DNA from: Acidobacteria bacterium Mor1
GTDB lineage: Bacteria > Acidobacteriota > Polarisedimenticolia > Polarisedimenticolales > Polarisedimenticolaceae
Direction: 5' to 3'
Assembly (NCBI GenBank): GCA_001664505.1
Contig: CP011806.1
Span: 4,168,177 to 4,232,176 of the forward strand
DNA: 64,000 nucleotides
The first letter of the stretch is position 1. The number at the start of each line of letters is the position of its first letter. A program made the translations under genes and the position numbers. The notes under the pieces are model-generated. The model was not told the origin of the DNA, ran no database searches, and saw only the letters and a list, made by a program, of their open reading frames with translations. This document shows positions 1-64,000 of the stretch, one piece after another.

Positions 1-189
1 CAGCTGGGACGACAGCCACAGAAGGCGCGTCGCAATCTCTTCGAGGACCGGAAGTTCAATCAGGCCCGCTTCGAGCCGCTCGCAGACTCGTCTCCTGAGT
101 TCGACGAGGGCAGGGTCCTGAACCGGGGCGCACCGATGTCCTTCGATTGCGATGCCGCATGAGCAGGGAGTGGAGTCGAAGGTAGGCAT
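1..189 (-). CDS. HDOD-domain protein (5' fragment, runs off window)
   Basis: The first 63 codons of a minus-strand gene are visible; it continues past base 1. Translation starts at ATG 189-187; an in-frame stop lies 36 bases upstream, so this is the first possible ATG. The N-terminus has a CSCG-type cysteine cluster. It is followed by a helical stretch with the motif IELPVLEEIATRLLWLSSQ, which resembles the start of HDOD domains (usually ELPxLPxVAxRLLxLLxD). HDOD proteins are HD-related regulatory domains without clear phosphohydrolase residues, often found in two-component or c-di-GMP signalling. Only a GAGGGAG lies upstream, about 20 nt away, so the ribosome site is weak. The family assignment rests on one short motif. 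Confidence 0.5.
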   Translation of the reverse strand, partial: MPTFDSTPCSCGIAIEGHRCAPVQDPALVELRRRVCERLEAGLIELPVLEEIATRLLWLSSQL

Positions 190-348
190 GTTGTCGAGAG
201 CATGGGGCTCCCTCGCGACCTACGCCAGCAGTCGCGCGCCCGGAAACAGGAGTGAATCGGTACGTAGTCTCGCAGCAGCACGCAGAAAGCGCGCGAAATG
301 AAGCCTTGAGTCAAGTTTGCCGGCACCGGCGCGTGGTAAAAAGAGCCC

Positions 349-2670
349 TTGTCCCGACGCCGACACAGCTTGTTGTTTCTGCTGATTGCCGTTGCGACGG
401 CTTGCGGCACCGAGTCGTCACCGCCGGCGAGCCCGGCTGCCACGCTGGGGCAACCGGACATCCGGCCCAGGCTCGCGGAGCCCGCGGTGCCATACGTTGC
501 ACCCGGATCCGATTGGGAGCGTTTTCGCGTCCTCATCTGGCAGCGGCGCACCCGCGTGCGGGACGATCTGGAGCTGTACCGCAGCCTGGGTTTCGACGCC
601 TTCCACATCGACCGGGGCGGCGACCGGGCGTCGGACGTCGCCTTCGCCCGCGAGCAGGGGCTTCCTTACTACGTGGATCACGCCGCGGACAAGGGGTGGC
701 TGCATCTGACCGATCGCCACGGGCGCGCGCGGATCATGGGCAAGCGTGAGGTGCTGAGCCGGCCTCACAGCCTGGCCGATCCCGCTACCCTCGAAACCCT
801 CGAGGGGTTTCTCCGGGCCAATGTCGAGGTGACCCGCAACGGCCCGGTGCTGGCCTATGCCTTCGACGATGAACCCAGTTTGGGGTCGTTCACCTCTCCG
901 GTCGAGGTGGACGGCTCGGCGCGCTCGGTCGCCGGCTATCGGAAATGGCTGCAAAGCCGCTACGGGAGCATCGAGAGCCTGAATCGTTCATGGGGCACGG
1001 AGCTTGCGGCCTTCTCCGAGGTCTGGCCCCGTTCCTTCGGACAGGTGCGTCCCACCAACGCTCCCTTTGCCCAGTGGAACCTGGCGCCCTGGTGCGACTG
1101 GCGCAGCTACATGGACGATCAGTTCGCGGCGACCATGGCGCGGTTGACCCGCTTCACCAACGGGCTCGATCCGAATACTCCCGCGGGCTTCGTCGGCGGA
1201 CAGCAGCCGGCGCCCTACGGCGGCTACGACTACGCGAAGCTCGCCCGGTCGGTCCAGTGGATCGAGTCCTACGACATCGGCGGCACCAACGAGATCCTGC
1301 GTTCGCTCTGGCGTCACCCCGAGCGGCGGCCCCACGTCCAGACCTGGTTCAGCAGCGGCGACGCTCGGCGGGACGGGTGGTTTCTCTGGTACTACCTGCT
1401 TCACGGCAATCGTGGGGTGATCGCCTGGCCCGAGCATGACCGGCGTTCCTGGTTCCGCTACGGCGACGACGGCAGGCCCGCTCCGTTCATACGCGACAAT
1501 GTCGAGACGATCCGCGAGGTCCAGAGCGAGCTGTCACGACACATCCTCGACCCGGATCTTCGTTTCGACGCCGACCCGGTCGCGGTGCTCTACTCCCACC
1601 CGTCGGTGCAGGTGAGCTGGGCGATGGATGCTACTGCTCACGGCAACAGCTGGCACCGCCGCTTCAGCCGCATCGACAACCGCTGCCAGTCGGCGGGCAA
1701 GAACCGGGTCGCCTGGTTCAAACTACTGGAGGATGCCGGCTTCCAGTACGAGGTGATCACCGGCGAACAGGTTGCCGCGGGAGGGTTGAGCGACGGCGGT
1801 TACCGGGTGCTGGTGCTCAACCGGGCGGTCGCGCTCTCCGCTGCCGAGGCCGAGGCGATCCGCGGGTTCGTCAACCGGGGAGGCACGGTGATCGCCGATC
1901 ACCTCACCGGCCTGTTCGATGAATCGGGTCGCGGCCGGCCTGAGGGTGGCGTTCTCGACGATCTGTTCGGTCTCCGGCGCGACGAGGCCCGCGGCTATCT
2001 GAACGGAAGCACGGTCGCGGAGATCGACGGAGAGCTTCATCAGCGGCCCTATGCGGAAAGGCTGCGTTCCCATCGCGGTGCCCTGCGGCACGAGGGAATG
2101 ACGGTCTACGAGCGCGGCACGATCGCCGTCGGCGCCCCGCAGGATGAGAAGGGCGGTGGAGAGTACGGGGAGGCGGCTGCCCGTGTAGGCGGAGCCGATG
2201 TCCTGATCGAGCGAAGGATCGGCGAGGGCCGCGCGCTCTATCTGAACCTGAGCCCGATCGCCTACTACGACCTCAATGCGCGTCTCTCATCGGAAGGGGA
2301 GGCCTGGCGCCGTCTGATCGCCGAAGAGCTCGGCAACAGCGGCCTGCTGCCGCGGGCCCGCGTCACGGCCGGGGGCCGGCCGGTTCCGTTGGCCGAGGTC
2401 GTCTACTGGCGCAAGGGGGATCGGGTTACCGTCGGCGTGATCAAGAACCCGACCCGCCAGAGCGCGGTGGATGCCGTGGGAGAGATCGACGGCCTCGGCG
2501 GCGAACCCCTCGAGATCGAGATTCGCTTCGCCGAGACCGTGCGCGACGTGGTCGATCTCCGCAGCGGGGCGGCTCACCCCGATGGAGAGATCATTCGCGC
2601 CCGCTGGAACCCCTGGGAGGCGCTGCTCTTCGGCGTGACCCTTCCCGAGCCGGGGTTGCCGGACTCGTAG
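349..2670 (+). CDS. GH42-like beta-galactosidase-type glycoside hydrolase, lipoprotein
   Basis: A 773-residue protein starting at TTG, with a hydrophobic signal ending in VATAC at about residue 19, suggesting a lipoprotein outside the cytoplasmic membrane. The N-terminal half reads as a TIM-barrel hydrolase of the GH42/GH-A type: residues around 165 (YAFDDEPSLGSF) include a candidate acid/base glutamate, followed by the typical W-x-x-YL/N-W segment (YGSIESLNRSWGT) and a later WIESYDIGGTNEI stretch near a possible nucleophile. The second half has a Rossmann-like segment (VLVLNRAVALSAAEAEAIRGFVNRGGTVIADH) matching the trimerisation domain of GH42 enzymes. Such enzymes cleave terminal beta-galactosides or related sugars; the substrate cannot be read here. 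The TTG start is chosen because the signal peptide begins there. It stands alone, convergent with the next gene. Confidence 0.72.
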   Translation: MSRRRHSLLFLLIAVATACGTESSPPASPAATLGQPDIRPRLAEPAVPYVAPGSDWERFRVLIWQRRTRVRDDLELYRSLGFDAFHIDRGGDRASDVAFAREQGLPYYVDHAADKGWLHLTDRHGRARIMGKREVLSRPHSLADPATLETLEGFLRANVEVTRNGPVLAYAFDDEPSLGSFTSPVEVDGSARSVAGYRKWLQSRYGSIESLNRSWGTELAAFSEVWPRSFGQVRPTNAPFAQWNLAPWCDWRSYMDDQFAATMARLTRFTNGLDPNTPAGFVGGQQPAPYGGYDYAKLARSVQWIESYDIGGTNEILRSLWRHPERRPHVQTWFSSGDARRDGWFLWYYLLHGNRGVIAWPEHDRRSWFRYGDDGRPAPFIRDNVETIREVQSELSRHILDPDLRFDADPVAVLYSHPSVQVSWAMDATAHGNSWHRRFSRIDNRCQSAGKNRVAWFKLLEDAGFQYEVITGEQVAAGGLSDGGYRVLVLNRAVALSAAEAEAIRGFVNRGGTVIADHLTGLFDESGRGRPEGGVLDDLFGLRRDEARGYLNGSTVAEIDGELHQRPYAERLRSHRGALRHEGMTVYERGTIAVGAPQDEKGGGEYGEAAARVGGADVLIERRIGEGRALYLNLSPIAYYDLNARLSSEGEAWRRLIAEELGNSGLLPRARVTAGGRPVPLAEVVYWRKGDRVTVGVIKNPTRQSAVDAVGEIDGLGGEPLEIEIRFAETVRDVVDLRSGAAHPDGEIIRARWNPWEALLFGVTLPEPGLPDS

Positions 2671-2687
2671 CGGATGTCCGGTTCGAC

Positions 2688-3560
2688 TCAAGAATCGTTG
2701 CAGGTCGCGGTGATGATGAGCTGCTCCGACCCGCCGCTGGCTCCGACACCGGCGGCCGACCACATCAGTTTGCCGTTGTTCGGATTGAAGCCGGCGGTCG
2801 AAGAGCTTTCGACGGTAACCCGCCTCCCGTCCCCCTTCTGGAAGAATCCGCTCAGCGGACGCAACCTGGGGCCGGCAAAGCGGATCCACTCCTTGCCGTT
2901 GGAGGCCTCGACCTCGACCCGGCCCGAGGCGAACCCGACGCAGGTCAGCGCCGGCAGATCCACCTGCCCTTCACCGAAGACCACCCGCACCTGACCCACC
3001 GCCTCACCGGGGCCGGGTGCCGCCGGAGGTGTTTCGGAACCAGCACCGGTGGCGACCGCACCCGGAGCAGGCTTGAACACGAAGCGAAGCTGCCAGCACT
3101 GGTCCGAGCCCTTGAACATCTCCAGGTTTCCGCCGCCGGAGCTGTGGCTGATCTTGTAGATGCGGTTGTTTTCGTCCTCGACCACCTTGTCGACGCTCCC
3201 TCCGGGGAAGACGTCGTCGCGGAAACCGTCGGCCACCGCGTCGGGGTTCGGTGTGGCGCCGCGGGTGGTGAAGGTCGGGCCCGTCTCGTCGGCGATGCTC
3301 AACTCGAAGGCAGCGGGGAGTTCGTGGGGCCAGCCCGAGGGGAGCGGGATCTGATCCTCGTCGTTACAGACGATGGAGCCGGGAGTGGACGACCCTGAAC
3401 CGCCGGAGCGGGGTACGTCGTTGCCGGACGGTTCGCCGCTCGGCAGGTCTATCTGAAGCGGCGGATCCGCGTCGGGGTCGCCGCCTCCGGCGCAGGAAAC
3501 GGCGACGAGCACCAGGGCGAGCAGGGTAATCGAGATCACGCGGTTCCGGGTCGGCTTCAT
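2688..3560 (-). CDS. Hypothetical lipoprotein
   Basis: A 290-residue protein of unknown function. The start at ATG 3560 is preferred over an upstream in-frame codon because GAAGGAG lies 6 nt before it and the signal peptide (MKPTRNRVISITLLALVLVAVSC) begins there. The VAVSC lipobox predicts lipidation at Cys23. A Gly/Pro/Ser/Asp-rich linker follows, then a beta-rich domain with two cysteines (VCNDEDQIPLPSGW and DQCWQL), a second low-complexity linker, and a C-terminal beta-rich part with TCVGF and TATCND. The architecture suggests a periplasmic or surface-bound protein. It converges with the GH42-like gene 17 bases away. I recognise no family. Confidence 0.75.
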   Translation of the reverse strand: MKPTRNRVISITLLALVLVAVSCAGGGDPDADPPLQIDLPSGEPSGNDVPRSGGSGSSTPGSIVCNDEDQIPLPSGWPHELPAAFELSIADETGPTFTTRGATPNPDAVADGFRDDVFPGGSVDKVVEDENNRIYKISHSSGGGNLEMFKGSDQCWQLRFVFKPAPGAVATGAGSETPPAAPGPGEAVGQVRVVFGEGQVDLPALTCVGFASGRVEVEASNGKEWIRFAGPRLRPLSGFFQKGDGRRVTVESSSTAGFNPNNGKLMWSAAGVGASGGSEQLIITATCNDS

Positions 3561-3630
3561 GAGTGTCTCCTTCGGGCCTGGGTCGGTCCTCACTCAGCAT
3601 GGCCGGGACCGGATTTCCGTTACAGCGGCG

Positions 3631-4119
3631 TCAGCGGGATTCCCCCAGGCAGTGGCTGGCGGGGAACTTTGACTTCCCGTCTTTCCTCAGCTCGAGCCGA
3701 ACGAGCCCCTCTGTTTTCTCGGCGAAGGCGGGCGGGCGCGGGCTGCCCGGCGAAGGGGCGAGCACCTCGATGGTGTCCCCGTCCCAGCGGAAGATCGCCT
3801 CGCTGGTGTTCCCGTTGGGTTGGCCGGACTGCACCAGGATCACGAAATCCAGCTGCGCCGGTTCCACATCGGTCCGGATGCGAATGAACCCCTCGTACCA
3901 TTCGCCGGGTTGGGTGTCGGCGCAGAAATCGCGGCCGTCGAACACGAGGGTGTAGCCGTCCCGCCAGACCCCCATGAACCTGCGCTCCTCCGGCGTCAGC
4001 GGTCCCGCCGGCCTGTCGGCGGCGGTCGCCTTGGGCCTCGGTTTCGGTTCCTCGGCCATCACAGGCGCGGCGTGGCCGAGGGCCGCCAGCAGCAAGAGGG
4101 TGAGCAGCAGGATTCGCAT
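3631..4119 (-). CDS. Secreted TIGR03067-like protein
   Basis: A 162-residue exported protein. The start at ATG 4119 is supported by CGGAGGT 5 nt upstream and by the signal peptide (MRILLLTLLLLAALGHAAPVMAEE), cleaved after about residue 22. The mature part has the pattern GVWRDG-x-LVFDGRDF, AQLDFVILVQSGQ, AIFRWDGDTIEVLAP and RPPAFAEK. This resembles the lipocalin-like TIGR03067 repeat common in Planctomycetes and Acidobacteriota (GxW..., FdGd, IDl...G, GIYxxDGDtLkiC, RPxxF). The biochemical role of that family is unknown. It is divergent from the VWA operon, with about 160 bp between the starts. The family match is by eye and moderate. Confidence 0.65.
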   Translation of the reverse strand: MRILLLTLLLLAALGHAAPVMAEEPKPRPKATAADRPAGPLTPEERRFMGVWRDGYTLVFDGRDFCADTQPGEWYEGFIRIRTDVEPAQLDFVILVQSGQPNGNTSEAIFRWDGDTIEVLAPSPGSPRPPAFAEKTEGLVRLELRKDGKSKFPASHCLGESR

Positions 4120-4280
4120 CGCGTACCTCCGGGTTTCCTTGTCCGATTCCGTCCCGCTGAACCTACACGCCAAACTCGCCTTCCGGGGACGAGCCGAGGC
4201 CTTGTTACATGGAAGTGACAGCTTTCGACCGCGGCTGGCCGCACTCTGGCTACGTGAAATTCGTCCCCGGAGGAAACCGC

Positions 4281-5399
4281 ATGAAGGCTGCACGAATCGT
4301 CCCGCTCGCTCTTTCCACCCTCCTGTTCCTTTCGCCGGCGGCGGCCCCGCTGTCGGCAAACGAGACCCGCCCCGTCGACGTGGTCGTCGTGCTCGATACC
4401 TCGGGCAGCATGGAGAACCTGCTCGACGCCACCCGCGCCCGCTTGTGGGATGTGGTCAACGAACTGGGCCGTATGGAGCCGACTCCCGAACTCCGCGTCG
4501 GGCTGATGAGCTTCGGCACCGAGAAGGCCAGTGAGGAAGAGGGTTACATCGTCCAGCACGTCGACCTTACCTACGAGTTGGACGAGGCCTACGCCGAGTT
4601 GATGGAGCTGACCATCGGCGGCGGCGAAGAGTACGTCGGCCGCGCGCTCAACGAGGCGGTGGACGACATGAACTGGTCGCCGGAGCGGGAGGCGCTGCGC
4701 ATCGTGTTCGTCGCCGGCAACGAGCCGGCGGACCAGGGGGACGAGGACTTTCTCCTGGCCGCCAACGCCGCCCGCGACCAGGACATCATCGTCAATGCAC
4801 TCTACGCGGGCAATCGTGAGCAAGGGGTCGTGGAGAAGTGGCACAAGGTGGCCCAGGCCGGAGACGGCAACTTTTCCGCCATCGATCCCGCCGTCGGTTC
4901 GATCCAGATCGCCACGCCCCAGGACGACCTGCTGCTGGAGTTGAACGGCAGCCTGAACACGACGTACGTTCCCTACGGGGAGAAGGGGGAGTCCGGCCTG
5001 GCCAACCAGATTGCCCAGGATTCCAACGCTTCGCGGCTCGGAGTCCAGTCCTGCTCCAGCCGGATCGTGGCCAAGGGGGGCGCCCTGTACAACAACGCCT
5101 CCTGGGACCTGGTGGACAAGTCACTCGAGGACGGATTCAATTGGGACATGCTGTCCCTGTCGGACCTGCCTCAGGCGCTGCGCGAATTGAGCGATGAGGA
5201 ACGAGACACCTTCATCGCTTCCAAGCGTTCCGAACGAGAGCGGATCCAGCAGGACATCCAGCGGGCCAGCGCCGAGCGCGAGGCGTTCGTCAAGCAGGCG
5301 ATGATCGAGCGTCTCGGCGATGAAGGCCTGGGTGAAGCGATGCGGCAGGTGATCCGCGAGCAGGCGATGGCCAAGGGCTTCACCTGCGAGGGTTGCTGA
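4281..5399 (+). CDS. Secreted von Willebrand factor A domain protein
   Basis: A 372-residue exported protein. ATG 4281 follows CGGAGGAAACCGC and opens a signal peptide cleaved near residue 26 (PLSANE). The VWA domain starts at residue 33 with VDVVVVLDTSGSM; the MIDAS motif DxSxS is Asp39-Ser41-Ser43, and ELTIGGGEEYVGRALNEAV supplies the threonine region. VWA domains bind protein ligands through a metal ion. The C-terminal third is charged and helical, probably coiled coil (SERERIQQDIQRASAEREAF), and ends in CEGC. The next two genes, 12 nt downstream, encode a two-component system, so the VWA protein may supply or modulate its envelope signal. That functional link is inference from the operon. 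Confidence 0.85.
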   Translation: MKAARIVPLALSTLLFLSPAAAPLSANETRPVDVVVVLDTSGSMENLLDATRARLWDVVNELGRMEPTPELRVGLMSFGTEKASEEEGYIVQHVDLTYELDEAYAELMELTIGGGEEYVGRALNEAVDDMNWSPEREALRIVFVAGNEPADQGDEDFLLAANAARDQDIIVNALYAGNREQGVVEKWHKVAQAGDGNFSAIDPAVGSIQIATPQDDLLLELNGSLNTTYVPYGEKGESGLANQIAQDSNASRLGVQSCSSRIVAKGGALYNNASWDLVDKSLEDGFNWDMLSLSDLPQALRELSDEERDTFIASKRSERERIQQDIQRASAEREAFVKQAMIERLGDEGLGEAMRQVIREQAMAKGFTCEGC

Positions 5400-5411
5400 G
5401 GAGAACAGGCG

Positions 5412-6113
5412 TTGGCGCAGACCAAGATCCTCGTCGTGGAAGACGACGCTCCGATCCGGCGCGGGCTGGTCGACGCCCTGCGTTTCGCCGGCTACGCCGT
5501 CGAGGAGTGTCCGTCGGGTGACGACGCCATCGACAGGGTTTGCGCCACGTCGCCCGACCTGCTGCTGCTGGATGTGCTGCTTCCCGGCAAGGATGGCTTC
5601 GCCATCCTCGAAGAGGTGCGCGCGTCCCACCCGCAGATGGCGGTGGTGATGCTCACCGCGCGAGGCGCCGAGGAGGACCGGGTGCGTGGACTCAAGGGGG
5701 GAGCCGACGACTACGTGGTCAAGCCCTTCAGCGCCACCGAGCTGCTGGCCCGGGTCGAGGCGGTGCTGCGCCGCTCCGCGGAACGGCCCACCGACCTCCG
5801 GGAGTTGAAGCTCTCGGACCGCACGGTGCAGCTCGAGCTGGGCCGGGTTTCCCTGGACGACGGTGACGGCCACAGCCTCTCCGACCTGGAGACCCGCCTC
5901 CTGCGCTACCTCGCCGTCAATCGCGGCCGCCCCGTCGATCGCCGGGAGCTCCTGCAGCGAGTCTGGGGAGGCAACGCCCACGAGATGGAGACCCGCGCCG
6001 TAGACATGCACGTGCGCCGTCTGCGGGAGAAGCTTGAGCGGGACGCCGCCAACCCCACGTTGATTCTCACCGTGCGCGGCAAGGGCTACATGCTGGCCCC
6101 GGAGAGCCCATGA
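5412..6113 (+). CDS. OmpR/PhoB-family response regulator
   Basis: A 233-residue regulator starting at TTG, with GAGGAG upstream overlapping the VWA stop codon region. The receiver domain (1-120) has the acidic pair ED10-D12, phospho-acceptor Asp54 (LLLLDVLLPG), MLTARG, and the conserved lysine in VVKPFS. A winged-helix DNA-binding domain follows (about 135-230; LSDLETRLLRYLAVNRGRPVDRRELLQRVWG, then RAVDMHVRRLREKL and VRGKGYML). It overlaps the downstream kinase by 4 nt (ATGA), so the two are translationally coupled. Target genes are not evident; the VWA operon itself is the obvious candidate. Confidence 0.95.
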   Translation: MAQTKILVVEDDAPIRRGLVDALRFAGYAVEECPSGDDAIDRVCATSPDLLLLDVLLPGKDGFAILEEVRASHPQMAVVMLTARGAEEDRVRGLKGGADDYVVKPFSATELLARVEAVLRRSAERPTDLRELKLSDRTVQLELGRVSLDDGDGHSLSDLETRLLRYLAVNRGRPVDRRELLQRVWGGNAHEMETRAVDMHVRRLREKLERDAANPTLILTVRGKGYMLAPESP

Positions 6114-7648
6114 CCCGGGCACGCCGCTTCTGGCTCGTGTTCGCCGCGTGCAATGTCATCGTGGCGTTGGCGCTCGTCTGGACGACCCGGGTGGTGCTCG
6201 ATCTCGAGCGCCGTGAGTCGGCGGCTCGAGCCGAAACAGACCACCAGCAGGCGTTGCGCTTAGCCATGTGGCGCATGGATACCTGGCTGACCCTGCTCCT
6301 GGCCCGCGAGGCGGCGCGGCCGGGCAGCGACAACGACTTTGTCACGCTGCACTTCGAGATGCTGCAGGACGGCACGTTGGCCTCCCCGAACGCCGAACTG
6401 CTGGAGTCCTACCGCAACACCCTGAGGCCTCAGGCGATTCATGAGGCGATCAACGCGGCGGGCCGGCAGATCGATACCGGGTTGGGTTTGCCCGGCGAGT
6501 CCGGGCAGCAGCTGGAGACCCAGCTGGACTTCGACGTTCGCGCGGCGTGCAGCGTTCCGCGACCCGACGGATCGGCGGCAGGCCATCAGACCGTGGTCTG
6601 GCTCGACCCGCCCGGACCCGGCGAGTCTCCGACTCTGGCGTTCCTGGCCTCCGCCGACGAGGTGCTGTTCCGCGGTTTCGTACTCGACTGGCCCGAGCTG
6701 CGGAGCCGCCTGCTGCTGGAGATCGAGGATCTGTTTCCGGCCGCGCGCCTGGAGCGGAGCGTCGTCGATCCGGCGGCAGACCCGTTCGAGACCCAGTTGG
6801 CCAACCTGCCGGTGGCCCTGGTTGCCGAGGCCCCGCCGCTCGCCGCCGCCAACGGGCTGACCCCCGGCCGGGTGGCGCTGGGGATTGCCTGGCTCGCAGC
6901 GTTGATCACGGCGATCGCCGTGGGGATCACCCTGAGGAAGAGCATCGATCTCAGCGAACGGCGCCGCCGCTTCGTGTCGGCGGTGACCCATGAACTGCGC
7001 ACGCCGCTGACCACGTTTCAACTCTACTCCGAGATGTTGGCCGACGGGGTCGTGCCCACGGAGCAGAAGCGTGACGAGTATCTGCAGACGCTGAAGGAAG
7101 AGTCGAAGCGCCTTTCGACCATGGTGGCCAACGTGCTCGACCATGCCCGCCTCGAGGAGCGCCGCGGCCCGCGGGCCTTCGAGTCGATCACCCTGGAAGG
7201 GCTCCTGTCGCGGCTCCAGCCTTCTCTCGAGCGGCGGGTCGAGTCGACGCCGATGACGCTGATCGTCGAGAGCGGCGGCCCGGCCGGGGCGTCGGTGGTC
7301 GTCGACACCGAGGCGGTCGGTCAGATTCTCGGCAACCTGGTGGATAACGCCGTCAAGTACGCCAACGGCACCGGTCCGGCGACGATTCATCTGCTGGCGA
7401 GGGCGGACAACGGTTCTCTGGTCCTGACCGTCCGGGACCACGGGCCGGGTATCTCCCGGGAACAGGCGACCACGATCTTCGAACCCTTCGAGCGCGGCGG
7501 CCGGGACCCGTCGGACCCGGTGCCCGGAGTGGGATTGGGGCTGGCGTTGGCTCGCGGGTTGGCCCGGGATCTCGGCGGGGAGCTGACCCTCGAGAATCCC
7601 TCCGCCGAGGGGGCCTGCTTCCGGCTGGAGTTGCCGGCGACCCCCTAG
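6110..7648 (+). CDS. Membrane sensor histidine kinase
   Basis: A 512-residue sensor kinase. One membrane helix lies at about residues 5-28 and a second at 260-282, bracketing a periplasmic sensor region of about 230 residues with no recognisable fold. The HisKA domain carries His294 in AVTHELRTPLTTF. The ATPase domain shows the N box (NLVDNAVKYA), G1 (DHGPGIS), F box (IFEPFERG) and G2 (GVGLGLALARGL). The gene is the cognate partner of the upstream regulator (4-nt overlap) and the third gene of the VWA operon. The short distance between the second helix and the H box leaves no room for a full HAMP domain. Confidence 0.94.
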   Translation: MTRARRFWLVFAACNVIVALALVWTTRVVLDLERRESAARAETDHQQALRLAMWRMDTWLTLLLAREAARPGSDNDFVTLHFEMLQDGTLASPNAELLESYRNTLRPQAIHEAINAAGRQIDTGLGLPGESGQQLETQLDFDVRAACSVPRPDGSAAGHQTVVWLDPPGPGESPTLAFLASADEVLFRGFVLDWPELRSRLLLEIEDLFPAARLERSVVDPAADPFETQLANLPVALVAEAPPLAAANGLTPGRVALGIAWLAALITAIAVGITLRKSIDLSERRRRFVSAVTHELRTPLTTFQLYSEMLADGVVPTEQKRDEYLQTLKEESKRLSTMVANVLDHARLEERRGPRAFESITLEGLLSRLQPSLERRVESTPMTLIVESGGPAGASVVVDTEAVGQILGNLVDNAVKYANGTGPATIHLLARADNGSLVLTVRDHGPGISREQATTIFEPFERGGRDPSDPVPGVGLGLALARGLARDLGGELTLENPSAEGACFRLELPATP

Positions 7649-7678
7649 GCGGGAAGGTTCTCGAGCGTCAGCCCTGGA

Positions 7679-8050
7679 TCAGACCGCGGTGAAGATCTTC
7701 TCGACGATCTTCCACTCGCCTCCCTCCTTGAGCAATCCCAGGAAGTCGACGTAGTCGGCTGCAGGCAGGGGAACGCTGGCCTTGATCATTGCCTGTTCCC
7801 CGACGATCTCCGAGGACATGACGGAGAAGCGGTATGCGAAGCCCTCGTCCCGGGGGATCGGACGTTGGGCGACCGCCTCCAGCCATTCGTCCCGGGTCTT
7901 GCGGTATCCCGGCGCCTTGAGCCCGGCGTCCCGATGAAAGACGCGCTTCAGTTTCTTGACGTCCCCTTCGTAGAGTCCGTCGAAGTAGTCACGCATGAGG
8001 CCCTGAATCGCGGCGTGGTCCTCCTGGTGCAGAGGTTCAGGTGTGGACAT
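7679..8050 (-). CDS. NTF2-fold / lumazine-binding-like protein
   Basis: A 123-residue cytoplasmic protein. ATG 8050 is chosen over an upstream in-frame ATG because GAAAGGAG sits 6 nt before it. The sequence fits the SnoaL/NTF2 fold of the 'putative lumazine-binding' family: an N-terminal helix (IQGLMRDYFDGLYEGD), KLKRVFHRDAGL, a strand with MIKASVPLPAADYVDFLGLLKEGGEWKIVEKIF at the end. Such proteins are small hydrolases, isomerases or ligand binders; the activity cannot be read. It is the last gene of a minus-strand operon with a tautomerase and an SDR, suggesting a small-molecule transformation. Confidence 0.78.
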   Translation of the reverse strand: MSTPEPLHQEDHAAIQGLMRDYFDGLYEGDVKKLKRVFHRDAGLKAPGYRKTRDEWLEAVAQRPIPRDEGFAYRFSVMSSEIVGEQAMIKASVPLPAADYVDFLGLLKEGGEWKIVEKIFTAV

Positions 8051-8089
8051 GGCGATCTCCTTTCCTTCGCTTTGTTGCATGTCTATGGT

Positions 8090-8296
8090 TCAGCCCTTGT
8101 TGCGGGCGCGGATGGTGGTGACCTGCTCGCCGGCGAGGCCCCAGTTGTCGGTCGAAACCTCGTCGATCACGACGAAGGTGCTGCGGGGGTCCTTGCCGAG
8201 CACGTCTTCGAGAAGACGAGTGGTTTCTGCGATCAGTTGACGCTTCTGGTCGTCGGTGACCCCTTCATCGGTCACCTGGATCTTCACGTAGGGCAT
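8090..8296 (-). CDS. 4-oxalocrotonate tautomerase family protein
   Basis: A 68-residue protein beginning MPYVKIQVTDEGVT, with the Pro that becomes the N-terminal catalytic base after Met removal. The rest (DDQKRQLIAETTRLLEDVLGKDP, TFVVIDEVSTDNWGLAGE) follows the 60-70 residue 4-OT pattern, including the VxIxE-x-x-xxNW segment near the end. These enzymes ketonise enols and usually act as hexamers. CAAGGAG lies 6 nt upstream of the start. It sits 38 bases after the SDR and before the NTF2-fold gene, all in one direction. Confidence 0.93.
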   Translation of the reverse strand: MPYVKIQVTDEGVTDDQKRQLIAETTRLLEDVLGKDPRSTFVVIDEVSTDNWGLAGEQVTTIRARNKG

Positions 8297-8334
8297 GTTG
8301 GCTCCTTGTGTTCGAGGGATGGAGGCTGCGCGAA

Positions 8335-9099
8335 TCAGCCGAAGACATGGCCGGCTGCGTGACCGCCGTCGACCCGCAGGGTGGTTCCGGTGATGAAGTC
8401 GTTCTGAGCCAGCATCGCCACGGCGTCCGCCATGTCCTCGGTGGATCCGACGCGGTTCAGCAGGTGCAGCCCGGCGAGGCTCTGCACATCGGCGATACCC
8501 ATCTTTCGCTGGAGCGGGGTTTCGATGATGCCGGTGGCGATGGTCGAGACCCGGATGTTGTCCTCACCCAGCTCAGCCGCCAGTTGGTGGGTCAGACTGT
8601 GGAGCGCCGCCTTGCTGGCGATCGCCCCCGAGGCGGGGAATCCGGCAATGGCGTGTTCGACCAGGGTGGTGCCGACGTTGACGATGGCGCCGCCGCCCCG
8701 CTTCTTCATTTCGGGCACCGCGGCCTGGGCGGTGAAGTAGCTTCCCTTGAAGTTGATCGCGAAGAAGCGATCGAGGTCGGCCTCCTCGGTTTCGAGGAAC
8801 GGCTTCGGATGGAACACTCCGGCGTTGTTGACGAGGATGTCGACGCCGCCGAACTCCTCGACCGCTTTCCGGACCAGCCGATCCCCGAACCCGGGCTCCG
8901 CCACGTCGCCGGCGAGGTAGGCGACGTTGCCGTAGGGGCTCAGTCGGGTGGCCGCATCGGCCAGGTCCTTCTCGGTCCGTGCCGCCAGCACGACGTTGAT
9001 CCCGCTCTCCAGCAGGCGCCGGGCCACGCCGAAGCCGATCCCGGTCGAGCTGCCGGTGACGATTGCCGTAAGTCCCTTCTTTTCAGTTTTTTGAGTCAT
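8335..9099 (-). CDS. SDR-family oxidoreductase lacking the canonical catalytic tyrosine
   Basis: A 254-residue short-chain dehydrogenase/reductase-like protein. The cofactor motif TGSSTGIGFG (residues about 15-24), NNAG (LVNNAGVF), and C-terminal ITGTTLRVDGGHA are all present. The active-site motif YxxxK is altered: the protein reads GFPASGAIASKAAL, so Ala occupies the Tyr position four residues before the Lys, and the usual catalytic Ser region reads VNVGTTL. It may be catalytically altered, use another residue, or act as a binding protein. ATG 9099 follows CGGAGGTTGACCG. It heads an operon with the tautomerase and NTF2-fold genes and is divergent from a LysR regulator. Confidence 0.88.
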   Translation of the reverse strand: MTQKTEKKGLTAIVTGSSTGIGFGVARRLLESGINVVLAARTEKDLADAATRLSPYGNVAYLAGDVAEPGFGDRLVRKAVEEFGGVDILVNNAGVFHPKPFLETEEADLDRFFAINFKGSYFTAQAAVPEMKKRGGGAIVNVGTTLVEHAIAGFPASGAIASKAALHSLTHQLAAELGEDNIRVSTIATGIIETPLQRKMGIADVQSLAGLHLLNRVGSTEDMADAVAMLAQNDFITGTTLRVDGGHAAGHVFG

Positions 9100-9170
9100 C
9101 GGTCAACCTCCGTTCTTGCGTTTGTCGGGGCCGCTTGTTCGACCCGCGGAGGAGTATGGCGTTTCGTTTC

Positions 9171-9228
9171 TTTGCGAAAAACGGGCTGGCGAGCAAATGA
9201 TCGTTGCGAAATACGCAATAATGCGAAA
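9171..9228. promoter_or_regulatory. Probable LysR-type operator in divergent promoter region
   Basis: Between the SDR operon and the LysR gene there is a perfect inverted repeat TTGCGAAATACGCAA at 9204-9218, which contains the T-N11-A core typical of LysR sites. The half site TGCGAAA occurs three times in the same orientation (9173-9179, 9205-9211, 9222-9228). The position between divergent genes is the standard layout for a LysR regulator controlling its neighbour and itself. Confidence 0.6.
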
Positions 9229-9256
9229 GCAGCTCCGGCCGGCAGGGGGAGTGATC

Positions 9257-10168
9257 ATGGATCGTCTCGAAGGCATCGCACTGTTCAACAAGGTCGTCGA
9301 GGTGGGGTCTTTCTCCGAGGCGGGGAGGCAGTCGAATCTCTCCCCCTCGTCGGTTTCCCGCAGCGTGGTCGAGCTGGAGGATTGGGTCGGCGCGACGCTG
9401 CTCCACCGGACCACCCGCCGGCTGCGCCTGACCGAGGTCGGGCGGGTCTTTCACGAACGCAGTAAGGGAATCCTGCTGGACCTGGAAGAGGCGCGTGTCA
9501 CCGCGGGGCAACTGGAGAACGTGCCCGCCGGCCTGTTGCGGGTCAGCATGCCGGCAAGCCTGGAGCAACACCTGGTGGTGGCCGCGTCGCTGTTTCAGGA
9601 GCGGTGGCCCGAGGTGAGTTTCAGCCTGGTCTCCTCGGATCGCCCCGTCGATCTCGTTGCCGAGGGCTTCGACATGGTGGTGCGGTCCGGCACCCTCGAC
9701 GACTCATCGCTCAGAGCGCGGAAGATCGTCGAGGTCAAACGCACCCTCTGCGCCAGCCCGCACTACCTGAAGGCCGCGCCGGCACTAAACCATCCGCGGG
9801 ATGTCGAAAACCACGACTGCCTGATCCTGGGCCGCGCCCGGTCCCACCGGAACTGGCTGTTCTCCAGCGGCAAGGATGAGTTCGAGGTTCGGGCAACGGG
9901 CCGGTTCATGGCGAACAGCGGCAACATGCTGGTCAGCGCGGCCCGGCGCGGGCGCGGGTTGGTGCTGTCCCCCGACTGGATCGTCGGCCCCTATCTGGCC
10001 AACGGCGAATTGACCGAGGCGTTGCCCGGTTTTGCCCCCTCTCCCGCGGCGTCGACCCTCTACGCAATCCACCCGTTCCAGCGCTTCGTTCCCCCTCACG
10101 TGCGCATGTTCATCGATTTCCTGATCGCGCATTTCTCCGCGGACTACGATTGGGGCACGCTTCCGTAG
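9257..10168 (+). CDS. LysR-family transcriptional regulator
   Basis: A 303-residue regulator. ATG 9257 is chosen over upstream in-frame starts because AGGGGGAG precedes it and the DNA-binding domain begins at once: MDRLEGIALFNKVVEVGSFSEAGRQ, with the recognition helix in LSPSSVSRSVVELEDWVGATLLHRTTRRLRLTEVG (residues about 17-58). The rest is the periplasmic-binding-protein-like effector domain (from PAGLLRVSMPASLEQHLV). The CrgA-like subgroup, often next to oxidoreductases, has this look. It is divergent from the SDR-tautomerase-NTF2 operon, which is its likely target through the palindrome at 9204-9218. Confidence 0.95.
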   Translation: MDRLEGIALFNKVVEVGSFSEAGRQSNLSPSSVSRSVVELEDWVGATLLHRTTRRLRLTEVGRVFHERSKGILLDLEEARVTAGQLENVPAGLLRVSMPASLEQHLVVAASLFQERWPEVSFSLVSSDRPVDLVAEGFDMVVRSGTLDDSSLRARKIVEVKRTLCASPHYLKAAPALNHPRDVENHDCLILGRARSHRNWLFSSGKDEFEVRATGRFMANSGNMLVSAARRGRGLVLSPDWIVGPYLANGELTEALPGFAPSPAASTLYAIHPFQRFVPPHVRMFIDFLIAHFSADYDWGTLP

Positions 10169-10301
10169 CTCCTTTTGGGAACCCCGAACCCTCCGCCGGC
10201 ACTACGAGAATGCCGGCCCTCGGCCGGCCGCTTCGGCGTGTCCGGGAGTACCTCGGGCACCTCCAGCGCGACGCCGCAAAGCAGGGTAACGAGGTCCGAG
10301 C

Positions 10302-11456
10302 ATGCTCTCCTGGCTGGTCATCGGGGCGGGAATCCACGGCGTGCGGATTGCCCACTCACTGCTCGTCGAGAGCCGCGTTCCCCGGGAGTCTCTCCGCCTG
10401 GTCGATCCCGGGCCGGAGCCGCTGGCCCGCTGGCGGCACTGCACCGAGAACGCCCGGATCCGCTACCTGCGATCGCCCTCGGTGCATCATCTGGGCGTGC
10501 GCTCCCACGCGCTGGAAGAGTTCGCCCGGGAGAACCGGGTCCCGCAAGCATTCCTCGGGGGATTCAATCGCCCTTCCCGGCAGGTGTTCGACACCCACAC
10601 CCGGCATCTCGTCGAAGAACTCGGTTTGCGGGAGCTGCATGTCCGCGCGATGGCGCAGCGTATCGAGCGGATCGAAGGTGGGTGGCGCGTCGAAACCGAC
10701 GGCGGTTCGATCGAGAGCCGGCGCATCGTGCTGGCGATCGGCAGGACCGGGCTGGCGGTGCCGCCGGTGTTTCAGGGAGTCATGTGTCGGAACGACCGCG
10801 TCCGGCACCTCTACGGCGACGATCCGATCGACGAGGCGTTTCTCGGAGAAGGCTCGGTCGTCATCGTGGGTCTGGGACTCGGCGCGGCGGAATGTGCCCT
10901 GGGCCTTTCGAAGTCTCACCGTGGTCCGGTGACCCTGTTGGCACGGCACGACCTTCGCCGGGCGGCCCTCGATGTGAGGCCCGGATGGGAAGACCTGCGG
11001 AAGACGAAACGCCGGCTACATCGTGCGCCGGAGCCCTCGGCGCGGAGGTCGCTGATCGATCGGTCGCGCAAGCCGGGTTCGATTCCGCCACGCACCGCCG
11101 ACGAGTTGCTGGCCCGGGCCCGTGGGGACCAACTCCAACTGCGACACGGCACGGTCGAAGCGGCCGAGATCCTTGAAGACGGTGCCGTCCAACTCCGACT
11201 GGGCGACGGGTCGATCGAGCGCACCGATCGGGTGGTTCTCGCCACCGGGTTCAAGCGCTCCCGGCCCGGCGGCAGGCTCGTCGACGATCTGGTCGCCGAA
11301 AGGGAGCTGCCGACGGCACCCTGCGGCTATCCCTGGTTGGGCGAAGACTTGCAGTGGGACAAAGGCCTGTTCGTTACCGGCGCTCTGGCGGAACTCGCCC
11401 TCGGACCCCAGGCTCCGAACATCATCGGTGCGGCAATGGCAGCCAGGCGCATCTAA
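10302..11456 (+). CDS. FAD/NAD(P)-binding oxidoreductase (flavin monooxygenase-like)
   Basis: A 384-residue flavoprotein. The FAD-binding Rossmann motif is at the N-terminus (WLVIGAGIHGVRIA, residues 4-17). A second dinucleotide motif (VVIVGLGLGAAECALGL, about 186-202) should bind NAD(P)H, and the late ATG motif (VVLATGFKRSRPGG) is typical of class B monooxygenases and their relatives such as SidA/IucD. The segment WRHCTENARIRYLRSPSVHHLGV resembles the start of those N-hydroxylating enzymes, but the whole is shorter than typical family members. Substrate unknown. GAGG lies 8 nt before the ATG. It stands alone and ends before a strong terminator. Confidence 0.75.
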   Translation: MLSWLVIGAGIHGVRIAHSLLVESRVPRESLRLVDPGPEPLARWRHCTENARIRYLRSPSVHHLGVRSHALEEFARENRVPQAFLGGFNRPSRQVFDTHTRHLVEELGLRELHVRAMAQRIERIEGGWRVETDGGSIESRRIVLAIGRTGLAVPPVFQGVMCRNDRVRHLYGDDPIDEAFLGEGSVVIVGLGLGAAECALGLSKSHRGPVTLLARHDLRRAALDVRPGWEDLRKTKRRLHRAPEPSARRSLIDRSRKPGSIPPRTADELLARARGDQLQLRHGTVEAAEILEDGAVQLRLGDGSIERTDRVVLATGFKRSRPGGRLVDDLVAERELPTAPCGYPWLGEDLQWDKGLFVTGALAELALGPQAPNIIGAAMAARRI

Positions 11457-11482
11457 GAGCGCTGCACCGGATTCAAAAAAGA

Positions 11483-11512
11483 AAAGGCGGGGTAGCTGAC
11501 CACCCCGCCTTT
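11483..11512. terminator. Bidirectional rho-independent terminator
   Basis: An 11-bp perfect stem (arms 11483-11493 and 11502-11512, core AAGGCGGGGT/ACCCCGCCTT) with an 8-nt loop. It is followed on the plus strand by a T-rich tract and preceded by an A-rich tract that becomes the U-tract on the minus strand. It lies between two convergent genes and can end both. Confidence 0.85.
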
Positions 11513-11561
11513 CTCGTTTTCGTTGAGCGGCGCCGACCCGTCGGCGCGCGCGCGTGTGCTG

Positions 11562-11590
11562 GGCCGTCGGCTGACTAGGCCGTCGGCTGA
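11562..11590. repeat. 16-bp tandem duplication spanning a stop codon
   Basis: The 13-mer GGCCGTCGGCTGA occurs at 11562-11574 and again at 11578-11590, giving a 16-bp tandem period. The second copy encodes the last residues (QPTA) of the minus-strand gene; the first copy lies just after its stop codon. This looks like a recent slippage duplication at the gene's 3' end. Confidence 0.7.
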
Positions 11591-12060
11591 TAGGGCAGCG
11601 ACGAGTGGTGCAGCACGATGCGCAGCGTGCCGTTCTCGTCCTTCTTGTAGCCCCAGCTCTTGTCGACCTTGGTGACGTTGCCGTCCTTGTCGACACAGTT
11701 CACCCAGCCCATCCACATGGCGACGTCGCCCTGGATGAACGTGGCGGCGGTCTCGGAGGTCACCGAGCGCCAACCCTTGATGCCGAAGCCCCCGTCGAGG
11801 GGGTACTTGTCGCTGTGGCCGACGAAGTAGGAAAGCGCACCTTCCTTGGTCGGGCGGAAGGTCTGTTCGCCGCTTGCCAGCGTCGGTTTGAACAGCACCG
11901 GGCCGAGGTTGTAGCCGTAGGCGGCGTCGAGAGCGCCGTTGGCCACTTCGCGGGCGGCGTCGATGCCGCCTTCTTCAAACGCCTTGGCGACGGCGACCAG
12001 CGCGTCACCCCAGATCTTGCGAGCCTCGGTCAGTTCCTGTTCCGTGATCGTAGAGCTCAT
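11575..12060 (-). CDS. SnoaL/NTF2-like protein
   Basis: A 161-residue cytoplasmic protein with the pattern EARKIWGDALVAVAKAFEEGG, AAYGYNLGPVLFKPTLAS, FRPTKEGALSYFVGHSDKYPLDGGFGIKGW, and a C-terminal LRIVLHHSSLPY. Very similar proteins, sometimes mislabelled phosphoribosyl-AMP cyclohydrolase, belong to the SnoaL-like/CaMKII-association-domain branch of the NTF2 fold. HHSSLPY at the end is a hallmark of the association-domain group, but no kinase is attached. Function unknown. It is divergent from a serine hydrolase gene, with a nested palindrome between them, and ends at a bidirectional terminator. Confidence 0.78.
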   Translation of the reverse strand: MSSTITEQELTEARKIWGDALVAVAKAFEEGGIDAAREVANGALDAAYGYNLGPVLFKPTLASGEQTFRPTKEGALSYFVGHSDKYPLDGGFGIKGWRSVTSETAATFIQGDVAMWMGWVNCVDKDGNVTKVDKSWGYKKDENGTLRIVLHHSSLPYQPTA

Positions 12061-12113
12061 CGTCCTTACTCCATTAATGGGTACTTGATCAGTTCCTATT
12101 GTAGCGCATCGTG

Positions 12114-12154
12114 CATTCGAATAAATCGAACGTTCGGTGAGATCATTTCGAATG
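12114..12154. promoter_or_regulatory. Nested palindromes in an AT-richer divergent promoter region
   Basis: An outer inverted repeat CATTCGAA (12114-12121) / TTCGAATG (12147-12154) surrounds the 10-bp palindrome CGAACGTTCG (12127-12136). The region is clearly richer in AT than its surroundings and lies between the divergent genes starting at 12060 (minus) and 12237 (plus). This is the expected form of an operator, but the regulator is not identifiable. Confidence 0.4.
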
Positions 12155-12236
12155 AGGAGGCTCGGGGGATAGGTTTCGTTCGTTCAAGATCGGGCCCGGA
12201 ACGGCGCCGTAATCTCCCCCGCGGAGGTTCGATCCG

Positions 12237-13319
12237 ATGCGATTCCCGCTGCTGTTGCTCCTGGTTTTGATGATGCCCCCGGCCGGTGCCGCCGGACCGA
12301 CTCCGGAGGAAGCCCGGGAGTGGCTCGAGGGTTGGCTGAGTCGGCCCCACGCGCCGCCATCGATCTCGGTGGCGATCGCCGAGGGCGACGAGGTGGTGTT
12401 GGCCGAGGCGGTCGGTCTGGCCGACATCGAGGGCGGGGTCGCCGCGACGCCGGCCACGACCTACCGCACCTATTCGATCTCGAAGGGCATCACCGCCGTC
12501 GGCGTGATGCAGTTGATCGAGCATGGATCGGTGTCCCTCGAAAACGAGCTCCACCGGTTGGTTCCACGCTATCCGAAGAAACGATGGCCGATTCGTGTCG
12601 AGCACCTGCTGGCTCACACCTCGGGAATCCGCCACTACAAGAAGAACGCAGGAGAGATCTCATCGACCGTCGAATACCCGAGCCTCACGGACTCTCTAGC
12701 GGTATTCAAGGACGATCCGTTGCTCTTCGAGCCGGGCACCTCGAAGCAGTACTCCACTTTCGGGTTCAACCTGCTCACCGGTGTGATCGAGCAGGCTTCG
12801 GGCCGCAGCTACGGCGACTATCTGGCAACGCGGGTGTTCGAGCCGGCCGGAATGGAGTCCTCGAACCTGGCGATTGCCGGGGAGGAAGAGGCATCGGCGC
12901 AGGCCTACTGGCGGCCGCGGAAGCCGCGGGGCAAGAGCAAGCGCATCAAGAAGCTTCCCAACGTCAGCGGACGCTACGGAGCCAGCGGCATCGTCTCGAC
13001 CCCGACCGATCTGGTGCGCCTGTTCATCGCCCTGCGCGGGGGCAAGCTCATGCGGCCCGAGACCTTCGAGCGGATGCTCTCGGTTCCGTACCCCGAGGCC
13101 GATCCGGACCAGGCCTACGGCTGGAACCTCGATCGCCAGGAAGGCCGCTTTGCGGTCTATCGGTCGGGAGCCGGCACCGGCTTTACCGGAGCGCTGGTGC
13201 ACTACCCTGAGCGGAACATCACCATCGCGCTGCTGGTTAATCAGAACCAGTACAAGGAGCGCTGGGAGCTGCTGGACGCCCTCGCCGGGAGGTATCTGGG
13301 TTCCGACGGTGAACGGTAG
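12237..13319 (+). CDS. Serine hydrolase, class C beta-lactamase family
   Basis: A 360-residue exported protein with signal peptide MRFPLLLLLVLMMPPAGAAG. The beta-lactamase/DD-peptidase fold is indicated by the SxxK motif Ser80-Ile-Ser-Lys83 (YSISKGIT), the flanking MQLIEHGSVSLENELHRLVPRYP, LLAHTSGI, and YSTFGFNLLTGVIEQASG, which supplies the tyrosine of the YxN-type motif in variant form. The C-terminal GAGTGFTGALVHYP replaces the KTG/HxG element. Such enzymes are esterases, D-aminopeptidases or peptidoglycan hydrolases rather than antibiotic-resistance enzymes in most cases. GCGGAGG lies 8 nt before the ATG. Confidence 0.88.
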   Translation: MRFPLLLLLVLMMPPAGAAGPTPEEAREWLEGWLSRPHAPPSISVAIAEGDEVVLAEAVGLADIEGGVAATPATTYRTYSISKGITAVGVMQLIEHGSVSLENELHRLVPRYPKKRWPIRVEHLLAHTSGIRHYKKNAGEISSTVEYPSLTDSLAVFKDDPLLFEPGTSKQYSTFGFNLLTGVIEQASGRSYGDYLATRVFEPAGMESSNLAIAGEEEASAQAYWRPRKPRGKSKRIKKLPNVSGRYGASGIVSTPTDLVRLFIALRGGKLMRPETFERMLSVPYPEADPDQAYGWNLDRQEGRFAVYRSGAGTGFTGALVHYPERNITIALLVNQNQYKERWELLDALAGRYLGSDGER

Positions 13320-13475
13320 GTAGATCGTCAGGTACATCCCTGGTGCGCGTAGTGTCCTGCGGATAGAACGCCGTCGCGAGATATCCGGCTCAAAACCGAC
13401 CTGATCTTCGCACACCTTTCCGGCACAACCTGTGAGAAGTCGGGTAATCCGCTCAGCCCGCAGCCCTTTCCCATC

Positions 13476-13491
13476 TGGCGCGGGCCTTGCT
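13476..13491 (+). promoter_or_regulatory. Candidate sigma-54 (-24/-12) promoter
   Basis: TGGCGCGGGCCTTGCT matches the sigma-54 consensus TGGCACG-N4-TTGCW at every fixed base but one, with the required 10-nt spacing between the GG and GC doublets. It lies 48 nt upstream of the start at 13539. No enhancer-binding protein gene is in the window, so the activator is unknown. Confidence 0.5.
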
Positions 13492-13538
13492 CTCCGAATC
13501 GGCTCAGCTAGTTCACTGGGCACGAATTGGAGAGCGAT

Positions 13539-15740
13539 ATGACAACAAACATCAAATCAAGAGTGAACGCCGTCGCCAGGCTGAGCCTGGCGCTGCTGAT
13601 TATCTCGGCAGTTCCGCTTGCCAGGCCGGCCTACGGCCAATCCTCGGGCCTCGGTCGTCCAATCGACATCGTCACCCTGAAGGGGCACCAGGTCAGTGGC
13701 TTGATCGGCAAGGAAGTCGATCGGATCGATCTCTATCGATGGGACAGTGCGGCGGGTGTCTTTACCCCTATTCCGTTTCAGATAGACGAGATCGAAGAGT
13801 GGGATCTGCTCGAGACATTGGGGGCGTTCCCGTCTGAATGTTCGGTGGATCCCGGGTCTGTCGACGTCGGCAGCCTCTGTGAGACGAACTATGCCTTCGA
13901 TTTCGCAACCGGCACCTACGGCAGCGGGTCCGATGGAGATGACCCCGCCTTTGATGCCGACGACGAGATCGTCTTCGCCGCACGTGACGCGGGGGACAAG
14001 GCCCTCGTGACCGATTGGGTCAGCGGTGCAGACACGACGACGCGCGTCGAGATCGCGCTCTCCAGGCTCAGCGACTCTGAAAACCCCACCGTCGAGGCGC
14101 AGGCCTGGGTGTACGCCTACGTGTTTCCAACGAGCCATACACCCGGCGCCACAGAGGAGTACGTGAGCTGGACACCGCAGCTGATCGACCCGGAGAGGAC
14201 GGGTGAGCCCTGTTTCACGTTGGATTTCAACGTGCAGCGCGGCCAAAGAGCCTGTGGGTGGGCAACGTCCGGCTATCGTGCTCGCCCCACGCTCGAGCTC
14301 CACTGGATCGGCAACAACAGCATGAACCGAATGAAAGTGCGCCAACCGAATTCGTCTCTCGGTGCGGATCTGCTGGACCGCGAGAAGTTCCGAATTCCGA
14401 CTCCTAATGAAGTAACGAAGGAGTCGGAGGAGTCGTGGGACTCGAAAAACTGCCCCAGAGTTCACGGGCTGAAGACGCCGGCCGAGAACCATGCACCGAT
14501 TCGCGTACTGCGCCAGACCCAAGGGACCCAGAGCGGCTTCGGCACCACGAGGAACGACTGGTACTACGGGACCCACCATGTCTTCCGGTATCGCCTGCGC
14601 GTGCACCAAGGGGTGCCGCCGCTGATGCACTACTTCGAGTTTCTCAAGTTCGACACTACGGCGGGTGAGAGCGGCAAGGTTACGGGGGCAGCCGGAATGG
14701 ACACAGTTGATGGATCGTCCGGCTCGGTTCCCGGGCAGTACAACGAGGCGGGGCCGACGCATTGGGGGTGGTCTCAGATCGAATCCTCGCGTGGCAACTT
14801 TGCGTGGTTTGTTCGAGAGCCTCGCCCGTTCGTTTGGAGCGATGGTCCGTCGTACTTCTACAGTGACGCCTCGACCGTGAACACTCCTCCGGAGCTCGAG
14901 GATGGTCGCTACGGAGCGAACGGTACTGAGTGGCAAGGCGAGTCGATGGATATGCAGGACCGAGTTTGCTCGCTGACAGGTCTGCCGGACTATGACCCCG
15001 ACGATCCCGGAAAGCTCTGGAAAGAGCTCGAGCTGGTCATTGTTCCGTTGGCGACCAACGAATCGGCGATGACGGTCTTGAGTTGGCTGGAGAATCCGTT
15101 GGTTACGGTCGGACGCTCGCAGTCCCCACCCAGCGGTGGCGGGCTACCGAGTTCGCCCTGCGGTCCGAACCTCAGTCAGAGCAATGACGGCAGCGGGTAT
15201 CACGCGCAGATCAGTCTCGGCTTGGGGACGGGGTCCGGATGCGACCCCAATACGGCCTATGGCTACCGCATCTACCGGGCTCTTGGTCTGGGTGAGTTCC
15301 TTCCGATCGCAGATGTTGCGGTCGGGAGCGATTTCCCGGATAGCTCGGTGCGCCCGGGGAATACCTACCGTTACAAGGCCTACGCCTATGACGAGACCGG
15401 TGCGATCGGTCCGCCGTCGAACATGGTGACGGTCACCATCAGCGATGCCCAGGCTCCTGACCCTCCGGAAAACATCGTCACGACGCCGCTTTCCGGGGGT
15501 GGGAATGTGGTTTGGGAATCTACGACCTGGGATACGGTGGGGTTCAATATCAAGGCCAGTATCCAGCCCGGCGGGCCGTACACCAAGCTGAACGGGCAGA
15601 CACTGCCGATGACGGCAAGCAACTGGACCATCACCGGTCTGACTCCGGGCGTCACGTACTACTTGGTGATGGAGTCCATCGACAACGAAGGGAACATCAG
15701 CATCGAATCGCTGGAGGCGAGCCTTACGCCTCTTCCATGA
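13539..15740 (+). CDS. Large secreted protein with C-terminal fibronectin type III-like domains
   Basis: A 733-residue exported protein of unknown function. ATG 13539 has GGAGAG 5 nt upstream; a TTG four codons earlier is less likely. The signal peptide ends near PAYGQ. The first 500 residues are an acidic, Trp- and Gly-rich extracellular region with a few cysteines (CSVDPG, SLCETN, PCFTL, RACGW, NCPRVHG, RVCSL), resembling no family I know. Residues about 540-733 form two Fn3-like modules (AYGYRIYRALGLGEF...GNTYRYKAYAYDETGAIGPPSN, then the VTYYLVMESIDNEGN module). There is no sorting or membrane anchor at the C-terminus. It lies behind a good sigma-54 promoter match. Confidence 0.75.
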   Translation: MTTNIKSRVNAVARLSLALLIISAVPLARPAYGQSSGLGRPIDIVTLKGHQVSGLIGKEVDRIDLYRWDSAAGVFTPIPFQIDEIEEWDLLETLGAFPSECSVDPGSVDVGSLCETNYAFDFATGTYGSGSDGDDPAFDADDEIVFAARDAGDKALVTDWVSGADTTTRVEIALSRLSDSENPTVEAQAWVYAYVFPTSHTPGATEEYVSWTPQLIDPERTGEPCFTLDFNVQRGQRACGWATSGYRARPTLELHWIGNNSMNRMKVRQPNSSLGADLLDREKFRIPTPNEVTKESEESWDSKNCPRVHGLKTPAENHAPIRVLRQTQGTQSGFGTTRNDWYYGTHHVFRYRLRVHQGVPPLMHYFEFLKFDTTAGESGKVTGAAGMDTVDGSSGSVPGQYNEAGPTHWGWSQIESSRGNFAWFVREPRPFVWSDGPSYFYSDASTVNTPPELEDGRYGANGTEWQGESMDMQDRVCSLTGLPDYDPDDPGKLWKELELVIVPLATNESAMTVLSWLENPLVTVGRSQSPPSGGGLPSSPCGPNLSQSNDGSGYHAQISLGLGTGSGCDPNTAYGYRIYRALGLGEFLPIADVAVGSDFPDSSVRPGNTYRYKAYAYDETGAIGPPSNMVTVTISDAQAPDPPENIVTTPLSGGGNVVWESTTWDTVGFNIKASIQPGGPYTKLNGQTLPMTASNWTITGLTPGVTYYLVMESIDNEGNISIESLEASLTPLP

Positions 15741-15748
15741 GATCTCTG

Positions 15749-15798
15749 CGAGGGTGATTGCGGGTTCTGTCGCAAGTGGCGGCCCCGCTTCACCCTCG
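15749..15798. terminator. Possible terminator hairpin between convergent genes
   Basis: A perfect 9-bp inverted repeat CGAGGGTGA (15749-15757) / TCACCCTCG (15790-15798) separates two convergent genes. The loop is long (32 nt, with GC-rich internal pairing) and no clear T-tract follows, so factor-independent termination is uncertain. Confidence 0.35.
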
Positions 15799-15801
15799 TG
15801 T

Positions 15802-17430
15802 TCAGTCTTCGGAGTTGTGCTTTACTCGCATCCGTTTCCGCACCGCGCGGGAGTAAAGCACCGCGGGAAGAATGACCAGTACCACGGTGGCCGCGAGGAC
15901 GCCGACGTAGGTGTTGCCGACGGTCGATAGGTCGGAGAGCGTCGACGCAGTCTCGTTGTTGACCTCGCGAGCGTAGGCGATCGGACCGATGGCGGCATCC
16001 CGGGCATTGGAGAACCCCTGGCTGAAGGCGTTCTCCCAACCCAGTCCCGAGAGCGAGCCGTAGGCCTTGTAGCCGATCGCCGAGGCCCCCATGGCCACGA
16101 CACCGATCCCGATGGTGCCCATGGCGTAGAACCCCAGGCCGATGGCGCCGACGGAGAAAACACCGAGGGACAGGATGCCGACGCTGATCGGAGCGACTGC
16201 GATGCCACCCCAGGCGAACAGCAGCCCGAACGCCACATCACCGGCGGCAATCCAGCCGAACGCCGTGGGCTCTCCCTCTTCCGGAAGGCCGAACTGGATG
16301 TGCACCAGCGGCACACCCAGGAGGCGCAGGCGACTCTTGAACTGTCGCCGTTTGGAGTCAGGATGGTCCTGGGGGGCCTGGAACTTCTCCGGATGATTCC
16401 GCCGTTCGGCGGCTCTCATGCGCCGTGTTCCCCGTAGCATCAGAGGGGTGAGCACCACATAAAGTGCGACGAAGAAGAGGACCAGGCCCTGGGCGAGCCA
16501 GCCCAGAAGCTCCGCGCGATCGGGTGATTGAAGCGCCGCATAGCGCAGGGCCAACATACCTGCGACGAATGTGAGCGCAGTGCCCAGAAACGTCGCCGCA
16601 GCGACCTTGACCGCCCTCCGTTCCCGATCGGTGCGGGACTGGTCCAGGTTGGCGCGCACGGCGAAGAACGAGCCAATCAGCCCGGAGATCGAGGCGAGCA
16701 CGGTGACGATGCTCGCCCACTTGAAGGTCCAGCCGACCTTGACGGCGGCGGCTCCGGCGCCGGCGGCCTTGGCCGGGGGAGCCAGGGTGGCGATGACCGC
16801 CGCTACCCCCGCGGTGAACGCCGGGCCCGGGGTGCTGCGTTCGAGGGCACCCTCGACGAAGGAGAGCATCTTCTCCTGCAGCAACTTGCGGCCGCGGGAC
16901 AACCGTTGCTTCGCCGCCGCCTCGGTGAGGTCGAGCTGCTCGGCAACCTGGGCCAGCGATCGATCCTCCCGGTAGTACAGCACCAGGGTTTCCCGGTAAG
17001 TCTCGGGCACCGACTCCAGCGCCTGCCACAGCAGGGCGTTTTCCTGTTCCTTCATGACGGCATGCTCCGCGGACGGGTCGGTGGATTCGAAACTGAGGGC
17101 GGTATCCAGGTCGCCGGCCCGGCCGAGAGGGCGGCGGGATTCCGAGCGCCGGTGATGCCGGACCTTGTGCCGCAGGATCCCGCAGAGCCAGGCCTTGAGT
17201 TTCTCCGGGTCGCTCAGGTTGCCGAGTTTCTTCCAGGCCTCGACGAAGGCCTCCTGAGCCACGTCTTCACTCTCGGACAGGTTTCCCAGGGAGGCGTAGG
17301 CCAGGGAGCAGAGCAGGCGCTGGTAGCGGGCGACGATCGCTCCGAAAGCCTGACGGTCCCCCTCCATGGACGCCGCCACCAGGGTCTCGTCCCCCGCCTC
17401 TGCGCCGAGTTGTCGTTTGCTCAGTTTCAT
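15802..17430 (-). CDS. ECF-type sigma factor fused to a polytopic membrane domain
   Basis: A 542-residue protein. Residues 15-190 are a complete sigma-70 family core: region 2 (AFGAIVARYQRLLCSLAYASLGNLSESEDVAQEAFVEAWKKL) and region 4 (ALESVPETYRETLVLYYREDRSLAQVAEQLDLTEAAAKQRLSRGRKLLQ). Residues 200-542 add several membrane helices: about 235-258, 277-297, 308-330, a Gly-rich hydrophobic stretch 395-455 with GxxAxG-like periodicity (IGLGFYAMGTIGIGVVAMG), and 505-526. This predicts a sigma factor tethered to the membrane, needing release or contacting RNA polymerase there. No anti-sigma gene adjoins it, so the extension may act in its place (inference). A GGAAC-N16-GTC promoter match precedes it. 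Confidence 0.88.
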   Translation of the reverse strand: MKLSKRQLGAEAGDETLVAASMEGDRQAFGAIVARYQRLLCSLAYASLGNLSESEDVAQEAFVEAWKKLGNLSDPEKLKAWLCGILRHKVRHHRRSESRRPLGRAGDLDTALSFESTDPSAEHAVMKEQENALLWQALESVPETYRETLVLYYREDRSLAQVAEQLDLTEAAAKQRLSRGRKLLQEKMLSFVEGALERSTPGPAFTAGVAAVIATLAPPAKAAGAGAAAVKVGWTFKWASIVTVLASISGLIGSFFAVRANLDQSRTDRERRAVKVAAATFLGTALTFVAGMLALRYAALQSPDRAELLGWLAQGLVLFFVALYVVLTPLMLRGTRRMRAAERRNHPEKFQAPQDHPDSKRRQFKSRLRLLGVPLVHIQFGLPEEGEPTAFGWIAAGDVAFGLLFAWGGIAVAPISVGILSLGVFSVGAIGLGFYAMGTIGIGVVAMGASAIGYKAYGSLSGLGWENAFSQGFSNARDAAIGPIAYAREVNNETASTLSDLSTVGNTYVGVLAATVVLVILPAVLYSRAVRKRMRVKHNSED

Positions 17431-17455
17431 GGTTCTCGCTCAAGAGTGCCCGCCC

Positions 17456-17535
17456 GGTGACGGAAGGTGACACGTTTTTCGAAAAAAGTTCCTCGGAACC
17501 GGTTTTCTCGAAAAACCGCCGAATTCCTGTCACCT
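17456..17535. promoter_or_regulatory. Complex divergent promoter/operator with ECF-type match
   Basis: GGTGAC occurs twice 10 bp apart (17456, 17466) and its complement GTCACC at 17529-17534; the outer pair AGGTGACA/TGTCACCT (17465-17472, 17528-17535) is an 8-bp inverted repeat. At the centre is GTTCC-TC-GGAAC (17488-17499), flanked by A/T blocks with CGAAAAAC-type sequence on both sides. On the minus strand GGAAC is followed after 16 nt by GTC, the layout of ECF-sigma promoters, with the sigma gene starting about 30 nt further on. This suggests autoregulation and shared control with the divergent operon. Confidence 0.5.
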
Positions 17536-17612
17536 GGAGCGCCGGTTGGGGCACTCGTTCATCGACACCGCGAACCGATCGGCGGCCGGCTGCCGCCCGT
17601 GAAAGGAAAACG

Positions 17613-18212
17613 ATGAACGAACCCAAACCCTCCTGCACCATCGCACGCATCCTGCTGGCCACCATTGTGGCGGCCTTGATGACCGGCCTCGTCGATGCCG
17701 GAACCCTGAGTCCCCTGGTCGACGACTTCAGCGACCCGGCCCGGAACTCCCTCGAGATCCAACGCATGTTCCTCGACGACACCAGCGCCGGCGGCAAGAC
17801 CCGGGTCGAGCACCGGGTCCAGGCCGGCGTCCTCTCGGTCAGCGGAGAGATCGAGCCCCCGCGAGGCCAGCCCGGTTGGTCCAGCACGGTGCTGCTGTTG
17901 GATCCGAAAGGGCAGCCCCGCGATGCCAGCGCCTACCAGGGCATCCGGCTGCGGATCCGCATCAGCCAGGGGAACGTTTCGATCTCCGCCAACAGCTCGA
18001 AGGTCGCCAACTTCGACTACCACGCCGCAACGGTGACCGTGCCCGGCGACGGCAAGTTCCATGAGGTGAAGATCCCGTTCTCGTCGATGCAGCGCATGTG
18101 GTCCGAGAAGACCTCCCTCGATGCCCGCACCATCGCCAGCATCAGCCTCGTCGCTTTCGGCGTACGCAAGGGTCCGTTCGACTTCGAGGTCGACGAACTC
18201 TCCTTCTACTAG
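17613..18212 (+). CDS. Secreted CIA30-family protein
   Basis: A 199-residue exported protein. ATG 17613 has GAAAGGA 6 nt upstream and begins a signal peptide cleaved near VDAGTL. The mature part, from LVDDFSDPARNS through YQGIRLRIRISQGNVSISANS, YHAATVTVPGDGKFHEVKIPFSSM, and ISLVAFGVRKGPFDFEVDELSFY, matches the CIA30 (NDUFAF1-like) beta-jelly-roll family. In bacteria these are usually secreted proteins of unknown, possibly carbohydrate-binding, function. It is followed 13 nt later by an acyltransferase and divergent from the membrane-fused sigma factor, which may control both. Confidence 0.82.
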   Translation: MNEPKPSCTIARILLATIVAALMTGLVDAGTLSPLVDDFSDPARNSLEIQRMFLDDTSAGGKTRVEHRVQAGVLSVSGEIEPPRGQPGWSSTVLLLDPKGQPRDASAYQGIRLRIRISQGNVSISANSSKVANFDYHAATVTVPGDGKFHEVKIPFSSMQRMWSEKTSLDARTIASISLVAFGVRKGPFDFEVDELSFY

Positions 18213-18225
18213 TCGGAGTCCGTTG

Positions 18226-19500
18226 ATGAACGCAGCCACTCACGCAGTTACGAACCCTCGCCTGGACTTCCTCGACGCTGCCCGGGCGTTCGCTCTGCTA
18301 CTCGGGATCGTCTTTCACGCCGGGCTGTCCTTCATTCCCGTGTTCATCGGGTGGGCCGTCATGGACGTGTCGACGAGCCCCTTGGTCTCGGCGTTCACGC
18401 TGGTCAGCCACTCGTTCCGCATGCCGCTTTTCTTTCTGCTGGCCGGATTCTTCGGCCACATGGTGTTCCACCGCAAGGGAGCCGGGCCCTTCGTGCTCAC
18501 CCGGCTCAAGCGGATCGCCGTGCCCTTCGCCGCCGGCTGGTTCCTGCTCTATCCGTTGATCGTCTCCGGCTGGGTCATCGGGGGGCAGAGTCTGGCCGGC
18601 GAGGTGGATATCCCGGCCGGGCTCGCGGCGGGTTTCCAGCGTCTCGCCGGGTTGCCGACCGGGCTGTGGGTCGGCACCCATCTCTGGTTTCTCTACTATC
18701 TTCTGTTGGTCCAGGCTGTTGTCCTGGTGTTGCGCGCGATCGCAAAGGCGACCGGGCTGTACCGGCCGCTGACGCGAGGGATCGACCTGGCGACCGGACG
18801 TATGGCAGGCTCCTGGATGGCCTTGCCCGTTCTCGCCGTGCCCACAGCCGGCTGCCTCTGGTTCATGAATCACTGGGGGCTGGATACCCCCGATCGATCC
18901 CTGCTCCCACACCTGCCGGTGCTGATGCTGTACGGAGGGTGTTTCGGCTTCGGTTGGGCGCTCCATCGTGTCGCCGGATCGGTCGAGCGCTTCGCCCGGG
19001 TATCGCCGGCGGCTGTGATCATGGCCGTCGCGGGTATCGCCTCGGCGGTGGTCTTGTCCGAGTTCCAGCACGCCCCGGGAGATCCGGGGTATCCGATCGC
19101 ACGGCTCGGGTTCGTTGCGGCCTACGCGCTGATGATGTGGTCCCTGGTGGCGCTGACCCTGGGTGCGGCCAGGCGTCTGCTCGATCGCCCGAGCCCCGCC
19201 GTTCGCTACCTCTCCGACGCCTCCTACTGGCTCTACCTGGTGCATCTGCCCATCGTGGTCTGGCTCCAGGTGGCGGTCGCCGAGTGGCCGCTCCACTGGT
19301 CGCTGAAGTTGGTGCTGATCTTCCTGGCGACCGTCGGCGTTTCGCTGCTTGCCTACGACCTGTTCGTACGCAGCACCTGGCTCGGAGCGATCCTGAACGG
19401 CAGGCGCAAGCCGAGGGCGTTGTTCGGGCGCCGGCGGGATGATTCGACCCGTGAACCCGAGAACGTACGAACCGGGAAGAAATCGGCGCTGAACGTGTGA
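18226..19500 (+). CDS. Acyltransferase 3 family membrane protein
   Basis: A 424-residue polytopic membrane protein. It opens with RLDFLDAARAFALLLGIVFHAGLSFIP, the signature of acyltransferase-3/OpgC proteins with the catalytic-type His in FHAG, followed by FRMPLFFLLAGFFGHMVFHRKGAGPFVLTRLKRIAVPFAAGW. About ten hydrophobic helices follow, and the late YLSDASYWLYLVHLPIVVWLQ segment is also typical. These enzymes transfer acyl (often O-acetyl or succinyl) groups to surface glycans or small molecules. The substrate is unknown. It starts 13 nt after the CIA30 gene stop, with CGGAG 6 nt before ATG, and has a basic C-terminal tail. Confidence 0.9.
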   Translation: MNAATHAVTNPRLDFLDAARAFALLLGIVFHAGLSFIPVFIGWAVMDVSTSPLVSAFTLVSHSFRMPLFFLLAGFFGHMVFHRKGAGPFVLTRLKRIAVPFAAGWFLLYPLIVSGWVIGGQSLAGEVDIPAGLAAGFQRLAGLPTGLWVGTHLWFLYYLLLVQAVVLVLRAIAKATGLYRPLTRGIDLATGRMAGSWMALPVLAVPTAGCLWFMNHWGLDTPDRSLLPHLPVLMLYGGCFGFGWALHRVAGSVERFARVSPAAVIMAVAGIASAVVLSEFQHAPGDPGYPIARLGFVAAYALMMWSLVALTLGAARRLLDRPSPAVRYLSDASYWLYLVHLPIVVWLQVAVAEWPLHWSLKLVLIFLATVGVSLLAYDLFVRSTWLGAILNGRRKPRALFGRRRDDSTREPENVRTGKKSALNV

Positions 19501-19554
19501 CCAACCCGCCCAGGGAGGCGTACTAAGTCGGGAGTCACGGAGGAGGGCCCGACT

Positions 19555-20769
19555 GTGTACCCGAAGATCGTCTGCCTTTCTGTTCTCGCGCTCCTACTTG
19601 CCCTGCCGGCGAGTGCCGGAATTCCACGGGTCGGTGAGTCCCCTCCGCCGCTACAGATCGCGGAGGTCATTCAGGGTGCCGAGAGCCTGGACCAGACCCT
19701 GAGCCGTCTCGAGGGCCGGGTGGTGGTCGTCGATTTCTTCGGCACCTGGTGCCTCGGCTGTATCGAGGCATTGCCCCACGCCAACGACGTGGTCGAGCGC
19801 TTTGCCTCCCGGGGCCTGGACTACGTGTTCGTCAGTGCGGAGACGCCGGATACCTTGCGGGAGTTCGTCGGGAACAACGAGGTGCGTCCCGCGGTCCTGA
19901 TCGACGACGGCGAACGGACGGTCGGCGACTGGGGTATCGGCCAGTGGCCCACGGCGGTGGTGATCGGCCGCGACGGCCGGGTGGCCGCGATTACCCATCC
20001 GGTGTACCTGACCGACGAAGTTCTCGAGCAACTGCTCGAAGGCCAGGCGATCGACGTTCCGGAGGTCGCGTTGCGCATACCGGGAAGCCTGGACTGGGAG
20101 TCGACCGCGAAGGTCGCCGGAGACCCCAAGCAGATCGTCGCCCAGGCGATCTTGCGCGCGAGCCCGGCGACCGAGGCGGTGATCCGGCTGGGCGACGACG
20201 GCAGCATCGTCGCCGACGGCGCCTCGATGATCGATCTCCTGGCGCTGGTCGGGGAAGCGCGGACCGTGGACGTCACCGTCGAGTTACCCGGGTACGACGA
20301 GGATCGCCGCTTCCGGGTCTCGGTACGGCCCGGCGACGGTGACGTGGCGACCGCCCGCCGGCAGCTTCAGCAACTCATCGAGTCATCATTTGGTGCATCG
20401 ATCCGGCTGGGGAAGCGGGAAGGGGAGTTCGCGGTGGTCAAACGCCTCCCGGGAGCCGAGGCGCCGAAGCAGAGCGAGCACGAGGGGAGCGGAGGAGGCA
20501 AGTGGCTCGACGGCGAGGTCGCGCTACAGGGAGCCCGAATCGACTTCCTGGCAAGGCTGGTCGCGATCTACGCCTACGAGATGGGGACCGAGTGGTCCCT
20601 GGACGAGACCGGATTGGCCGGCGCCTACGATTTCGAGTTCCGCTACGATCCCGAGAGCATCGACTCGCTTTCAGAGCAACTCGCGGGCTTCGGTCTGGCG
20701 ATCGCGCGGGAGCATCGGGCGATCCCGGCGGTGACGCTGCTGCCCGGCCCTGACGCAGTGAGGCCCTAG
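19555..20769 (+). CDS. TlpA-like thioredoxin fused to DUF3738 (TIGR03435-like) domain
   Basis: A 404-residue exported protein starting at GTG 19555 with GGAGGAGG 7 nt upstream. A signal peptide (MYPKIVCLSVLALLLALPASAG) is followed by a TlpA/ResA-type thioredoxin fold (about 30-165) with redox motif Cys-Leu-Gly-Cys in FFGTWCLGCIEALPHA and the cis-Pro loop GQWPTAVVI. The C-terminal half (about 190-404) ends with LDETGLAGAYDFEFRYDPES...SLSEQLAGFGLAIAREHRAIPAVTLLP. That is the pattern of the 'soil-associated' TIGR03435/DUF3738 domain, expanded in Acidobacteriota. It probably acts in periplasmic thiol chemistry. The fusion itself is known from that phylum; the DUF3738 role is not. Confidence 0.82.
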   Translation: MYPKIVCLSVLALLLALPASAGIPRVGESPPPLQIAEVIQGAESLDQTLSRLEGRVVVVDFFGTWCLGCIEALPHANDVVERFASRGLDYVFVSAETPDTLREFVGNNEVRPAVLIDDGERTVGDWGIGQWPTAVVIGRDGRVAAITHPVYLTDEVLEQLLEGQAIDVPEVALRIPGSLDWESTAKVAGDPKQIVAQAILRASPATEAVIRLGDDGSIVADGASMIDLLALVGEARTVDVTVELPGYDEDRRFRVSVRPGDGDVATARRQLQQLIESSFGASIRLGKREGEFAVVKRLPGAEAPKQSEHEGSGGGKWLDGEVALQGARIDFLARLVAIYAYEMGTEWSLDETGLAGAYDFEFRYDPESIDSLSEQLAGFGLAIAREHRAIPAVTLLPGPDAVRP

Positions 20770-20775
20770 CCGTGC

Positions 20776-21156
20776 CTATTGTGCTTTCGGTGCGAGGGCG
20801 ACCACGTATCCCAGCAGCCCCAGCCCGAGCAAGACCGGCATCGCCGCGACGGCGGTCACTTCGGGTACCGCGGTGTAGAGGAAGATCCCGAGCCCGCTTC
20901 CCAGCATGAGCATCACGAGGCCCGTGAGTTTGATCGCCTCGGTCCGCTTGCGCTGACCGATCTTCTCTTCCTCGCGAATCACCTCGAGTACCTGATTGCC
21001 CCCTGCGCCGCTCTGGTCAGCGACCTTGCGCAGGGTCTCGTTGCGCTGGAACTCCCGGCGTTCCCGGGAGCGGCTCTCGGCGAAGATCAGGATCGAAAGG
21101 AAGCTGAAAAACGCCAGGGCTCCCACCGACAGAAACAGCGCAAGTCCAATATCCAC
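20776..21156 (-). CDS. Small membrane protein, DUF6249-like
   Basis: A 126-residue membrane protein starting at GTG 21156 with AAGGAG 7 nt upstream. One membrane helix at about 4-25 (ALFLSVGALAFFSFLSILIF) is followed by a charged cytoplasmic segment (SRSRERREFQRNETLRKVADQSG...VIREEEKIGQRKRTEAIK) and two further helices (75-95, 100-122). Small proteins with this charged-linker layout (DUF6249-like) are frequent beside ECF sigma genes, as here, where it is divergent from one. The function is unknown and the family call is tentative. Confidence 0.7.
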   Translation of the reverse strand: MDIGLALFLSVGALAFFSFLSILIFAESRSRERREFQRNETLRKVADQSGAGGNQVLEVIREEEKIGQRKRTEAIKLTGLVMLMLGSGLGIFLYTAVPEVTAVAAMPVLLGLGLLGYVVALAPKAQ

Positions 21157-21261
21157 GGGGTTTCTCCTTGCGCCGGCTCCCGGGCAACCCGACGCGTACC
21201 GTTCTCGTTCATCGGGTACGACAGGGGCAGGCCGCGGTTGGTTCCCTCTTTTTCAGGCCTC

Positions 21262-21909
21262 ATGCCGAAAAGATCTGCGCTGGAAGAAATCGGGAACCCC
21301 CGGCCGGGAGCGACTGTCATACTCCCCGGGAGGAGAGTCCTGAACGCCGAGATCGACAGGGACCGAGAGTATGTTCGGCAGGCGCGCGGCGGCGACGCGG
21401 CGGCCTTCGAGGCGCTGGTGCGCCGTTGGCAGCGCCCCTTGTTGAATCTGGCCTACCGCTACTGTCGCGATCGAACCCTGGCCGAAGACATGGTCCAGGA
21501 GGCGTTCCTGCGGATCCATCGAAAGTTGGATCGCTACGACGAACGGGCGAAGTTCTCGTCGTGGATGTTCACCGTGGCCACCCGGGTCTTCATCTCCGAG
21601 GTGCGCCGGGTGCGGCCCGGCTGGCTGTTCGCCGACCAGGAGATCCTGGACCGGGCCGAGGGCGGCAGTTCGGATCCGGATTCAGGGATGCGCAGCGAGT
21701 GGGTACGCCGGGCGGTCCTGGCTCTCCCCGAGAAGTACCGGGACGCGGTGACCCTCTACTACTTCCACGAGCAGAACAACGAGCAGGCGGCGGCGAGTTT
21801 GGGTATCCCGGTCGGAACGCTGAAGACCCGGCTACACCGGGGACGTGCGCTCCTGGAGAAACGTCTGGGACGCAGCTTGCGGCCGGCGCCGGCCGCCGGA
21901 GAGGCTTGA
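21262..21909 (+). CDS. RNA polymerase ECF sigma factor
   Basis: A sigma-70 family ECF factor of about 190-215 residues. Region 2 reads EYVRQARGGDAAAFEALVRRWQRPLLNLAYRYCRDRTLAEDMVQEAFLRIHRKLDRYDERAKFSSWMFTVATRVFISEVRR; region 4 reads LALPEKYRDAVTLYYFHEQNNEQAAASLGIPVGTLKTRLHRGRALLEKRL. The start is unclear. ATG 21262 is the only ATG/GTG/TTG in frame but has no ribosome site, whereas GGGAGGAGAG lies just before an in-frame CTG at 21340, which would give the usual short N-terminus (LNAEIDRDRE). The next gene, 2 nt downstream, encodes a small membrane protein that may be its anti-sigma factor. Confidence 0.92.
   Translation: MPKRSALEEIGNPRPGATVILPGRRVLNAEIDRDREYVRQARGGDAAAFEALVRRWQRPLLNLAYRYCRDRTLAEDMVQEAFLRIHRKLDRYDERAKFSSWMFTVATRVFISEVRRVRPGWLFADQEILDRAEGGSSDPDSGMRSEWVRRAVLALPEKYRDAVTLYYFHEQNNEQAAASLGIPVGTLKTRLHRGRALLEKRLGRSLRPAPAAGEA
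21293..21318 (+). promoter_or_regulatory. Possible ECF-type promoter inside the annotated 5' end
   Basis: GGAAC (21293-21297) is followed after 18 nt by GTCATA (21316). This is slightly longer than the common 16-17 nt spacing. If real, transcription would start near 21325, downstream of ATG 21262 and upstream of the GGGAGGAGAG/CTG at 21340, supporting the shorter protein and autoregulation. Confidence 0.25.
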
Positions 21910-21911
21910 GC

Positions 21912-22250
21912 ATGGACGAGTTGGAACGAATTCTCGGCGAAGACGAGGGGCTGGAGCCGTCGTCAGGCTTCACCCGGCGAGTGATGGACGCGGTCGAGCA
22001 GCAGCAGGCGCCGCCACCGATCCCGTTCCCCTGGCTGCGGATCCTGCCGGCCTGTGCCGGGGCGTTGGTGGTCATCGTGGCCTTTGCGGCTCATCTGGCC
22101 GGTGATTCTCCGGACTCGACGCCGACCCGTGTGGTCAGCGGCTTTTGGGACCACCCGCTGGCGGACAAGCTCGGGTTGGCCCTGGCCACCCTGCTCGGGA
22201 GCCTGGCCGTGGCCGTGATCTCGCTGCGCCTGTTCGCTCCATCTCGTTGA
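21912..22250 (+). CDS. Small membrane protein, candidate anti-sigma factor
   Basis: A 112-residue protein starting at ATG 21912, 2 nt after the sigma factor stop. The N-terminal 45 residues are hydrophilic and acidic (MDELERILGEDEGLEPSSGFTRRVMDAVEQQQ), followed by two membrane helices (about 46-66 and 85-107). The FTRRVMDAVE segment is common at the N-terminus of small membrane proteins paired with ECF sigma genes in Acidobacteriota. No zinc-binding HxxxCxxC anti-sigma motif is present. An anti-sigma or accessory role is inferred from the operon position alone. Confidence 0.72.
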   Translation: MDELERILGEDEGLEPSSGFTRRVMDAVEQQQAPPPIPFPWLRILPACAGALVVIVAFAAHLAGDSPDSTPTRVVSGFWDHPLADKLGLALATLLGSLAVAVISLRLFAPSR

Positions 22251-22296
22251 TGGCCGGCGCTGCAACCGAATCGGGGTCTCGTCCGTTGTTTTCTCC

Positions 22297-23091
22297 GTGA
22301 GCGCTCGCAAACCAGACTGCTTTTTCAGGGAAAAGACCCTTTTCCCCGGGCAGGGCCACGACTGGAAGGCCCACCGGCACGACATCGTGACCCTGGTCGT
22401 GCACGGGCGCCTCGACGAGGTGTTCGCCGAGGGGGCCCAGCGCTGCGGCCGCTTCGAGCTGCACTTCAAACCGCACGGGACGCCGCACCGGACCCACACC
22501 GGCCCTGAGGGCGTGCGGATGTTCATGGTCGGCGTCGCCGGCACCGGCGGCGGTTTCCCGGTAGGTGGAGATGGCAGCCAGGGCTTCGACCGTCCGCAGC
22601 TCTGTGGTGGTGGCGTCCCGGTGGCCCGTGCGCTCCGACTGTTGCTGCCGCTGGTCGGGGAGGGGCACGGCCATCGGCCGATCGATCCTCGCACCTCTCT
22701 CGACCTCGCCGGCATTTTCGATGGCGCCGGCCGGCGGAAGAACGACGCGCCGAGCTGGATCACCGAGGTCCACGAGTTGATCCGGCCCGAGCAGGACGCG
22801 CCCACGAGCCTCGAGGGTCTCGCCGCTCGCTTCCGTGTGCACGCCGTTTACCTCGCTCGCGCATTCCGCCGGCACTACGGCGTTTCCATCGGCGCCATGC
22901 GGCGCCGGATGCGCATCGATCGCGCCGTGGACAACCTGACGCGATCCGGCGCATCGCTGGCGGAGTTGGCCATGGACCTGGGCTACGCCGACCAGAGCCA
23001 CTTCACCCGGGAGTTCAAGCGAGAGACCGGCTGGTCCCCGGGGCGCTTCCGCAACGCTGCTGCCGCGTGTGACTCGCTCGCCATGAGCTAG
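22297..23091 (+). CDS. AraC-family transcriptional regulator
   Basis: A 264-residue regulator starting at GTG 22297. The N-terminal part resembles a cupin sensor (FPGQGHDWKAHRHDIVTLVVHGRLDEVF with H-x-H, then LHFKPHGTPHRTHTGPEGVRMFMV). The C-terminal 100 residues are a double helix-turn-helix: SLEGLAARFRVHAVYLARAFRRHYGVSIGAMRRRMRIDRAVDNL and SLAELAMDLGYADQSHFTREFKRETGWSPGRFR, which matches the AraC signature closely. The inducer and targets are not evident. No clear ribosome site precedes the GTG, so the exact start is uncertain. Confidence 0.9.
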   Translation: MSARKPDCFFREKTLFPGQGHDWKAHRHDIVTLVVHGRLDEVFAEGAQRCGRFELHFKPHGTPHRTHTGPEGVRMFMVGVAGTGGGFPVGGDGSQGFDRPQLCGGGVPVARALRLLLPLVGEGHGHRPIDPRTSLDLAGIFDGAGRRKNDAPSWITEVHELIRPEQDAPTSLEGLAARFRVHAVYLARAFRRHYGVSIGAMRRRMRIDRAVDNLTRSGASLAELAMDLGYADQSHFTREFKRETGWSPGRFRNAAAACDSLAMS

Positions 23092-23235
23092 TCGAGGGTT
23101 GTCATCTCGCAACGTCCGTTGCGGTTCAACCAGACGCAAGATCAAACAACGCACTCGCGTTCCCTCTCGAGTCCCGTGAAAGACTCGGCGCAACGACGCG
23201 GTCTTGCAGCCGCGACGACCCGTGAAGGAGGGGCC

Positions 23236-23718
23236 ATGACTCATCGCTCAATCGCGAAATCCGTGTTTGGGATCGCGGTAGTCTTGGGAACGCTGATCGC
23301 AGAACCGTTGGTCGCGCCGGTGGAGGCGAAGACCTGCGAGGACTGTGTCGTCTACATCAGCTACGGTGTGCGCCAGATCTGCTTCTCGCAGCGGAAACCT
23401 GACTGCTTCGGCAAGATGATCGGGTCACGTTGTGGCCGCGGCGGGACGTGCCAGGAGTTCCGGCCGTGTGCGAAGCGCCCCGCAGGAGCCTGTTGCAAGT
23501 GCATCTACAGGTTCGAGACTCCGAGCGACCGGGGCTTGGAGGACGGGTCCGAGACGCTTCCATGGACGGTGCCCGGCATGCTGCAGTTGGGCGACGACGC
23601 CATGCTCGGTTCGTGCATCCCCGAGCCGCTTGACGCGGAGGAGGATGGTATTCCTGCGCTCGGGGCGGGGCTCGAAGGGCTCGCCGACGGCCACGCCGCG
23701 GACGGCATCGGCCCCTAG
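23236..23718 (+). CDS. Secreted cysteine-rich protein of unknown function
   Basis: A 160-residue protein. ATG 23236 follows GAAGGAGGGGCC; the signal peptide is cleaved near VEAKTC. The mature N-terminus holds ten cysteines in about 60 residues (TCEDC, QICF, PDCF, SRCG, GTCQ, RPCA, GACCKC), with an eleventh further on (GSCIPEP), suggesting a small disulfide-rich or metal-binding domain. The C-terminal 80 residues are acidic and low in structure. It lies 81 bases upstream of an alpha/beta hydrolase in the same direction. I know no family with this spacing. Confidence 0.7.
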   Translation: MTHRSIAKSVFGIAVVLGTLIAEPLVAPVEAKTCEDCVVYISYGVRQICFSQRKPDCFGKMIGSRCGRGGTCQEFRPCAKRPAGACCKCIYRFETPSDRGLEDGSETLPWTVPGMLQLGDDAMLGSCIPEPLDAEEDGIPALGAGLEGLADGHAADGIGP

Positions 23719-23799
23719 GCGCGCCGAAATCCAGGCCAGGTTCGGATCATTCAAGATTCGCCGGACGGTTGACCGCATCCTTGGGGCGGAGGCTCGACG

Positions 23800-25314
23800 A
23801 TGAATCACAAGATCCTTGATCACAAGACCTTGGCCGCGCTGGCCTGCCTGCTGCTGGTGAGCACCGCCTGCCTGGCGGACAAGCCGTACTCTCCGGTGCT
23901 GGAAACCACAGGTCCCGACGTCACCGAGGGGGATCTGACCCGGACGCCGATCCGGTTCCACACCAAGGATGACGCGCCGGAGTACGTCGTGCTCGACGCC
24001 GAGGAGGGCTATCTCCAGGTCCCCGAGCGCCACGATGCCCCCGACGGACGCAAAATCAAGGTGCACTACGTGCGCTTTCCAAGCACCTCGCCGAACCCGG
24101 GTCCGCCGATCGTGTATCTGGCGGGTGGCCCAGGCGGTAGCGGCATGTACTCCTCGGCAGGAGATCGTTTCCCGCTGTTCCAACGCCTGCGGGAAGTTGC
24201 CGACGTGATCGCCTACGATCAACGTGGTGTCTACGGGAGCGAGCCCTACATGGTCTGCCCGGATTCGTGGAGCTACCCGCTGGACCAGCCCTATGAAGAG
24301 GCGACTCTCTCCGAGGCGAAGCGTCCGTTCATGGAGGCGTGCTTCGAGCATTGGAGCAAGAGCGCCGACCTCTCGGCCTACAACTCGCTGGAGTCCGCCC
24401 ACGACCTCGACGCCTTGCGCCGGGCCCTCGGCGCCGAGAAACTGACGCTCTGGGGCATCAGCTACGGCACCCATCTGGCCTTTGCGTACCTGCGCGCCCA
24501 CCCTGATCGCGTGCATCGGGCAATCCTGGCGGGAGTCGAGGGGCCGAACCACACCTACAAGTCACCGGCCCGGATCGACTCCGTTGTGCGCAAGGTGGCT
24601 GCGGCGATCGAGGCGGACCCGAAGGCCCGGGAGAAGATGCCCGACTTCATCGGCGCCCTCGAGACGACGCTGGCCAGGCTCGAGAAGGAGCCCGCGCGGG
24701 TAAAGGTGCGGCATCCCGAGACCCGCGAGAAGCTCGAGGTAGTGATCGGCGCCAACGACCTGCGGCGGGGTGTCTACTCCACCATGGGCGAACGGGAAGA
24801 CATCGTCGACATGTTGAAGGCGGCGCTCCCGGTGCTCGGAGGCGATCTCGCCCGTCTCGGCAAGGGCATCGCCCGAGGGCGCACGGGACATCGTGAGCTG
24901 GTGATGTCCCTCTCGATGGATTGCGCTTCGGGGCTGACCGCCGCCCGGCGGGAGATGATCGAGAAGGAGGGGCGCACCGCACTGCTCGGTGATGTGCAGA
25001 ACATGAGCCTGCGCACCGATTGCGCTCACTGGCCGGTGGACGATCTGGGCGACGCCTATCGTGGCCCGCTTCGTTCCGACGCTCCGGTCCTGTTCATCAG
25101 CGGCGACCTGGACATCAAGACACCGCCGGCAAACGCCGAGGACATGCTGCCCGGCTTCCCCAACGGACGTCACCTGGTGATCGAGGGGGGCTCCCATGAC
25201 GACGACCTGTTCCTCTCGTCTCCGGAGATCCTCGAGTCGATGGTCGGATTCCTGCGAGGGCAGCCGACGAAGGAGCGGGTGGCCCTGCCGCCGCTGAAGT
25301 TCGCCTTGCCCTGA
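23800..25314 (+). CDS. Alpha/beta hydrolase, prolyl/tripeptidyl aminopeptidase-like, exported
   Basis: A 504-residue protein with an N-terminal export signal (LAALACLLLVSTACLAD, possibly a lipobox). The alpha/beta-hydrolase fold shows the oxyanion loop GGPGGSG (109-115), the helix segment VIAYDQRGVYGSEP, and the nucleophile Ser221 in WGISYGTHLAF. The C-terminal part contains PVLFISGDLDIKTPPANAEDM with the acid, and GGSHDDDL with the histidine, as in TAP-like C-terminal domains. Members of this S33-type family release N-terminal Pro or tripeptides; the specificity here is inferred only. GGGGCGGAGG lies upstream of the ATG. Confidence 0.85.
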   Translation: MNHKILDHKTLAALACLLLVSTACLADKPYSPVLETTGPDVTEGDLTRTPIRFHTKDDAPEYVVLDAEEGYLQVPERHDAPDGRKIKVHYVRFPSTSPNPGPPIVYLAGGPGGSGMYSSAGDRFPLFQRLREVADVIAYDQRGVYGSEPYMVCPDSWSYPLDQPYEEATLSEAKRPFMEACFEHWSKSADLSAYNSLESAHDLDALRRALGAEKLTLWGISYGTHLAFAYLRAHPDRVHRAILAGVEGPNHTYKSPARIDSVVRKVAAAIEADPKAREKMPDFIGALETTLARLEKEPARVKVRHPETREKLEVVIGANDLRRGVYSTMGEREDIVDMLKAALPVLGGDLARLGKGIARGRTGHRELVMSLSMDCASGLTAARREMIEKEGRTALLGDVQNMSLRTDCAHWPVDDLGDAYRGPLRSDAPVLFISGDLDIKTPPANAEDMLPGFPNGRHLVIEGGSHDDDLFLSSPEILESMVGFLRGQPTKERVALPPLKFALP

Positions 25315-25415
25315 GGGGAGGGGTCTCCGTGCGGGGAGTTGCTTCTCCTTTTGATCTAAGACAAGATGTCTGAGTCGGGAGAGATCAGCTCGCCGGTCCG
25401 AAAAAGGGAGACCTC

Positions 25416-26282
25416 ATGCCTTCGAAGCTTCACGGGTTCTTTCTGGCCGGGCTCATCACGGCGTTGTCGGTATCGCCGGGTCCTCCGGCTGCCGGTCCGG
25501 CAGCCGTCGAACTTGCTCTGGAGCCGGGGCAGGAGACGACCCAGGTCATCCGGCTGGGGTGGCTGAACGGCGGTGCGAATCCGCGAAGCAAACAGATTTC
25601 CTTGACCCTGCGGCTGAGAACGCTGGATCGTCCGGCAGCGGGCGGCGGCGCCTGGCTCGAGGTGACCGGGACCGAGTTGAAGTACTCCGAAACCGGCGCG
25701 AAGCGTTCCTGGCCGGACTACGACTCGACCTCTGCCGAAGGACCGCCGCCGGCCCACCTTCCCTACGAAGGCACCGCCTTCACCGCTCTGTTCGGTCAGA
25801 CGGTGCAGGTCGCCTTCGACGCCGACGGGCGGCCGCAGGAACTCGATGGTTGGGAGGGGGCGTTCGAATCGATGATCGCGTCCTTCCGCACGATGGAAAC
25901 CGTCTCGGAGGACGAAGTCGCCCGGCGCAGAGCCGGGTTCCCCGAGTACATCCTGCGTTCGGTGTTCGGCATCCTGCGGCCCAGCCTCCCCGGCCGGCCG
26001 GTCGGGCCCGGAGACTCCTGGAGCGATCGCCGGGATGGAGAACAGGGGAGCGCAGAGTTGACCTACACCGTGGAAAAAATCGACGAAGAGATGCTCGCAC
26101 TCGAAGTTCAGGGCGCGGTACGCGGGCAGTTCAGCAGCGGGGGAGCCATCCGCGGTACCAGCGAGTTGGAACGGTCCAGCGGCTGGATGATCGGCGCCGA
26201 CCTGCGTCTGGAATCCCGGGGAAGCTTCACCCACACGGTTCGGGTCCTGACACAGACGCCCTGGCACTCTATCGAGCGTTGA
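25416..26282 (+). CDS. Secreted DUF6263-like protein
   Basis: A 288-residue exported protein. ATG 25416 has AGGGAG 6 nt upstream and a signal peptide MPSKLHGFFLAGLITALSVSPG cleaved near AAGPAA. The mature part is beta-rich, with VELALEPGQETTQVIRL, a long middle stretch with VQVAFDADGRPQELDG, and a C-terminal ELTYTVEKIDEEMLALEVQG...GWMIGADLRLESRGSF. This order fits the DUF6263 type of periplasmic proteins of unknown function. It ends 20 bases from the convergent sensor kinase gene. The family assignment is by pattern and is moderate. Confidence 0.65.
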   Translation: MPSKLHGFFLAGLITALSVSPGPPAAGPAAVELALEPGQETTQVIRLGWLNGGANPRSKQISLTLRLRTLDRPAAGGGAWLEVTGTELKYSETGAKRSWPDYDSTSAEGPPPAHLPYEGTAFTALFGQTVQVAFDADGRPQELDGWEGAFESMIASFRTMETVSEDEVARRRAGFPEYILRSVFGILRPSLPGRPVGPGDSWSDRRDGEQGSAELTYTVEKIDEEMLALEVQGAVRGQFSSGGAIRGTSELERSSGWMIGADLRLESRGSFTHTVRVLTQTPWHSIER

Positions 26283-26302
26283 CCGGACTGATGTTGACCG
26301 GA

Positions 26303-27571
26303 TTAGCTTGCCGCGGGCCACTCCAGCGAAACCCTGCAGCCACCCAGCGGTGATGCGCCGATGGACAACGTTCCTCCCTGTCGCACCACGATCCTTCGAG
26401 CGATGGCAAGCCCCATTCCGTGACCGGATCGTGTGCCGTCTTCGGAGAGGCGAACGAAGGGCTCGAACACCCGTTCCCTGTCCGCTTCGGGGATGCCGGG
26501 ACCGTCGTCGTCGACCGTGATTCGATGAAGGTCGCCCATCGCCGCGGCGGAGACCCGTACCCGCGCCGCTGCATGCCGTATCGCGTTGGCCAGCAGGTTT
26601 CCCGTGACCCGGCGAAAGAGACGTTCGTCCCCCGCGGCGGCGAGGTCGCTCGAGTCATGCTCCATCGACAGCTCGACGCCGAGGGAGGTGGCCTCGTCCG
26701 CGTACAGTCGTTTCTGACGATCGAGCGACGCGAAGGGGTCGAAGGCGCCCGAGGGTTTCTCGTCTTCCAGGGTGCCCTCGAACCTGGAGTAGGTCAGGAG
26801 TTCGTCGACAAGATCGCGTAGCTCGTCGAAGTCCCTGTCGATCGCCCTCAGTCGTTCGAGTCGCTCGGACTCTTCCGGGATCAGCGAGAGGATATGCGTC
26901 CCTGCCTGCACCCTCGCGATCGGCGTCCGAAGTTCGTGGGAAGCCGCCCGCAGTAGCTCTCGTTGGGATTCGATCAACGCACTGGTCTTGCGCGCCATGC
27001 GGTTGAACGCCCGCGCCAACGCGTGGGTGGTCCCCCCCGCGATTTCCGGCGCCCGGGCACTCCAGTCGCCGGAAGCCATGCGGACCGCCGTGCCTTCCAA
27101 CGCCTCGAGCTCCCGTCGTGTTCCCCGCATCAGCAGGTGGAGTCCCAGCGCGGCAATGATCGTGAACGCCAGGGACATGACCAGCGAGGCGAGCAGATCG
27201 GGCAGGATGTCGTACTCGGGGATCGGGCCGAAACGAAGGACCTCGCGCACGGCCTCGGTCTCGACCCACGCGTACTGCCAATCGGTGTGGTAGCCGTTGT
27301 TGCGGGAGAGCGCGTCGCGGGTACCGGGCGCCACCCCGGAATGAGCCACAAGGGCTACCCCGTAGCCGAAGCGTTCTTCGAGACCGGCGAGATCGACCCT
27401 TCCCGACGCCAGGTCTCCGGCCGCCGCGCGATAGCTCGGCTCCAGCATGCTGCTGACGTATGCGGTGCCCCCGGCGCCCGGGGCGAACACGTAGTACGCC
27501 CAGTAGGCCACTTCCGTCAGAAGAAAGAAGCAGCAGCCGGCCAGCCAGATACGTAGAAAGAACCTTCTCAT
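26303..27571 (-). CDS. RstB-like membrane sensor histidine kinase
   Basis: A 422-residue sensor kinase with membrane helices at about 7-29 and 126-148 around a 95-residue periplasmic domain. A HAMP segment (152-200) leads to the H box (RAASHELRTPIARVQ, His212). The ATPase domain has NLLANAIRHAA, DDDGPGIPEADRERVFEPFVRLSEDGTRSGHGMGLAIARRI. The VFEPFVRL / GHGMGLAI arrangement and LVDELLTYSRFE after the H box resemble the RstB group. Its start codon overlaps the regulator's stop by 4 nt, so the pair is co-translated. Confidence 0.93.
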   Translation of the reverse strand: MRRFFLRIWLAGCCFFLLTEVAYWAYYVFAPGAGGTAYVSSMLEPSYRAAAGDLASGRVDLAGLEERFGYGVALVAHSGVAPGTRDALSRNNGYHTDWQYAWVETEAVREVLRFGPIPEYDILPDLLASLVMSLAFTIIAALGLHLLMRGTRRELEALEGTAVRMASGDWSARAPEIAGGTTHALARAFNRMARKTSALIESQRELLRAASHELRTPIARVQAGTHILSLIPEESERLERLRAIDRDFDELRDLVDELLTYSRFEGTLEDEKPSGAFDPFASLDRQKRLYADEATSLGVELSMEHDSSDLAAAGDERLFRRVTGNLLANAIRHAAARVRVSAAAMGDLHRITVDDDGPGIPEADRERVFEPFVRLSEDGTRSGHGMGLAIARRIVVRQGGTLSIGASPLGGCRVSLEWPAAS

Positions 27572-28254
27572 GGGCGCTTGATGAGCATGTAGCCCACTCC
27601 ATGGATCGTTCGAATCCAGGTTGGATCGCGCGGATCGTCGCCCAGCCGCTTGCGTAGTCGCGAGATCCGCAGGTCGATCGACCGGTCGAGGCCGTCGTAG
27701 CCGTAGCCGCGAAGGCGTTGGATCAACTCTTCCCGATCGACAGGTTCCCCGGTATGCCTGGCCAGGAGGAGCAGGATGTCGAACTCGGAGCTGGTCAGCG
27801 ACAGCAGCTCGCCCTCCAGGGTCACGACCCGCCGCCCGAGGTCGAGCCGAAGCTCGCCGTTTCTTATCTCTCCGCGGCCGTCGGCCGGAGACCGCCGCAG
27901 CAGCGCCCGGATCCTCGCCATCAGTCGAGGTGTGTTGGCCGGCTTGGTCATGTAGTCGTCGGCGCCGACATCCAGGCCCAACACCTCGTCGGCCTCTTCG
28001 TCAAGCGAGGTCAGCATCAGGATCGGGCCGTTGTAGCCCTGCTTGCGCACACGCTTGCAGACCTCGATGCCGTTCAGGCCGGGGAGCCGAATATCCAGGA
28101 GCACCAGATCCGGCGACTCCGCGAGAATTCGTTCGACGGCGGTATCTCCTCGGCGTGCGCAATCGGCGAGGAAACCGTGCATCTGCAGCAGTTCGCCGAG
28201 GAGTTCGCCGAGGCGGCGATCGTCTTCGACCAGAAAGATGCGCGGTTGAGTCAT
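27568..28254 (-). CDS. RstA-like OmpR-family response regulator
   Basis: A 228-residue regulator. ATG 28254 is preferred over the longer open frame because GGAG lies 5 nt before it and the receiver domain starts at once (MTQPRIFLVEDD). Asp54 (LVLLDIRLPG) is the phospho-acceptor. The LMLTSLDEEADEVLGLDVGADDYMTKP segment resembles RstA (LTSLD instead of LTA), and the winged-helix domain (LTSSEFDILLLLARHTGEPVDREELIQRLRG...IRTIHGVGYMLIKRP) is complete. A TACA-N6-TACA site, spaced like the RstA box, lies in the intergenic region upstream, so it probably controls itself or the divergent cytochrome gene. Confidence 0.94.
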   Translation of the reverse strand: MTQPRIFLVEDDRRLGELLGELLQMHGFLADCARRGDTAVERILAESPDLVLLDIRLPGLNGIEVCKRVRKQGYNGPILMLTSLDEEADEVLGLDVGADDYMTKPANTPRLMARIRALLRRSPADGRGEIRNGELRLDLGRRVVTLEGELLSLTSSEFDILLLLARHTGEPVDREELIQRLRGYGYDGLDRSIDLRISRLRKRLGDDPRDPTWIRTIHGVGYMLIKRP

Positions 28255-28345
28255 GGACTCCGATGACCTCGAGAGTTCGTTCGCGACGGCCCGTACCGTG
28301 GGTGTCGAGGATTGTATATCCCGCGATTTCAACCGGTTCCAGCGG

Positions 28346-28362
28346 CGATACAACTCGATACA
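28346..28362. promoter_or_regulatory. RstA-box-like direct repeat
   Basis: CGATACA is repeated at 28346-28352 and 28356-28362 with a 10-bp period, giving TACA-N6-TACA at 28349-28362. The Escherichia coli RstA box is TACATNTNGTTACA, which has the same TACA-N6-TACA spacing. The site lies between the divergent RstAB-like pair and the cytochrome gene, where an OmpR-family regulator would bind. Confidence 0.5.
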
Positions 28363-28442
28363 CGCCGATCCTTGATCGCGGTTCGCCCCCGGGCGTACAA
28401 GTTCACCGGAAGTCGTCGCGTTCGATTGCAAGGAGATGGGCC

Positions 28443-31400
28443 ATGAAACGGATCGAGATCGCAGTGATCATGCTCGCGGTGCTGTGGGCCGGTGCAACTG
28501 CCTGGGCGGGATATACCAACTTCGAGGCATCCCACGTCCACCCGATTGCCCTGACGCCGGACGGCACGCGGCTGCTTGCGGTCAACACTCCCGACGCGCT
28601 GCTCGAGGTGTTCGCGGTTCAGCCGGACGGATCCCTGTCGGCATCGTCGGCGATTCCCGTCGGCCTGGAACCGGTGTCCGTGATCGCACGGAACAACGCC
28701 GAGGCCTGGGTGGTGAACAACCTGTCGGACACCATCAGCATCGTCGACCTGTCCCTGGGCCTGACCGTCAGGACGTTGGAGGTCGGAGATGAACCGACCG
28801 ACGTCGCGTTCGCCGGGGGCAGAGCCTTCGTCTCCGTGTCCCAGGAGGACAAGATCCGCGCCTGGTCTCTCTCCGACCTGGACGCTGCCCCGGCCGAGAT
28901 CCCGCTGTTCGGCCGGGACGTCCGGGCCCTCGACGTGGCCCCGGACGGGCAGACCCTCTACGCCGTGGTGCTGCGCTCCGGCAACCTGACCAGCATCGCA
29001 GGGGCTCATCACACCTTCCCTGCGGACTTCATTCTGGACCCGGCGCGCCTGACCGCGATGAATCTCCGCGACTTCAACTGTGAGGGACCTCAGCCCGCCT
29101 ACCCGCCGCTGCCCGCCGGTATCACCCGGAACCCGGACCTGACCGACCCCCCCAGCGGGGTGCCGCCGGTCGCGTTGATGCTGACGTGGAACGAAGCGAC
29201 CGAGCAGTGGATCGACGAAGCAGGCCAGGACTGGAGTCATTGTCTGCACTACAAACCCTCGGATCAGGATCTGTTCGCCATCGATGTCGCCTCACTGGCA
29301 GTCTCGTCGGTGCGTCATCTCGGGACCACGCTGTTCGAGGTCTCGGTCAACCCGGCCAACGGCAAGATCTACGTGCCGAACACCGATGCGCGGAACTTCG
29401 TCCGCTTCGAGCACCCTCTCGGCGTCCAGGGCCACATGGTGGAAAACCAGCTGTCCGTCGTGGACCCCGCCAACGCCAACGGAGTGACCCGCATCGATCT
29501 GAACACCCATATCGACCGCGCGAGTACCCCTCCCGGCAATCTGTCCGAGCGGCAAGCCAGCATCTCCCAGCCGGGCATGCTGGTGTGGAAGGCGGACGGC
29601 TCCAAGGGCTATCTGACCGCGATCGGGAGCCACAAGATTTTCGAGGTCGATGGAAGCTGCACCAGCGGCAACTGTGTGTTCGGCCCGAACCGGGCGGCTC
29701 CAAGGGTGGCGGAGGTGGGGCTCGGTCCCTCGGGAGTCGCGCTGAACGAAGCCCAGGACCGTCTGTACGTGCTCAATCGCATCTCCAACTCGTTGACGAC
29801 GGTCGAGGCTTCGACGCTGACCCCGCTCGAGGAGACTCCACTGCACGACCCCAGTTCCGAATCGACCCGGGAGGGGCGCCTGTTCCTCTACGACGCGATC
29901 GATCTTTCGGCCCACGGGGACGCGGCCTGTTCGAGCTGCCATATTTCCGGCGACCATGACGGCCTCAGCTGGGATCTCGGCAACCCGGCCGGTGAGTTTG
30001 TGCCCTACTCGACGCCGCTGGACAACGTCCGATTCGTCACCCAGGGCTTCTCATTCGATCCGGTGCCCTGCGATCCGGGCAGCCCTTTCTGTGCGGGCCA
30101 TGCCGGCTTCGACCCACAGAAGGGACCGATGGCGACCATGACCCTGCGCTCCATGCTGGAACCCCTGCACTGGCGCGGGGATCGGGCGACGATGAACGAC
30201 TTCAACATGGCGTTCGTCGGGTTGATGGGCGCCGAGGATATCGGTCCGGTGGCCGGGAAGCCGGCGGGCCTCTCGGCTGCCGACATGGAGACCTTCCGTC
30301 AGTTCGCCCTGGATATCCAGATGCCTCCCAACCCCTATCGCGAGGTGGACGACAGCTTGCCCTGCGGGCGTCGCGGCGTGGATCCGGGCTGTGAGGTCCA
30401 GCACACCGGGATGCTGTTCCCGGGGAACCCGACCGAGGGAGACTTCATCTTCCACAACCTGCCCACCGACGGCGGGCTGCCCTGCTCTTCCTGTCACAAC
30501 AGTCCGTTCGGGACCGCCGGAGGCAAGGTCGGCGGGGTCACTCCGGTCGAACCGACCTCCACGGATGCGACCGCTCTGTTCAGCGGTGATTTCAACGCCA
30601 GCCCGCACAATGATCTGGAGGTTGCCCATCTGAGGAACCTCTACGACAAGATCGGTCCGGATATCGCCGACGTGGGAACGACGACGTTGCCCGAGGCGAA
30701 GACGATGTTCGGCTACCTCCATGAAGGCTCGATTCCCGACCTGTACCGTTATCTTTCGCAACAGGACTTCATCCTGAGCGCCGCGAACCAGGCCGCTCAG
30801 GTGCGGGATACGGCGGCGTTTCTGTTCCACTTCCCGACCGGTACCAGGCCGGCGGTAGGCCGCCAGCTGACTCTGCCTGCCGGCACGCCGCCGACGGGCT
30901 CTCCAGACGACGAAGCACTGCTGACGACCCTGATCGACTTGGGAGATCTGGCCGACGTTGCGCGCCACTGCGAGTTGACCGTGTCGACCCTCTCGTCGGG
31001 GCGCCTTCGGGCCTATCACTTGTCCGGCGGGGCCTGGGTGACTGACGTGGCGACCGAGCCGGGGTTGACGACGCTCCAACTGCGCGAGTCGGCCCAGGAC
31101 GTGTTGACCTTCCTCTGCGCGCCCATCGGTTCGGGCGCCCGCCTCGGCGGCAACCGGGACGAAGATGTCGTGCTCAACGGTGACGACTGCGCACCGGGAG
31201 ACGCCGACACCTGGCGCCCGCCGAGTTTCATCGATGACCTGGAGTTGTCGGCCGCGGGAGCGCTGACCCAGGGAACGTGGACCGCTCAGTCGGCGGTGGC
31301 GGGCCCCTCGATCCGCTACGACGTGCTGACCGGGGGCATCCAGGATCTGACCGGATCCGGCCTCGGCTCCGCGACCTGCCTGGTCGGTGACGGGTCGATT

Positions 31401-31535
31401 TCGAGTTTCGAGGACACTCGCCCCGATCCCTTGCCGGGGCAAGGCTTCTACTACCTGATCCGGGCCGAGAATCCCTGCGGCTCCGAAGCGGGTACCGGCC
31501 GTGAGGCTCTCGATGCGTTGACCTGCGGCCCCTAG
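28443..31535 (+). CDS. Secreted YVTN beta-propeller / diheme cytochrome c protein
   Basis: A 1030-residue exported protein. The open frame continues far upstream, but ATG 28443 has AAGGAG 6 nt before it and a signal peptide cleaved near AWAGYT. Residues about 25-470 are a YncE/YVTN-type beta-propeller (HPIALTPDGTRLLAVN, VWVVNNLSDTISIVDLSLGL, GPSGVALNEAQDRLYVLNRISNSLTTVE). The next 350 residues carry two heme-binding CxxCH motifs (Cys496-His500 and Cys681-His685) in a CCP/MauG-like context with TLRSMLEPLHWRGDR. The C-terminal 200 residues lack recognisable domains. A periplasmic or extracellular redox role is likely. A terminator follows 8 nt after the stop. Confidence 0.85.
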   Translation: MKRIEIAVIMLAVLWAGATAWAGYTNFEASHVHPIALTPDGTRLLAVNTPDALLEVFAVQPDGSLSASSAIPVGLEPVSVIARNNAEAWVVNNLSDTISIVDLSLGLTVRTLEVGDEPTDVAFAGGRAFVSVSQEDKIRAWSLSDLDAAPAEIPLFGRDVRALDVAPDGQTLYAVVLRSGNLTSIAGAHHTFPADFILDPARLTAMNLRDFNCEGPQPAYPPLPAGITRNPDLTDPPSGVPPVALMLTWNEATEQWIDEAGQDWSHCLHYKPSDQDLFAIDVASLAVSSVRHLGTTLFEVSVNPANGKIYVPNTDARNFVRFEHPLGVQGHMVENQLSVVDPANANGVTRIDLNTHIDRASTPPGNLSERQASISQPGMLVWKADGSKGYLTAIGSHKIFEVDGSCTSGNCVFGPNRAAPRVAEVGLGPSGVALNEAQDRLYVLNRISNSLTTVEASTLTPLEETPLHDPSSESTREGRLFLYDAIDLSAHGDAACSSCHISGDHDGLSWDLGNPAGEFVPYSTPLDNVRFVTQGFSFDPVPCDPGSPFCAGHAGFDPQKGPMATMTLRSMLEPLHWRGDRATMNDFNMAFVGLMGAEDIGPVAGKPAGLSAADMETFRQFALDIQMPPNPYREVDDSLPCGRRGVDPGCEVQHTGMLFPGNPTEGDFIFHNLPTDGGLPCSSCHNSPFGTAGGKVGGVTPVEPTSTDATALFSGDFNASPHNDLEVAHLRNLYDKIGPDIADVGTTTLPEAKTMFGYLHEGSIPDLYRYLSQQDFILSAANQAAQVRDTAAFLFHFPTGTRPAVGRQLTLPAGTPPTGSPDDEALLTTLIDLGDLADVARHCELTVSTLSSGRLRAYHLSGGAWVTDVATEPGLTTLQLRESAQDVLTFLCAPIGSGARLGGNRDEDVVLNGDDCAPGDADTWRPPSFIDDLELSAAGALTQGTWTAQSAVAGPSIRYDVLTGGIQDLTGSGLGSATCLVGDGSISSFEDTRPDPLPGQGFYYLIRAENPCGSEAGTGREALDALTCGP

Positions 31536-31542
31536 TCCCCGG

Positions 31543-31568
31543 AAACCCCCGCCCAGGCTGGGTTTTTT
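31543..31568 (+). terminator. Rho-independent terminator after the cytochrome gene
   Basis: AAACCC (31543-31548) pairs with GGGTTT (31560-31565), with a small internal GCC/GGC pairing, followed by a T6 run at 31563-31568. It begins 8 nt after the stop codon. Confidence 0.7.
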
Positions 31569-31668
31569 CCCCTGACCGACCTCTGACCGGCGCCTGCGTT
31601 GGAACTCCCTGCGTGGGATACTCGTTGTACGCACGAGGGGTCAAAGACAACGGGTCGGGGGAGATGCC

Positions 31669-32397
31669 ATGCGGCTGTACCGCCAGGAGTGGGACTGGAG
31701 CTGGGACGAACTGAACAAGCGGGTGGTCGACGAGATCGCCGGTCTCAGGAGTTTCGGCCGTGAAGGCCGGGAGCACGTCCCCGGCGCCATCGAGATCACC
31801 ATCCGGGTCGCCAGCGGCAGCGTCGCCACCGTCGAGCAGTTCGCCGCCGATCCGGAGTTCCGCGCCCAGATCGAGGCGGGGTTGCTCAATCGGCTCAATC
31901 GGATTCCGCGCCACGCCCTGCCCGAGATCGCCCTCGGGGTCGTCGCCGACAATCTCGACCGTATCGACGTCAAGGAGGGCACGCTGGCCGCCCCGGCCCG
32001 GCTGCGGCTGCGCCCCCGGGATGGAGACGATGGAGCATGGTCCGCCGTCGAGTACTCCCTGCCCGCTGCCCAACGGTTGTTCGCCGTCGGCCGCGGCCGC
32101 TGGCATGGCGCCGACGATCGCCTGCGCAACGACGTGGCGCTCCCCGCCGAGGCGCGCTTCGTAAGCCGCCGCGCCGCTCAACTGACCCGCAAGGGCCGCT
32201 ATCTCGAGGTGGCGACCCGCGATCAGGGCAAGCACCTGACCGTGGAGTGGAACGAAGAATGGGCCCGCCCCGCCCGGGTCGCTGCCTCCGGCGTACTGGT
32301 CGGTATCGGCGGCGCGATTCATCTCGACGGTATCCAGGCCTCCGACCGCCTGACCCTCGAAGTGTTGGCCGACGACGACGCCCAGGAGGTCTCATGA
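31669..32397 (+). CDS. FhaA-like protein (DUF3662-like plus degenerate FHA)
   Basis: A 242-residue cytoplasmic protein, first gene of the phospho-signalling/cell-wall operon. Residues about 40-110 (HVPGAIEITIRVASGSVATVEQFAADPEFRAQIEAGLLNRLNR, ALPEIALGVVADNLDRIDVKEG) resemble the DUF3662 N-terminal domain of actinobacterial FhaA. Residues 130-235 look like an FHA domain: LFAVGRGRW, RNDVALP, FVSRRAAQLTRKGRYLEVATRD. The usual SRxH histidine is replaced by Ala, so phosphothreonine binding may be weakened. FHA proteins recruit pThr-marked partners; mycobacterial FhaA binds phosphorylated cell-wall factors. It overlaps the next gene by 4 nt (ATGA). The domain calls are by eye. Confidence 0.62.
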   Translation: MRLYRQEWDWSWDELNKRVVDEIAGLRSFGREGREHVPGAIEITIRVASGSVATVEQFAADPEFRAQIEAGLLNRLNRIPRHALPEIALGVVADNLDRIDVKEGTLAAPARLRLRPRDGDDGAWSAVEYSLPAAQRLFAVGRGRWHGADDRLRNDVALPAEARFVSRRAAQLTRKGRYLEVATRDQGKHLTVEWNEEWARPARVAASGVLVGIGGAIHLDGIQASDRLTLEVLADDDAQEVS

Positions 32398-33482
32398 AAT
32401 TGCCTGCGCTCCGCCCGCTGCGGATGAAGCTTCCTTCGGTTCGCATGAACTACCGCCCGGTGCGCCGCATCGGCCGGGACCGCTTCGAGGTTCGCTTCGA
32501 GCGTCTCAAGCGAGAGCTTTTGCCGCTGCGCAAGCAGATCCTGATGGACCGCAGCATGCTGCAGGTCGATCCCCAGCTGATCCTCGAGGCGATCCGCCGG
32601 GTGATGCCCTATTGCGAACTTCACGACGGCGCCGGCAACCGGCTGGTCTGGAACGAGTTCAAGGTGTTTCTCGCCCGTGAAGATCACGACGAGTTCGCGC
32701 CGATGGAGCCGCGGCTGGTGGCCGAGGCGGACCAGGTGCTCGACGCCTACCGCAAGTCCCTGGGCGCCGAGGCGATCGGCGACCTGACCCTGCGCCTGCT
32801 GGTCGACGACAGTGACGCGGTCGAGGGCCGGGTCTCGGTGATTCAGGTGGCGGCCAAGGCCAACAAGGCGCTCAACGAGTACGTCGCGCCGCCCGAAGAG
32901 ATCACCGTGCGGCTGCCCGCCGCGGGCGCGGGGTCGGACAAGGGCGCGTCCAGCCCGGTACCCGGCTACCCGTCGCTCGAGCGTCCCCCCTTCGATTTCC
33001 CCGCGGAACCGGTGGCGGTCGGGTCCGACGGACAGACCGGCGTCCACCCGAACGGAAACGGCGTCAGCCACGGGCTCAACGGCAACGGGCATCACGGCTA
33101 CGCCGCCGAGGACCAGCCCACCGATCGCCTCGTCGAGGACGTGCACGGGCTGACCCTGCGCTGGGACGGTGGTTCGGCGTCGGTCGGCCCCGGCGTGCGC
33201 TGGACCGTGGGGCGTCAGGCCGACACGCCCCCGGCCGACTACTGCATCGCCCTGAGCAACGCCTCGACCCGCATCTCGACCCGCGCCTTCTGGATCGAGG
33301 GCAAGGTCGACGCCGACGGCGAGATCGACGGCGCGACCATCGGGCGCTTCGATCACGACACCGCAAACGCCGTGCACATCAACGGCGAACTGCTCGGCCG
33401 CGGCCAGGAGATTCGCATCTTCGATTTCCCCACCGCCATCGAACTGACCGGCGGTGAATTCCGGCTCAGCCTCGAACGATGA
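32394..33482 (+). CDS. Second FhaA-like protein (DUF3662-like plus degenerate FHA)
   Basis: A 362-residue cytoplasmic protein starting at ATG 32394, overlapping the previous stop. Residues about 60-160 (LVWNEFKVFLAREDHDEFAPMEPRLVAEADQVLDAYRKSLG, IGDLTLRLLVDDSDAVEGRVSVIQV) match the DUF3662/FhaA N-terminal pattern better than the preceding gene. A Pro/Gly/Asn-rich linker with a His/Asn stretch (GNGVSHGLNGNGHHG) follows. The C-terminal 100 residues resemble FHA (VRWTVGRQADTPPADYCIALSNASTRISTRAFWIEG, NAVHINGELLGRGQEIRIFDFPTAIELTGGEFRLSL) with the VGR and HINGE elements but an altered SxxH. It probably serves as an adaptor between kinase and cell-wall machinery. Confidence 0.65.
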   Translation: MKLPALRPLRMKLPSVRMNYRPVRRIGRDRFEVRFERLKRELLPLRKQILMDRSMLQVDPQLILEAIRRVMPYCELHDGAGNRLVWNEFKVFLAREDHDEFAPMEPRLVAEADQVLDAYRKSLGAEAIGDLTLRLLVDDSDAVEGRVSVIQVAAKANKALNEYVAPPEEITVRLPAAGAGSDKGASSPVPGYPSLERPPFDFPAEPVAVGSDGQTGVHPNGNGVSHGLNGNGHHGYAAEDQPTDRLVEDVHGLTLRWDGGSASVGPGVRWTVGRQADTPPADYCIALSNASTRISTRAFWIEGKVDADGEIDGATIGRFDHDTANAVHINGELLGRGQEIRIFDFPTAIELTGGEFRLSLER

Positions 33483-35032
33483 GGCCGGGTGTGGTCAACG
33501 GCCACGAGGCCAACGTGGCCAGTGGTAGCAACGGCATCGCCGTGGGCGCCGTCCAGACCCACAAGGGCCTGGTCCGGGAAAACAACGAGGACAGCTACGT
33601 CTTCGATCTGACCCGGGGGCGCTTCGCCGTAATCGACGGCATGGGCGGCCAGCAGGCGGGAGAGGTCGCCGCGGCGCTGGTGCGCGATTCGCTGCTCGGC
33701 GACGATCAGCTTCCCCGGGCGATCCATCGGGCCAACCAGGAGATCTACGAGCGGGCCGCGTTGAACGAGGTGGAGCAGGGGATGGGATGTGTGGTCACTG
33801 CGGTGCAGATGACCGACAGCCGGCTGCAGATCGCCCACGTCGGGGACACCCGCGCCTACCTCGCCCGCGAAAACGGCTGCCGTCTGCTGACCCGGGATCA
33901 CACGACCACCGCCGATCGCCAGCAGGATCTGGTGCTCAGCGATGCCGTGGCCCGCACGCTGCCCGGGCAACACCAGGTCACCCGGGATGTCGGCGGGCTC
34001 TCCCATACCGACGATTCCTGGATCTTCACCGGCAGCGAACCCTTCGAGCCCGGCGACCTGCTGCTGCTCTGTAGTGACGGGCTGCACGACCTGGTACCCA
34101 GCGACGAACTCTACGGGTTGCTGCGCCAGGCTAAAAACGCCGGCGAAGAACCCTCCCGCCTGGTGCGCCGCCTGGTGCAGCTTGCGTTGGAACGGGGTGG
34201 CAAGGACAACGTCACCGTGCTCGCCGTGCGCCGGGAGGTGCCCGAACTGCCCGAGGTCAAGGTCTCCCGGCCGCCACGTTCATCGCGGACATTGCTGCTC
34301 TCGACATTGGGCGCGGCGCTCCTGGTCGGGGGAGGGTTGATCGGCATCGCCGCCGATCGCTACTGGGGCCAGGCGCCCTTTGCCGCCGAAGGGCTGGTCG
34401 ATGCTTCCCGCCGGCCGACGTTGGTCGCCGCGGGAGCCGCGGGGCTCGCCGGCGAACTACATCCGGCGACCCTCAAGGTGCTGGGAGATCTCGAGGCGCC
34501 GGCGGGAGTGCAGCGCAGCGTGATCCGCGCGCCCGCCTTCGGTGAGGGAGCGGTCGCCGTCCACGGAATGAACCTGCATTTTCCCGCCGAGGGGCGTCAC
34601 GAGTGGGAAATCACCGTGCGTCCCGGCGCAGCGCTGGAATTGACCCAGGCGTCGATCCGTGCGCCCAACCTGGTGCTGCGGGTGGTGTTCGAGGGCGCCG
34701 GCAGCCGGGTGCGTATTCTCGACTCCCATCTCGAGATCGCCGAGTTGATCGTCGACGGAAACGTCGCCGGAGCGTTGGAGCTTCAGGGCGGCTTCGTCGG
34801 CGTGGCCGAGCCCGTGGAGACCTTGTCGACGACTCCGGGGCCGCTGCTGGTCCGTGCGCCCTACCCGGCGCCTGCGCCGCCGGCGGCCGAGGGTGATGTT
34901 TCCGCTGCAGGCGCAGCGGCCGGTCAAGACGCTGACGGCGCTGCAGGGAGCGGCACGGATGGCGCGGCGGAGTCTGCCGGCGCCGGGGGAAATCAAACCA
35001 ACGAGGAGGAGAGCGAGGGCTCTACACCTTGA
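33479..35032 (+). CDS. Membrane PP2C-type Ser/Thr phosphatase (PstP/Stp-like)
   Basis: A 517-residue protein. Residues 18-252 are a complete PP2C domain: VRENNEDSY, AVIDGMGGQQAGEVAA (Asp53), HVGDTRAYLAR (122-129), CSDGLHDLV (Asp200), and GGKDNVTVLAV, with all metal-binding aspartates present. A single membrane helix follows at about 271-292 (LLLSTLGAALLVGGGLIGIAA), then a 220-residue extracytoplasmic region rich in short beta strands (LKVLGDLEAPAGVQRSVIRAP, NLVLRVVFEGAGSRVRILDSHLEIAEL), possibly a beta-helix. Mycobacterial PstP also has a PP2C-membrane-extracellular layout. It removes phosphates placed by Ser/Thr kinases. It overlaps both neighbours by 4 nt. Confidence 0.93.
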   Translation: MRPGVVNGHEANVASGSNGIAVGAVQTHKGLVRENNEDSYVFDLTRGRFAVIDGMGGQQAGEVAAALVRDSLLGDDQLPRAIHRANQEIYERAALNEVEQGMGCVVTAVQMTDSRLQIAHVGDTRAYLARENGCRLLTRDHTTTADRQQDLVLSDAVARTLPGQHQVTRDVGGLSHTDDSWIFTGSEPFEPGDLLLLCSDGLHDLVPSDELYGLLRQAKNAGEEPSRLVRRLVQLALERGGKDNVTVLAVRREVPELPEVKVSRPPRSSRTLLLSTLGAALLVGGGLIGIAADRYWGQAPFAAEGLVDASRRPTLVAAGAAGLAGELHPATLKVLGDLEAPAGVQRSVIRAPAFGEGAVAVHGMNLHFPAEGRHEWEITVRPGAALELTQASIRAPNLVLRVVFEGAGSRVRILDSHLEIAELIVDGNVAGALELQGGFVGVAEPVETLSTTPGPLLVRAPYPAPAPPAAEGDVSAAGAAAGQDADGAAGSGTDGAAESAGAGGNQTNEEESEGSTP

Positions 35033-38000
35033 ACAGTCGCAAGTTCGAGTTGATCCTCTTCGCATCGACCCTTCTGATCAGCCTGTGGCTGGCACACGGG
35101 GTGGTCGATCTGGTCGTGGAACGCGCAGATGCGGCTCGGAGCGCAGCCGCCGCGGAGGCACCGCCGGCCGAGCAGGCCCAGGTCGTCCAGGGATCCGCTG
35201 CGGAAGCGGATGCCGCGTTGCCTACGGTGACGGGTGCCCGTGCCCGGGCGTTGCGCTCCATGGGCTTCTATTTGCTGGGCATGGTCGCCCTCGGGGCCGC
35301 GCGGGTCTACAGCCTGCGCCGGGGCCGGCGGAACCTGCCGGCGTTCTGGATCCTGCCGGCAGTCGCCTGCGCCACCGGCATCGGACTGGTCTCCCAGATG
35401 ACTCACGGCAATCCGCTGGTCGAGGGCAGTTGGCGCGGGCCCGGCTTTGCCCTCGGTGTCGGCCTGGCGGCGCTGCTCTCCGCGGCGATCCTGGCCATGC
35501 CTGCGGATCCGTTGCAGCTACTCCGCCGGTATCGCTTGCCGGTGACGCTGTTCGTAGTCTTCGGCGGCGTCTTGTTGTGGCTCTTCGGTAGCGGTCCCGA
35601 GGGCACTCGCTCCCAGATCAATCTGCACCTCGGTCCGCTTTCGATGCAGCCGATCGAGGCGATCAAGCTGGCCTTCGTCTGCCTGATGGGTTTGTTCCTC
35701 GGCGAGAAGGCGGTGCAGCTGCGCTATCAGCGGGTGCGTGCCGGTTGGCTGCAGTTCCCGCGGCCGCGCTATCTGGCGGCGGCGTGTGCGGCGCTGGGTG
35801 CGCTCTTCATCGTGTTGGCGCTCCTGGTGCGGGACCTGGGGCCGACCCTGGTGCTCTCCTCGGTCTTCCTGCTGTTGTTCTATCTGTCGACCCGCGCCGG
35901 CGGCTGGTTGGTCGCCGCGCTGGCCGTGCTGGCCTTCGGCTTCTGGTTCGTCTCGCTGGATCCGACGATCACCGGGTCCCAGACCCTGGCCACCCGCTTC
36001 GACATGTGGCGCGACCCCTGGATGAACGGACTGCCTCACGGCTCCCAGCTCGCATCGTCGCTGTGGGCCATCGCTGCCGGCGGTTTCGGTGGGCGGGGCC
36101 TGGGCGAGGCGGATGTGGCGGCGCTCCCCGCATCCCACACCGACTTGATGATCGCCCACATCGCCGAGACCACCGGCCTCTGGGGCGGGCTGTTGTACCT
36201 GCTCTGCCTCGGCGCCTGCATCCTGCAGGGGCTGGCGATTGCCGCCCGCAACCGGGAGCCGGAACGGGTGTTGATCGGTGCCGCCTGCTGTTTGCTGCTG
36301 CTCAGTCAGTGGGCGGTGATCTTCGGCGGGACGACCGGCTTGCTGCCCCTGACCGGGCTCGCCGTTCCGTTTCTCTCCTTCGGCAAGAGCAGCATGATCG
36401 CCTTCCTGCTGGCGGTAGCCATCGTGCTGCGCCTGTCGGAGGACGGCGCTCCCCGGGCGGCGACCACCGAGTTGCGGGAGCTGCGCGCCGCCGTTTACCG
36501 GGTGGCCGCCGGGAGCGCCGTGGCGCTGTGCGCCGCCGGTGCCTTCTTGCTGTACCTCGGCGTGGTGCGCGGCCCGGACTACGCGGCTCGCGGCGTGCTC
36601 GAAACCCTGGCCGACGGCACGACCCGGATCCGGCACGACCCCCGTCTCAGCCGCGCGGTCGCGCGCATTCGCCGCGGAGCCCTGCTCGACCGCCACGGCG
36701 AGGTGCTGGTCGGCACCCGGCTCGACGGCCGGCGGGAGTATCCGCTGGGAGATGCCCTGGGAGCGCTTGTCTGTCCGCCGGACGCGGGGCGCGTGCTCCG
36801 CCGCGATTGGTGCCTGGAGCGCATTCACGAGCTGACCCTTCGCGGCTACCCCGAACAGACGGTCCGGCCCGCGCTGTGGCGCACTCCCGACCAAGCTCTC
36901 GGCGAGCGCACCCTGTTCGCCGTGGCCACAGGCGAGGAAACCGCCGACGATCGCCAGCGAGCGACCCTGCTGGCCGGCGGCGAGCCGGTGCGGTTCGTGC
37001 CGCTCTCGGTCCCCGATCTCTCCTCGATGGCGGGGCTCGTGCGCTCGCGCAAGACCAGCAGCCGCGAGCAACTGGAAGCGTTGTCCCAGGATGTGGCGGC
37101 GCGCTCGGTGCGGCTGACCCTCGACGCCGGCCTGCAACAGAAGGCGGCGGAGATCCTGGTCAAACACCTGGGTGAAGGTGCTGCCGCAGCGACGGTGGTC
37201 TTGGATGTCGATACCGGCGAGGTGCTGGCCCGGGCCCAGGCGCCCGACGTCGATCTCTCCAACGACGACTGGTACCGCCCGGTGATCGACGGCGACCCGC
37301 AGTACACCGGGATCTACGGCCCCTGGGCCGACAAGACCGGCACCCTCGGTTTCAAGCAGGCGGGTTCCATCGCCAAGCTGTTCACCACCCTGGCGGCGGC
37401 TCGCGACGGGCTGCCCACGGTGGCGGTCGAGGGCTGCAACATCCGTTCGATCCGGACCTTCGAGTGCACCAAGCGGGATCACATCGGAAGCGTTTTCGAC
37501 CGGCCCGGCTGGGTGCGGCCGATTCACGATCACCCCAAGGATCGCTCCCACGGCGTGATCGATGTCTCCGAGGCGCTGGCCCGGAGTTGCAACGTCGCCT
37601 TCTCGGAGCTGACCCTGGATACCGGGCCGGGCCCGCTCAGGCGTCTGGCCGACCAGGTGGACATCGGCTGGGAGCGCGGTTTCGAGCCGGGCGCTCCGGG
37701 GACCCGCCGGCTGGCTTCTACCGGCATCGGCCAGGGAGCGGCGGTGTTCAACGTGTCCCAGGCGGCGCGCATGGTCGCGGCGATCGGCGGTGGTGGGGTG
37801 TATCGCCGCTGTCCGCCGGGGCTGCGCCTTGGAGATGCCTGCGAGGAGACCCTGCTGGTCGACGACCCCTCACGGCTGGGCATCCTGCTGGCCGGGATGC
37901 GCCGGGCGATGCAGACCGGCACCGGCTCCCTGTTGCCGAAGGTTCCGGGTGTGCGCATGTACGGCAAGACCGGCACCGCCGACTCCGAGGCGACCCGTGA

Positions 38001-38229
38001 CGAGAAGCCCTACGGCATCGGCGAGGAGGATGGGCCCCTGGCGCCGCACTCCTGGTTCGTGGCGCTGGCGGAACCGGAAAGTAACTCCCCCTGCGGCACC
38101 GGCAATACCGGCCGGCTCGCCGTGGCGACGCTGATCGCCCGCGGCGGCGGCGGTACACGCGCCGGAGCGGCCACCGTCGAGATCATCGCCGCGGCTCGCA
38201 ACCTCGGCTATCTCGGCGACGGGCCGTGA
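35029..38229 (+). CDS. SEDS glycosyltransferase-class B PBP fusion (RodA/FtsW-PBP)
   Basis: A single 1066-residue polypeptide joining both halves of a peptidoglycan synthase. Residues 1-160 hold about four membrane helices with a periplasmic loop. Residues 165-470 are a SEDS polymerase: the LPASHTDLMIAHIAETTGLWG motif holds the catalytic-type Asp372, and PFLSFGKSSMIA matches the FLSYGGSS element. After a helix at 490-510, residues 515-1066 form a class B penicillin-binding transpeptidase: SxxK at Ser780-Lys783 (GSIAKLFT), SxN at Ser853-Asn855 (SCNVAF), KTG at Lys980-Gly982 (YGKTGTAD). In most bacteria rodA/ftsW and pbp genes are separate. TTG 35029 overlaps the PP2C stop, after GAGGAGG. Confidence 0.93.
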   Translation: MNSRKFELILFASTLLISLWLAHGVVDLVVERADAARSAAAAEAPPAEQAQVVQGSAAEADAALPTVTGARARALRSMGFYLLGMVALGAARVYSLRRGRRNLPAFWILPAVACATGIGLVSQMTHGNPLVEGSWRGPGFALGVGLAALLSAAILAMPADPLQLLRRYRLPVTLFVVFGGVLLWLFGSGPEGTRSQINLHLGPLSMQPIEAIKLAFVCLMGLFLGEKAVQLRYQRVRAGWLQFPRPRYLAAACAALGALFIVLALLVRDLGPTLVLSSVFLLLFYLSTRAGGWLVAALAVLAFGFWFVSLDPTITGSQTLATRFDMWRDPWMNGLPHGSQLASSLWAIAAGGFGGRGLGEADVAALPASHTDLMIAHIAETTGLWGGLLYLLCLGACILQGLAIAARNREPERVLIGAACCLLLLSQWAVIFGGTTGLLPLTGLAVPFLSFGKSSMIAFLLAVAIVLRLSEDGAPRAATTELRELRAAVYRVAAGSAVALCAAGAFLLYLGVVRGPDYAARGVLETLADGTTRIRHDPRLSRAVARIRRGALLDRHGEVLVGTRLDGRREYPLGDALGALVCPPDAGRVLRRDWCLERIHELTLRGYPEQTVRPALWRTPDQALGERTLFAVATGEETADDRQRATLLAGGEPVRFVPLSVPDLSSMAGLVRSRKTSSREQLEALSQDVAARSVRLTLDAGLQQKAAEILVKHLGEGAAAATVVLDVDTGEVLARAQAPDVDLSNDDWYRPVIDGDPQYTGIYGPWADKTGTLGFKQAGSIAKLFTTLAAARDGLPTVAVEGCNIRSIRTFECTKRDHIGSVFDRPGWVRPIHDHPKDRSHGVIDVSEALARSCNVAFSELTLDTGPGPLRRLADQVDIGWERGFEPGAPGTRRLASTGIGQGAAVFNVSQAARMVAAIGGGGVYRRCPPGLRLGDACEETLLVDDPSRLGILLAGMRRAMQTGTGSLLPKVPGVRMYGKTGTADSEATRDEKPYGIGEEDGPLAPHSWFVALAEPESNSPCGTGNTGRLAVATLIARGGGGTRAGAATVEIIAAARNLGYLGDGP

Positions 38230-40418
38230 GTATGGTGCCCGCGATCGAAATTCCGGGGCACGCCGTGGTGCGGGCCCTGCGCCACGGAGCGGGGTTCGAG
38301 CGCACCGTGCTGTTGACCGAGCGGGACGGCACCCGCTGCGTGACCCGGATCTGGAATACCGAGGTGCCCCGGGACCGGTTGGACATCCTGCGCGGCGTCG
38401 CCGCCGGCAAGGAAATCCCGGCCGACGCGTTCCCCCGGGATCTGGCGGCGGACTTCGAGGGCTACCGCGTACGCGCGAGCCTGGGAGATTTTCCGGCGCT
38501 GTCCGAGGTGATCGACGTCGGCCTGCTCACCCCCGACGACGAGCGTTCACGGCCGTTCATCACCACCCGCTGGGTCGAAGGGGACACCCTGCGGGACGCC
38601 CTGCAGAACTACGAGATCGACTTCGAGCAGCGCGCGCAGATCCTGCGCCAACTGCTGCAGATCCTCGCCGACCTGCATCGCCACAACGTGCTGCACGGGG
38701 ACATCAAACCGGAGAACGTGATCGTCTCTACCGGCCGAACCCATCTGATCGATCTCGATACGCTGCGTCAGGTCCAGGGGCCGACGGATTTCGCAATCGT
38801 CTCCCAGGTCACCTGGTCCCGGGTCTGGCCCGAGTGTCAGCGGGATCGCCCCGACGGGCAGCGGGACTACATCGCATCGCTACCCAGCGATTTGTGGACC
38901 TACGGGCTGCTGGTTTCGGAACTCCTCGGCCGGAAGCTGCCCGGCGATCGCGGGTTCCCTCCGGAGTTGCCTCCGCCGTGGAACGCGGTGCTGAAGGCAT
39001 GCTTGCGGGCCCGTCCCGAGACCCGGCCGAGCACCGAGGAGTTGTTCAAGGCGGTCCACGCCCTGCCGGCAGATCTCGGTTCCTGGGAAGGAGACGGCGA
39101 TCCCTCCCACGACGAGGCCACGGTGCGGGTGCCCGACCGCAATCCCGTCGAGAGACTTCGGGTGGTTCCGCCGCCGCGGTTGACCGACCGGGTCGACGAC
39201 GGCACGGCGAGTGCCGGTGCCGCGGCCGCTTCGGCGGCTCCGGTGCTGCTGGCGGTTCCCGCAGCGGCTGACGGGGTTGCCCCTCGGCCCCACGAGCCGA
39301 CGTCACGGGTCGCCGACTCCGAAGAAATCCCTCCCGATCCCCGCCGGTCCAGGAAGCGGACCGGGTTGTGGCGGGTGCTGCTGTTCGTCGCGCCGATCGC
39401 CCTGCTGCTGGCGCTGGCCAATCTGATGCAGCACAACGAGGCGCCGAACCATCCGGAACTCGCCGAGCTGCGGCGGCAGATGCAGGAACACAAGAGCGAA
39501 CCGGCGTTCAACACCCAGGCTCGAGCTCGCGAACTCGCCGCCGAGGTGGGGGCGGCCGCCTTCGCCTTCGACATGGATCGTCCCGATGTCGCTGCAGACG
39601 CCTGGGGTCTCTACGCGCTGTTCAGCGTGTGGGGTCAGGGATGGCACTTCGCCAGTCAGGGGCAACTGGACCAGCGGGAGTTCGATCTGCATTACTCCCG
39701 CGCCGGTTTCGCCCTCCAAAGGCGTCACTCCCGGGAAGCGCTGCTGGCCCGGGCCATTGCCGCCGGTGCGGCCTGCCGGTTGGGCTGGGGAACACCCCGC
39801 CGCTCCGAATACTGCGACGAGGCCAGGGAGCGAACACGAGACCTGCTGCAGCTGCGCCTCGACGGCTGGTTCAAGATCGAGGTGTTGTGGAACGCCGGCA
39901 TGTTGGAGCGGAATGAGGCGCTGATCGCCTGGGACGCGGGCAACCCTGCGGGCTATCGCCGTCACGCCCAGGCAAACCTGGAACTTTGCGACGCCGGTGA
40001 ATCCATCGTCGGTGAGGCGCCGATCAACGGTTCGGAGTTCGCCGAACACTGCATCGCCGCGGCGTTGGCCGTCGGCGATCCGGGCAAGTGGTTGTGGTGG
40101 ACCGAGGTTCTGGAGGAGACCGGCGCCCGGGATCGCCGCAAGATCGCCGATCACATCTTCCGCAACGCCCACCCCGAATGCAGGGACCAGCCCTTCCGCT
40201 TTGCCGTGTTCCGCGGGCGAGGGCGGGACCCCGGGGCGATCGAGTACTGCGCCTTCCAGGCGTTGACCGCGATGCAGTGTCCCGAACGGGCGCTCCAGTC
40301 GGTCTGCGGCTACGACGAACGAGGCTGCGAACTCCCCGAACCCGGGGACGTGCCCTGGGACCTGGCGGCCCGGGCCCGCAGCCGGGCCGCGACCGCCTCC
40401 TGTTTTCTCGACGACTGA
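38226..40418 (+). CDS. Membrane Ser/Thr-kinase-like protein with altered catalytic motifs
   Basis: A 730-residue protein starting at GTG 38226, overlapping the previous stop. Residues 10-285 have the kinase fold: glycine-rich HGAGFERTVLL, catalytic loop HGDIKPENVIV (157-167; Asp159, Asn164) and APE-region-like DLWTYGLLVSELLGRKLPGD, then RPSTEELFKAV. The usual VAIK lysine is Arg41 (VTRIW), HRD reads HGD, and DFG reads DLD (176-178), so it may be a weak kinase or pseudokinase. A Pro/Ala-rich linker leads to a membrane helix at about 381-401 and a 330-residue periplasmic helical region with ten cysteines and no PASTA repeats. It occupies the place of pknA/pknB in the actinobacterial locus. Confidence 0.85.
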   Translation: MSMVPAIEIPGHAVVRALRHGAGFERTVLLTERDGTRCVTRIWNTEVPRDRLDILRGVAAGKEIPADAFPRDLAADFEGYRVRASLGDFPALSEVIDVGLLTPDDERSRPFITTRWVEGDTLRDALQNYEIDFEQRAQILRQLLQILADLHRHNVLHGDIKPENVIVSTGRTHLIDLDTLRQVQGPTDFAIVSQVTWSRVWPECQRDRPDGQRDYIASLPSDLWTYGLLVSELLGRKLPGDRGFPPELPPPWNAVLKACLRARPETRPSTEELFKAVHALPADLGSWEGDGDPSHDEATVRVPDRNPVERLRVVPPPRLTDRVDDGTASAGAAAASAAPVLLAVPAAADGVAPRPHEPTSRVADSEEIPPDPRRSRKRTGLWRVLLFVAPIALLLALANLMQHNEAPNHPELAELRRQMQEHKSEPAFNTQARARELAAEVGAAAFAFDMDRPDVAADAWGLYALFSVWGQGWHFASQGQLDQREFDLHYSRAGFALQRRHSREALLARAIAAGAACRLGWGTPRRSEYCDEARERTRDLLQLRLDGWFKIEVLWNAGMLERNEALIAWDAGNPAGYRRHAQANLELCDAGESIVGEAPINGSEFAEHCIAAALAVGDPGKWLWWTEVLEETGARDRRKIADHIFRNAHPECRDQPFRFAVFRGRGRDPGAIEYCAFQALTAMQCPERALQSVCGYDERGCELPEPGDVPWDLAARARSRAATASCFLDD

Positions 40419-40481
40419 CGGCAGGGTGGGTGTGATGAGTAGGCCTTTTGATCGCGATGACCGAACGAAGAGGTGCCGGCC

Positions 40482-41195
40482 GTGAACGTGATGCTCGAAG
40501 TCGACGGAAAGATGCACCGGGTGGAACTGTCCGACGAGTCGCCGCTACTCGATGTGGGGCGGCTGCCCCAGAACCACATCACGCTCCACGAGCCGAGCAG
40601 TATCTCGGGCCGGCATCTGACCATTCGCTGGTCCGACGGCTGGTGGGTTCAGGACAGCTCGACCAACGGCACCCGGGTCAACGGCAGCTGGTTCCGGGGA
40701 AGCGCGGTGGCCCTGGATGTCGATTCGGTCCTCGAGGTCGAGGGGCATGTCCTGATCGTCCACGACCTGCCGGTGCCGGTCTCCGAAGCCACCGACCGTG
40801 CCCGCTCGCTGCTGCTGCTGGCGCTCAACGACGGCGTCGTCAAACTCCACGCCGGCCAGGGAGAGGTGATCGCCGCGATTCCGCCCCAGCAGTACAACCT
40901 GCTGCGGGAGCTGGTGATGCGTTGGCGGGGCCTCGAGTTCGGCTCCGTCGACCGGGAGCAGGAGTTCGCGCTGCTGGGCTCCCTGGAGGCCGGCGCCGAT
41001 CCCAACGTGCGCTTGCACCAGTGCCGCTGCCGGCTGCGCAAGTGGTGGCGGGAGCTGCGCAAGACCGAGCCCCGTGCGCTTCAGGGGTTGCCCCGGGACC
41101 TGCTGGAGGTTCAGGCGGGCGGCGTGCGGCTGACCCTCGAGGCGGCCGCGGTGGATGTGGAGAGCTACGAGCTGGAACGGCCCCAGCGAGGCTAG
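40482..41195 (+). CDS. FHA domain protein with winged-helix-like C-terminus
   Basis: A 237-residue cytoplasmic protein. GTG 40482 is preferred because GAAGAGG lies 8 nt before it; GTG 40473 is too close. Residues 2-95 form a canonical FHA domain: LLDVGRLPQNHITL, SSISGRHLTIRW and DSSTNGTRVNG hold the conserved Gly-Arg, Ser-Arg-His and Asn residues for phosphothreonine binding. Residues 105-237 resemble an OmpR-type winged helix: IPPQQYNLLRELVMRW, VDREQEFALLGSL, VRLHQCRCRLRKWWRELRK, LEVQAGGVRLTL. It could turn kinase output into transcription, as mycobacterial EmbR does with a different domain order; this is inference. It is last in the operon, 63 bases after the kinase gene. Confidence 0.82.
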   Translation: MNVMLEVDGKMHRVELSDESPLLDVGRLPQNHITLHEPSSISGRHLTIRWSDGWWVQDSSTNGTRVNGSWFRGSAVALDVDSVLEVEGHVLIVHDLPVPVSEATDRARSLLLLALNDGVVKLHAGQGEVIAAIPPQQYNLLRELVMRWRGLEFGSVDREQEFALLGSLEAGADPNVRLHQCRCRLRKWWRELRKTEPRALQGLPRDLLEVQAGGVRLTLEAAAVDVESYELERPQRG

Positions 41196-41234
41196 GGCCG
41201 CGACTCGGTTAGACTTGGAATCTCAGGGGGTCCC

Positions 41235-42791
41235 ATGAGATTCGATCGGTCGGTACGCGTCCTCTCTCTCACACTGTTTTTAGGTCTCTGTTTGCCCGCG
41301 TCGGCGGCGACGCCCGGCTGGGAGGCCTTTGATCGCTACGTGGCCGCGGCCGCCGAAGAGTGGCGGGTGCCCGGGCTGGCCATCGCCGTGGTCAAGGACG
41401 GGGAGCTGGTGTTCGAAGGGGGCTACGGAACGACCCGGCTGGGCGACGGCACGCCGGTCGACCCGGACACGTTGTTCTCCATCGGATCGACCACCAAGGC
41501 GATGACCGCCGCCGCGATCGGCATGCTGGTCGACGAGGGCAAGCTTGCCTGGGACGACCCGGTGACGAAGTACCTGCCTGGTTTCCGCCTGGCCGATCCC
41601 ACCGCCACGGCCCAACTCCGGGTGCGGGATCTGCTGACCCACAACGCGGGGGTGCCCAATACCGACCTGCTCTGGTACGAGCAGGACCACGATCTTGACG
41701 AGATCCTGCGGCGCATGCAGTACGTGGAGTTGCAGACGCCGATGTACTCCCGCTTCGAGTACCAGAACGTGATGTACGCCGCGGCCGGAAAGTTGACCGA
41801 GGTGGTCTCGGGGAAGTCCTGGGTCGAGTTCATCGAGAGCCGCATCTTCGCGCCGCTTCAGATGACCCGTTCGGTGGCCAGCCTCGCTCGCAGCGAGCTG
41901 CGGGATAACGTCGCCTCGCCTCACTACATGATTGACGACGAGGTAGCGGTCATCGAGAACGCTACCGTCGACTCGGTGTCGGCGGCGGGTTCGGTCTGGT
42001 CCAGCGTGCGGGAGATGAGCCGCTGGTCCCGCTTCCTGCTCGAAGGCTGCGTCACTGCCGCGGGTGAGCGGCTACTCGCCGCGGCGACCTGCGACGAGCT
42101 GTTCCGGCCGCGGACGCTGATTCACGAAGAGGTCTACCCGGCGATGCGGCTCTATCCCCAACGCTGGTTCAGCTACAGCCTCGGCTGGTTCCAGACCGAC
42201 TACAACCGGAGGGTGCTGGACATGCACACCGGTTCCATCGACGGGCTGGTGGCGATCCACGGGTTGGTGCGCGCCGAGAAACTGGGCGTGGTGATGCTGG
42301 CCAACCTGGATCACGCCGAGCTGCGCCACGCCCTGATGTACCAGGCCCTCGATCACCTCGATCCGTCGATCGCCGCCGACGACCGCCGGGACTGGAACCG
42401 TGAGGTCAAGGAGTTGTTCGACGAGATCCGCAGGGAAGGAGAGGCCCGAGCCGAGCAGGCCGAGCGTGAGTTGCGAGCCGACCCCCGTCCGGCTCGGGCG
42501 CCCGACGCCTACGCCGGTACCTACGTCGATCAACTCTTCGGCGAGGTGCAGGTCACCCAGGAAGGAGACCGTCTGCGCCTGAGCTTCGGCCGGATGGCCT
42601 GCACCCTCGAGCCTTCGGGGGGCGACAGCGCCCGCTGCCCGCTGGACTCCCGCTGGCGAGGAGAATCGACGGTGATCTTCGTGCCCGGCCCCCGAGGACA
42701 CATTCGCCAGCTGCGTATGTGGGGGCTGGAGTTCAACAAGCGTCGTCTGCCGGCATCCCCTGAAGCGGGAGACGGCGCGGAAGGCAGCTAG
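41235..42791 (+). CDS. Serine hydrolase, class C beta-lactamase family with C-terminal domain
   Basis: A 518-residue exported protein with signal peptide cleaved near ASAATPGW. Motifs of the class C beta-lactamase/DD-peptidase fold are clear: SxxK Ser85-Lys88 (FSIGSTTKAMTAAAIG), YxN in FEYQNVMYAAAGKLTEVVSGKSW, and HTG in DMHTGSIDGLVAIHG. The last 110 residues (DAYAGTYVDQLFGEVQVTQEGDRLRLSFG...LRMWGLEFNKRRL) resemble the DUF3471 beta-barrel appended to peptidase-like members. CAGGGGG lies before the ATG. It follows the kinase/FHA operon by 39 bases but has its own ribosome site and may be separately transcribed. Its stop codon overlaps the convergent gene's stop (CTAG). Confidence 0.9.
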   Translation: MRFDRSVRVLSLTLFLGLCLPASAATPGWEAFDRYVAAAAEEWRVPGLAIAVVKDGELVFEGGYGTTRLGDGTPVDPDTLFSIGSTTKAMTAAAIGMLVDEGKLAWDDPVTKYLPGFRLADPTATAQLRVRDLLTHNAGVPNTDLLWYEQDHDLDEILRRMQYVELQTPMYSRFEYQNVMYAAAGKLTEVVSGKSWVEFIESRIFAPLQMTRSVASLARSELRDNVASPHYMIDDEVAVIENATVDSVSAAGSVWSSVREMSRWSRFLLEGCVTAAGERLLAAATCDELFRPRTLIHEEVYPAMRLYPQRWFSYSLGWFQTDYNRRVLDMHTGSIDGLVAIHGLVRAEKLGVVMLANLDHAELRHALMYQALDHLDPSIAADDRRDWNREVKELFDEIRREGEARAEQAERELRADPRPARAPDAYAGTYVDQLFGEVQVTQEGDRLRLSFGRMACTLEPSGGDSARCPLDSRWRGESTVIFVPGPRGHIRQLRMWGLEFNKRRLPASPEAGDGAEGS

Positions 42792-44341
42792 TCCCGATCT
42801 CGACCCGGGGCGCCGGCTTCCGGCGGCGTGAACCCGTGATCCGCGAGCCAGTGCTCGATCGTGGGGAACATGCCGCGGACGTGCCGTTCGGCCACCAGCC
42901 GTTCTTCCCGCCCGCCCAGCCGGCTTTCGAACAGCGGATGGCTGCCCTCGGGAAAGGTCACGATGGTGAAGTCCTTCCCGTGCTTCGCCTTGACCCGCTC
43001 CAGCACTTCGACGGCGAGTTGCGACGGGTTGATCCGGTCGTTGAGGCCGTAGAGCCACAGTCCGGGGCAGCGCTGGGTGGCGAAGTCGTCGCTCCAGTCG
43101 TGGTCGGTGACTTCCCGCCGCCGCACCTTCTCGAGCGCCTGCTCGATCGGCATCAACGACGCGTCGGAGCGCAGCTCGTCGGTCAGTTCGCTGAAGTAGA
43201 TCTCCTGGCTGAGGGGCGTGGCGCCGCCTGCCAGGGAAACGGTGAAGGAACAATCGGTTCGTGATGCCGCCACGGGCATGACCCAACCTGCCTGGCTGAC
43301 CCCGATCAACCCCACCGGGGCGTCGACGATCAGCGGGTGTTTGCGCAGGGCATTCATCGCCGAGGCCACGTCGGCTCCCCGGCGCCGCAGGAACCCTTCG
43401 GTGAAGGTCGAGCCGTCGGGCATGGCGTAGCTCCCCTCGGACTCGCCGACGCCTCGCTTGTCGAAGGCCAGCAGCGCGAAGCCGAGGTCGGCCAGGTAGC
43501 GCGGGAAGAACATCGACTCGTGACGGGGCGTCTTGCCTGAGCCGTGGACCCAGACGACGCCGGGGTGGGGCCCCGGACCGGGGGGAAGGGTCAACGTGCC
43601 GTGAAGGGTGATGCCGTCGTGCTCGCTCTCGAACATGAACGGTTCCTGCCGGTGGACCGGCCGCCGGGTCGCGGTCTTCGCCGCATGGCCCTCACGCTGA
43701 ATCGTCAGCGTGTCGCCGGAGAACTCGAGGCTCCACTGTTTGGGGTGGGCGACGATCAGGCGAGGGCCGGCGCTCCAGCGCCCCTCCCCCATGGGGTAGA
43801 GCATGCGGGTTATGCCGTCGGGAATGTGCAGCATCATCGGCACCGGGCCGACCTGGCCGATCAGGATTCGCCTCTCGTCGTCGATCTCGTAGACCGCCTG
43901 GGCCGATGCGACCGCTTCGGGATCCAACGATGCGACCCGCACCATCCGCAGGGTCTGGGTGTCCCCGTCGACGCGGCAGGTGCCGTCGATGCTGCCCGAG
44001 TCGTAGGCTCCCTTGCAGCGGACCTTGCGGCCGCCGTAGTGGAGGGTCAGGCGCAACTCCGGCCCGCGGAACCTGCCCTCGACCTCGACCGAGGGGTCGC
44101 CGAGCCCCCGTTGCTCGGGCCCGGTCAGGTAGGCCCCCTCACCGACGATGCCCTCGGCCTCGGCCCGCAGGGTCATCTGCAGCAGGTTCCAGTGCAGCCG
44201 GTCCCCCTCCATGTGGCCGAAGCCGCCCCACCAGTCGCCGGAGTCGAATTCCGGCGGTGGGCCGGCCGGCGCCGGTGCGCAGGCGACGGCGGATGCCGAG
44301 AGCAGAACAAGGATCAGGGCCGAGCCGATCGTCCGAGTCAT
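42788..44341 (-). CDS. Alpha/beta hydrolase (BAAT/dienelactone hydrolase-like), lipoprotein
   Basis: A 517-residue protein. ATG 44341 has CGGAGG upstream, and the signal ends in the AVAC lipobox at about residue 22. Residues 20-230 are a beta-rich N-terminal domain (DWWGGFGHMEGDRLHWNLLQMTLRAEAEGIVGEG). Residues 235-510 are an alpha/beta hydrolase: GVVWVHGSGKTPRHES (oxyanion), ALLAFDKRGVGESEG, nucleophile in VGLIGVSQAGWVMPVAA, LWLYGLNDRINPSQ (acid), and FPEGSHPLF (His). Enzymes with this lipoprotein layout, for example the 'alpha/beta hydrolase family protein' group, are esterases or peptidases of unknown substrate. The convergent upstream gene shares its CTAG stop. Confidence 0.85.
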   Translation of the reverse strand: MTRTIGSALILVLLSASAVACAPAPAGPPPEFDSGDWWGGFGHMEGDRLHWNLLQMTLRAEAEGIVGEGAYLTGPEQRGLGDPSVEVEGRFRGPELRLTLHYGGRKVRCKGAYDSGSIDGTCRVDGDTQTLRMVRVASLDPEAVASAQAVYEIDDERRILIGQVGPVPMMLHIPDGITRMLYPMGEGRWSAGPRLIVAHPKQWSLEFSGDTLTIQREGHAAKTATRRPVHRQEPFMFESEHDGITLHGTLTLPPGPGPHPGVVWVHGSGKTPRHESMFFPRYLADLGFALLAFDKRGVGESEGSYAMPDGSTFTEGFLRRRGADVASAMNALRKHPLIVDAPVGLIGVSQAGWVMPVAASRTDCSFTVSLAGGATPLSQEIYFSELTDELRSDASLMPIEQALEKVRRREVTDHDWSDDFATQRCPGLWLYGLNDRINPSQLAVEVLERVKAKHGKDFTIVTFPEGSHPLFESRLGGREERLVAERHVRGMFPTIEHWLADHGFTPPEAGAPGRDRD

Positions 44342-44387
44342 CGTCACCTCCGTGGCCCGGAGCATGGAGCGCCGGGCTTCGAGGTGC

Positions 44388-44404
44388 CTGACAGAAGGCT
44401 GACA
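44388..44404 (-). promoter_or_regulatory. 11-bp-spaced direct repeat upstream of lipoprotein hydrolase
   Basis: CTGACA is repeated at 44388-44393 and 44399-44404, an 11-bp period, 47-63 nt upstream of the start at 44341. Such face-of-helix repeats are typical of activator sites, but the motif is short. Confidence 0.25.
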
Positions 44405-44443
44405 AAAAGGTGAATCGTCGCTTTTGCGCGCCCGGACGGTCGA

Positions 44444-45445
44444 TCAGCCCCGAGCTTCCCGGTAGGCGGCCGGCGAGCGGCCGGTCCAGCGCTTGAACGC
44501 GCGGCTGAAGGCGCTCTGTTCCGAGAAGCCGGTGAGAAAGCCGACCTCGGACAGGGAGTAGCGCGGCTGTTGCATCAGACTCTCGGCCAGCCGGCGGCGG
44601 GTCTCGTCGACCAGGTTCTTGAACGAGAGCCCTTCGTCAGCCAGGCGGCGCTGCAGGGTGCGTTCGCTGGTGCCCATGCGCCGGGCGATCTCGGCCATCT
44701 TCGGCACCCCCTCGCTGAGCGCCCGGGAGACCGCCCGCTGCACCAGGAGTTCGAGGGGATCTTCCTGGGCGATCGCCTCGACCTCGGCCTCCAGGTGGGG
44801 CATCAGGAACCGGGAGATGGCGTCGTCTCCCAGGTGGTTGGCCCGGTCCAGGGCTTCGTCGGAGATCGAGACCGCATCCAGCGCGGCCCCGAACTCCACC
44901 GGGCAGCCGAAGTAGCGTTGGTGGGCCGTGGTGATCTCCGGTGCCCGGTGTTTGAACAGGACCCGGCGTGGGCGGAAGCGCTCGGTCGAGGTTTGGCGGA
45001 TCAGCGATACGGCACTGGCCGCGGTGCACTCGTTGGACAGCCGCAGGCCCAGCCGCCGTTCACCCGCCCGGTGCAGCACGAACAGAGCACCCTCCTCGTC
45101 GTCCCGCAGTTCGTAGGTCATGTTGTCGGTCCACAGCCGGCAGAAGCGTTCGACCCGTTCCAGAGATTGCCGGATGGTCGGTGCCGATTTCCAGGCGAGA
45201 CCGAGAGCGCCGTAGTCGTCGGGGCGCATCAGCGGGCCGACCCGCACCGGCAACTCGTGGGCGCTGACCATCTGGCCTGCGAGCCGTTCGAGGAAGTCGT
45301 AGTAGGCGTCCTCGGCGACCATCTGGGTCACGTCAAGCGATGCGTCCGGGTCGAGGCCCAGGGAGCGCAACAGGCCCGGCCCGTCCACCGAACGGCCGGC
45401 GCCCTGGACCACGCGGCGGGCGAAGATCGAGGTGACGTAACCCAT
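44444..45445 (-). CDS. AraC-family regulator with arabinose-binding-like N-terminal domain
   Basis: A 333-residue regulator of the OruR/ArcR-type subfamily. The N-terminal 200 residues match the Arabinose_bd domain (DVTQMVAEDAYYDFLERLAGQM, LPVRVGPLMRPDDYGALGLAWKSAPTIRQSLERVERFCRLWTDN). The C-terminal region is the AraC HTH: KMAEIARRMGTSERTLQRRLADEGLSFKNLVDETRRRLAESLM and SLSEVGFLTGFSEQSAFSRAFKRWTGRSPAAYR. The DUF1772 and NmrA-like genes upstream lie in the same direction and may be its targets. Its ribosome-binding GGAG lies within the 3' arm of a 14-bp hairpin ending 4 nt before the ATG, so translation may be controlled by structure. Confidence 0.94.
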   Translation of the reverse strand: MGYVTSIFARRVVQGAGRSVDGPGLLRSLGLDPDASLDVTQMVAEDAYYDFLERLAGQMVSAHELPVRVGPLMRPDDYGALGLAWKSAPTIRQSLERVERFCRLWTDNMTYELRDDEEGALFVLHRAGERRLGLRLSNECTAASAVSLIRQTSTERFRPRRVLFKHRAPEITTAHQRYFGCPVEFGAALDAVSISDEALDRANHLGDDAISRFLMPHLEAEVEAIAQEDPLELLVQRAVSRALSEGVPKMAEIARRMGTSERTLQRRLADEGLSFKNLVDETRRRLAESLMQQPRYSLSEVGFLTGFSEQSAFSRAFKRWTGRSPAAYREARG

Positions 45446-45448
45446 GAC

Positions 45449-45484
45449 GCTCCACGGGCCGCGGCGGAGGGCGGCCCGTGGAGC
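45449..45484 (-). promoter_or_regulatory. 14-bp hairpin that covers the ribosome site of the AraC gene
   Basis: A perfect inverted repeat GCTCCACGGGCCGC (45449-45462) / GCGGCCCGTGGAGC (45471-45484) with an 8-nt loop sits between the DUF1772 stop and the AraC start codon (45445-45443). On the minus strand the 3' arm ends in GGAGC 3 nt before the ATG, so the only Shine-Dalgarno-like sequence is inside the stem. No U-tract follows, so it is not a plain terminator. Confidence 0.6.
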
Positions 45485-45512
45485 ATTCTAGTGTCGTTTA
45501 CCAGGCCATGGC

Positions 45513-45983
45513 CTAGATCGTCGATCCGGCGTAGACGAAGGCGGCTGCCGCCAGGAACGAAGCCGCGGTGCGCAGGTGATTCCAGTGGGTCCAGCGGCGG
45601 AGGTAGAGCGCCCACAATGCCTCGGTTGCGGGAGCGTCGGCATCGGCCCGCGCCAGCCGCTCGTTGAGCGGCACGTTGCCGGCGATGGTCACCAGGATGC
45701 AGCCGACGAGGTACAGCGCGCTGCCTGCGAACGTCGGGATCCGGACCTCTGCGGGCGCCGCGAACCAGGCGGCCAATGCAACGGCGAGACTCAGTGCCGC
45801 GGTTCCGAAGAAGGCGAGAAAGAACACCGGGTTGAGGACCACCCGGTTGATCGACTGCATCGCGGCGATCCCGGATTTCGGCTTCAGCGCTCCCAGCGCG
45901 CCCATGACGAAGCTGGAGAAGGCGAAGAAGATCCCTGCCACGAGCGCGGCGGCGAGGGCGGTGGTGTAGAGCAGCAGGGACAT
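45513..45983 (-). CDS. DUF1772 (anthrone oxygenase-like) membrane protein
   Basis: A 156-residue membrane protein with four hydrophobic helices. The sequence LYTTALAAALVAGIFFAFSSFVMGALGAL, AMQSINRVVLNPVFFLAFFGTA, YLVGCILVTIAGNVPLNERLA and YLRRWTHWNHLRTAASFLAAAAFV is the classic DUF1772 pattern, including NVPLN and the WTxWNxxR motif. Fungal relatives are anthrone oxygenases; bacterial members are often beside NAD-binding reductases, as here. It follows the NmrA-like gene after 12 bases, so the two are one transcription unit. Confidence 0.94.
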   Translation of the reverse strand: MSLLLYTTALAAALVAGIFFAFSSFVMGALGALKPKSGIAAMQSINRVVLNPVFFLAFFGTAALSLAVALAAWFAAPAEVRIPTFAGSALYLVGCILVTIAGNVPLNERLARADADAPATEALWALYLRRWTHWNHLRTAASFLAAAAFVYAGSTI

Positions 45984-45995
45984 GGATCGACCTCC

Positions 45996-46865
45996 TCAGG
46001 AAGCGGAACGGGCAGCCTGTTCGGCCCAGATGCCGGTCGCGGCGGCGCGCGCGGCGTAGTCGGCGAAGTCCCGAGGCTCTCTGCCCAGCGCCCGCCGCAC
46101 ACCGTCGGTCACGTGGGCGTTGCGTCCGTCGAGCACCGTCTCGAACAGATAGCGGGTCAGCCCGATGATCACCTCCGGGACCTGCTGCGCTTCCATCTCG
46201 CGGGAGTAGCCTTCGGCGGGCACCTGCACGAAGCTCAGGTCCCGGCCGGCGGCGGCTCCGATCTCCCGGACCGCGTCGGCGAAGGTCAGGAGCCGCGGGC
46301 CGGTGACCTCGTAGATGCGCCCTTCATGTCCCGCTCCGGTCAGCGCAGCGACGGCCACGTCGGCGATGTCGTCCACATCGATGAACGGTTCGGCGATGTC
46401 GCCGGCGGGCAGGGCCAGGGTTCCCTGCTGCAGCGGCGGAAGGAAGTAGCCTTCGTCGAAGTTCTGGTTGAACCAGCTCGAGCGCACCACCGTCCAGTCC
46501 CGGCGTACACCCTGGAAGATCTCCTCGCAGCGCTGAGCTTCTTCCTCGCCCCGGCCCGACAACAGCACCACCCGGCCGAGATCGTGGGCCGCGGCGAGCC
46601 GGGCGAACTCGCGGATCGCCTCGGGCGCCTCGGGCACGGCGAGATCCGGCGAGTAGGTCACGTAGGCGGCGTCGGCGCCGCGCAGCGCCGGCTCCCAGGT
46701 GGAGGGGTCATCCCAGTCGAAGCGGGTGCTGCCCGAGCGGGAGGCGGCACGTACCTGGACTCCCTTGCCGGACAGTTGTTCGGCGACCCTGCGGCCGGTC
46801 TTGCCGCCGGCGCCGACAATCAGTGCGGTCTCTCCGGGGGTCAACGGTTTGGTCGGTTGGTTCAT
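45996..46865 (-). CDS. NmrA-like NAD(P)-binding protein (atypical SDR)
   Basis: A 289-residue atypical short-chain dehydrogenase of the NmrA/azoreductase-like group. The N-terminal Rossmann motif is TALIVGAGGKTGRRVAEQLSGKG. It continues with VRAASRSGSTRFDWDDPSTW, LRGADAAYVTYSPDLAVP, RVVLLSGRGEEEAQRCEEIFQG, TVVRSSWFNQNFDEGYFLPPLQQGTLALPAGD and IDVDDIADVAVAALTG, all typical of family members that sense or reduce with NAD(P)H. No YxxxK active site is seen in the expected place, as in NmrA. It is the first gene of the unit with DUF1772, with CAAGGAGCAG upstream of the ATG. Confidence 0.93.
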   Translation of the reverse strand: MNQPTKPLTPGETALIVGAGGKTGRRVAEQLSGKGVQVRAASRSGSTRFDWDDPSTWEPALRGADAAYVTYSPDLAVPEAPEAIREFARLAAAHDLGRVVLLSGRGEEEAQRCEEIFQGVRRDWTVVRSSWFNQNFDEGYFLPPLQQGTLALPAGDIAEPFIDVDDIADVAVAALTGAGHEGRIYEVTGPRLLTFADAVREIGAAAGRDLSFVQVPAEGYSREMEAQQVPEVIIGLTRYLFETVLDGRNAHVTDGVRRALGREPRDFADYAARAAATGIWAEQAARSAS

Positions 46866-47078
46866 CGTCTGCTCCTTGTCTCGGATGGAGGTTTGGTTTG
46901 CCTGACGAGGAAGACGTTACCGAGCGGGTGGTCCGCTTCGCTTGACCCAAGGCGCCAACCGATTGACCGCTCACGCCGCACCCCCAAAAGGCCCGGAACG
47001 GCGGGTGCAACCCGGCCTTGCCGCATTCCGTATTTCGGAGAGATACTCGTGACACTGCTCTTCGGAGGGGCCTCGGAG

Positions 47079-48617
47079 TTGACGATCCGGCGCATCGACC
47101 GCAGAACGCTCCTGCGACGCGTGGCTCTCGGTGGGGCCGGGCTTTGCCTGTCGGGCAGCCTGCCCGTGCTGTCTGCCGGGCCCCGCGGGGCCACGAAGGT
47201 CCCCGAAGCGAGCGGCGCGGCCGGGAGCTCCGTCGAGGAACTGGCCCAGCGCATCCGCCGGGTCGCGCCCGATCGGATCTATCGCCTGGGCGCGAAGCTG
47301 CTCTCCGCCGGCGCGACCCCCCATGAACTGCTGGCCGCGAGCTTCCTTGCCGGAGTGCGGGACATCCGGCCTCACGGCCCCGGCGGCAAGTTCCACGCCG
47401 TGTTGATGGTCGAGTCGGCATTCCAGTTGCTGGAGGCTTCTTCGGAAACCGAGGCGCGCCGCATCGCCCTCTGGACCCTGTGGGACTTCAAGCGCTGCCA
47501 GGCGCGGGACGTGAGCGAAGAGGACGACTGGGAATTACCCGCGGCCCCCGCGGTGTCCTTCGGCGGTGAATCCGCCGCCCGCCGTGAGTTCATCGCCGGG
47601 ATGGAAGCGTGGGATGTGGAGCGGGCCGAGCGGGGGCTTATCGGGCTGATTCCGTTTCACGACCGGGCGTCGCTCTTCGAGCTGCTCTGGCCCTACGGCG
47701 CCCGCTGCTACGGCGACTTCGGCCACAAGGTCCTCTACTGCGTACACGCGGAGCGGACGCTGGCGCGTATCGGCTGGCGCCACGCCCGGCCGGTGTTGCG
47801 GTCTCTCGTCCGCGGCCTGCTGTTCCTGGACGACGGCAAACGTCGCACCGAGTCCTGGGATGCCGCCGGCGAGCGGGTTCTCAGGATGGATGCCGTTCCG
47901 TCGACCGTCGGGTCCAACGGTGCGGCAGCCAGACTCGGTTCTCCCGCCCGGAGCCTCGAACTGCTGCGGGAGCTTCGCGGTCGATCGGTGGCCGACTCCC
48001 AGGGGCGCATCATCGCCGCCATCGGCGCGGGTTTGAACAGCCCGACCCTATGGGACGGGCTACGGCTTCACGGAGCCGAGGTGTTCCACCGCCGCTCGGC
48101 GGCCGACGAGCGCCGCCATCTGCCGGTGCATCCGGTGACCGAACTGAATGCCTTCCGGCATCTGGCGCGGGTGACGGCGAATCCGAAGATGAAGCTACTG
48201 GCGCTGCTGCAGGCGGCCGGATTCATCGCCCGGCTGCGTGAAGACATGGCCCGGGCCCGGGGGCCGCTCCGCGACCGGCGCGTCGACGATCTCGCTCATC
48301 CTTCCGCCGCCGGCGAATCAGGCACGCCCGATCTTGCCGGAGTCTTCGCCGAGCCGAACGAGGGAGCCGCCTGGGCGAACATCGAGGCTCACGGCGTCGC
48401 GCCCTATCTCGCCGCGGCCCGGCGCCACCTGCTGCGCGCCGCCTCCCAGGACCACCAGTACAAGTTCGTCGCGGCACTTCACGAGGAGAGCCGCGCAACC
48501 CACCGGTCGCTTCGCGCTCGTTTTCTTGCGCCGTCGATCAGCTACATCCCCGCGGGCAGGGACGCCGAGTCCGAGATGTCCCGGCGCTCCCGCCATGCGT
48601 TGGGTATTCGCCGTTGA
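47079..48617 (+). CDS. Tat-signal protein of unknown function
   Basis: A 512-residue protein. TTG 47079 is preferred because GGAGGGG lies 8 nt upstream; GTG 47049 is an alternative start. The N-terminus has a twin-arginine signal (IRRIDRRTLLRRVALGGAGLCLSGSLPVLSAG). The mature protein is helical, with RIYRLGAKLLSAGATPHELLAASFLAGVRDIRP, KFHAVLMVESAFQLLEASSETEARRIALWTLWDFKRCQ, YGARCYGDFGHKVLYCVHAERTLARIGWRHARPVLRSLVRGLLF, and HLLRAASQDHQYKFVAALHEE. Several His and Cys residues (GHKVLYCVHAER) could bind a cofactor, which would explain Tat export of a folded protein. I recognise no family. miaE follows 12 bases later. Confidence 0.78.
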   Translation: MTIRRIDRRTLLRRVALGGAGLCLSGSLPVLSAGPRGATKVPEASGAAGSSVEELAQRIRRVAPDRIYRLGAKLLSAGATPHELLAASFLAGVRDIRPHGPGGKFHAVLMVESAFQLLEASSETEARRIALWTLWDFKRCQARDVSEEDDWELPAAPAVSFGGESAARREFIAGMEAWDVERAERGLIGLIPFHDRASLFELLWPYGARCYGDFGHKVLYCVHAERTLARIGWRHARPVLRSLVRGLLFLDDGKRRTESWDAAGERVLRMDAVPSTVGSNGAAARLGSPARSLELLRELRGRSVADSQGRIIAAIGAGLNSPTLWDGLRLHGAEVFHRRSAADERRHLPVHPVTELNAFRHLARVTANPKMKLLALLQAAGFIARLREDMARARGPLRDRRVDDLAHPSAAGESGTPDLAGVFAEPNEGAAWANIEAHGVAPYLAAARRHLLRAASQDHQYKFVAALHEESRATHRSLRARFLAPSISYIPAGRDAESEMSRRSRHALGIRR

Positions 48618-48629
48618 TACATTGAGCCC

Positions 48630-49205
48630 ATGCATCAGCTCAGCCATCGCACCCCGGAATCCTGGGTCGGCCTGGTCGAGGAAAACCTCGATGACTTTCT
48701 GCGGGACCACGCCTCCAACGAGCGCAAGGTCTGCACCAGCGCCCTGCAGCTTCTGACTCAGCACCCCGAGCGTGAGGAGTTGGTGCGGGAGTTGATCGTG
48801 GTGGCCCAGGAGGAGATGGATCACTTCCGGCGGGTCCATGCGTTACTGGATGAGCGAGGCCAGCAGCTCGGGCTCGACGAGCCCGATCCCTACATGACCC
48901 GGTTGCGCCAGGCGATCCGCAAGCCCGACGTGGAGACCTACCTGCGGGACCGGCTGCTGCTCTTCGGCATCATCGAACTGCGTGGGTTCGAGCGTTTCCG
49001 GCTACTCGGCGACCACCTTGCCGATGAACGGCTTCGCGCCTTTTACGATGAGTTGGCCCGCAGCGAGGCCGGCCACTACGCTCTCTATCTCAAGCTGGCG
49101 CGGCTGTACTTTCCGCGGGACGAGGTCGAGAACCGCTTTCAGCAGCTCATCGCGCTGGAGAGCGAGGTGCTCGCCGGGCTGCCGCTCCGGCCGTCGCTCC
49201 ACTGA
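48630..49205 (+). CDS. miaE: tRNA-(ms2io6A)-hydroxylase MiaE
   Basis: A 191-residue ferritin-like di-iron protein. The sequence WVGLVEENLDDFLRDHASNERKVCTSALQLLTQHPEREELVRELIVVAQEEMDHFRRVHALLDERG and the later IIELRGFERFRLLGDHL...YDELARSEAGHYALYLKLARLYF match MiaE, with the Glu/ExxH ligands in QEEMDHF and SEAGHY. MiaE hydroxylates the isopentenyl side chain of 2-methylthio-N6-isopentenyladenosine at position 37 of tRNAs reading codons that begin with U. Length and motif order are normal. It starts 12 bases after the Tat-signal gene. miaA and miaB are not in the window. Confidence 0.93.
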   Translation: MHQLSHRTPESWVGLVEENLDDFLRDHASNERKVCTSALQLLTQHPEREELVRELIVVAQEEMDHFRRVHALLDERGQQLGLDEPDPYMTRLRQAIRKPDVETYLRDRLLLFGIIELRGFERFRLLGDHLADERLRAFYDELARSEAGHYALYLKLARLYFPRDEVENRFQQLIALESEVLAGLPLRPSLH

Positions 49206-49218
49206 ATCCCGAATCGCG

Positions 49219-50532
49219 TCACCCCTGCCCCCTCGCATCGGAAGCAAGCGCCGCCTCTTTCACCGCCTCGCTGACGCGATCATGGACCGCACGCTCCAGC
49301 GGGTTGGGCACGAGCGCCTCTCCGTCGGCACATTCGGCGATGGTACGGGCGGCCGCCAGCAGCATCTCGGTGGTGAAGCGCCGGGCGCCCGCTTCCAGCG
49401 CGCCGCGGAACAGCCCCGGGAAACCGAGCACGTTGTTGATGTTGCGGCCGTCGGCGGCGAAGGCGGCGCCGAGTTCCCGCGCCAGGTGCGGGCAGATTTC
49501 CGGGTCGGGGTTGCTCAGGGCGAAGATCATCTGGCCCTTGCGCACCATCTCGGGTTTGATCAGTCCGGGCACTCCGGTGGTGGCGATGATCACGTCCGCC
49601 CGGGCCATCAACTCCTCGAGGGTGCCGGTCTTGCCGCCCAACTCTTCGAAGCGGGTACGGGCATCCTCGTTGAGGTCCGAGCCGAGGAGTTCCTTGACCC
49701 CCATGCCGCTGAGCAGGCTGCCGATGCCGATTCCCGCGGCGCCGAGGCCGATCTGGCCGACCACAAGAGACGATAGGTCCCGTCCCGCCCGGGCGGTTCC
49801 GTTCAACAGCGCCGCGAGGGTAACCACGGCGGTGCCGTGCTGGTCGTCATGCAGCACCGGGATCGAGAGCCGCTCCTGCAGCTTGCGCTCGATCTCGAAG
49901 CATTCGGGAGCGCGGATGTCCTCGAGCTGGATCGCCCCGAAGGTCGGCGCGATGGCGGCAGTGGTCTCGACGATCCGGTCCGCATCGAGATCCTCGATCA
50001 GGATCGGAATTCCCGAGAGGTCGGCGAGCTGATGAAAGAGCGCCGCCTTGCCTTCCATCACCGGCATGCCCGCCACGGCGCCGATGTTGCCCAGGCCGAG
50101 GATGGCGGTGCCGTTGGTCACGATGGCGACGCTGCGGGCGATGTTGGTGTAGCGTGCGGCCGCCTCCGGTTCCTCCTGGATCTTCAGGCAGACCCGGGCG
50201 ACCCCCGGGGTGTAGACATCCCGCAACATGCGCACGCTGCTGATCGGAGCCTTGGGCTGGGTGTGGATCTTGCCGCCCTCGTGGCGGTCGAACACCCGGT
50301 CGGATATCCCGAGGACGTTCACGATCGGCAGCGAGGCCAGGGCCCGGGTCAGGGCGTCGTGCTGGCCGACCTCCATATCCAGGGTCAACTCCCAGAGGGT
50401 GCGGTCCTCGGTGCGGCTGATCGCCTCGAGCCCCTCGACGGTCAGCCCGGCCTTGCCGACCTCGGCCAGCACCGACGCCAGGTTGCCCGGCGAATGCTCG
50501 ACCTCGATACAGAACACCTGGGGGATCTTCAT
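49219..50532 (-). CDS. NAD(P)-dependent malic enzyme with N-terminal ACT domain
   Basis: A 437-residue enzyme. Residues 1-78 form an ACT regulatory domain (FCIEVEHSPGNLASVLAEVGKAGLTVEGLEAISRT). The malic-enzyme core follows: SSVRMLRDVYTPGVARVC (Tyr), ARSVAIVTNGTAILGLGNIGAVAGMPVMEGKAALF (Lys), IQLEDIRAPECFEIERKL and VLHDDQHGTAVVTLAALLN. The Rossmann motif is VVGQIGLGAAGIGIGSLLSGMG, with ALSNPDPEICP near the C-terminus. It oxidatively decarboxylates malate to pyruvate and CO2. The length of about 440 residues is typical of the short bacterial form. The ACT domain implies allosteric control, ligand unknown. Plus-strand neighbours lie on both sides. Confidence 0.95.
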   Translation of the reverse strand: MKIPQVFCIEVEHSPGNLASVLAEVGKAGLTVEGLEAISRTEDRTLWELTLDMEVGQHDALTRALASLPIVNVLGISDRVFDRHEGGKIHTQPKAPISSVRMLRDVYTPGVARVCLKIQEEPEAAARYTNIARSVAIVTNGTAILGLGNIGAVAGMPVMEGKAALFHQLADLSGIPILIEDLDADRIVETTAAIAPTFGAIQLEDIRAPECFEIERKLQERLSIPVLHDDQHGTAVVTLAALLNGTARAGRDLSSLVVGQIGLGAAGIGIGSLLSGMGVKELLGSDLNEDARTRFEELGGKTGTLEELMARADVIIATTGVPGLIKPEMVRKGQMIFALSNPDPEICPHLARELGAAFAADGRNINNVLGFPGLFRGALEAGARRFTTEMLLAAARTIAECADGEALVPNPLERAVHDRVSEAVKEAALASDARGQG

Positions 50533-50639
50533 CGCTTGCTCCCGTTGTCGTCGGACGTGGATGCCGCGAACGGCACTCCGACGATGGATTTGCGGCTCCC
50601 GGCCCGTCGGTTACCGGCGCAGGACACTAGAATACGCGG

Positions 50640-51404
50640 GTGATTCCCCAGGCCAATGCACCGACTCTCCTGGCGTTCTTCGCCCACCCCGACGACGAGG
50701 CGTTCAGCTGCGCCGGGACCCTGGCCGCCGCGGCCGCCATGGGGTGCGACGTGCGCGTGATCTGCGCGACCCGGGGAGAAGGGGGGCGGGATCGCGCCAC
50801 CGGTGCAACCGGCGCCGCCCTGGCCAGGGCGCGAAGCGGGGAGCTGGCGGCATCCTGCGCCGCTCTCGGGATCCGGCCGCCTGTGTTTCTCGACCACCCA
50901 GACGGCGGGCTCGAGGATCATGCCGATGCCCTGGCCCATTCCCTGGGCGATGCCCTTGCCGACTCCCTGGCCGACGTGGTCGAGGGTTCGGCTCCCGAGG
51001 TGGCGCTCACCCTGGGTACCGACGGGGCCTACGGCCACCGGGATCATCTCGCCTGTACCGCGGCCCTGGGTGCGGTTGCCGCGGCACGGAGCCTCACGGT
51101 GCTGCACGTGGTCTTTCCCGCCGAGCTGTTCACGGAACTACGGCGTCGCCTGAGCCGGTCGCCGGTTCCATTGGCGCCGCCGCCGGATGCCCCGGCGACG
51201 GTGGACTACCGGGTCGACACCCGTCCCTTTCGCGACAAGAAACTCGCCGCCATCGCGGCGCACCGGTCGCAGCTGGTCGACGACGATCCGATGAGTTTCC
51301 TGCTCCCCGGTCTGGTCGAACCGTTGCTCGACGAGGAGTGCTTCGCTCACGCAGCCGGACCGGCGTTGACCGCGCCCCTGTCCGATCTCTTCGGCGGAGT
51401 CTGA
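50640..51404 (+). CDS. PIG-L/LmbE-family deacetylase
   Basis: A 254-residue zinc deacetylase of the PIG-L/LmbE/MshB family starting at GTG 50640. The zinc-binding AHPDDEAFSCAGTLA (about 14-30) gives the first His and Asp ligands, and GTDGAYGHRDHLACTAAL contributes the downstream HxxH ligand. RVICATRGEGG and DHPDGGLEDH are also family-typical. Such enzymes remove N-acetyl groups from GlcNAc-containing substrates such as mycothiol/bacillithiol precursors or glycolipids. The stop overlaps the start of a GT4 glycosyltransferase by one base, a pairing seen in glycoconjugate or low-molecular-weight thiol pathways. Confidence 0.93.
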   Translation: MIPQANAPTLLAFFAHPDDEAFSCAGTLAAAAAMGCDVRVICATRGEGGRDRATGATGAALARARSGELAASCAALGIRPPVFLDHPDGGLEDHADALAHSLGDALADSLADVVEGSAPEVALTLGTDGAYGHRDHLACTAALGAVAAARSLTVLHVVFPAELFTELRRRLSRSPVPLAPPPDAPATVDYRVDTRPFRDKKLAAIAAHRSQLVDDDPMSFLLPGLVEPLLDEECFAHAAGPALTAPLSDLFGGV

Positions 51405-52507
51405 TGCGCATCCTGCATCTGACCCGGGATTTCCCGCCCCGCCATTGCGGCGGGACCTCGACGGCGACGGCGGGGCTGGTCGCTGCTCTGGAAAGGGGGG
51501 GCATCTCCTGCGCCGTAGCCAGCTTCGACGACTACCGTCCGGCCCGTGCCTCCGGTCGCGAGCCTGAGCCGTCGCCGGTCGAACAGGCGGTCTCCGACGG
51601 CATCCTGCGCATCGATACCGAGGCGGACCTGGCCGCACTTCCAGGGTTTGCAGAAGCCTTCGAGCCGGATCAAATCCTGCTGCACGTCGACTTGCTTCAG
51701 GAAGCGGCGGAGCATCTTCGACGGCAACTGGGAGTGCCCTTGTCGGCGACCATGCACGTCTGCCACCGGCAGATGCTGCGGGTGGTCAAGGCTGAACGCA
51801 CCAGTGCCAGTCTCGAAGCCCAGGAACGGGTCATCGCCGAAGCGGACGGTCTGATCGCGCCGACCCGGGCCGCGGCGGACGCACTGCTGGCGGACTACCC
51901 CGGGATCGGACCGAGACTTCATGTCGCCGGGTTCACCGTGGAGCGGGAGCCGGTGGCGGAACCCGACGGGATGAGGTTGGTCCACGTCGGCCGCTTCGGC
52001 GCGGTCAAGGGAACCGATCGCCTGATCGACCTCCTCCCGCACCTGTTTGATGAACCGCGGCTGACCATCGACATCGTGGGCGGGTTGCCGCGCAACCTCC
52101 AGCGGGAGCGGCGCTGGAAGGAGCGTCTGACCCAGGCCGCGGGAGACGCCGCCGATCGACTGCATCTCCACGGCTGGCTTGACCCGGCGGAGCGGGATCG
52201 GGTCATGAGCCGCGCCCAGGCATTGCTCAGCGTGAGCCGGATCGAGACCTTCGGGCTGGCCGCTCTCGAGGCCCTGGCCCGGGGCATCCCGGTCTGCGGC
52301 TACCGGGAACCGGCGCTGGTCGAGACCGCGCCGGGACAGCGCTGGCTGGAAGACGGGCCGGCCCCCGATGTTGCCGCGGGGGTTCTGGAGTTCCTGAGAG
52401 ACCGGGATCGCTGCCTGGAGCTGGGGCGCAGCGGCCGGCAGGCGATTCCGGGCTGGGAGGAGGTTCTGCCCGGTTGGCGCGCTGTTTTCGCGGCCGCTCG
52501 CGACTGA
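51404..52507 (+). CDS. GT4-family glycosyltransferase
   Basis: A 367-residue retaining glycosyltransferase. The N-terminal domain has RILHLTRDFPPRHCGGTSTATAGLVAALERGG, the glycine loop of GT4. The C-terminal donor-binding domain shows LVHVGRFGAVKGTDRLIDLLPHL, HLHGWLDPAERDRVMSRAQALLSVSRIETFGLAALEALARGIPVCGY, with the E-x7-E motif at ETFGLAALE. The start ATG overlaps the deacetylase stop (TGATG). Together they resemble deacetylase/glycosyltransferase pairs such as BshB/BshA, but the sequence does not prove a bacillithiol role. A candidate new promoter lies just after its stop. Confidence 0.93.
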   Translation: MRILHLTRDFPPRHCGGTSTATAGLVAALERGGISCAVASFDDYRPARASGREPEPSPVEQAVSDGILRIDTEADLAALPGFAEAFEPDQILLHVDLLQEAAEHLRRQLGVPLSATMHVCHRQMLRVVKAERTSASLEAQERVIAEADGLIAPTRAAADALLADYPGIGPRLHVAGFTVEREPVAEPDGMRLVHVGRFGAVKGTDRLIDLLPHLFDEPRLTIDIVGGLPRNLQRERRWKERLTQAAGDAADRLHLHGWLDPAERDRVMSRAQALLSVSRIETFGLAALEALARGIPVCGYREPALVETAPGQRWLEDGPAPDVAAGVLEFLRDRDRCLELGRSGRQAIPGWEEVLPGWRAVFAAARD

Positions 52508-52508
52508 C

Positions 52509-52537
52509 TTGCCCCTCCAGGGGGCGATCATTACTAT
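52509..52537 (+). promoter_or_regulatory. Candidate sigma-70 promoter of the metal-efflux operon
   Basis: TTGCCC (52509-52514) and TACTAT (52532-52537) are separated by 17 nt, the standard -35/-10 layout. The -35 region overlaps the palindrome CCCCT-CC-AGGGG (52512-52523). Predicted transcription start is about 52544, two bases before ATG 52546, which has no Shine-Dalgarno. The first gene of the operon may therefore be leaderless. Confidence 0.45.
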
Positions 52538-52545
52538 CCGCAGAG

Positions 52546-53052
52546 ATGCGTCGAATTCTAGCCATCGCGTGCTGTTTGCTGCTGACGACCTTCGCACCGG
52601 TCGTCGGGGCGGCCCACCTGCACGAGGTGGCGGGGCACCATGACGGGCAGGGCTTCCGCGGGATTCACGCCCATTTGCCGAGTTCGACCGCCGAGGATCA
52701 TCACGACCACGGTCACCATCAGGATCACGGTCACGGGCATCATCACCACGGCCGACACGGCCACGGCCACCACGGCCACGGCGAGCAGCATCCTCACCAT
52801 GAGGATCAGGGCCACTCGGCGCTTGAATCCCACTGTCATGCGCCGACCGACTCGCACCACCACGATGTCGTCCACGTCGGCTCGCCGCTGGCTCGAACCT
52901 TCGAGCTGTCTGCGTGGGCATCACCTGCGGAGTTGCCGGTACCCCTCGGGTTCGAGTTGCCGCAGTGGGCTGCGGCGCCGATCGAGCCGGTACGCCATGA
53001 CATCCGGCGATCGCCCGCTAGCGTCCCACGAGGGCGCGCTCCTCCCGCCTAG
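52546..53052 (+). CDS. Histidine-rich periplasmic metal-binding protein
   Basis: A 168-residue exported protein with signal peptide MRRILAIACCLLLTTFAPVVGAAH. The mature N-terminus (residues about 25-110) is extremely rich in His, Asp and Gly (EDHHDHGHHQDHGHGHHHHG, then GRHGHGHHGHGEQHPHHEDQ), a sequence that can bind zinc, nickel, cobalt or copper. The C-terminal 60 residues are hydrophobic then basic, without a clear anchor. It is the first gene of the operon that encodes an RND heavy-metal pump, so it may buffer or deliver metal in the periplasm. No ribosome site precedes the ATG. Confidence 0.8.
   Translation: MRRILAIACCLLLTTFAPVVGAAHLHEVAGHHDGQGFRGIHAHLPSSTAEDHHDHGHHQDHGHGHHHHGRHGHGHHGHGEQHPHHEDQGHSALESHCHAPTDSHHHDVVHVGSPLARTFELSAWASPAELPVPLGFELPQWAAAPIEPVRHDIRRSPASVPRGRAPPA
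52699..52818 (+). repeat. His-codon-rich low-complexity stretch
   Basis: About 120 bases made mainly of CAT/CAC codons separated by GGC, GAC and GAT codons, inside the His-rich protein gene. It is imperfectly repetitive (CACGGCCAC-type units) and could vary in length by slippage. Confidence 0.6.
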
Positions 53053-53067
53053 TCCTTTCGTCTCTCC

Positions 53068-53123
53068 TGCGCCGTCGACGGAAGTCTGACCGAGATCGGA
53101 CTCGTCCGCTGTCCGACGGCGCA
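53068..53123 (+). promoter_or_regulatory. Long hairpin between His-rich and TolC-type genes
   Basis: TGCGCCGTCG (53068-53077) and CGACGGCGCA (53114-53123) form a perfect 10-bp stem. The 36-nt loop can fold further through AGTC/GACT and CCGA/TCGG pairing. It lies in the intercistronic gap, where it could set different expression levels by termination, RNA processing or mRNA protection. No T-tract follows. Confidence 0.45.
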
Positions 53124-53152
53124 TCCCGCATGGATTGTTCGACGAGAGGAGT

Positions 53153-54388
53153 ATGCCCATGGTGTCCTCACGGACCCTCGTGGCTTTCGCCGTCATCGCG
53201 ACGGCATGTCCCGCAGTATTCGCGGCCGCCGAGTCTCTGACCGAGGCCGCATGCCTTGAACGGTTTCGCGCCGAGAGTCCCGACGCCCGCAGGATCGCGT
53301 TGATCGAGCGAGCGGGTGATCTGGCGGCGACTGCAGCCGGGCGGCCGGATGATCCGACCCTGTCCTATCAGCGGGAGGATGCCCTCGGTGCGCGGGACGA
53401 GTTTCTCAGTGTTGCCCAGCCATTGCCGCTGACCGGTCGCCGGCGTCTGGTTCGCAGCAGCGTCGCGGCCGCGTCCACTGCGGAACGGTACGCCGCCCGT
53501 CGCGATCTCGCCGATCGCGAGGCGGCGCTACGCCGGGCCTTTCAACGGGTGTTGCACCAGGAAGCGATGCTCGAGCTGCACCGGGAGGGTTTGGCCCGCC
53601 TGGAGGAGCTGGTGCGGGTTCTCGCCGAACGAGAGCGCGCCGGCGAGGGTTCGGGCTACGACCTGCTGCGCGTCGAGCAGGAGCACGCGGCGGTACAGAT
53701 TGCCGCGGGCCGCATCGAGGGCGAGGTCGCTTCGGCCCGGGCGCGGTTCGGCTCGTTCTTCGCCGCGGAACAGGAGATGGCCCGGCAGGTGTTGGTCGAG
53801 GGTCCGAAGCAGCCCCGGCCGACACCGTCGGACGAGGAGGCGCTGGCCGCGGCCTTTGCACGGCGCAGCGATCTTGCCGCCGCCAAAGCCCGCCGGGAGC
53901 GCTTCGATCTCGATCGTCGTGCTGCGGTGCGGTCGCGGGTTCCGGAGCCGGAGCTCCAGGCGGGGCTCAAGCGTAGCGAGAGCGACGGTGCTCGAGACAC
54001 CGGTTTCTTTGCCGCGGTCAGTCTGCCGCTCAGGATCTCGGGGCGCGGCAAGCTCGAGGCCGCCCGTGCGGCATCTCGCCGGGATCGCGCGGAGCTCGAG
54101 ATCGAGGTGCTCGAGCGGAACGTGCGCGCCGAAGTGCTGGAAGCTCTGTCCCGGGAGCGCGCCGCTCGGGGCGTGTGGCAGCGGGGCCGGCAGAGTATCG
54201 CCCGCGCCGAGCAACTCCGTTCGATCGCCGAGCTGGCCTACCGGGAAGGAGAGGGCCGGGTGCTCGATCTGCTCGATGCCTACCGCAGCACTCTCGAGGC
54301 CGAGGTCTCTGCCCGTGAGCTGCGTTTCGAGGCGAAGCTGGCCGAGCTCGAAACCGACCGTGTGATGGAAAGCGAGGTCTCGCCATGA
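53153..54388 (+). CDS. TolC-family outer-membrane efflux protein (CzcC/CusC-like)
   Basis: A 411-residue exported protein. ATG 53153 has GAGAGGAG directly upstream; ATG 53159 with better spacing is possible. A signal peptide ends near FAAAES. The rest is two long helical repeats as in outer-membrane efflux proteins: TLSYQREDALGARDEFLSVAQPLPLTGRRR, then coiled segments LREAFQRVLHQEAMLELHREGLARLEELVRVLAERERAGEGSGYDLLRVEQE and the second-half ERNVRAEVLEALSRERAARGVWQRG...AYREGEGRVLDLLDAYRSTLEAE. It forms the outer-membrane channel for the RND pump downstream. It overlaps the adaptor gene by 4 nt. Confidence 0.9.
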   Translation: MPMVSSRTLVAFAVIATACPAVFAAAESLTEAACLERFRAESPDARRIALIERAGDLAATAAGRPDDPTLSYQREDALGARDEFLSVAQPLPLTGRRRLVRSSVAAASTAERYAARRDLADREAALRRAFQRVLHQEAMLELHREGLARLEELVRVLAERERAGEGSGYDLLRVEQEHAAVQIAAGRIEGEVASARARFGSFFAAEQEMARQVLVEGPKQPRPTPSDEEALAAAFARRSDLAAAKARRERFDLDRRAAVRSRVPEPELQAGLKRSESDGARDTGFFAAVSLPLRISGRGKLEAARAASRRDRAELEIEVLERNVRAEVLEALSRERAARGVWQRGRQSIARAEQLRSIAELAYREGEGRVLDLLDAYRSTLEAEVSARELRFEAKLAELETDRVMESEVSP

Positions 54389-55950
54389 GAAGCGTGTGTG
54401 TCGTCTTGTTGAGCGGTTTGCTCCTGGCCGGTTGCGGTCTGCCGGAGCGTCAGGGTTCGGGGCACGGTCATGGCCATGATCACGGACCACACGGTCACGA
54501 TGGTGACCACGGCCACGATCACGGCCAGGAAGCTCGAACGCTCTGGAGCGAGCACAGCGAACTCATGCTGGAGCATCCGCCGCTGGTGGCCGGTGAGGCC
54601 GCCCGGGTGGTGATGCACATCACCGAGCTGAGCGGCTTTCGACCGGTCGCCGGCGCGTCGGTCTCGTTGACCCTGACCGATGCCGCCGATGCCGTGGAGC
54701 GCTTCACGGCGGAACCGTCTCAACCGGGTATCTACGCGGTCGAGGTCACGCCCCGAGGCGCCGGTTTGTCCCGCATGGCGGTACGCATCCAGGCCGGCGA
54801 GATGGACGACGTCCACGAAGCGGGCATCGTCACGGTTCACACGGCCGGCAGTCATCCGTCGAGCGAGACCGGCGCTGCCGAAGACTCGATCGCGTTCAGC
54901 AAGGAGCAGCAGTGGGCGCTGGACTTCGGCGTCGCCGCTGCAGAGCAGCGCGCCGTGCAGGGCGGTCTGACGGTGCCGGCCGACGTGCACGCGCGAACCG
55001 GCGGTGATGCGACCCTGACCGCGCCTGTGCCGGGAAGGATCGATCCTTCCGGTGAGGTGCCGCACCCCGGAGCACGGGTCCGCGCCGGGCAGGTGCTGGC
55101 CCACATCCTGCCCCGCTCCGACGACCTGCGGGACGCGGCGGCTCTCCGCGCCGACGTGGTCGCGCTGGAGCAGGAACGCGGCCTGGCGCAACGGGAAAAG
55201 GAGCGGGCCGAACGGTTGGTCGATGCCCGGGCGGTGCCTGCCCGGCGGCTGGATCAAGCCCGGGCGGATCTCGCCTCGGCCGAGGCCGGCCTCGAGGCGG
55301 CCCGGGCGCGATGGGATCGCTATCGGTTGTTGAGCGATCCCCAGGCCTCGGACCCCGACGGTGGATACACGATCCGGGCTCCCTTCGATGGGGTGGTGAT
55401 CGAGGTGTCCTTTGCTGCAGGGGAGAGTGTCGAGCAGGGGCAGCCGCTGCTGCAGTTGATCGATCCGGACGAGGTGCACCTGGTCGGCCTGGTGCCGGAG
55501 TCGTCGGCCCAGGGACTCGACAATCTGACCGGCGGGGAGTTGATCGTCCGCGGCCAGCAGCCCCGCCGGCTCGGCACCCCTCTGGTCGTCGGTCCGGTGA
55601 TCGACCCCGGAGGGAGGACGACCGAGGTCTGCTTCTCCTTCGATAATCGGGAGGCGGGTCTGGCCCTGGGATCCAGGGTCGAGGTCCGCCTGTTCCGCGG
55701 AGATCCGGTCGAAGCAACCACGATTCCCGAGTCGGCGCTGATCGACGACGCGGGAGTTCCGGTGGCCTACGTGCAGGTCGGAGGGGAGTCCTTCGAGCGC
55801 CGCATGTTGCGCCTGGGTGACCGCGCCGATGGTTTCGTCCAGGTGCTCGAGGGGCTCGAGCCCGGCGAACGGGTCGTGGATCGCGGTGCGTACCTGGTGC
55901 GTCTGGCCAGTGCGGCCGACGCCGCGCCCTCTCACGGGCATGTCCACTAG
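54385..55950 (+). CDS. RND efflux adaptor (CzcB/CusB-like) lipoprotein with His-rich N-terminus
   Basis: A 521-residue periplasmic adaptor. The signal ends in a clear lipobox LLLAGC (Cys17), followed by a metal-binding stretch (GHGHGHDHGPHGHDGDHGHDHG, residues about 26-48). An extra beta domain (55-150) precedes the HlyD-type core: VPADVHARTGGDATLTAPVPGRIDPSG, a helical hairpin (LRADVVALEQERGLAQREKERAERLVDARAVPARRLDQARADLASAEAGLEAARA), and the lipoyl/barrel part with IRAPFDGVVIEVSFAAGESVEQGQPLLQLID. The C-terminus ends HGHVH. It links the pump to the TolC-type channel and may bind metal as CusB does. Confidence 0.93.
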   Translation: MRSVCVVLLSGLLLAGCGLPERQGSGHGHGHDHGPHGHDGDHGHDHGQEARTLWSEHSELMLEHPPLVAGEAARVVMHITELSGFRPVAGASVSLTLTDAADAVERFTAEPSQPGIYAVEVTPRGAGLSRMAVRIQAGEMDDVHEAGIVTVHTAGSHPSSETGAAEDSIAFSKEQQWALDFGVAAAEQRAVQGGLTVPADVHARTGGDATLTAPVPGRIDPSGEVPHPGARVRAGQVLAHILPRSDDLRDAAALRADVVALEQERGLAQREKERAERLVDARAVPARRLDQARADLASAEAGLEAARARWDRYRLLSDPQASDPDGGYTIRAPFDGVVIEVSFAAGESVEQGQPLLQLIDPDEVHLVGLVPESSAQGLDNLTGGELIVRGQQPRRLGTPLVVGPVIDPGGRTTEVCFSFDNREAGLALGSRVEVRLFRGDPVEATTIPESALIDDAGVPVAYVQVGGESFERRMLRLGDRADGFVQVLEGLEPGERVVDRGAYLVRLASAADAAPSHGHVH

Positions 55951-55959
55951 GAGGCGGAG

Positions 55960-58900
55960 ATGATCGACGGGCTGATTCGCTGGTCACTCCAGAACAAGCT
56001 GATCGTGCTGACCCTGGCAGCGGGGCTCCTGATCTGGGGCGGGGCCCAGGCGCTGCGCTTGCCGGTCGACGTGTTGCCCGACCTGACTGCGCCGACGGTC
56101 ACGATCCTGGTCGAAGGGGGTGGTATGGCTCCCGAGGAGATGGAGTCCCGGGTGACCTTCCCCATCGAAGCGGCGCTCAACGGAGCCGCCGGTGTGCGGC
56201 GAGTCCGCTCGGTGACCGCCGTCGGAGCGGTGATCGTCTGGGTCGAGTTCGACTGGGGGGAGGATATCTACCGGGCGCGTCAGACGGTCAACGAGAAGCT
56301 GGCCCTGGTCGCCGGCACCCTTCCCGACACCGTGGAGCCGCCGGTGCTGGCTCCGATCTCCTCCATCATGGGTGAGATCCTGTTCGTCGCCCTGGAGTCC
56401 GGAAAGCACTCGATGCTCGACGTGCGGGCCACTGCGGACACGGTGGTTCGCCGACGCCTGTTGGCAGTGCCCGGGGTGTCCCAGGTCACCACCATCGGTG
56501 GCGCCGAGCGGCAGTACCAGGTGCTGGTCAATCCGGAGCGACTGCGTTCCTTCGGTGTGACCCTCGACGAAGTCGAGCACGCCCTGCGCTCGACCGACCG
56601 CAACACATCCGCCGGCTTTCTGGTCGGGAGCGGGCAGGAATACCTGATTCTCGGAATCGCCCGCCCCGACACCGTCGAGCAGATCGGTGAGACGGTGGTA
56701 CTGGCGCGGGACGGCCGGCCGGTGCGAGTGGCTGACCTCGGTGAGGTGCGGGTCGGTCCGGCGCTACGCCGGGGCGAGGCCGGCTACAACGGCCGGCGTG
56801 CGGTGCTGATCGGCATCCAGAAACAGCCCGGCGCCCACACCCTGGAGTTGACGGCGCGGCTGGACACGGTGCTGGACGAACTGCAGGCCAGCCTCGACCG
56901 GGGCCTGGTGCTGCAGCGGGACGTGTTCCGTCAGGCAGGCTTCATCGAGTCGGCGATCCACAACCTGACCCGGGCGTTGCGCGACGGCAGCCTGCTGGTG
57001 GTGTTGATCGTGTTCCTGTTCCTGGCGAACCTGCGGGCGGCGTCGATTGCGGTGCTGGCCATGCCGCTGTCGCTGATCGCCTCGGCGCTGGCGATCAAGT
57101 GGAGCGGTGCCACGATCAACAGCATGACCCTGGGCGGGATGGCGATTGCCGTCGGCGCCATCGTCGACGACGCGATCATCGACGTGGAGAACGTCTTCCG
57201 TCGCTTGCGGGAGAACACCCGGCGGCCGGAAGGTGAGCGCCGCCCGGTGCTCGAGGTCGTCTATCAGGGAAGCCGCGAGATCCGGGCGTCGATCGTGTTC
57301 GCCACGCTGGTCATTGCGCTGGTGTTCCTGCCGCTGTTCTTCCTGCACGGCGTCGAGGGCCGGTTGTTGCGCCCGCTGGGCTTCGCCTACCTCGTGGCGT
57401 TGACCGCGTCGCTGGTGGTGGCGTTGACGGTGACGCCGGTGTTGTGCGCACTGCTGTTGCCCCGCTCGCCGGCGGTGCGCTCGGGCCATGAACCCCGCTG
57501 GCTGACGGCGCTCAAAGATGGCTACCAACGCCTGCTCGAGGGCTGCCTGCGCCATGGCCGCTGGCTGCTGGCCGGGTCGGCGTTGGCGCTTGCGCTGGCC
57601 GCAGCATCCTTCGGCTGGATGGGCCGCACCTTCCTACCCGAGTTCAACGAGGGCACCCTGACGATCAGCGCCGTGACCCTTCCCGGCACCAGCCTCGACG
57701 AATCCGATGCACTCGGCGCCGCCGCCGAGCGACTGTTGCTCGAGGTTCCCGAGGTGACGGTCACCGGGCGGCGCACCGGACGCGCCGAACTGGACGAACA
57801 CCTGCAGGGGGTGGAGGCCACCGAGATCGAGGTCGGACTGCATCTCGAAGAGCGGTCCAAGGAGCAGGTGCTGGAACACATCCGCGAACGGTTGGCGCTC
57901 TTGCCGGGGATGAACGTCACCGTCGGTCAGCCGATCTCCCACCGTATCGATCACATGCTGTCGGGAACCCGGGCCAACATCGCGATCAAGCTCTTCGGTC
58001 CGGAGCTTCGCGAGCTGCGGCGGCTGGCCGCCCAGGTCGAGGCGGTCGCCCGGGAGGTTCCGGGAGCGGTGGATGTCGCCGCTGAGGCCCAGGCGGAGAT
58101 CCCGACGATCCAGGTCAAGTTCGACCGGCGTGCCCTGGCGCGGTTGGGCCAGCCCGCAGGCGCCGCGGCCCAGGCGATGCGCACCGCCTTCGTCGGCCGG
58201 GAGGTGGGCCAGGTCTACGAGGATCAGGTCGGCTTCCCGCTGGTCGTGCGCTATCCGGCCGAGGTGCAGGAAAGCCTGGAGACGATCCGCCGCACCGAGA
58301 TCGACACGCCGTCGGGCGCCCGGGTGGCGCTCCAGGCGGTGGCGGAGATCCGCGAGGACCGTGGCGCCAACTTCATCGGCCGGGAGAACGGGCGGCGCAA
58401 GATCGTGGTGGCGGCCAACGTCGCCGGCCGCGACCTGCGCTCGGTCGTCGACGAGATCCGTGAGGGGGTGGCCCGCGGCGTCGAACTGCCGCCGGGCTAT
58501 TCGGTGGAGTACGGCGGCCAGTTCGAGAGCGAGGCCGCGGCTTCCAAGAGACTGCTGTGGCTCGGGCTGACCGTGGTCCTCGGCATGCTGGTCCTGTTGA
58601 CCACCGCCTTCCGCTCGGCGGGGGACGCATTGATCGTGATGCTCAACCTGCCGCTGGCGCTGATCGGCGGGGCCATCGGCGTGTTCGTCGACGGCGGGGT
58701 GCTCTCGATCGCCTCGATCATCGGCTTCATCGCGCTGTTCGGGATCGCGACCCGCAACGGGATCATGATGATCTCCCACATCCGCCACCTGCTGCTGGAG
58801 GAAGGGGAGCGCTCGTTCCGCGCCGCGGTGGTGCGCGGCGCCCGGCAGCGGGTGGTGCCGATCCTGATGACGGCGCTCTCTGCGGGCCTGGCGCTGGTGC

Positions 58901-59058
58901 CCCTGGCCCTGGCCGGCTCGCACTCGGGAGCCGAACTGGAGGCGCCGATGGCGGTGGTGATCCTGTTCGGCCTGCTCTCGGCGACGGCGCTGAACATGAT
59001 CGTCGTGCCGGTGGCCTACCTGCGCTTCAGTCCGTTGCGCAGCCAGTTTGAACCCTGA
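55960..59058 (+). CDS. HME-type RND heavy-metal efflux pump (CzcA/CusA family)
   Basis: A 1032-residue inner-membrane pump, normal length for the family. It has two sets of six membrane helices with large periplasmic loops. Typical segments are VDVLPDLTAPTVTILVEGGGMAPEEMESRVTFPIE near the N-terminus, VEFDWGEDIYRARQTVNEKL, and in TM4 IAVGAIVDDAIIDVENVFRRLRENTR (about 397-420), where the adjacent acidic residues are the proton-relay positions of the heavy-metal subgroup. Its metal cannot be told from sequence. ATG 55960 follows TAGGAGGCGGAG. The stop abuts that of the convergent gene within TGATCA. Confidence 0.96.
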   Translation: MIDGLIRWSLQNKLIVLTLAAGLLIWGGAQALRLPVDVLPDLTAPTVTILVEGGGMAPEEMESRVTFPIEAALNGAAGVRRVRSVTAVGAVIVWVEFDWGEDIYRARQTVNEKLALVAGTLPDTVEPPVLAPISSIMGEILFVALESGKHSMLDVRATADTVVRRRLLAVPGVSQVTTIGGAERQYQVLVNPERLRSFGVTLDEVEHALRSTDRNTSAGFLVGSGQEYLILGIARPDTVEQIGETVVLARDGRPVRVADLGEVRVGPALRRGEAGYNGRRAVLIGIQKQPGAHTLELTARLDTVLDELQASLDRGLVLQRDVFRQAGFIESAIHNLTRALRDGSLLVVLIVFLFLANLRAASIAVLAMPLSLIASALAIKWSGATINSMTLGGMAIAVGAIVDDAIIDVENVFRRLRENTRRPEGERRPVLEVVYQGSREIRASIVFATLVIALVFLPLFFLHGVEGRLLRPLGFAYLVALTASLVVALTVTPVLCALLLPRSPAVRSGHEPRWLTALKDGYQRLLEGCLRHGRWLLAGSALALALAAASFGWMGRTFLPEFNEGTLTISAVTLPGTSLDESDALGAAAERLLLEVPEVTVTGRRTGRAELDEHLQGVEATEIEVGLHLEERSKEQVLEHIRERLALLPGMNVTVGQPISHRIDHMLSGTRANIAIKLFGPELRELRRLAAQVEAVAREVPGAVDVAAEAQAEIPTIQVKFDRRALARLGQPAGAAAQAMRTAFVGREVGQVYEDQVGFPLVVRYPAEVQESLETIRRTEIDTPSGARVALQAVAEIREDRGANFIGRENGRRKIVVAANVAGRDLRSVVDEIREGVARGVELPPGYSVEYGGQFESEAAASKRLLWLGLTVVLGMLVLLTTAFRSAGDALIVMLNLPLALIGGAIGVFVDGGVLSIASIIGFIALFGIATRNGIMMISHIRHLLLEEGERSFRAAVVRGARQRVVPILMTALSAGLALVPLALAGSHSGAELEAPMAVVILFGLLSATALNMIVVPVAYLRFSPLRSQFEP

Positions 59059-60495
59059 TCAGCTTCCCCGGGTCTCGGCGGCGGCGTCCCAGGCCAGGAT
59101 GCCGCCGGCCAGATTGGTCACGTCGTACCCCTGGCGTTTGAGGTAGGCGCAGGCCCGGGCGGAGCGGGCGCCGCTGCGGCAGTGGACCAGCAGGCGTCCT
59201 TCCCGGGGCACCTCGTCGAGTCGCGAGGCCAGGCGGGTGTGGGCCACGTTGATCGAGTCGTCCAGGTGCCCCTCGGCGTACTCGGTGGCCCGGCGCACGT
59301 CGAGCACGTGCACGTCCGGTTCGGCAACCATGCTGCGGCCCCCGTCGACATCGATCTCGTCCAGGGTGGCGAAGGCAGCGCCGTTCCCCGGGTAGGCCGA
59401 GAGCGCGCCGGCGTCGTACCAGCCCTTGATCTCGTCGAGGCCGATACGCACCAGATCCCGAACCGCCTCTTCCACCCGCGACGGTTCGATGATCAGGTAG
59501 ATCGCGTCGCTGTCCTTGATGAAGGAGCCGGCGTCGGTGTTGAAGCTGGACCCCATCGGCAGCGACAGCGAGCCGGGAACGTGGCCGGCGCGGAAGGCAT
59601 CCCAGCTACGGGTGTCGATGATCGCCACCCGGGAGCCGTCCAGGCTGCGCAGCGCGGCTACGTCCAGGGCGGCCGGCTGAGGCAGCGCGCCCAGGACCTT
59701 GGGGCCGAGTTTGTTGTCCCGTTTCATCGTGGCGAAGTAGAGCGGTGGCTCGGGCTGGCCGCTGAGGATGTAGTCGATGAAGCCCTGCTCCGACGAGGCG
59801 GAGCGGATCGCCGGGTTGAAGCGCTTCTCGTAGCCGATGGTGCTCATCGGTACCGCACCCAGCGCCTTGCCGCAGGCGCTGCCGGCCCCGTGCCCGGGCC
59901 AGACCTGGACGAAGTCGGGGATCGCTTCGAGCTTGCTCACGGTTTGGTACAGCGTGCGGGCCGAGGGTTCCATCGCGCCGGTCTGTCCGGCGGCGGACTC
60001 CAGCAGATCCGGCCGACCCAGGTCGCCGACGAAGACGAAGTCGCCGGTGGCGATGCCGATCGGCTCGCTCACGCCCGAACCCCGGTCGGTCACCACGTAG
60101 ACGATGTGCTCGGGAGTGTGCCCCGGCGTGTGCATCACCCGGAAGTCGATGTTGCCGATGGAGAAGGTGTCGCCGTCGTGGAGCAGGCGGTGGTCGTAGC
60201 TGCCGCCGCCGGCCTTCCGGTCGACCCACTGGTACTTCCAGTCGGCGTCTCCCTCATCGGAGAGGTAGACCCTGGCGCCGTTCCGCTCCGCCATTTCCCG
60301 GGCTCCGGAGAGGAAGTCGGCGTGGATGTGGGTCTCGGCCACGGCGATGATCTCGAGTCCGTTCTCGGCGGCGATCTCGAGGTAGCGGTCGACATCCCGC
60401 TGGGGGTCGATCACGATCGCCTCGCCGCTGCGCTGGCAGCCGATCAGGTAGGCGGCCTGGGCCAGTTTCTCGTCGTAGATCCTGCGCATGAGCAT
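59059..60495 (-). CDS. CstB-like persulfide dioxygenase with pseudo- and active rhodanese domains
   Basis: A 478-residue enzyme. ATG 60495 follows GAGGAG at 9 nt. Residues 1-250 form a metallo-beta-lactamase fold: THIHADFLSG, FRVMHTPGHTPEHIVYV, GDFVFVGDLGRPDLLE, and VWPGHGAGSACGKALGAVPMSTIGYEKRFNP, the last near identical in style to staphylococcal CstB. Residues about 265-365 are a rhodanese-like domain without an active Cys (AIIDTRSWDAFRAGHVPGS, AIYLIIEPSRVEEAV). The C-terminal rhodanese (about 385-475) has Cys in LLVHCRSGARSARAC. Such proteins oxidise persulfides and make thiosulfate during sulfide detoxification, in the cytoplasm. Confidence 0.92.
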   Translation of the reverse strand: MLMRRIYDEKLAQAAYLIGCQRSGEAIVIDPQRDVDRYLEIAAENGLEIIAVAETHIHADFLSGAREMAERNGARVYLSDEGDADWKYQWVDRKAGGGSYDHRLLHDGDTFSIGNIDFRVMHTPGHTPEHIVYVVTDRGSGVSEPIGIATGDFVFVGDLGRPDLLESAAGQTGAMEPSARTLYQTVSKLEAIPDFVQVWPGHGAGSACGKALGAVPMSTIGYEKRFNPAIRSASSEQGFIDYILSGQPEPPLYFATMKRDNKLGPKVLGALPQPAALDVAALRSLDGSRVAIIDTRSWDAFRAGHVPGSLSLPMGSSFNTDAGSFIKDSDAIYLIIEPSRVEEAVRDLVRIGLDEIKGWYDAGALSAYPGNGAAFATLDEIDVDGGRSMVAEPDVHVLDVRRATEYAEGHLDDSINVAHTRLASRLDEVPREGRLLVHCRSGARSARACAYLKRQGYDVTNLAGGILAWDAAAETRGS

Positions 60496-60756
60496 CGGTC
60501 TGGACTCCTCGTCGGTGACCCGCCTCGAAGCCGACCGTCGAGGCGTCACTGAGATTAGATACGTTTCCGCTCCGTTTCGCTCGCGATAAGCGGCCCGAGT
60601 GGGTCGAGTGGCCGAAATCCTGCCCACTGCCGGGAGAAATCGATGGAACGAACGGAACCCCGTCAGGGTGACCGGCATCGATATCCCGAAAGCCCGGCGG
60701 GCCAGCCGGGGAGAACGCCGACAAGCGGAAAAGAACACCGCCTAGAGGAGTCTGTG

Positions 60757-61137
60757 ATGAAGAAGTCCCTGCTTGGAATGCTTCGAGACGAGCGCGGTGC
60801 CGCGCTCGTCGAGTACGGTCTGCTGGTCGCCGGTGTCGCGCTGATCGCGTCGGCCGCGGTTTCGATGATGGGTCACAAGACCAACGACCTGGTCGGTACC
60901 GTTGCCGCGGTGCTGCCGGGCGCCCACGCCGATGACAACGCCCCGATCCTCAGCGGTAAGCTGATCGAGACCCTGCCGCAGGATGCCGATGGCGATGCCG
61001 CCACTCCGGACACCATCTCGCTGAACATCACCAACGCGACCGAGCCCGGTATCCTCGAGAACTCGGAGACCGAGCGTCTCGGATCCAACCTCGGCCTTGC
61101 CGACGGTCAGATCAGCTCCCTGATCGTCGAGCCGTAG
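60757..61137 (+). CDS. Flp/Fap-type IVb pilin-like protein with long C-terminal extension
   Basis: A 126-residue protein. ATG 60757 follows AGAGGAGTCTGTG. It starts MKKSLLGMLRDERGAALVEYGLLVAGVALIASAAVSMMG, with the Gly-Ala cleavage region, Glu at +5-like position and hydrophobic helix of Flp pilins (usual pattern EEG-x-x-xVEYALLLALIA). Typical Flp pilins have 50-70 residues; here an extra acidic tail of about 75 residues follows (NAPILSGKLIETLPQDADGDAATPDTISL...). No tad/cpa assembly genes are nearby. It is upstream of a large secreted protein and ends at a strong terminator. Confidence 0.8.
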   Translation: MKKSLLGMLRDERGAALVEYGLLVAGVALIASAAVSMMGHKTNDLVGTVAAVLPGAHADDNAPILSGKLIETLPQDADGDAATPDTISLNITNATEPGILENSETERLGSNLGLADGQISSLIVEP

Positions 61138-61163
61138 CCTCGCTAGGTCCCTGAGGCCATGGG

Positions 61164-61196
61164 CGCCCGGGTCGGCTATCCGGCTCGGGCGTTTTT
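61164..61196 (+). terminator. Rho-independent terminator after the pilin gene
   Basis: A 12-bp stem (61164-61175 with 61180-61191; CGCCCG/CGGGCG outer part, two G-U pairs inside) with a CTAT loop and a T5 run. It begins 27 nt after the pilin stop codon. Confidence 0.85.
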
Positions 61197-61228
61197 CGTT
61201 TCAGCGTCCTCGAAGCTCCACAGAGGCC

Positions 61229-61250
61229 TTTTCTGCTTCTCGGCAGAAAA
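61229..61250. other. Short perfect hairpin in the leader of the secreted-protein gene
   Basis: TTTTCTGC (61229-61236) / GCAGAAAA (61243-61250) with a 6-nt loop, about 80 nt upstream of the next start. Its base composition is unlike its GC-rich surroundings. It could be an operator, a second terminator or part of a 5' leader. Confidence 0.3.
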
Positions 61251-61331
61251 ACGCCCTGGGCATGACTCTTCGCGCCTCCCGATTGCGATGGACAGGGTGA
61301 CTCCACCCGATTCCAAGCCAGGAGACGCCCG

Positions 61332-64000
61332 ATGTCCAGTCCGATGCCCAGCCCCAAACTGTTCCTCTTGCTGATGTGCCTGTTGGCCCTGCTTCCGGCA
61401 GTTGCCCAGGATGCCGACGGGGACGGAATTCCCGACATCGAGGACAACTGCCCGGCGGTGGCCAACTGCGGCACCGGTCTGGCCGAACTGGACGAGTTGC
61501 TTCGCGACGGCGCGATCAACACCGAGTTCGGGCATCAGGTGGCGATCTCCGCCGACGGCAGCACGCTGCTGGCCTCGCGGCTGCGGGACGATCCGATCCG
61601 GGGGCACGGGGCGATCTACTTCTACGAGCGTTCCGGGGATGGCTGGGCCTTCCGCCAGCGGTTCAACGTCGGTCCGGTCACCAGCTTCCAGAACTTCTTC
61701 GGCGATGCCCTGGCGCTTTCCGCCGACGGTACCGTGGCGGTGGTGGGGTCACCCAACGACACCAGCGGCGTGGGGGGCGCCTTCGGCGGTGGTGTGTTCG
61801 TCTTTGAAAAGGTCGCCGGCGTCTGGTCCCAGACCGGGGTGCCCTCGCCGGACACCACCTGCGCGGCGGTGCTGTTGGCCTACGGCAGTGCGGTGGCGCT
61901 CTCCGAGGACGGCAAGACCCTGGTGACCGCAGCGGGCAGCCTGATCACCGGCGGCTCCGCCTACATCTTTCGGCGCGAGCCCGGCGGCTGGAGCCAGCGC
62001 GCCTGTTTCTCCGAGGGGCCGACCACCGGCCTCGGTTTTCCCGTGGCGGTATCCGGCGACGGCAGCACCGTCCTGATCGGCGCCACCGGCGACGACGAGG
62101 CGGGTGCCGGCAGCGCCGGTTCGGTGCGGGTCTACCGGGAGAGCGGCGGGGTCTGGCAGCAGGAGGCCCGGCTGGTCGCCGGGGATCCGACCAACAACGC
62201 CCTGTTCGGTACCCGCCTGGATCTGGACCGGGACGGATCGACCCTTCTGATCGGCGCTCCCTACTTCGTCGAGAACCAGCTGGAGCAAACCGGCGCGGTC
62301 TACGTGTTCGAGGAGCAGGGGAGTAGCTGGGTTCAGCAGCAGAAGCTGACGGTCAGCGGCTCCCGGCCCTGCGAGAACGAGGGCTGCTTCGGCGGCGCCG
62401 TCGAGATCGATCCACTGGGTACCCGGGCCTGGGTCGGCGCCTACGACGACAGTGACCGGGGCGCACGGGCCGGCGCGGTCTACCCCTTTGCACTCGACGG
62501 GGGGAGCTGGGTCGAGGGGACCAAGCTGTTCGGGGCGAACACCGAAGAGTTCGACGCCTTCGGCCTGTCGCTCGATCTATCCGCCGACGGACAGACGTTG
62601 GCGGTCGGCGCCGCTTTCGCCGGCCTGACCAACGGCGGCGCGGTCCATCTGTTCGGCCCGGCCTGTCAGACCGACCGGGACTTCGACGGCGCCGGAGACG
62701 CCTGCGACTGCGCACCCGACGATCCGACCGAGTATCCGGGGGCTCCCGAGGTCTGCGACGGCGAGGACAACGACTGCGACACCGTCGTCGACGAGGTGCA
62801 GGACGCCGACGGTGATCTGGTCGACGATTGTGTCGACCTTTGCCCCGGAACCTCCTTCTTTTCCCAGACCGACAGCGACGGCGACGGCATCGGTGATGAA
62901 TGCGACAACTGCCGGGAGGTGAGCAACCCGGACCAGGCCGACGGGGATGCCGACGGGTTCGGCGATGCCTGTGACAACTGCCCCGCGGCACCGGCACGCA
63001 GTCAGCGGGACCGTGACGGCGACGGCATCGGCGACTTCTGCGACACCGACCGGGACGAGGACACGATCCCCGACGACGACGGGGACGGAGTGTTCGATCG
63101 CTGCGCCGCCGGCGCGACCTCGAACTGCGACGACAACTGCGTCGGGATCGCCAACCCGGATCAGGCCGATGCCGATGGTGACGGCATCGGCGATCTGTGT
63201 GACAACTGCCCCGCGGTGGCCAACCTGTTCCAGAGCGACGGGGACCGGGACGGGGCAGGCGACGCCTGCGATGCCTGCCCCGACTTCGACGGCGACGGAA
63301 CCTGTGACGATGTCGACCTCTGTCCCTCGGATGCCGAGGGGGATGTCGACGGAGACGGCGTCTGCGCCGAACTGGACAACTGCCCGCTGACCGCCAACGC
63401 CGGGCAGGCCGATACCGATGGCGACGGTGTCGGGGACGCGTGCGATCTGTGCACGACGGTCAGCAATCGCCGGCAGCGGGACCGGGACCGGGACGGGGTG
63501 GGTAACGCCTGCGATCCCGACCTCGACGGTGACGGCACCCCCGACGCCTCGGACAACGATCGGGACGGCGACGGCGTCCCCGAGGATGACGGCGACGGTC
63601 AGTTCGACCCCTGCCCCTCTCACGTGTTCGTCGACTGCGACGACAACTGTTCCACCGACGCCAACCCGACCCAGATCGACGGGGACGACGACGGGCAAGG
63701 GGACGTCTGCGACGAGGGGGATCGCCGAGCGGCCCGCGCCGCAGCCCGGCGGGGACAGACCGGAGGCAGCTTCGCCGCCGGGCCCGAGGACACGGTGTTG
63801 AGCTGGATTCCCGAGGAGGGTGCCGGCAGCTACAACGTCTACCTCGCGACCCGAGCCATGCTGACCGCCGGCGACTACGGGAGTTGCTACCGCTCGGGCC
63901 TCGAGGCGTCCGAGGTCACCATCGTCGACACCCCGGCGAGCGGCGAGGTGCTGTACCTGCTGGTTGCGCCGGTGGACTTCTTCGGAGAGGGGAGCGTCGG
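61332..64000 (+). CDS. Secreted FG-GAP / MopE / thrombospondin type-3 repeat protein (3' end off window)
   Basis: The first 889 codons of a gene that continues past base 64000. ATG 61332 follows CCAGGAGACGCCCG; the signal peptide (PKLFLLLMCLLALLPAVAQD) is cleaved near residue 25. Residues 26-47 hold one calcium-binding DADGDGIPDIEDNCP unit. Residues about 60-440 are FG-GAP-like beta-propeller blades (FGHQVAISADGSTLLAS, FGDALALSADGTVAVVGSPND, FGLSLDLSADGQTLAVGA). A MopE-type motif (EVCDGEDNDCDTVVDEV) follows, then about ten thrombospondin type-3 repeats (DGIGDECDNC, DGDGIGDLCDNCP). An Fn3-like start follows near residue 820. Surface calcium-binding adhesion protein is the likely role. Confidence 0.88.
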   Translation, partial: MSSPMPSPKLFLLLMCLLALLPAVAQDADGDGIPDIEDNCPAVANCGTGLAELDELLRDGAINTEFGHQVAISADGSTLLASRLRDDPIRGHGAIYFYERSGDGWAFRQRFNVGPVTSFQNFFGDALALSADGTVAVVGSPNDTSGVGGAFGGGVFVFEKVAGVWSQTGVPSPDTTCAAVLLAYGSAVALSEDGKTLVTAAGSLITGGSAYIFRREPGGWSQRACFSEGPTTGLGFPVAVSGDGSTVLIGATGDDEAGAGSAGSVRVYRESGGVWQQEARLVAGDPTNNALFGTRLDLDRDGSTLLIGAPYFVENQLEQTGAVYVFEEQGSSWVQQQKLTVSGSRPCENEGCFGGAVEIDPLGTRAWVGAYDDSDRGARAGAVYPFALDGGSWVEGTKLFGANTEEFDAFGLSLDLSADGQTLAVGAAFAGLTNGGAVHLFGPACQTDRDFDGAGDACDCAPDDPTEYPGAPEVCDGEDNDCDTVVDEVQDADGDLVDDCVDLCPGTSFFSQTDSDGDGIGDECDNCREVSNPDQADGDADGFGDACDNCPAAPARSQRDRDGDGIGDFCDTDRDEDTIPDDDGDGVFDRCAAGATSNCDDNCVGIANPDQADADGDGIGDLCDNCPAVANLFQSDGDRDGAGDACDACPDFDGDGTCDDVDLCPSDAEGDVDGDGVCAELDNCPLTANAGQADTDGDGVGDACDLCTTVSNRRQRDRDRDGVGNACDPDLDGDGTPDASDNDRDGDGVPEDDGDGQFDPCPSHVFVDCDDNCSTDANPTQIDGDDDGQGDVCDEGDRRAARAAARRGQTGGSFAAGPEDTVLSWIPEEGAGSYNVYLATRAMLTAGDYGSCYRSGLEASEVTIVDTPASGEVLYLLVAPVDFFGEGSV
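62680..63718 (+). repeat. Thrombospondin type-3 calcium-binding repeats
   Basis: About a kilobase of imperfect coding repeats with the protein unit DxDxDGxGDxCDNCPxxxNPxQ. The DNA is dominated by GAC, GGC and GAT codons. Each loop contributes Asp ligands for calcium and paired cysteines. Confidence 0.85.

Follow-up and report, generated by a model that had tools for sequence, protein, structure and literature searches.

A fused SEDS-PBP wall synthase encoded among Ser/Thr phospho-signalling genes in Acidobacteria bacterium Mor1

A six-gene locus of Acidobacteria bacterium Mor1 is, in our reading, probably a single operon that combines a third, dedicated peptidoglycan synthase with the parts of a Ser/Thr-phospho control system. 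The synthase would belong to an old lineage of SEDS proteins from phospho-signalling loci, which includes those of the actinobacterial pknAB/pstP loci, and the Mor1 version of the system has diverged strongly. Most work on phospho-threonine control of wall synthesis concerns Actinobacteria and Firmicutes. In a diderm, a fused synthase accompanied by a phosphatase, a kinase and adaptors offers a compact system for learning what FHA and kinase components regulate on a SEDS-class B PBP (bPBP) synthase.

Organization of the Locus

Mor1 has been assigned to subgroup 22 and described in association with Moorea (PMC5006271); its genome is a single contig of 5.985 Mb (CP011806). All coordinates refer to the window, the 64,000-nucleotide stretch of this contig that was analysed. 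An ORF check found six open reading frames on the same (plus) strand over 31669-41195, and consecutive genes from A to E overlap by exactly 4 nt at all four junctions (ATGA, ATGA, TTGA and GTGA, in that order), so that the gene layout given by the initial annotation holds in full. The features are as follows.

31551-31563, plus strand: terminator-like hairpin followed by a T run, 3' of the upstream gene
31669-32397, plus strand: gene A, 242 aa, soluble, without a recognised domain; open frame, ATGA overlap with gene B
32394-33482, plus strand: gene B, 362 aa, FhaA-like; FhaA_N at aa 56-139 (32559-32810)
33479-35032, plus strand: gene C, 517 aa; PP2C at aa 27-250, then one transmembrane (TM) segment at aa 272-290, then a C-terminal domain
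35029-38229, plus strand: gene D, 1066 aa; SEDS at aa 156-471 (35494-36441) and transpeptidase at aa 721-1016 (37189-38076)
38226-40418, plus strand: gene E, 730 aa; kinase-like domain, TM segment at aa 384-402, Cys-containing C-terminal domain
40473-41195, plus strand: gene F, 240 aa; N-terminal FHA domain at aa 28-72
41235-42791, plus strand: possible seventh gene, a secreted beta-lactamase-family (PF00144) serine hydrolase (Pfam 207 bits), 40 bp after gene F

The hairpin, a weak signal (chance alone would give 4.7 of them, and five were found), probably places the start of the operon at gene A. At the other end, the serine hydrolase gene lies on the same strand as gene F and is possibly co-transcribed with it. 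No compositional island was detected at the locus (GC 0.694, against 0.66-0.685 in the flanks), and GC3 lies between 0.82 and 0.89 in each of genes A-F. As other genomes contain this gene set too, its arrangement here is taken to be more than chance. Further along the window, at 53135-59058, genes for an OEP outer-membrane efflux protein and an AcrB-type RND pump fit a diderm envelope.

The Fused Wall Synthase

Protein D holds both halves of a wall synthase in one polypeptide, as had been proposed: Pfam assigns FTSW_RODA_SPOVE to its N-terminal half (160 bits) and Transpeptidase to its C-terminal half (67 bits), and according to hydropathy the PBP half keeps its own anchor, a TM segment at aa 495-513. 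The SEDS catalytic residue is Asp372 within LPASHTD (the HTD motif); it matches Asp262 of E. coli RodA, mutation of which abolishes activity (PMC10449877). The transpeptidase motifs are likewise in place (S780xxK783, reading SIAK; S853CN; K980TG), and the HTD, SxxK, SCN and KTG motifs are conserved in all eight fusions (8/8).

Mor1 also encodes PBP2 and RodA as a pair close to an MreB-like gene, as well as FtsI and FtsW in the dcw cluster; gene D is therefore the third SEDS-bPBP pair of this genome. The canonical pairs share its motifs and the same two predicted enzyme activities; unlike gene D, they are encoded by separate genes, and their SEDS proteins lie across a 100/99 branch of the SEDS tree described below.

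Phosphatase and Kinase-Like Protein

The initial annotation of genes C and E as a membrane PP2C phosphatase and a membrane kinase-like protein is borne out by domain matches and TM segments in both. Protein C scores 64.9 bits against PP2C in Pfam and has intact PP2C catalytic motifs; its TM segment follows from hydropathy, and its best relative among solved structures is PstP of M. tuberculosis (1txo, E 1.7e-23). Protein E scores 56.5 bits against Pkinase, the match covering only positions 74-197 of the profile (the C-lobe). It retains HGDIKPEN, with the Asp of HGD and the Asn of KPEN, while the beta3 Lys is replaced by Arg41, DFG reads DLD and the third Gly of the P-loop is lost. The kinases at the equivalent loci of four relatives (G216, G209, G256 and G154) retain both the Lys and DFG. 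Since the beta3 Lys and DFG are altered, protein E is, as judged from its sequence, probably a pseudokinase or an impaired kinase, and the loss of that Lys and of the DFG Gly makes kinase activity from within the locus doubtful. No PASTA domain was found in it by Pfam, and its score against PknB_PASTA_kin is 47.2 bits, against a cut-off of 450. With Arg for the beta3 Lys, DLD for DFG, no PASTA domain and a gene F that is not FhaB (see below), it is doubtful that the phospho-control unit of Mor1 is complete, as had been proposed. The genome contains 67 Pkinase matches in 6 Mb, an unusually large Ser/Thr kinase set, so that other kinases could act on the module in trans. A second poor-scoring Pkinase match was noted at C1:2580395.

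Putative Adaptor Genes

Two FhaA-like proteins had been proposed, and the assignment stands for one of them. Gene B matches FhaA_N (PF12401) at 31.4 bits, over a cut-off of 25, and is the sole FhaA_N match in the Mor1 genome; its C-terminal half resembles an FHA domain in degenerate form and gives no FHA match in Pfam. For gene A, profile and structure runs did not bring out the likeness: it has no Pfam or NCBIfam match, scores at most 1.9 bits against the HMMs of both FhaA-type classes, and did not yield an established relation to FhaA-like proteins by hhalign. Its AlphaFold models reach a pLDDT of 31 alone and 41 with nine rows, and a subsequent Foldseek search gave nothing conclusive. By eye only, a VGR...RNDV...VSR pattern and N-terminal helices resemble the second FHA class of the relatives; gene A is possibly, and unproven, a strongly diverged homologue of the second FHA/FhaA-type protein found in related modules.

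Gene F does encode the FHA protein expected as the sixth gene (FHA, 40.9 bits in Pfam), and it matches, at E 1.3e-4, the HMM for FhaA-type proteins from acidobacteria. It is not FhaB, scoring 19.6 bits against an FhaB cut-off of 125 and having no TM segment. To the eye, its C-terminal part looks like a winged helix; given such an end, gene F may encode a phospho-dependent transcription regulator instead of FhaB.

Distribution in Acidobacteriota and on a Plasmid

Of 297 genomes sampled from the phylum, 32 contain FhaA_N, Mor1 among them, and the domain is rare among control genomes (one of 14). A relatives search with gene B found no FhaA_N match in the other 40 genomes of the same class, nor did any fellow class member in the 297-genome sample contain one, so that Mor1 may either have retained the module or have acquired it. 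A long SEDS frame in the same-class genome G016 (L089) was considered as a fusion and rejected, as it is a SEDS protein without a transpeptidase match.

The same fusion is present in six other sampled acidobacteria (G216, G209, G256, G270, G154 and G087), which belong to classes other than that of Mor1. It adjoins FhaA, PP2C and kinase genes in G216, G256, G154 and G087; in G209 and G270, the phospho-signalling neighbours are present only in part, the contigs ending there. The layout in G216 is FhaA-PP2C-STPK-(SEDS::PBP)-FHA, of which G209, G256, G154, G087 and G270 show parts or rearrangements, and the association with phospho-signalling genes spans several acidobacterial families. A tblastn search with gene D over plasmid records added a module from another phylum: the 137-kb plasmid NZ_CP089545.1 of Spirosoma oryzicola (Bacteroidota) carries FHA-PP2C-STPK-STPK-SEDS::PBP-FHA at 69767-80323 (L103, 11768-22324). 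Both FHA classes of the acidobacteria have homologues among the two FHA proteins of this plasmid (E 3.9e-14 and 3.5e-11), and the presence of a complete set on a plasmid suggests that the module can move. The corresponding tblastn search with acidobacterial FhaA over plasmid records gave no match. Several entries of that plasmid collection, among them NZ_LT559118.1, NZ_CP030101.1 and NZ_OL790696.1, are chromosome-sized and apparently misfiled (for example, an 11.9-Mb Nonomuraea "plasmid I"); they are useful as references.

The fused modules of the six acidobacteria and of NZ_CP089545.1 share with Mor1 the synthase clade, the FhaA/FHA, PP2C and kinase genes, and the conserved motifs. Unlike Mor1, these relatives have FHA domains that can be recognised and intact kinases, the latter usually encoded ahead of the synthase; in Mor1, the kinase gene follows the synthase gene, and FHA gene F was not seen in the relatives' fused modules. 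An unfused acidobacterial layout, FhaA-PBP-SEDS-PP2C-STPK-FhaA (L037), occurs in classes other than that of Mor1. It gathers the same functions in one cluster within the same phylum, including two FhaA proteins, and differs in its separate SEDS and PBP genes, its order, its intact kinase with an SH3 domain and its SEDS proteins, which form a clade of their own (100/100). Of the conserved neighbourhood that had been expected, the survey thus recovers the gene set, whereas the exact order is only partly conserved, with the kinase mostly before the synthase and the unfused loci arranged differently. Fusion as a local compaction does not hold either, as it is common to seven acidobacterial genomes and the Spirosoma plasmid.

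Separately, a scaffold of Moorena bouillonii PNG (L032, NZ_MKZS01000001.1) contains, directly after a 100-N gap, a 4,894-bp piece (10001-14894) identical to 37171-42064 of the window. Its GC content is near 0.70, far above that of the surrounding sequence (about 0.37-0.54), and this Mor1-identical piece of the Moorena bouillonii reference genome is probably contamination.

Phylogeny of the Synthase

The SEDS tree was built with references from actinobacterial pknAB-type loci (L094, L096 and L108), two further actinobacterial records (L098 and L107) and a clostridial FHA-SEDS-PBP locus (L097), along with canonical RodA, FtsW and SpoVE proteins; it is unrooted, samples only a small number of phyla and leaves out actinobacterial FtsW. 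The fusions form one clade in both the SEDS tree (100/99) and the PBP (transpeptidase) tree (97/94), and the fusion therefore apparently had a single origin. All SEDS proteins from phospho-signalling loci, whether fused, unfused acidobacterial, actinobacterial pknAB or clostridial, are split from the sampled canonical RodA and FtsW by a 100/99 branch. As the fused SEDS proteins side with the RodA of actinobacterial pknAB loci and away from canonical RodA and FtsW, the tree favours an old common ancestry of the phospho-locus SEDS proteins. To this extent, the earlier proposal of ancient conservation or transfer is supported, while the conservation of exact order that accompanied it is partial only. 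The clostridial (Monoglobus) record has FHA, SEDS and PBP genes in succession at 7473-10458 of L097 (NZ_OY725743.1), and its SEDS and PBP are placed close to those of Actinobacteria.

The grouping could instead be a tree artefact, in which independent, fast-evolving derivatives of RodA or FtsW acquired similar neighbours by convergence. Branches are long, that of Mor1 being the longest in both trees; the branching order among the fused, unfused and actinobacterial groups is weakly supported, and a clade uniting fused and unfused acidobacterial SEDS, at p-AU 0.058, is neither shown nor firmly rejected. However, the split from canonical proteins stays at 100/99.8 after removal of the three longest rows, and the loci share the rare FhaA_N domain, which makes such an artefact rather unlikely. 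On common ancestry, a broader generalization may be offered tentatively, and we would not yet favour it: that SEDS-bPBP synthases include, apart from the elongasome and divisome types, a third general class defined by genetic coupling to FhaA/PP2C/Ser-Thr kinase control. It would include the RodA of actinobacterial pknAB loci, and in Acidobacteriota and Bacteroidota would take the form of a single polypeptide, sometimes plasmid-borne, for a specialised wall-building task.

Proposed Mechanism and Alternatives

By comparison of sequences, the Mor1 copy is the most diverged of its kind: its kinase lacks key residues, FHA domains are unrecognisable in genes A and B, and no other sampled genome of its class carries the module. 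These features, along with the long branch in both trees and the absence of the locus from close relatives, might mark a decaying remnant, in which synthase and phosphatase persist while phospho-control is being lost and little function is left beside the canonical machineries. In a decaying locus, one would expect broken frames or motifs, yet all six frames are open, the overlaps are intact, GC3 is uniformly high and the PP2C, SEDS and transpeptidase catalytic motifs are preserved; we regard decay as unlikely. Still less probable is a stand-alone extra enzyme, such as a beta-lactam-tolerant spare with the phospho-signalling genes as non-regulating neighbours by operon convenience, for although a beta-lactamase-family gene lies 40 bp downstream and phospho-signalling genes are common in Mor1 (about 65 other kinases), such genes accompany the fusion across several acidobacterial families and in Spirosoma, they accompany unfused SEDS in other acidobacteria and in Actinobacteria, and the only FhaA_N copy of the genome sits at this locus.

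For the preferred reading, a dedicated synthase operon with phospho-control parts, the following mechanism may be envisaged. The locus is presumably co-transcribed. The SEDS half of protein D would polymerise lipid II and its transpeptidase half would crosslink the product, polymerase and crosslinker being covalently held at 1:1, and the synthase would serve growth, division or a specialised wall. In the relatives' module, the membrane Ser/Thr kinase would phosphorylate cytoplasmic Thr residues, FhaA-type adaptors, on binding phospho-Thr, would recruit the synthase or gate it, and reversal of the phosphorylated state would fall to the membrane PP2C. The signal, the phospho-sites and targets, and the direction of control would follow the actinobacterial locus (PMC6554272). 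In Mor1, the catalytic activity of protein E has probably been lost or changed, and it may act as a phospho-accepting or scaffold protein for another kinase of the cell; this copy of the module may no longer be controlled by a kinase.

As the gene set recurs in other acidobacteria and on a plasmid from an unrelated phylum, control of wall building by phosphorylation probably extends beyond the well-studied mycobacterial case. The tree further suggests that the "RodA" of actinobacterial pknAB loci belongs to a separate, phospho-linked SEDS lineage.

Comparison with Known Systems

Natural SEDS-PBP fusion ORFs have been mentioned before, with citation of the Rhodococcus RHA1 genome (PMC10449877), so that the fusion alone is not new; engineered RodA-PBP2 fusions show activity both in vivo and in vitro (PMC6207328). 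Both kinds join polymerase and crosslinker in one chain, as gene D does, and are described without a phospho-module context. Among the sequences sampled, the fusions reported here form a separate clade, found in Acidobacteriota and Bacteroidota. In the literature searched, which mostly excluded subscription papers, we found no report of a conserved fused phospho-module in diderms, its apparent single origin, its copy on a Bacteroidota plasmid or the grouping of phospho-locus SEDS proteins.

The closest known system is the actinobacterial locus fhaA-fhaB-pstP-rodA-pbpA-pknA-pknB, whose PstP, RodA, PbpA, PknA/B and FhaA/B control growth and division (PMC6554272). Its order was checked on annotated loci, including those of Tsukamurella (L096) and Actinomyces (L108), the latter also having overlapping genes as in Mor1. 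Both systems encode, in order, an FhaA_N protein, a PP2C phosphatase (PstP being the closest solved structure), a SEDS protein, a class B PBP and then a kinase, and their SEDS proteins lie on the same side of the unrooted 100/99 branch. In Mor1, SEDS and PBP are fused rather than adjacent, still after the phosphatase gene; the kinase-like protein lacks PASTA domains and has altered catalytic residues; FhaB (TM plus FHA) is missing, an extra gene A precedes FhaA and FHA gene F stands at the end; and the whole unit comes in addition to canonical RodA and FtsW. The initial annotation had seen the same module in the same order in a diderm, apparently non-actinobacterial genome: the order from FhaA to the kinase stands, while FhaB and a PASTA kinase are lacking. 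Because of these two absences, the Mor1 locus is not strictly of the pknAB/pstP type; by analogy with it, however, the locus plausibly works in a like manner.

Follow-up and report, generated by a model that had tools for sequence, protein, structure and literature searches.

In most bacteria, the SEDS polymerase and the class B PBP are two separate proteins. The two enzymes have been joined artificially, and the accessible part of PMC6207328 reports that engineered RodA-PBP2 fusions are active in lipid II polymerisation and bring back rod shape to a large extent, that the D262A substitution kills their polymerase activity and that alterations of the PBP2 pedestal switch on RodA in E. coli, with MreC proposed as the trigger. 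Natural SEDS-PBP fusions are also known in principle: the part of PMC10449877 available to us contains one sentence from 2023 (citing McLeod 2006) stating that single-ORF natural fusions exist, and the Rhodococcus sp. RHA1 fusion of that paper, with both enzymes in one ORF, is likened here to our protein by description alone. As regards gene organization, the linkage of pstP, rodA, pbpA and the PASTA kinase is conserved in Actinobacteria, with fhaA and fhaB lying within the locus, and in vitro purified PstP takes phosphate off both PbpA and the kinases, according to the accessible part of PMC6554272. Our literature search, with subscription papers mostly outside it, found no description of the fusion family presented below, of its phospho-operon or of its spread; it is this Acidobacteriota family and its operon that are new.

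The window analyzed here is a stretch of 64,000 nucleotides from Acidobacteria bacterium Mor1, a soil-type bacterium. Positions 35029 to 38229 of its forward strand form a single stop-free frame of 1066 amino acids with a TTG start, which the first-pass annotation had read as a natural one-polypeptide fusion of a SEDS polymerase and a class B PBP. This reading is borne out by two Pfam domains, by the catalytic residues of both halves and by an AlphaFold2 model that contains them in one chain. The SEDS domain occupies residues 108-471 (35350..36441), as delimited by Pfam, AlphaFold2 and an alignment to RodA; FTSW_RODA_SPOVE (PF01098) matches residues 156-471 with an E value of 9.7e-47 and 160.1 bits, against a curated cut-off of 26.4. 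Ten transmembrane (TM) helices are modeled in this domain, and the catalytic Asp precedes helix 8, as is characteristic of SEDS proteins. That residue, Asp372 (codon at 36142-36144), was correctly picked out in the earlier reading; it aligns with Asp262 of E. coli K-12 RodA in a common HTD motif, which is also present in the window genome's own RodA and FtsW.

The second half shows the features expected of a class B PBP. A TM helix of its own (residues 480-513, 36466..36567) starts about eight residues past the last SEDS helix in the AlphaFold2 model, and the periplasmic part that follows (36571..38226) comprises an RG..D motif, a short pedestal and a transpeptidase domain. Transpeptidase (PF00905) matches residues 721-1016 with an E value of 2.1e-18 and 67 bits, against a curated cut-off of 22.1, and the three motifs are intact: S780/K783 in SxxK, S853/N855 in SxN and K980/G982 in KTG. 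The pedestal is of a non-GT51 type, and GT51 had no match in the fusion in a Pfam scan at E 0.01.

A structure prediction of the full protein, as proposed in the first-pass annotation, was obtained with AlphaFold2 from a 46-row alignment and gave a mean pLDDT of 86.9 and a pTM of 0.84 for the whole chain. In the model, the ten SEDS helices are followed by the long helix 480-513, which fits a TM anchor of the PBP half, and by a class B PBP body that extends to the C-terminus. From residue ~543 onwards, this body superposes on class B PBPs with VIA-align Z values of about 39-41 across 349-400 residues. The top Foldseek match of the fusion model was M. tuberculosis PbpA. In VIA-align, this PbpA, P. 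aeruginosa PBP3 and a PBP from Atopobium differ by little over 1 Z, so that VIA-align does not decide the PBP subtype. Compared with the RodA-PBP2 and FtsW-FtsI pairs of E. coli, T. thermophilus and P. aeruginosa, the fusion has a like SEDS fold and catalytic Asp and shares the PBP TM helix and the transpeptidase motifs, but its halves are covalently joined, it carries added N-terminal helices and it falls into separate clades (see below). The order of its halves, SEDS first and then PBP, is the one that works as one chain in the engineered RodA-PBP2, as described in the accessible part of PMC6207328. Whereas the engineered SpoVE-SpoVD and RodA-PBP2 proteins are man-made and joined by flexible linkers, the natural link consists of the ~8 residues between the two helices.

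The added N-terminal part is shorter than first thought. Extra membrane helices had been assigned to residues 1-160, which is an over-count: the model has two, 2-42 and 67-98, in an extension of residues 1-98 (35029..35322), and residues 108-156 are TM helices 1-2 of the SEDS domain. The loop 42-63 between the two helices has a pLDDT below 50 in the window protein. In relatives with the common type of gene order described below, this loop gives way to a folded domain some 100 residues long, as modeled for locus L040 (pLDDT 89.1). Foldseek returned no match to the L040 domain at E ≤0.001, and its VIA matches, mostly unrelated helical proteins, peak at Z 6.8. The GspK-type protein XcpX (6utu_C) stands at rank 9 (Z 5.8, rmsd 2.7, 71 aligned residues), a weak likeness to GspK-type pseudopilins that we regard as a lead only.

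A database search for the same domain pair, also suggested earlier, was performed by running an alignment of ten members against 84,980 species genomes. It yielded 211 confirmed stretches, and the 80 best were retained; as these are the top matches, the set is biased towards full-length copies and does not provide an unbiased count of fused and unfused genes. In all 81 rows (the window and the best 80 of the 211 relatives), the SEDS Asp is kept, and in all 81 it lies in the same frame as the SxN motif. The complete set of checked catalytic residues is found in 76 of these 81 rows, including the window. The five departures comprise L067, L068 and L103, whose frames end at a contig edge, L073, in which transpeptidase residues are altered, and L101, which has a frame break close to KTG. 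Acidobacteriota account for 76 of the best 80 relatives. The four exceptions come from two MAGs, one labeled Myxococcota (L032) and one "uncultured proteobacterium" (L031), from a bacterium without assignment (L087) and from the Rhodothermota species Roseithermus sacchariphilus (L107). The putative fused synthase is thus a real and conserved family, almost entirely from Acidobacteriota among the best 80 of the 211 relatives.

The spread of the family was also assessed with a family profile, scoring two candidates per genome, so that the phylum counts are lower bounds. Matches spanning both halves were found in at least 11 of 396 evenly drawn Acidobacteriota genomes; altogether 38 of the 396 matched the profile, 27 of the 38 in the PBP only. 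Within the phylum of Roseithermus, at least 11 of 296 genomes had a junction-spanning match in an open frame of at least 1222 amino acids. The sample included five further genomes from the family of the window species, and the Acidobacteriota profile search detected no fusion in any of them; the fusion is therefore dispensable at that scale. A tblastn search of plasmids with the fusion gave no match.

The search for separate genes, likewise recommended in the first-pass annotation, located ftsW, rodA, ftsI and mrdA elsewhere in the window genome, a single closed contig of 5,985,000 bases with 99.98% completeness. This genome has three SEDS genes, namely the fusion, the RodA gene beside those of PBP2 and MreB (MreB at 304081, PBP2 at 307300, RodA at 308396) and the FtsW gene near that of FtsI (FtsI at 3190452, FtsW at 3197113). 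Four additional PBPs, with frames of 757-893 amino acids, are encoded as well. The fusion is therefore an additional enzyme, a predicted third SEDS synthase on top of the RodA-PBP2 and FtsW-FtsI pairs. Stand-alone SEDS genes were present in all 12 carrier genomes inspected, two of them in 10 genomes and one in the remaining 2, both of which are MAG records.

Phylogenetic trees were built for each half separately. The SEDS tree has 41 rows, and a branch with 100/100 support in it separates 26 fusions (23 of the 81 rows and three more) from 15 stand-alone FtsW and RodA proteins of carrier genomes, one of which, L174, was trimmed to 218 residues. The transpeptidase tree of 39 rows, from which L149 and L140 were left out (the cut stretch of the latter had no open frame with KTGT), similarly places 24 fusions (22 of the 81 and two from the Roseithermus phylum) on one side of a 100/98 branch, with FtsI, PBP2 and two actinobacterial PBPs on the other. 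In both trees, the window groups with L030, L031 and L032 in a single subclade (100/100 support). A single join followed by joint inheritance of the two halves is the simplest account of the rows compared. Among PDB sequences, M. tuberculosis PbpA scored best against the family profile (154.8 bits, followed by MrdA with 145.1); in the transpeptidase tree, PbpA lies outside the fusion clade, and its position is not fixed by the neighboring fork, which has a support of 88/39. Descent of the fusions from actinobacterial RodA-PbpA was considered as a possible origin. The fusion did not reach the NCBIfam equivalog cut-offs for RodA (TIGR02210, 121.6 against 336.7), FtsW (TIGR02614, 145.3 against 337.5) or PBP2/MrdA (TIGR03423, 95.1 against 455). 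Simple orthology to RodA, FtsW or MrdA was rejected because of these scores and the separate clades.

In the window, the fusion gene is the fourth of a row of genes on the forward strand. The first (31669..32397) encodes an FHA-like protein of 242 amino acids, in which the conserved FHA His is replaced by Ala (SRRAA); homologous genes occupy the equivalent place in L030, L031 and L032. The second (32394..33482), whose ATG sits within the 4-base overlap, encodes an FhaA_N-type protein of 362 amino acids (PF12401, E 2.9e-7) with a C-terminal FHA-like region; the Pfam FHA model matched neither of these two proteins. The third gene (33479..35032) codes for a PP2C-type Ser/Thr phosphatase (PF00481, E 1.2e-17), with a TM helix predicted by hydropathy at residues 272-290 and a C-terminal region past it; its score against NF033484 was under the cut-off. 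Downstream of the fusion, at 38226..40418, lies the gene for a membrane-anchored kinase-like protein of 730 amino acids (PF00069, E 3.7e-15 from profile position 74; TM helix 384-402), in which the catalytic-loop HGD..K..N is kept, DFG has become DLD and, judging from the alignment, the N-lobe Lys has apparently become Arg. A further gene (40473..41195, start codon uncertain) encodes a protein with an intact-looking FHA domain (PF00498, E 2.9e-10) and a C-terminal part; no relative of it was found beside the fusion in L030-L109, the window being the only locus to have it there. The first five genes overlap by 4 bases at all four junctions, and the genes of the operon are probably co-transcribed.

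Two types of gene order were observed across the family. The common type has the order PP2C, kinase, fusion, FHA. Among the 77 loci L033-L109, 49 have enough flank (5 kb or more upstream, 0.9 kb or more downstream), and PP2C, kinase and FHA neighbors were found in 44 of these 49; the queries came partly from the window, L030, L032, L040, L041 and L104, which match themselves by construction, and Pfam confirmed the neighbor-gene calls on samples of loci. Beside the fusion, PP2C had no match in L056, L058 and L077, and FHA had none in L102. In Roseithermus (L107), the fusion includes the PP2C in frame, and a search of its neighbors detected no kinase. The PP2C of L040 carries a C-terminal beta-helix. 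The window-type loci (window, L030, L031 and L032) all have the order FHA-FHA-PP2C-fusion; the fusion is followed by a kinase-like gene in the window, L031 and L032 and preceded by a kinase in L030 and L032. N-lobe Lys, catalytic-loop Asp and DFG are all present in the four common-type kinases that were aligned (L040, L041, L101, L104). Loci of the common type thus appear to have an intact phospho-relay, and that of the window itself appears altered; because the window's kinase-like protein is without the N-lobe Lys and the DFG glycine, and the FHA-like pair without a Pfam FHA match, phospho-control may be degenerate in the window operon.

The Acidobacteriota operon shares its gene content with the pstP-rodA-pbpA-pknA/pknB-fhaA/fhaB locus of M. 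smegmatis and M. tuberculosis, as far as the latter is described in the accessible part of PMC6554272: genes for a PP2C with a TM helix, a SEDS protein, a class B PBP, a Ser/Thr kinase and FHA proteins are linked in both. It differs in that the equivalents of rodA and pbpA are merged into one gene, in the phylum, and in the kinases, since PASTA domains had no match in the family kinases scanned (window, L030, L031, L032, L040 and L104). We consider it probable that the fusion is a dedicated, phospho-controlled and permanently 1:1 bifunctional peptidoglycan synthase, in which activity, control and cellular role are those suggested by sequence, model and gene context. The SEDS half would polymerise lipid II within the membrane via Asp372 and hand the strand on to the overlying PBP half of the chain, which, anchored by its own TM helix right after SEDS helix 10, would crosslink it; the pairing of polymerase and crosslinker would be permanently fixed at 1:1. 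Activity or placement of the enzyme would be set by the phospho-module encoded alongside, namely a kinase and a PP2C that both sit in the membrane and each have a part past it, and FHA readers. A trigger would still be needed despite the covalent link, and the operon suggests that it comes from the kinase/PP2C/FHA relay together with the extra N-terminal helices. A more far-reaching version, which we put forward only tentatively, holds that the family is a third self-contained class of synthase that arose once, is switched by the relay and not by MreC or FtsQLBN, and has in its N-terminal membrane domain a built-in activator, the phosphatase too being part of the chain in Roseithermus.

Other explanations of the locus were also considered. 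The fusion might be an ordinary extra pair, a backup elongation synthase working on MreB and MreC, with the phospho-genes regulating something else. MreB and a RodA/PBP2 pair do occur in the window genome, and engineered RodA-PBP2 fusions function in the Rod system of E. coli (accessible part of PMC6207328); nevertheless, this seems unlikely in view of the recurrent PP2C, kinase and FHA neighbors in the loci with enough flank, the in-frame PP2C of Roseithermus and the fact that the halves of the fusion group with neither RodA nor PBP2. Somewhat less likely again is a synthase specific for a stage or a stress (a dormant cell, a cyst, envelope repair or predation), comparable to SpoVE-SpoVD. Such a role would agree with the patchy distribution among the sampled Acidobacteriota genomes and with the presence of the fusion on top of two housekeeping pairs in most carriers, and the beta-helix of the L040 PP2C could read the wall; however, no differentiation genes were noted beside the fusion, and this explanation partly overlaps with the dedicated, phospho-controlled synthase preferred here. 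That the fusion is a degenerate paralogue, with one or both activities lost, is very improbable: transpeptidase residues are lost in L073, the frame of L101 is broken, and there are signs of degeneration in the kinase and FHA proteins of the window type, but the window, like most of the rows compared, keeps all catalytic residues, and its model has high confidence. Finally, two adjacent genes merged by a sequencing or assembly error, including the missed stop or frameshift near residues 470-515 against which the first-pass annotation had cautioned, were rejected as next to impossible, because, although a single assembly of the window was read, 80 independent relatives from other assemblies carry the join in one frame and the window genome is a closed and nearly complete contig.

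Cell-wall biology and antibiotic research have yet to explain the coordination of polymerisation with crosslinking and the switching of SEDS-PBP enzymes, and earlier structural work relied on artificial SEDS-PBP fusions. With a natural fusion, complex assembly drops out as a variable, and the protein offers a handy construct for structure determination and kinetics. Acidobacteriota are an abundant, little-studied soil phylum, and the PP2C/kinase/FHA operon would make the phospho-control of SEDS enzymes testable there, outside Actinobacteria.

In Roseithermus sacchariphilus, the phosphatase is also part of the fused chain: in the closed genome of this species, PP2C, SEDS and PBP transpeptidase domains are joined in a single frame of 1387 amino acids (locus L107, 6363-10523). 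A relative with 65% identity (locus L111, genome G437) has a separate PP2C frame immediately upstream. In the fusion at L073, 2-3220, the SxxK and KTG residues of the transpeptidase are lost and the SEDS Asp is retained, and this protein is possibly a polymerase-only member. Some genomes (G403 and G538) carry two fusion-type frames.

In the window, the gene that follows the kinase-like gene (40473-41195) encodes an intact FHA domain plus a further C-terminal part, and no relative of this gene was found beside the other 80 fusions. It is followed on the same strand by a gene for a serine beta-lactamase-family protein (41235-42791; PF00144, E 4e-61) with DUF3471. Upstream of the operon, a long frame (27621-31535) contains several CxxCH motifs resembling haem-binding sites and has a weak beta-propeller match; its N-terminal part looks non-coding.

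Common-type fusions, as represented by that of Occallatibacter savannae (L040), have a well-folded N-terminal domain flanked by two helices (7398-8036); this domain weakly resembles XcpX, a pseudopilin of the GspK type. The common-type PP2C (3926-5470 in the same locus) carries a right-handed beta-helix in its C-terminal part (PF13229, E 8e-11), which may serve to sense the wall.
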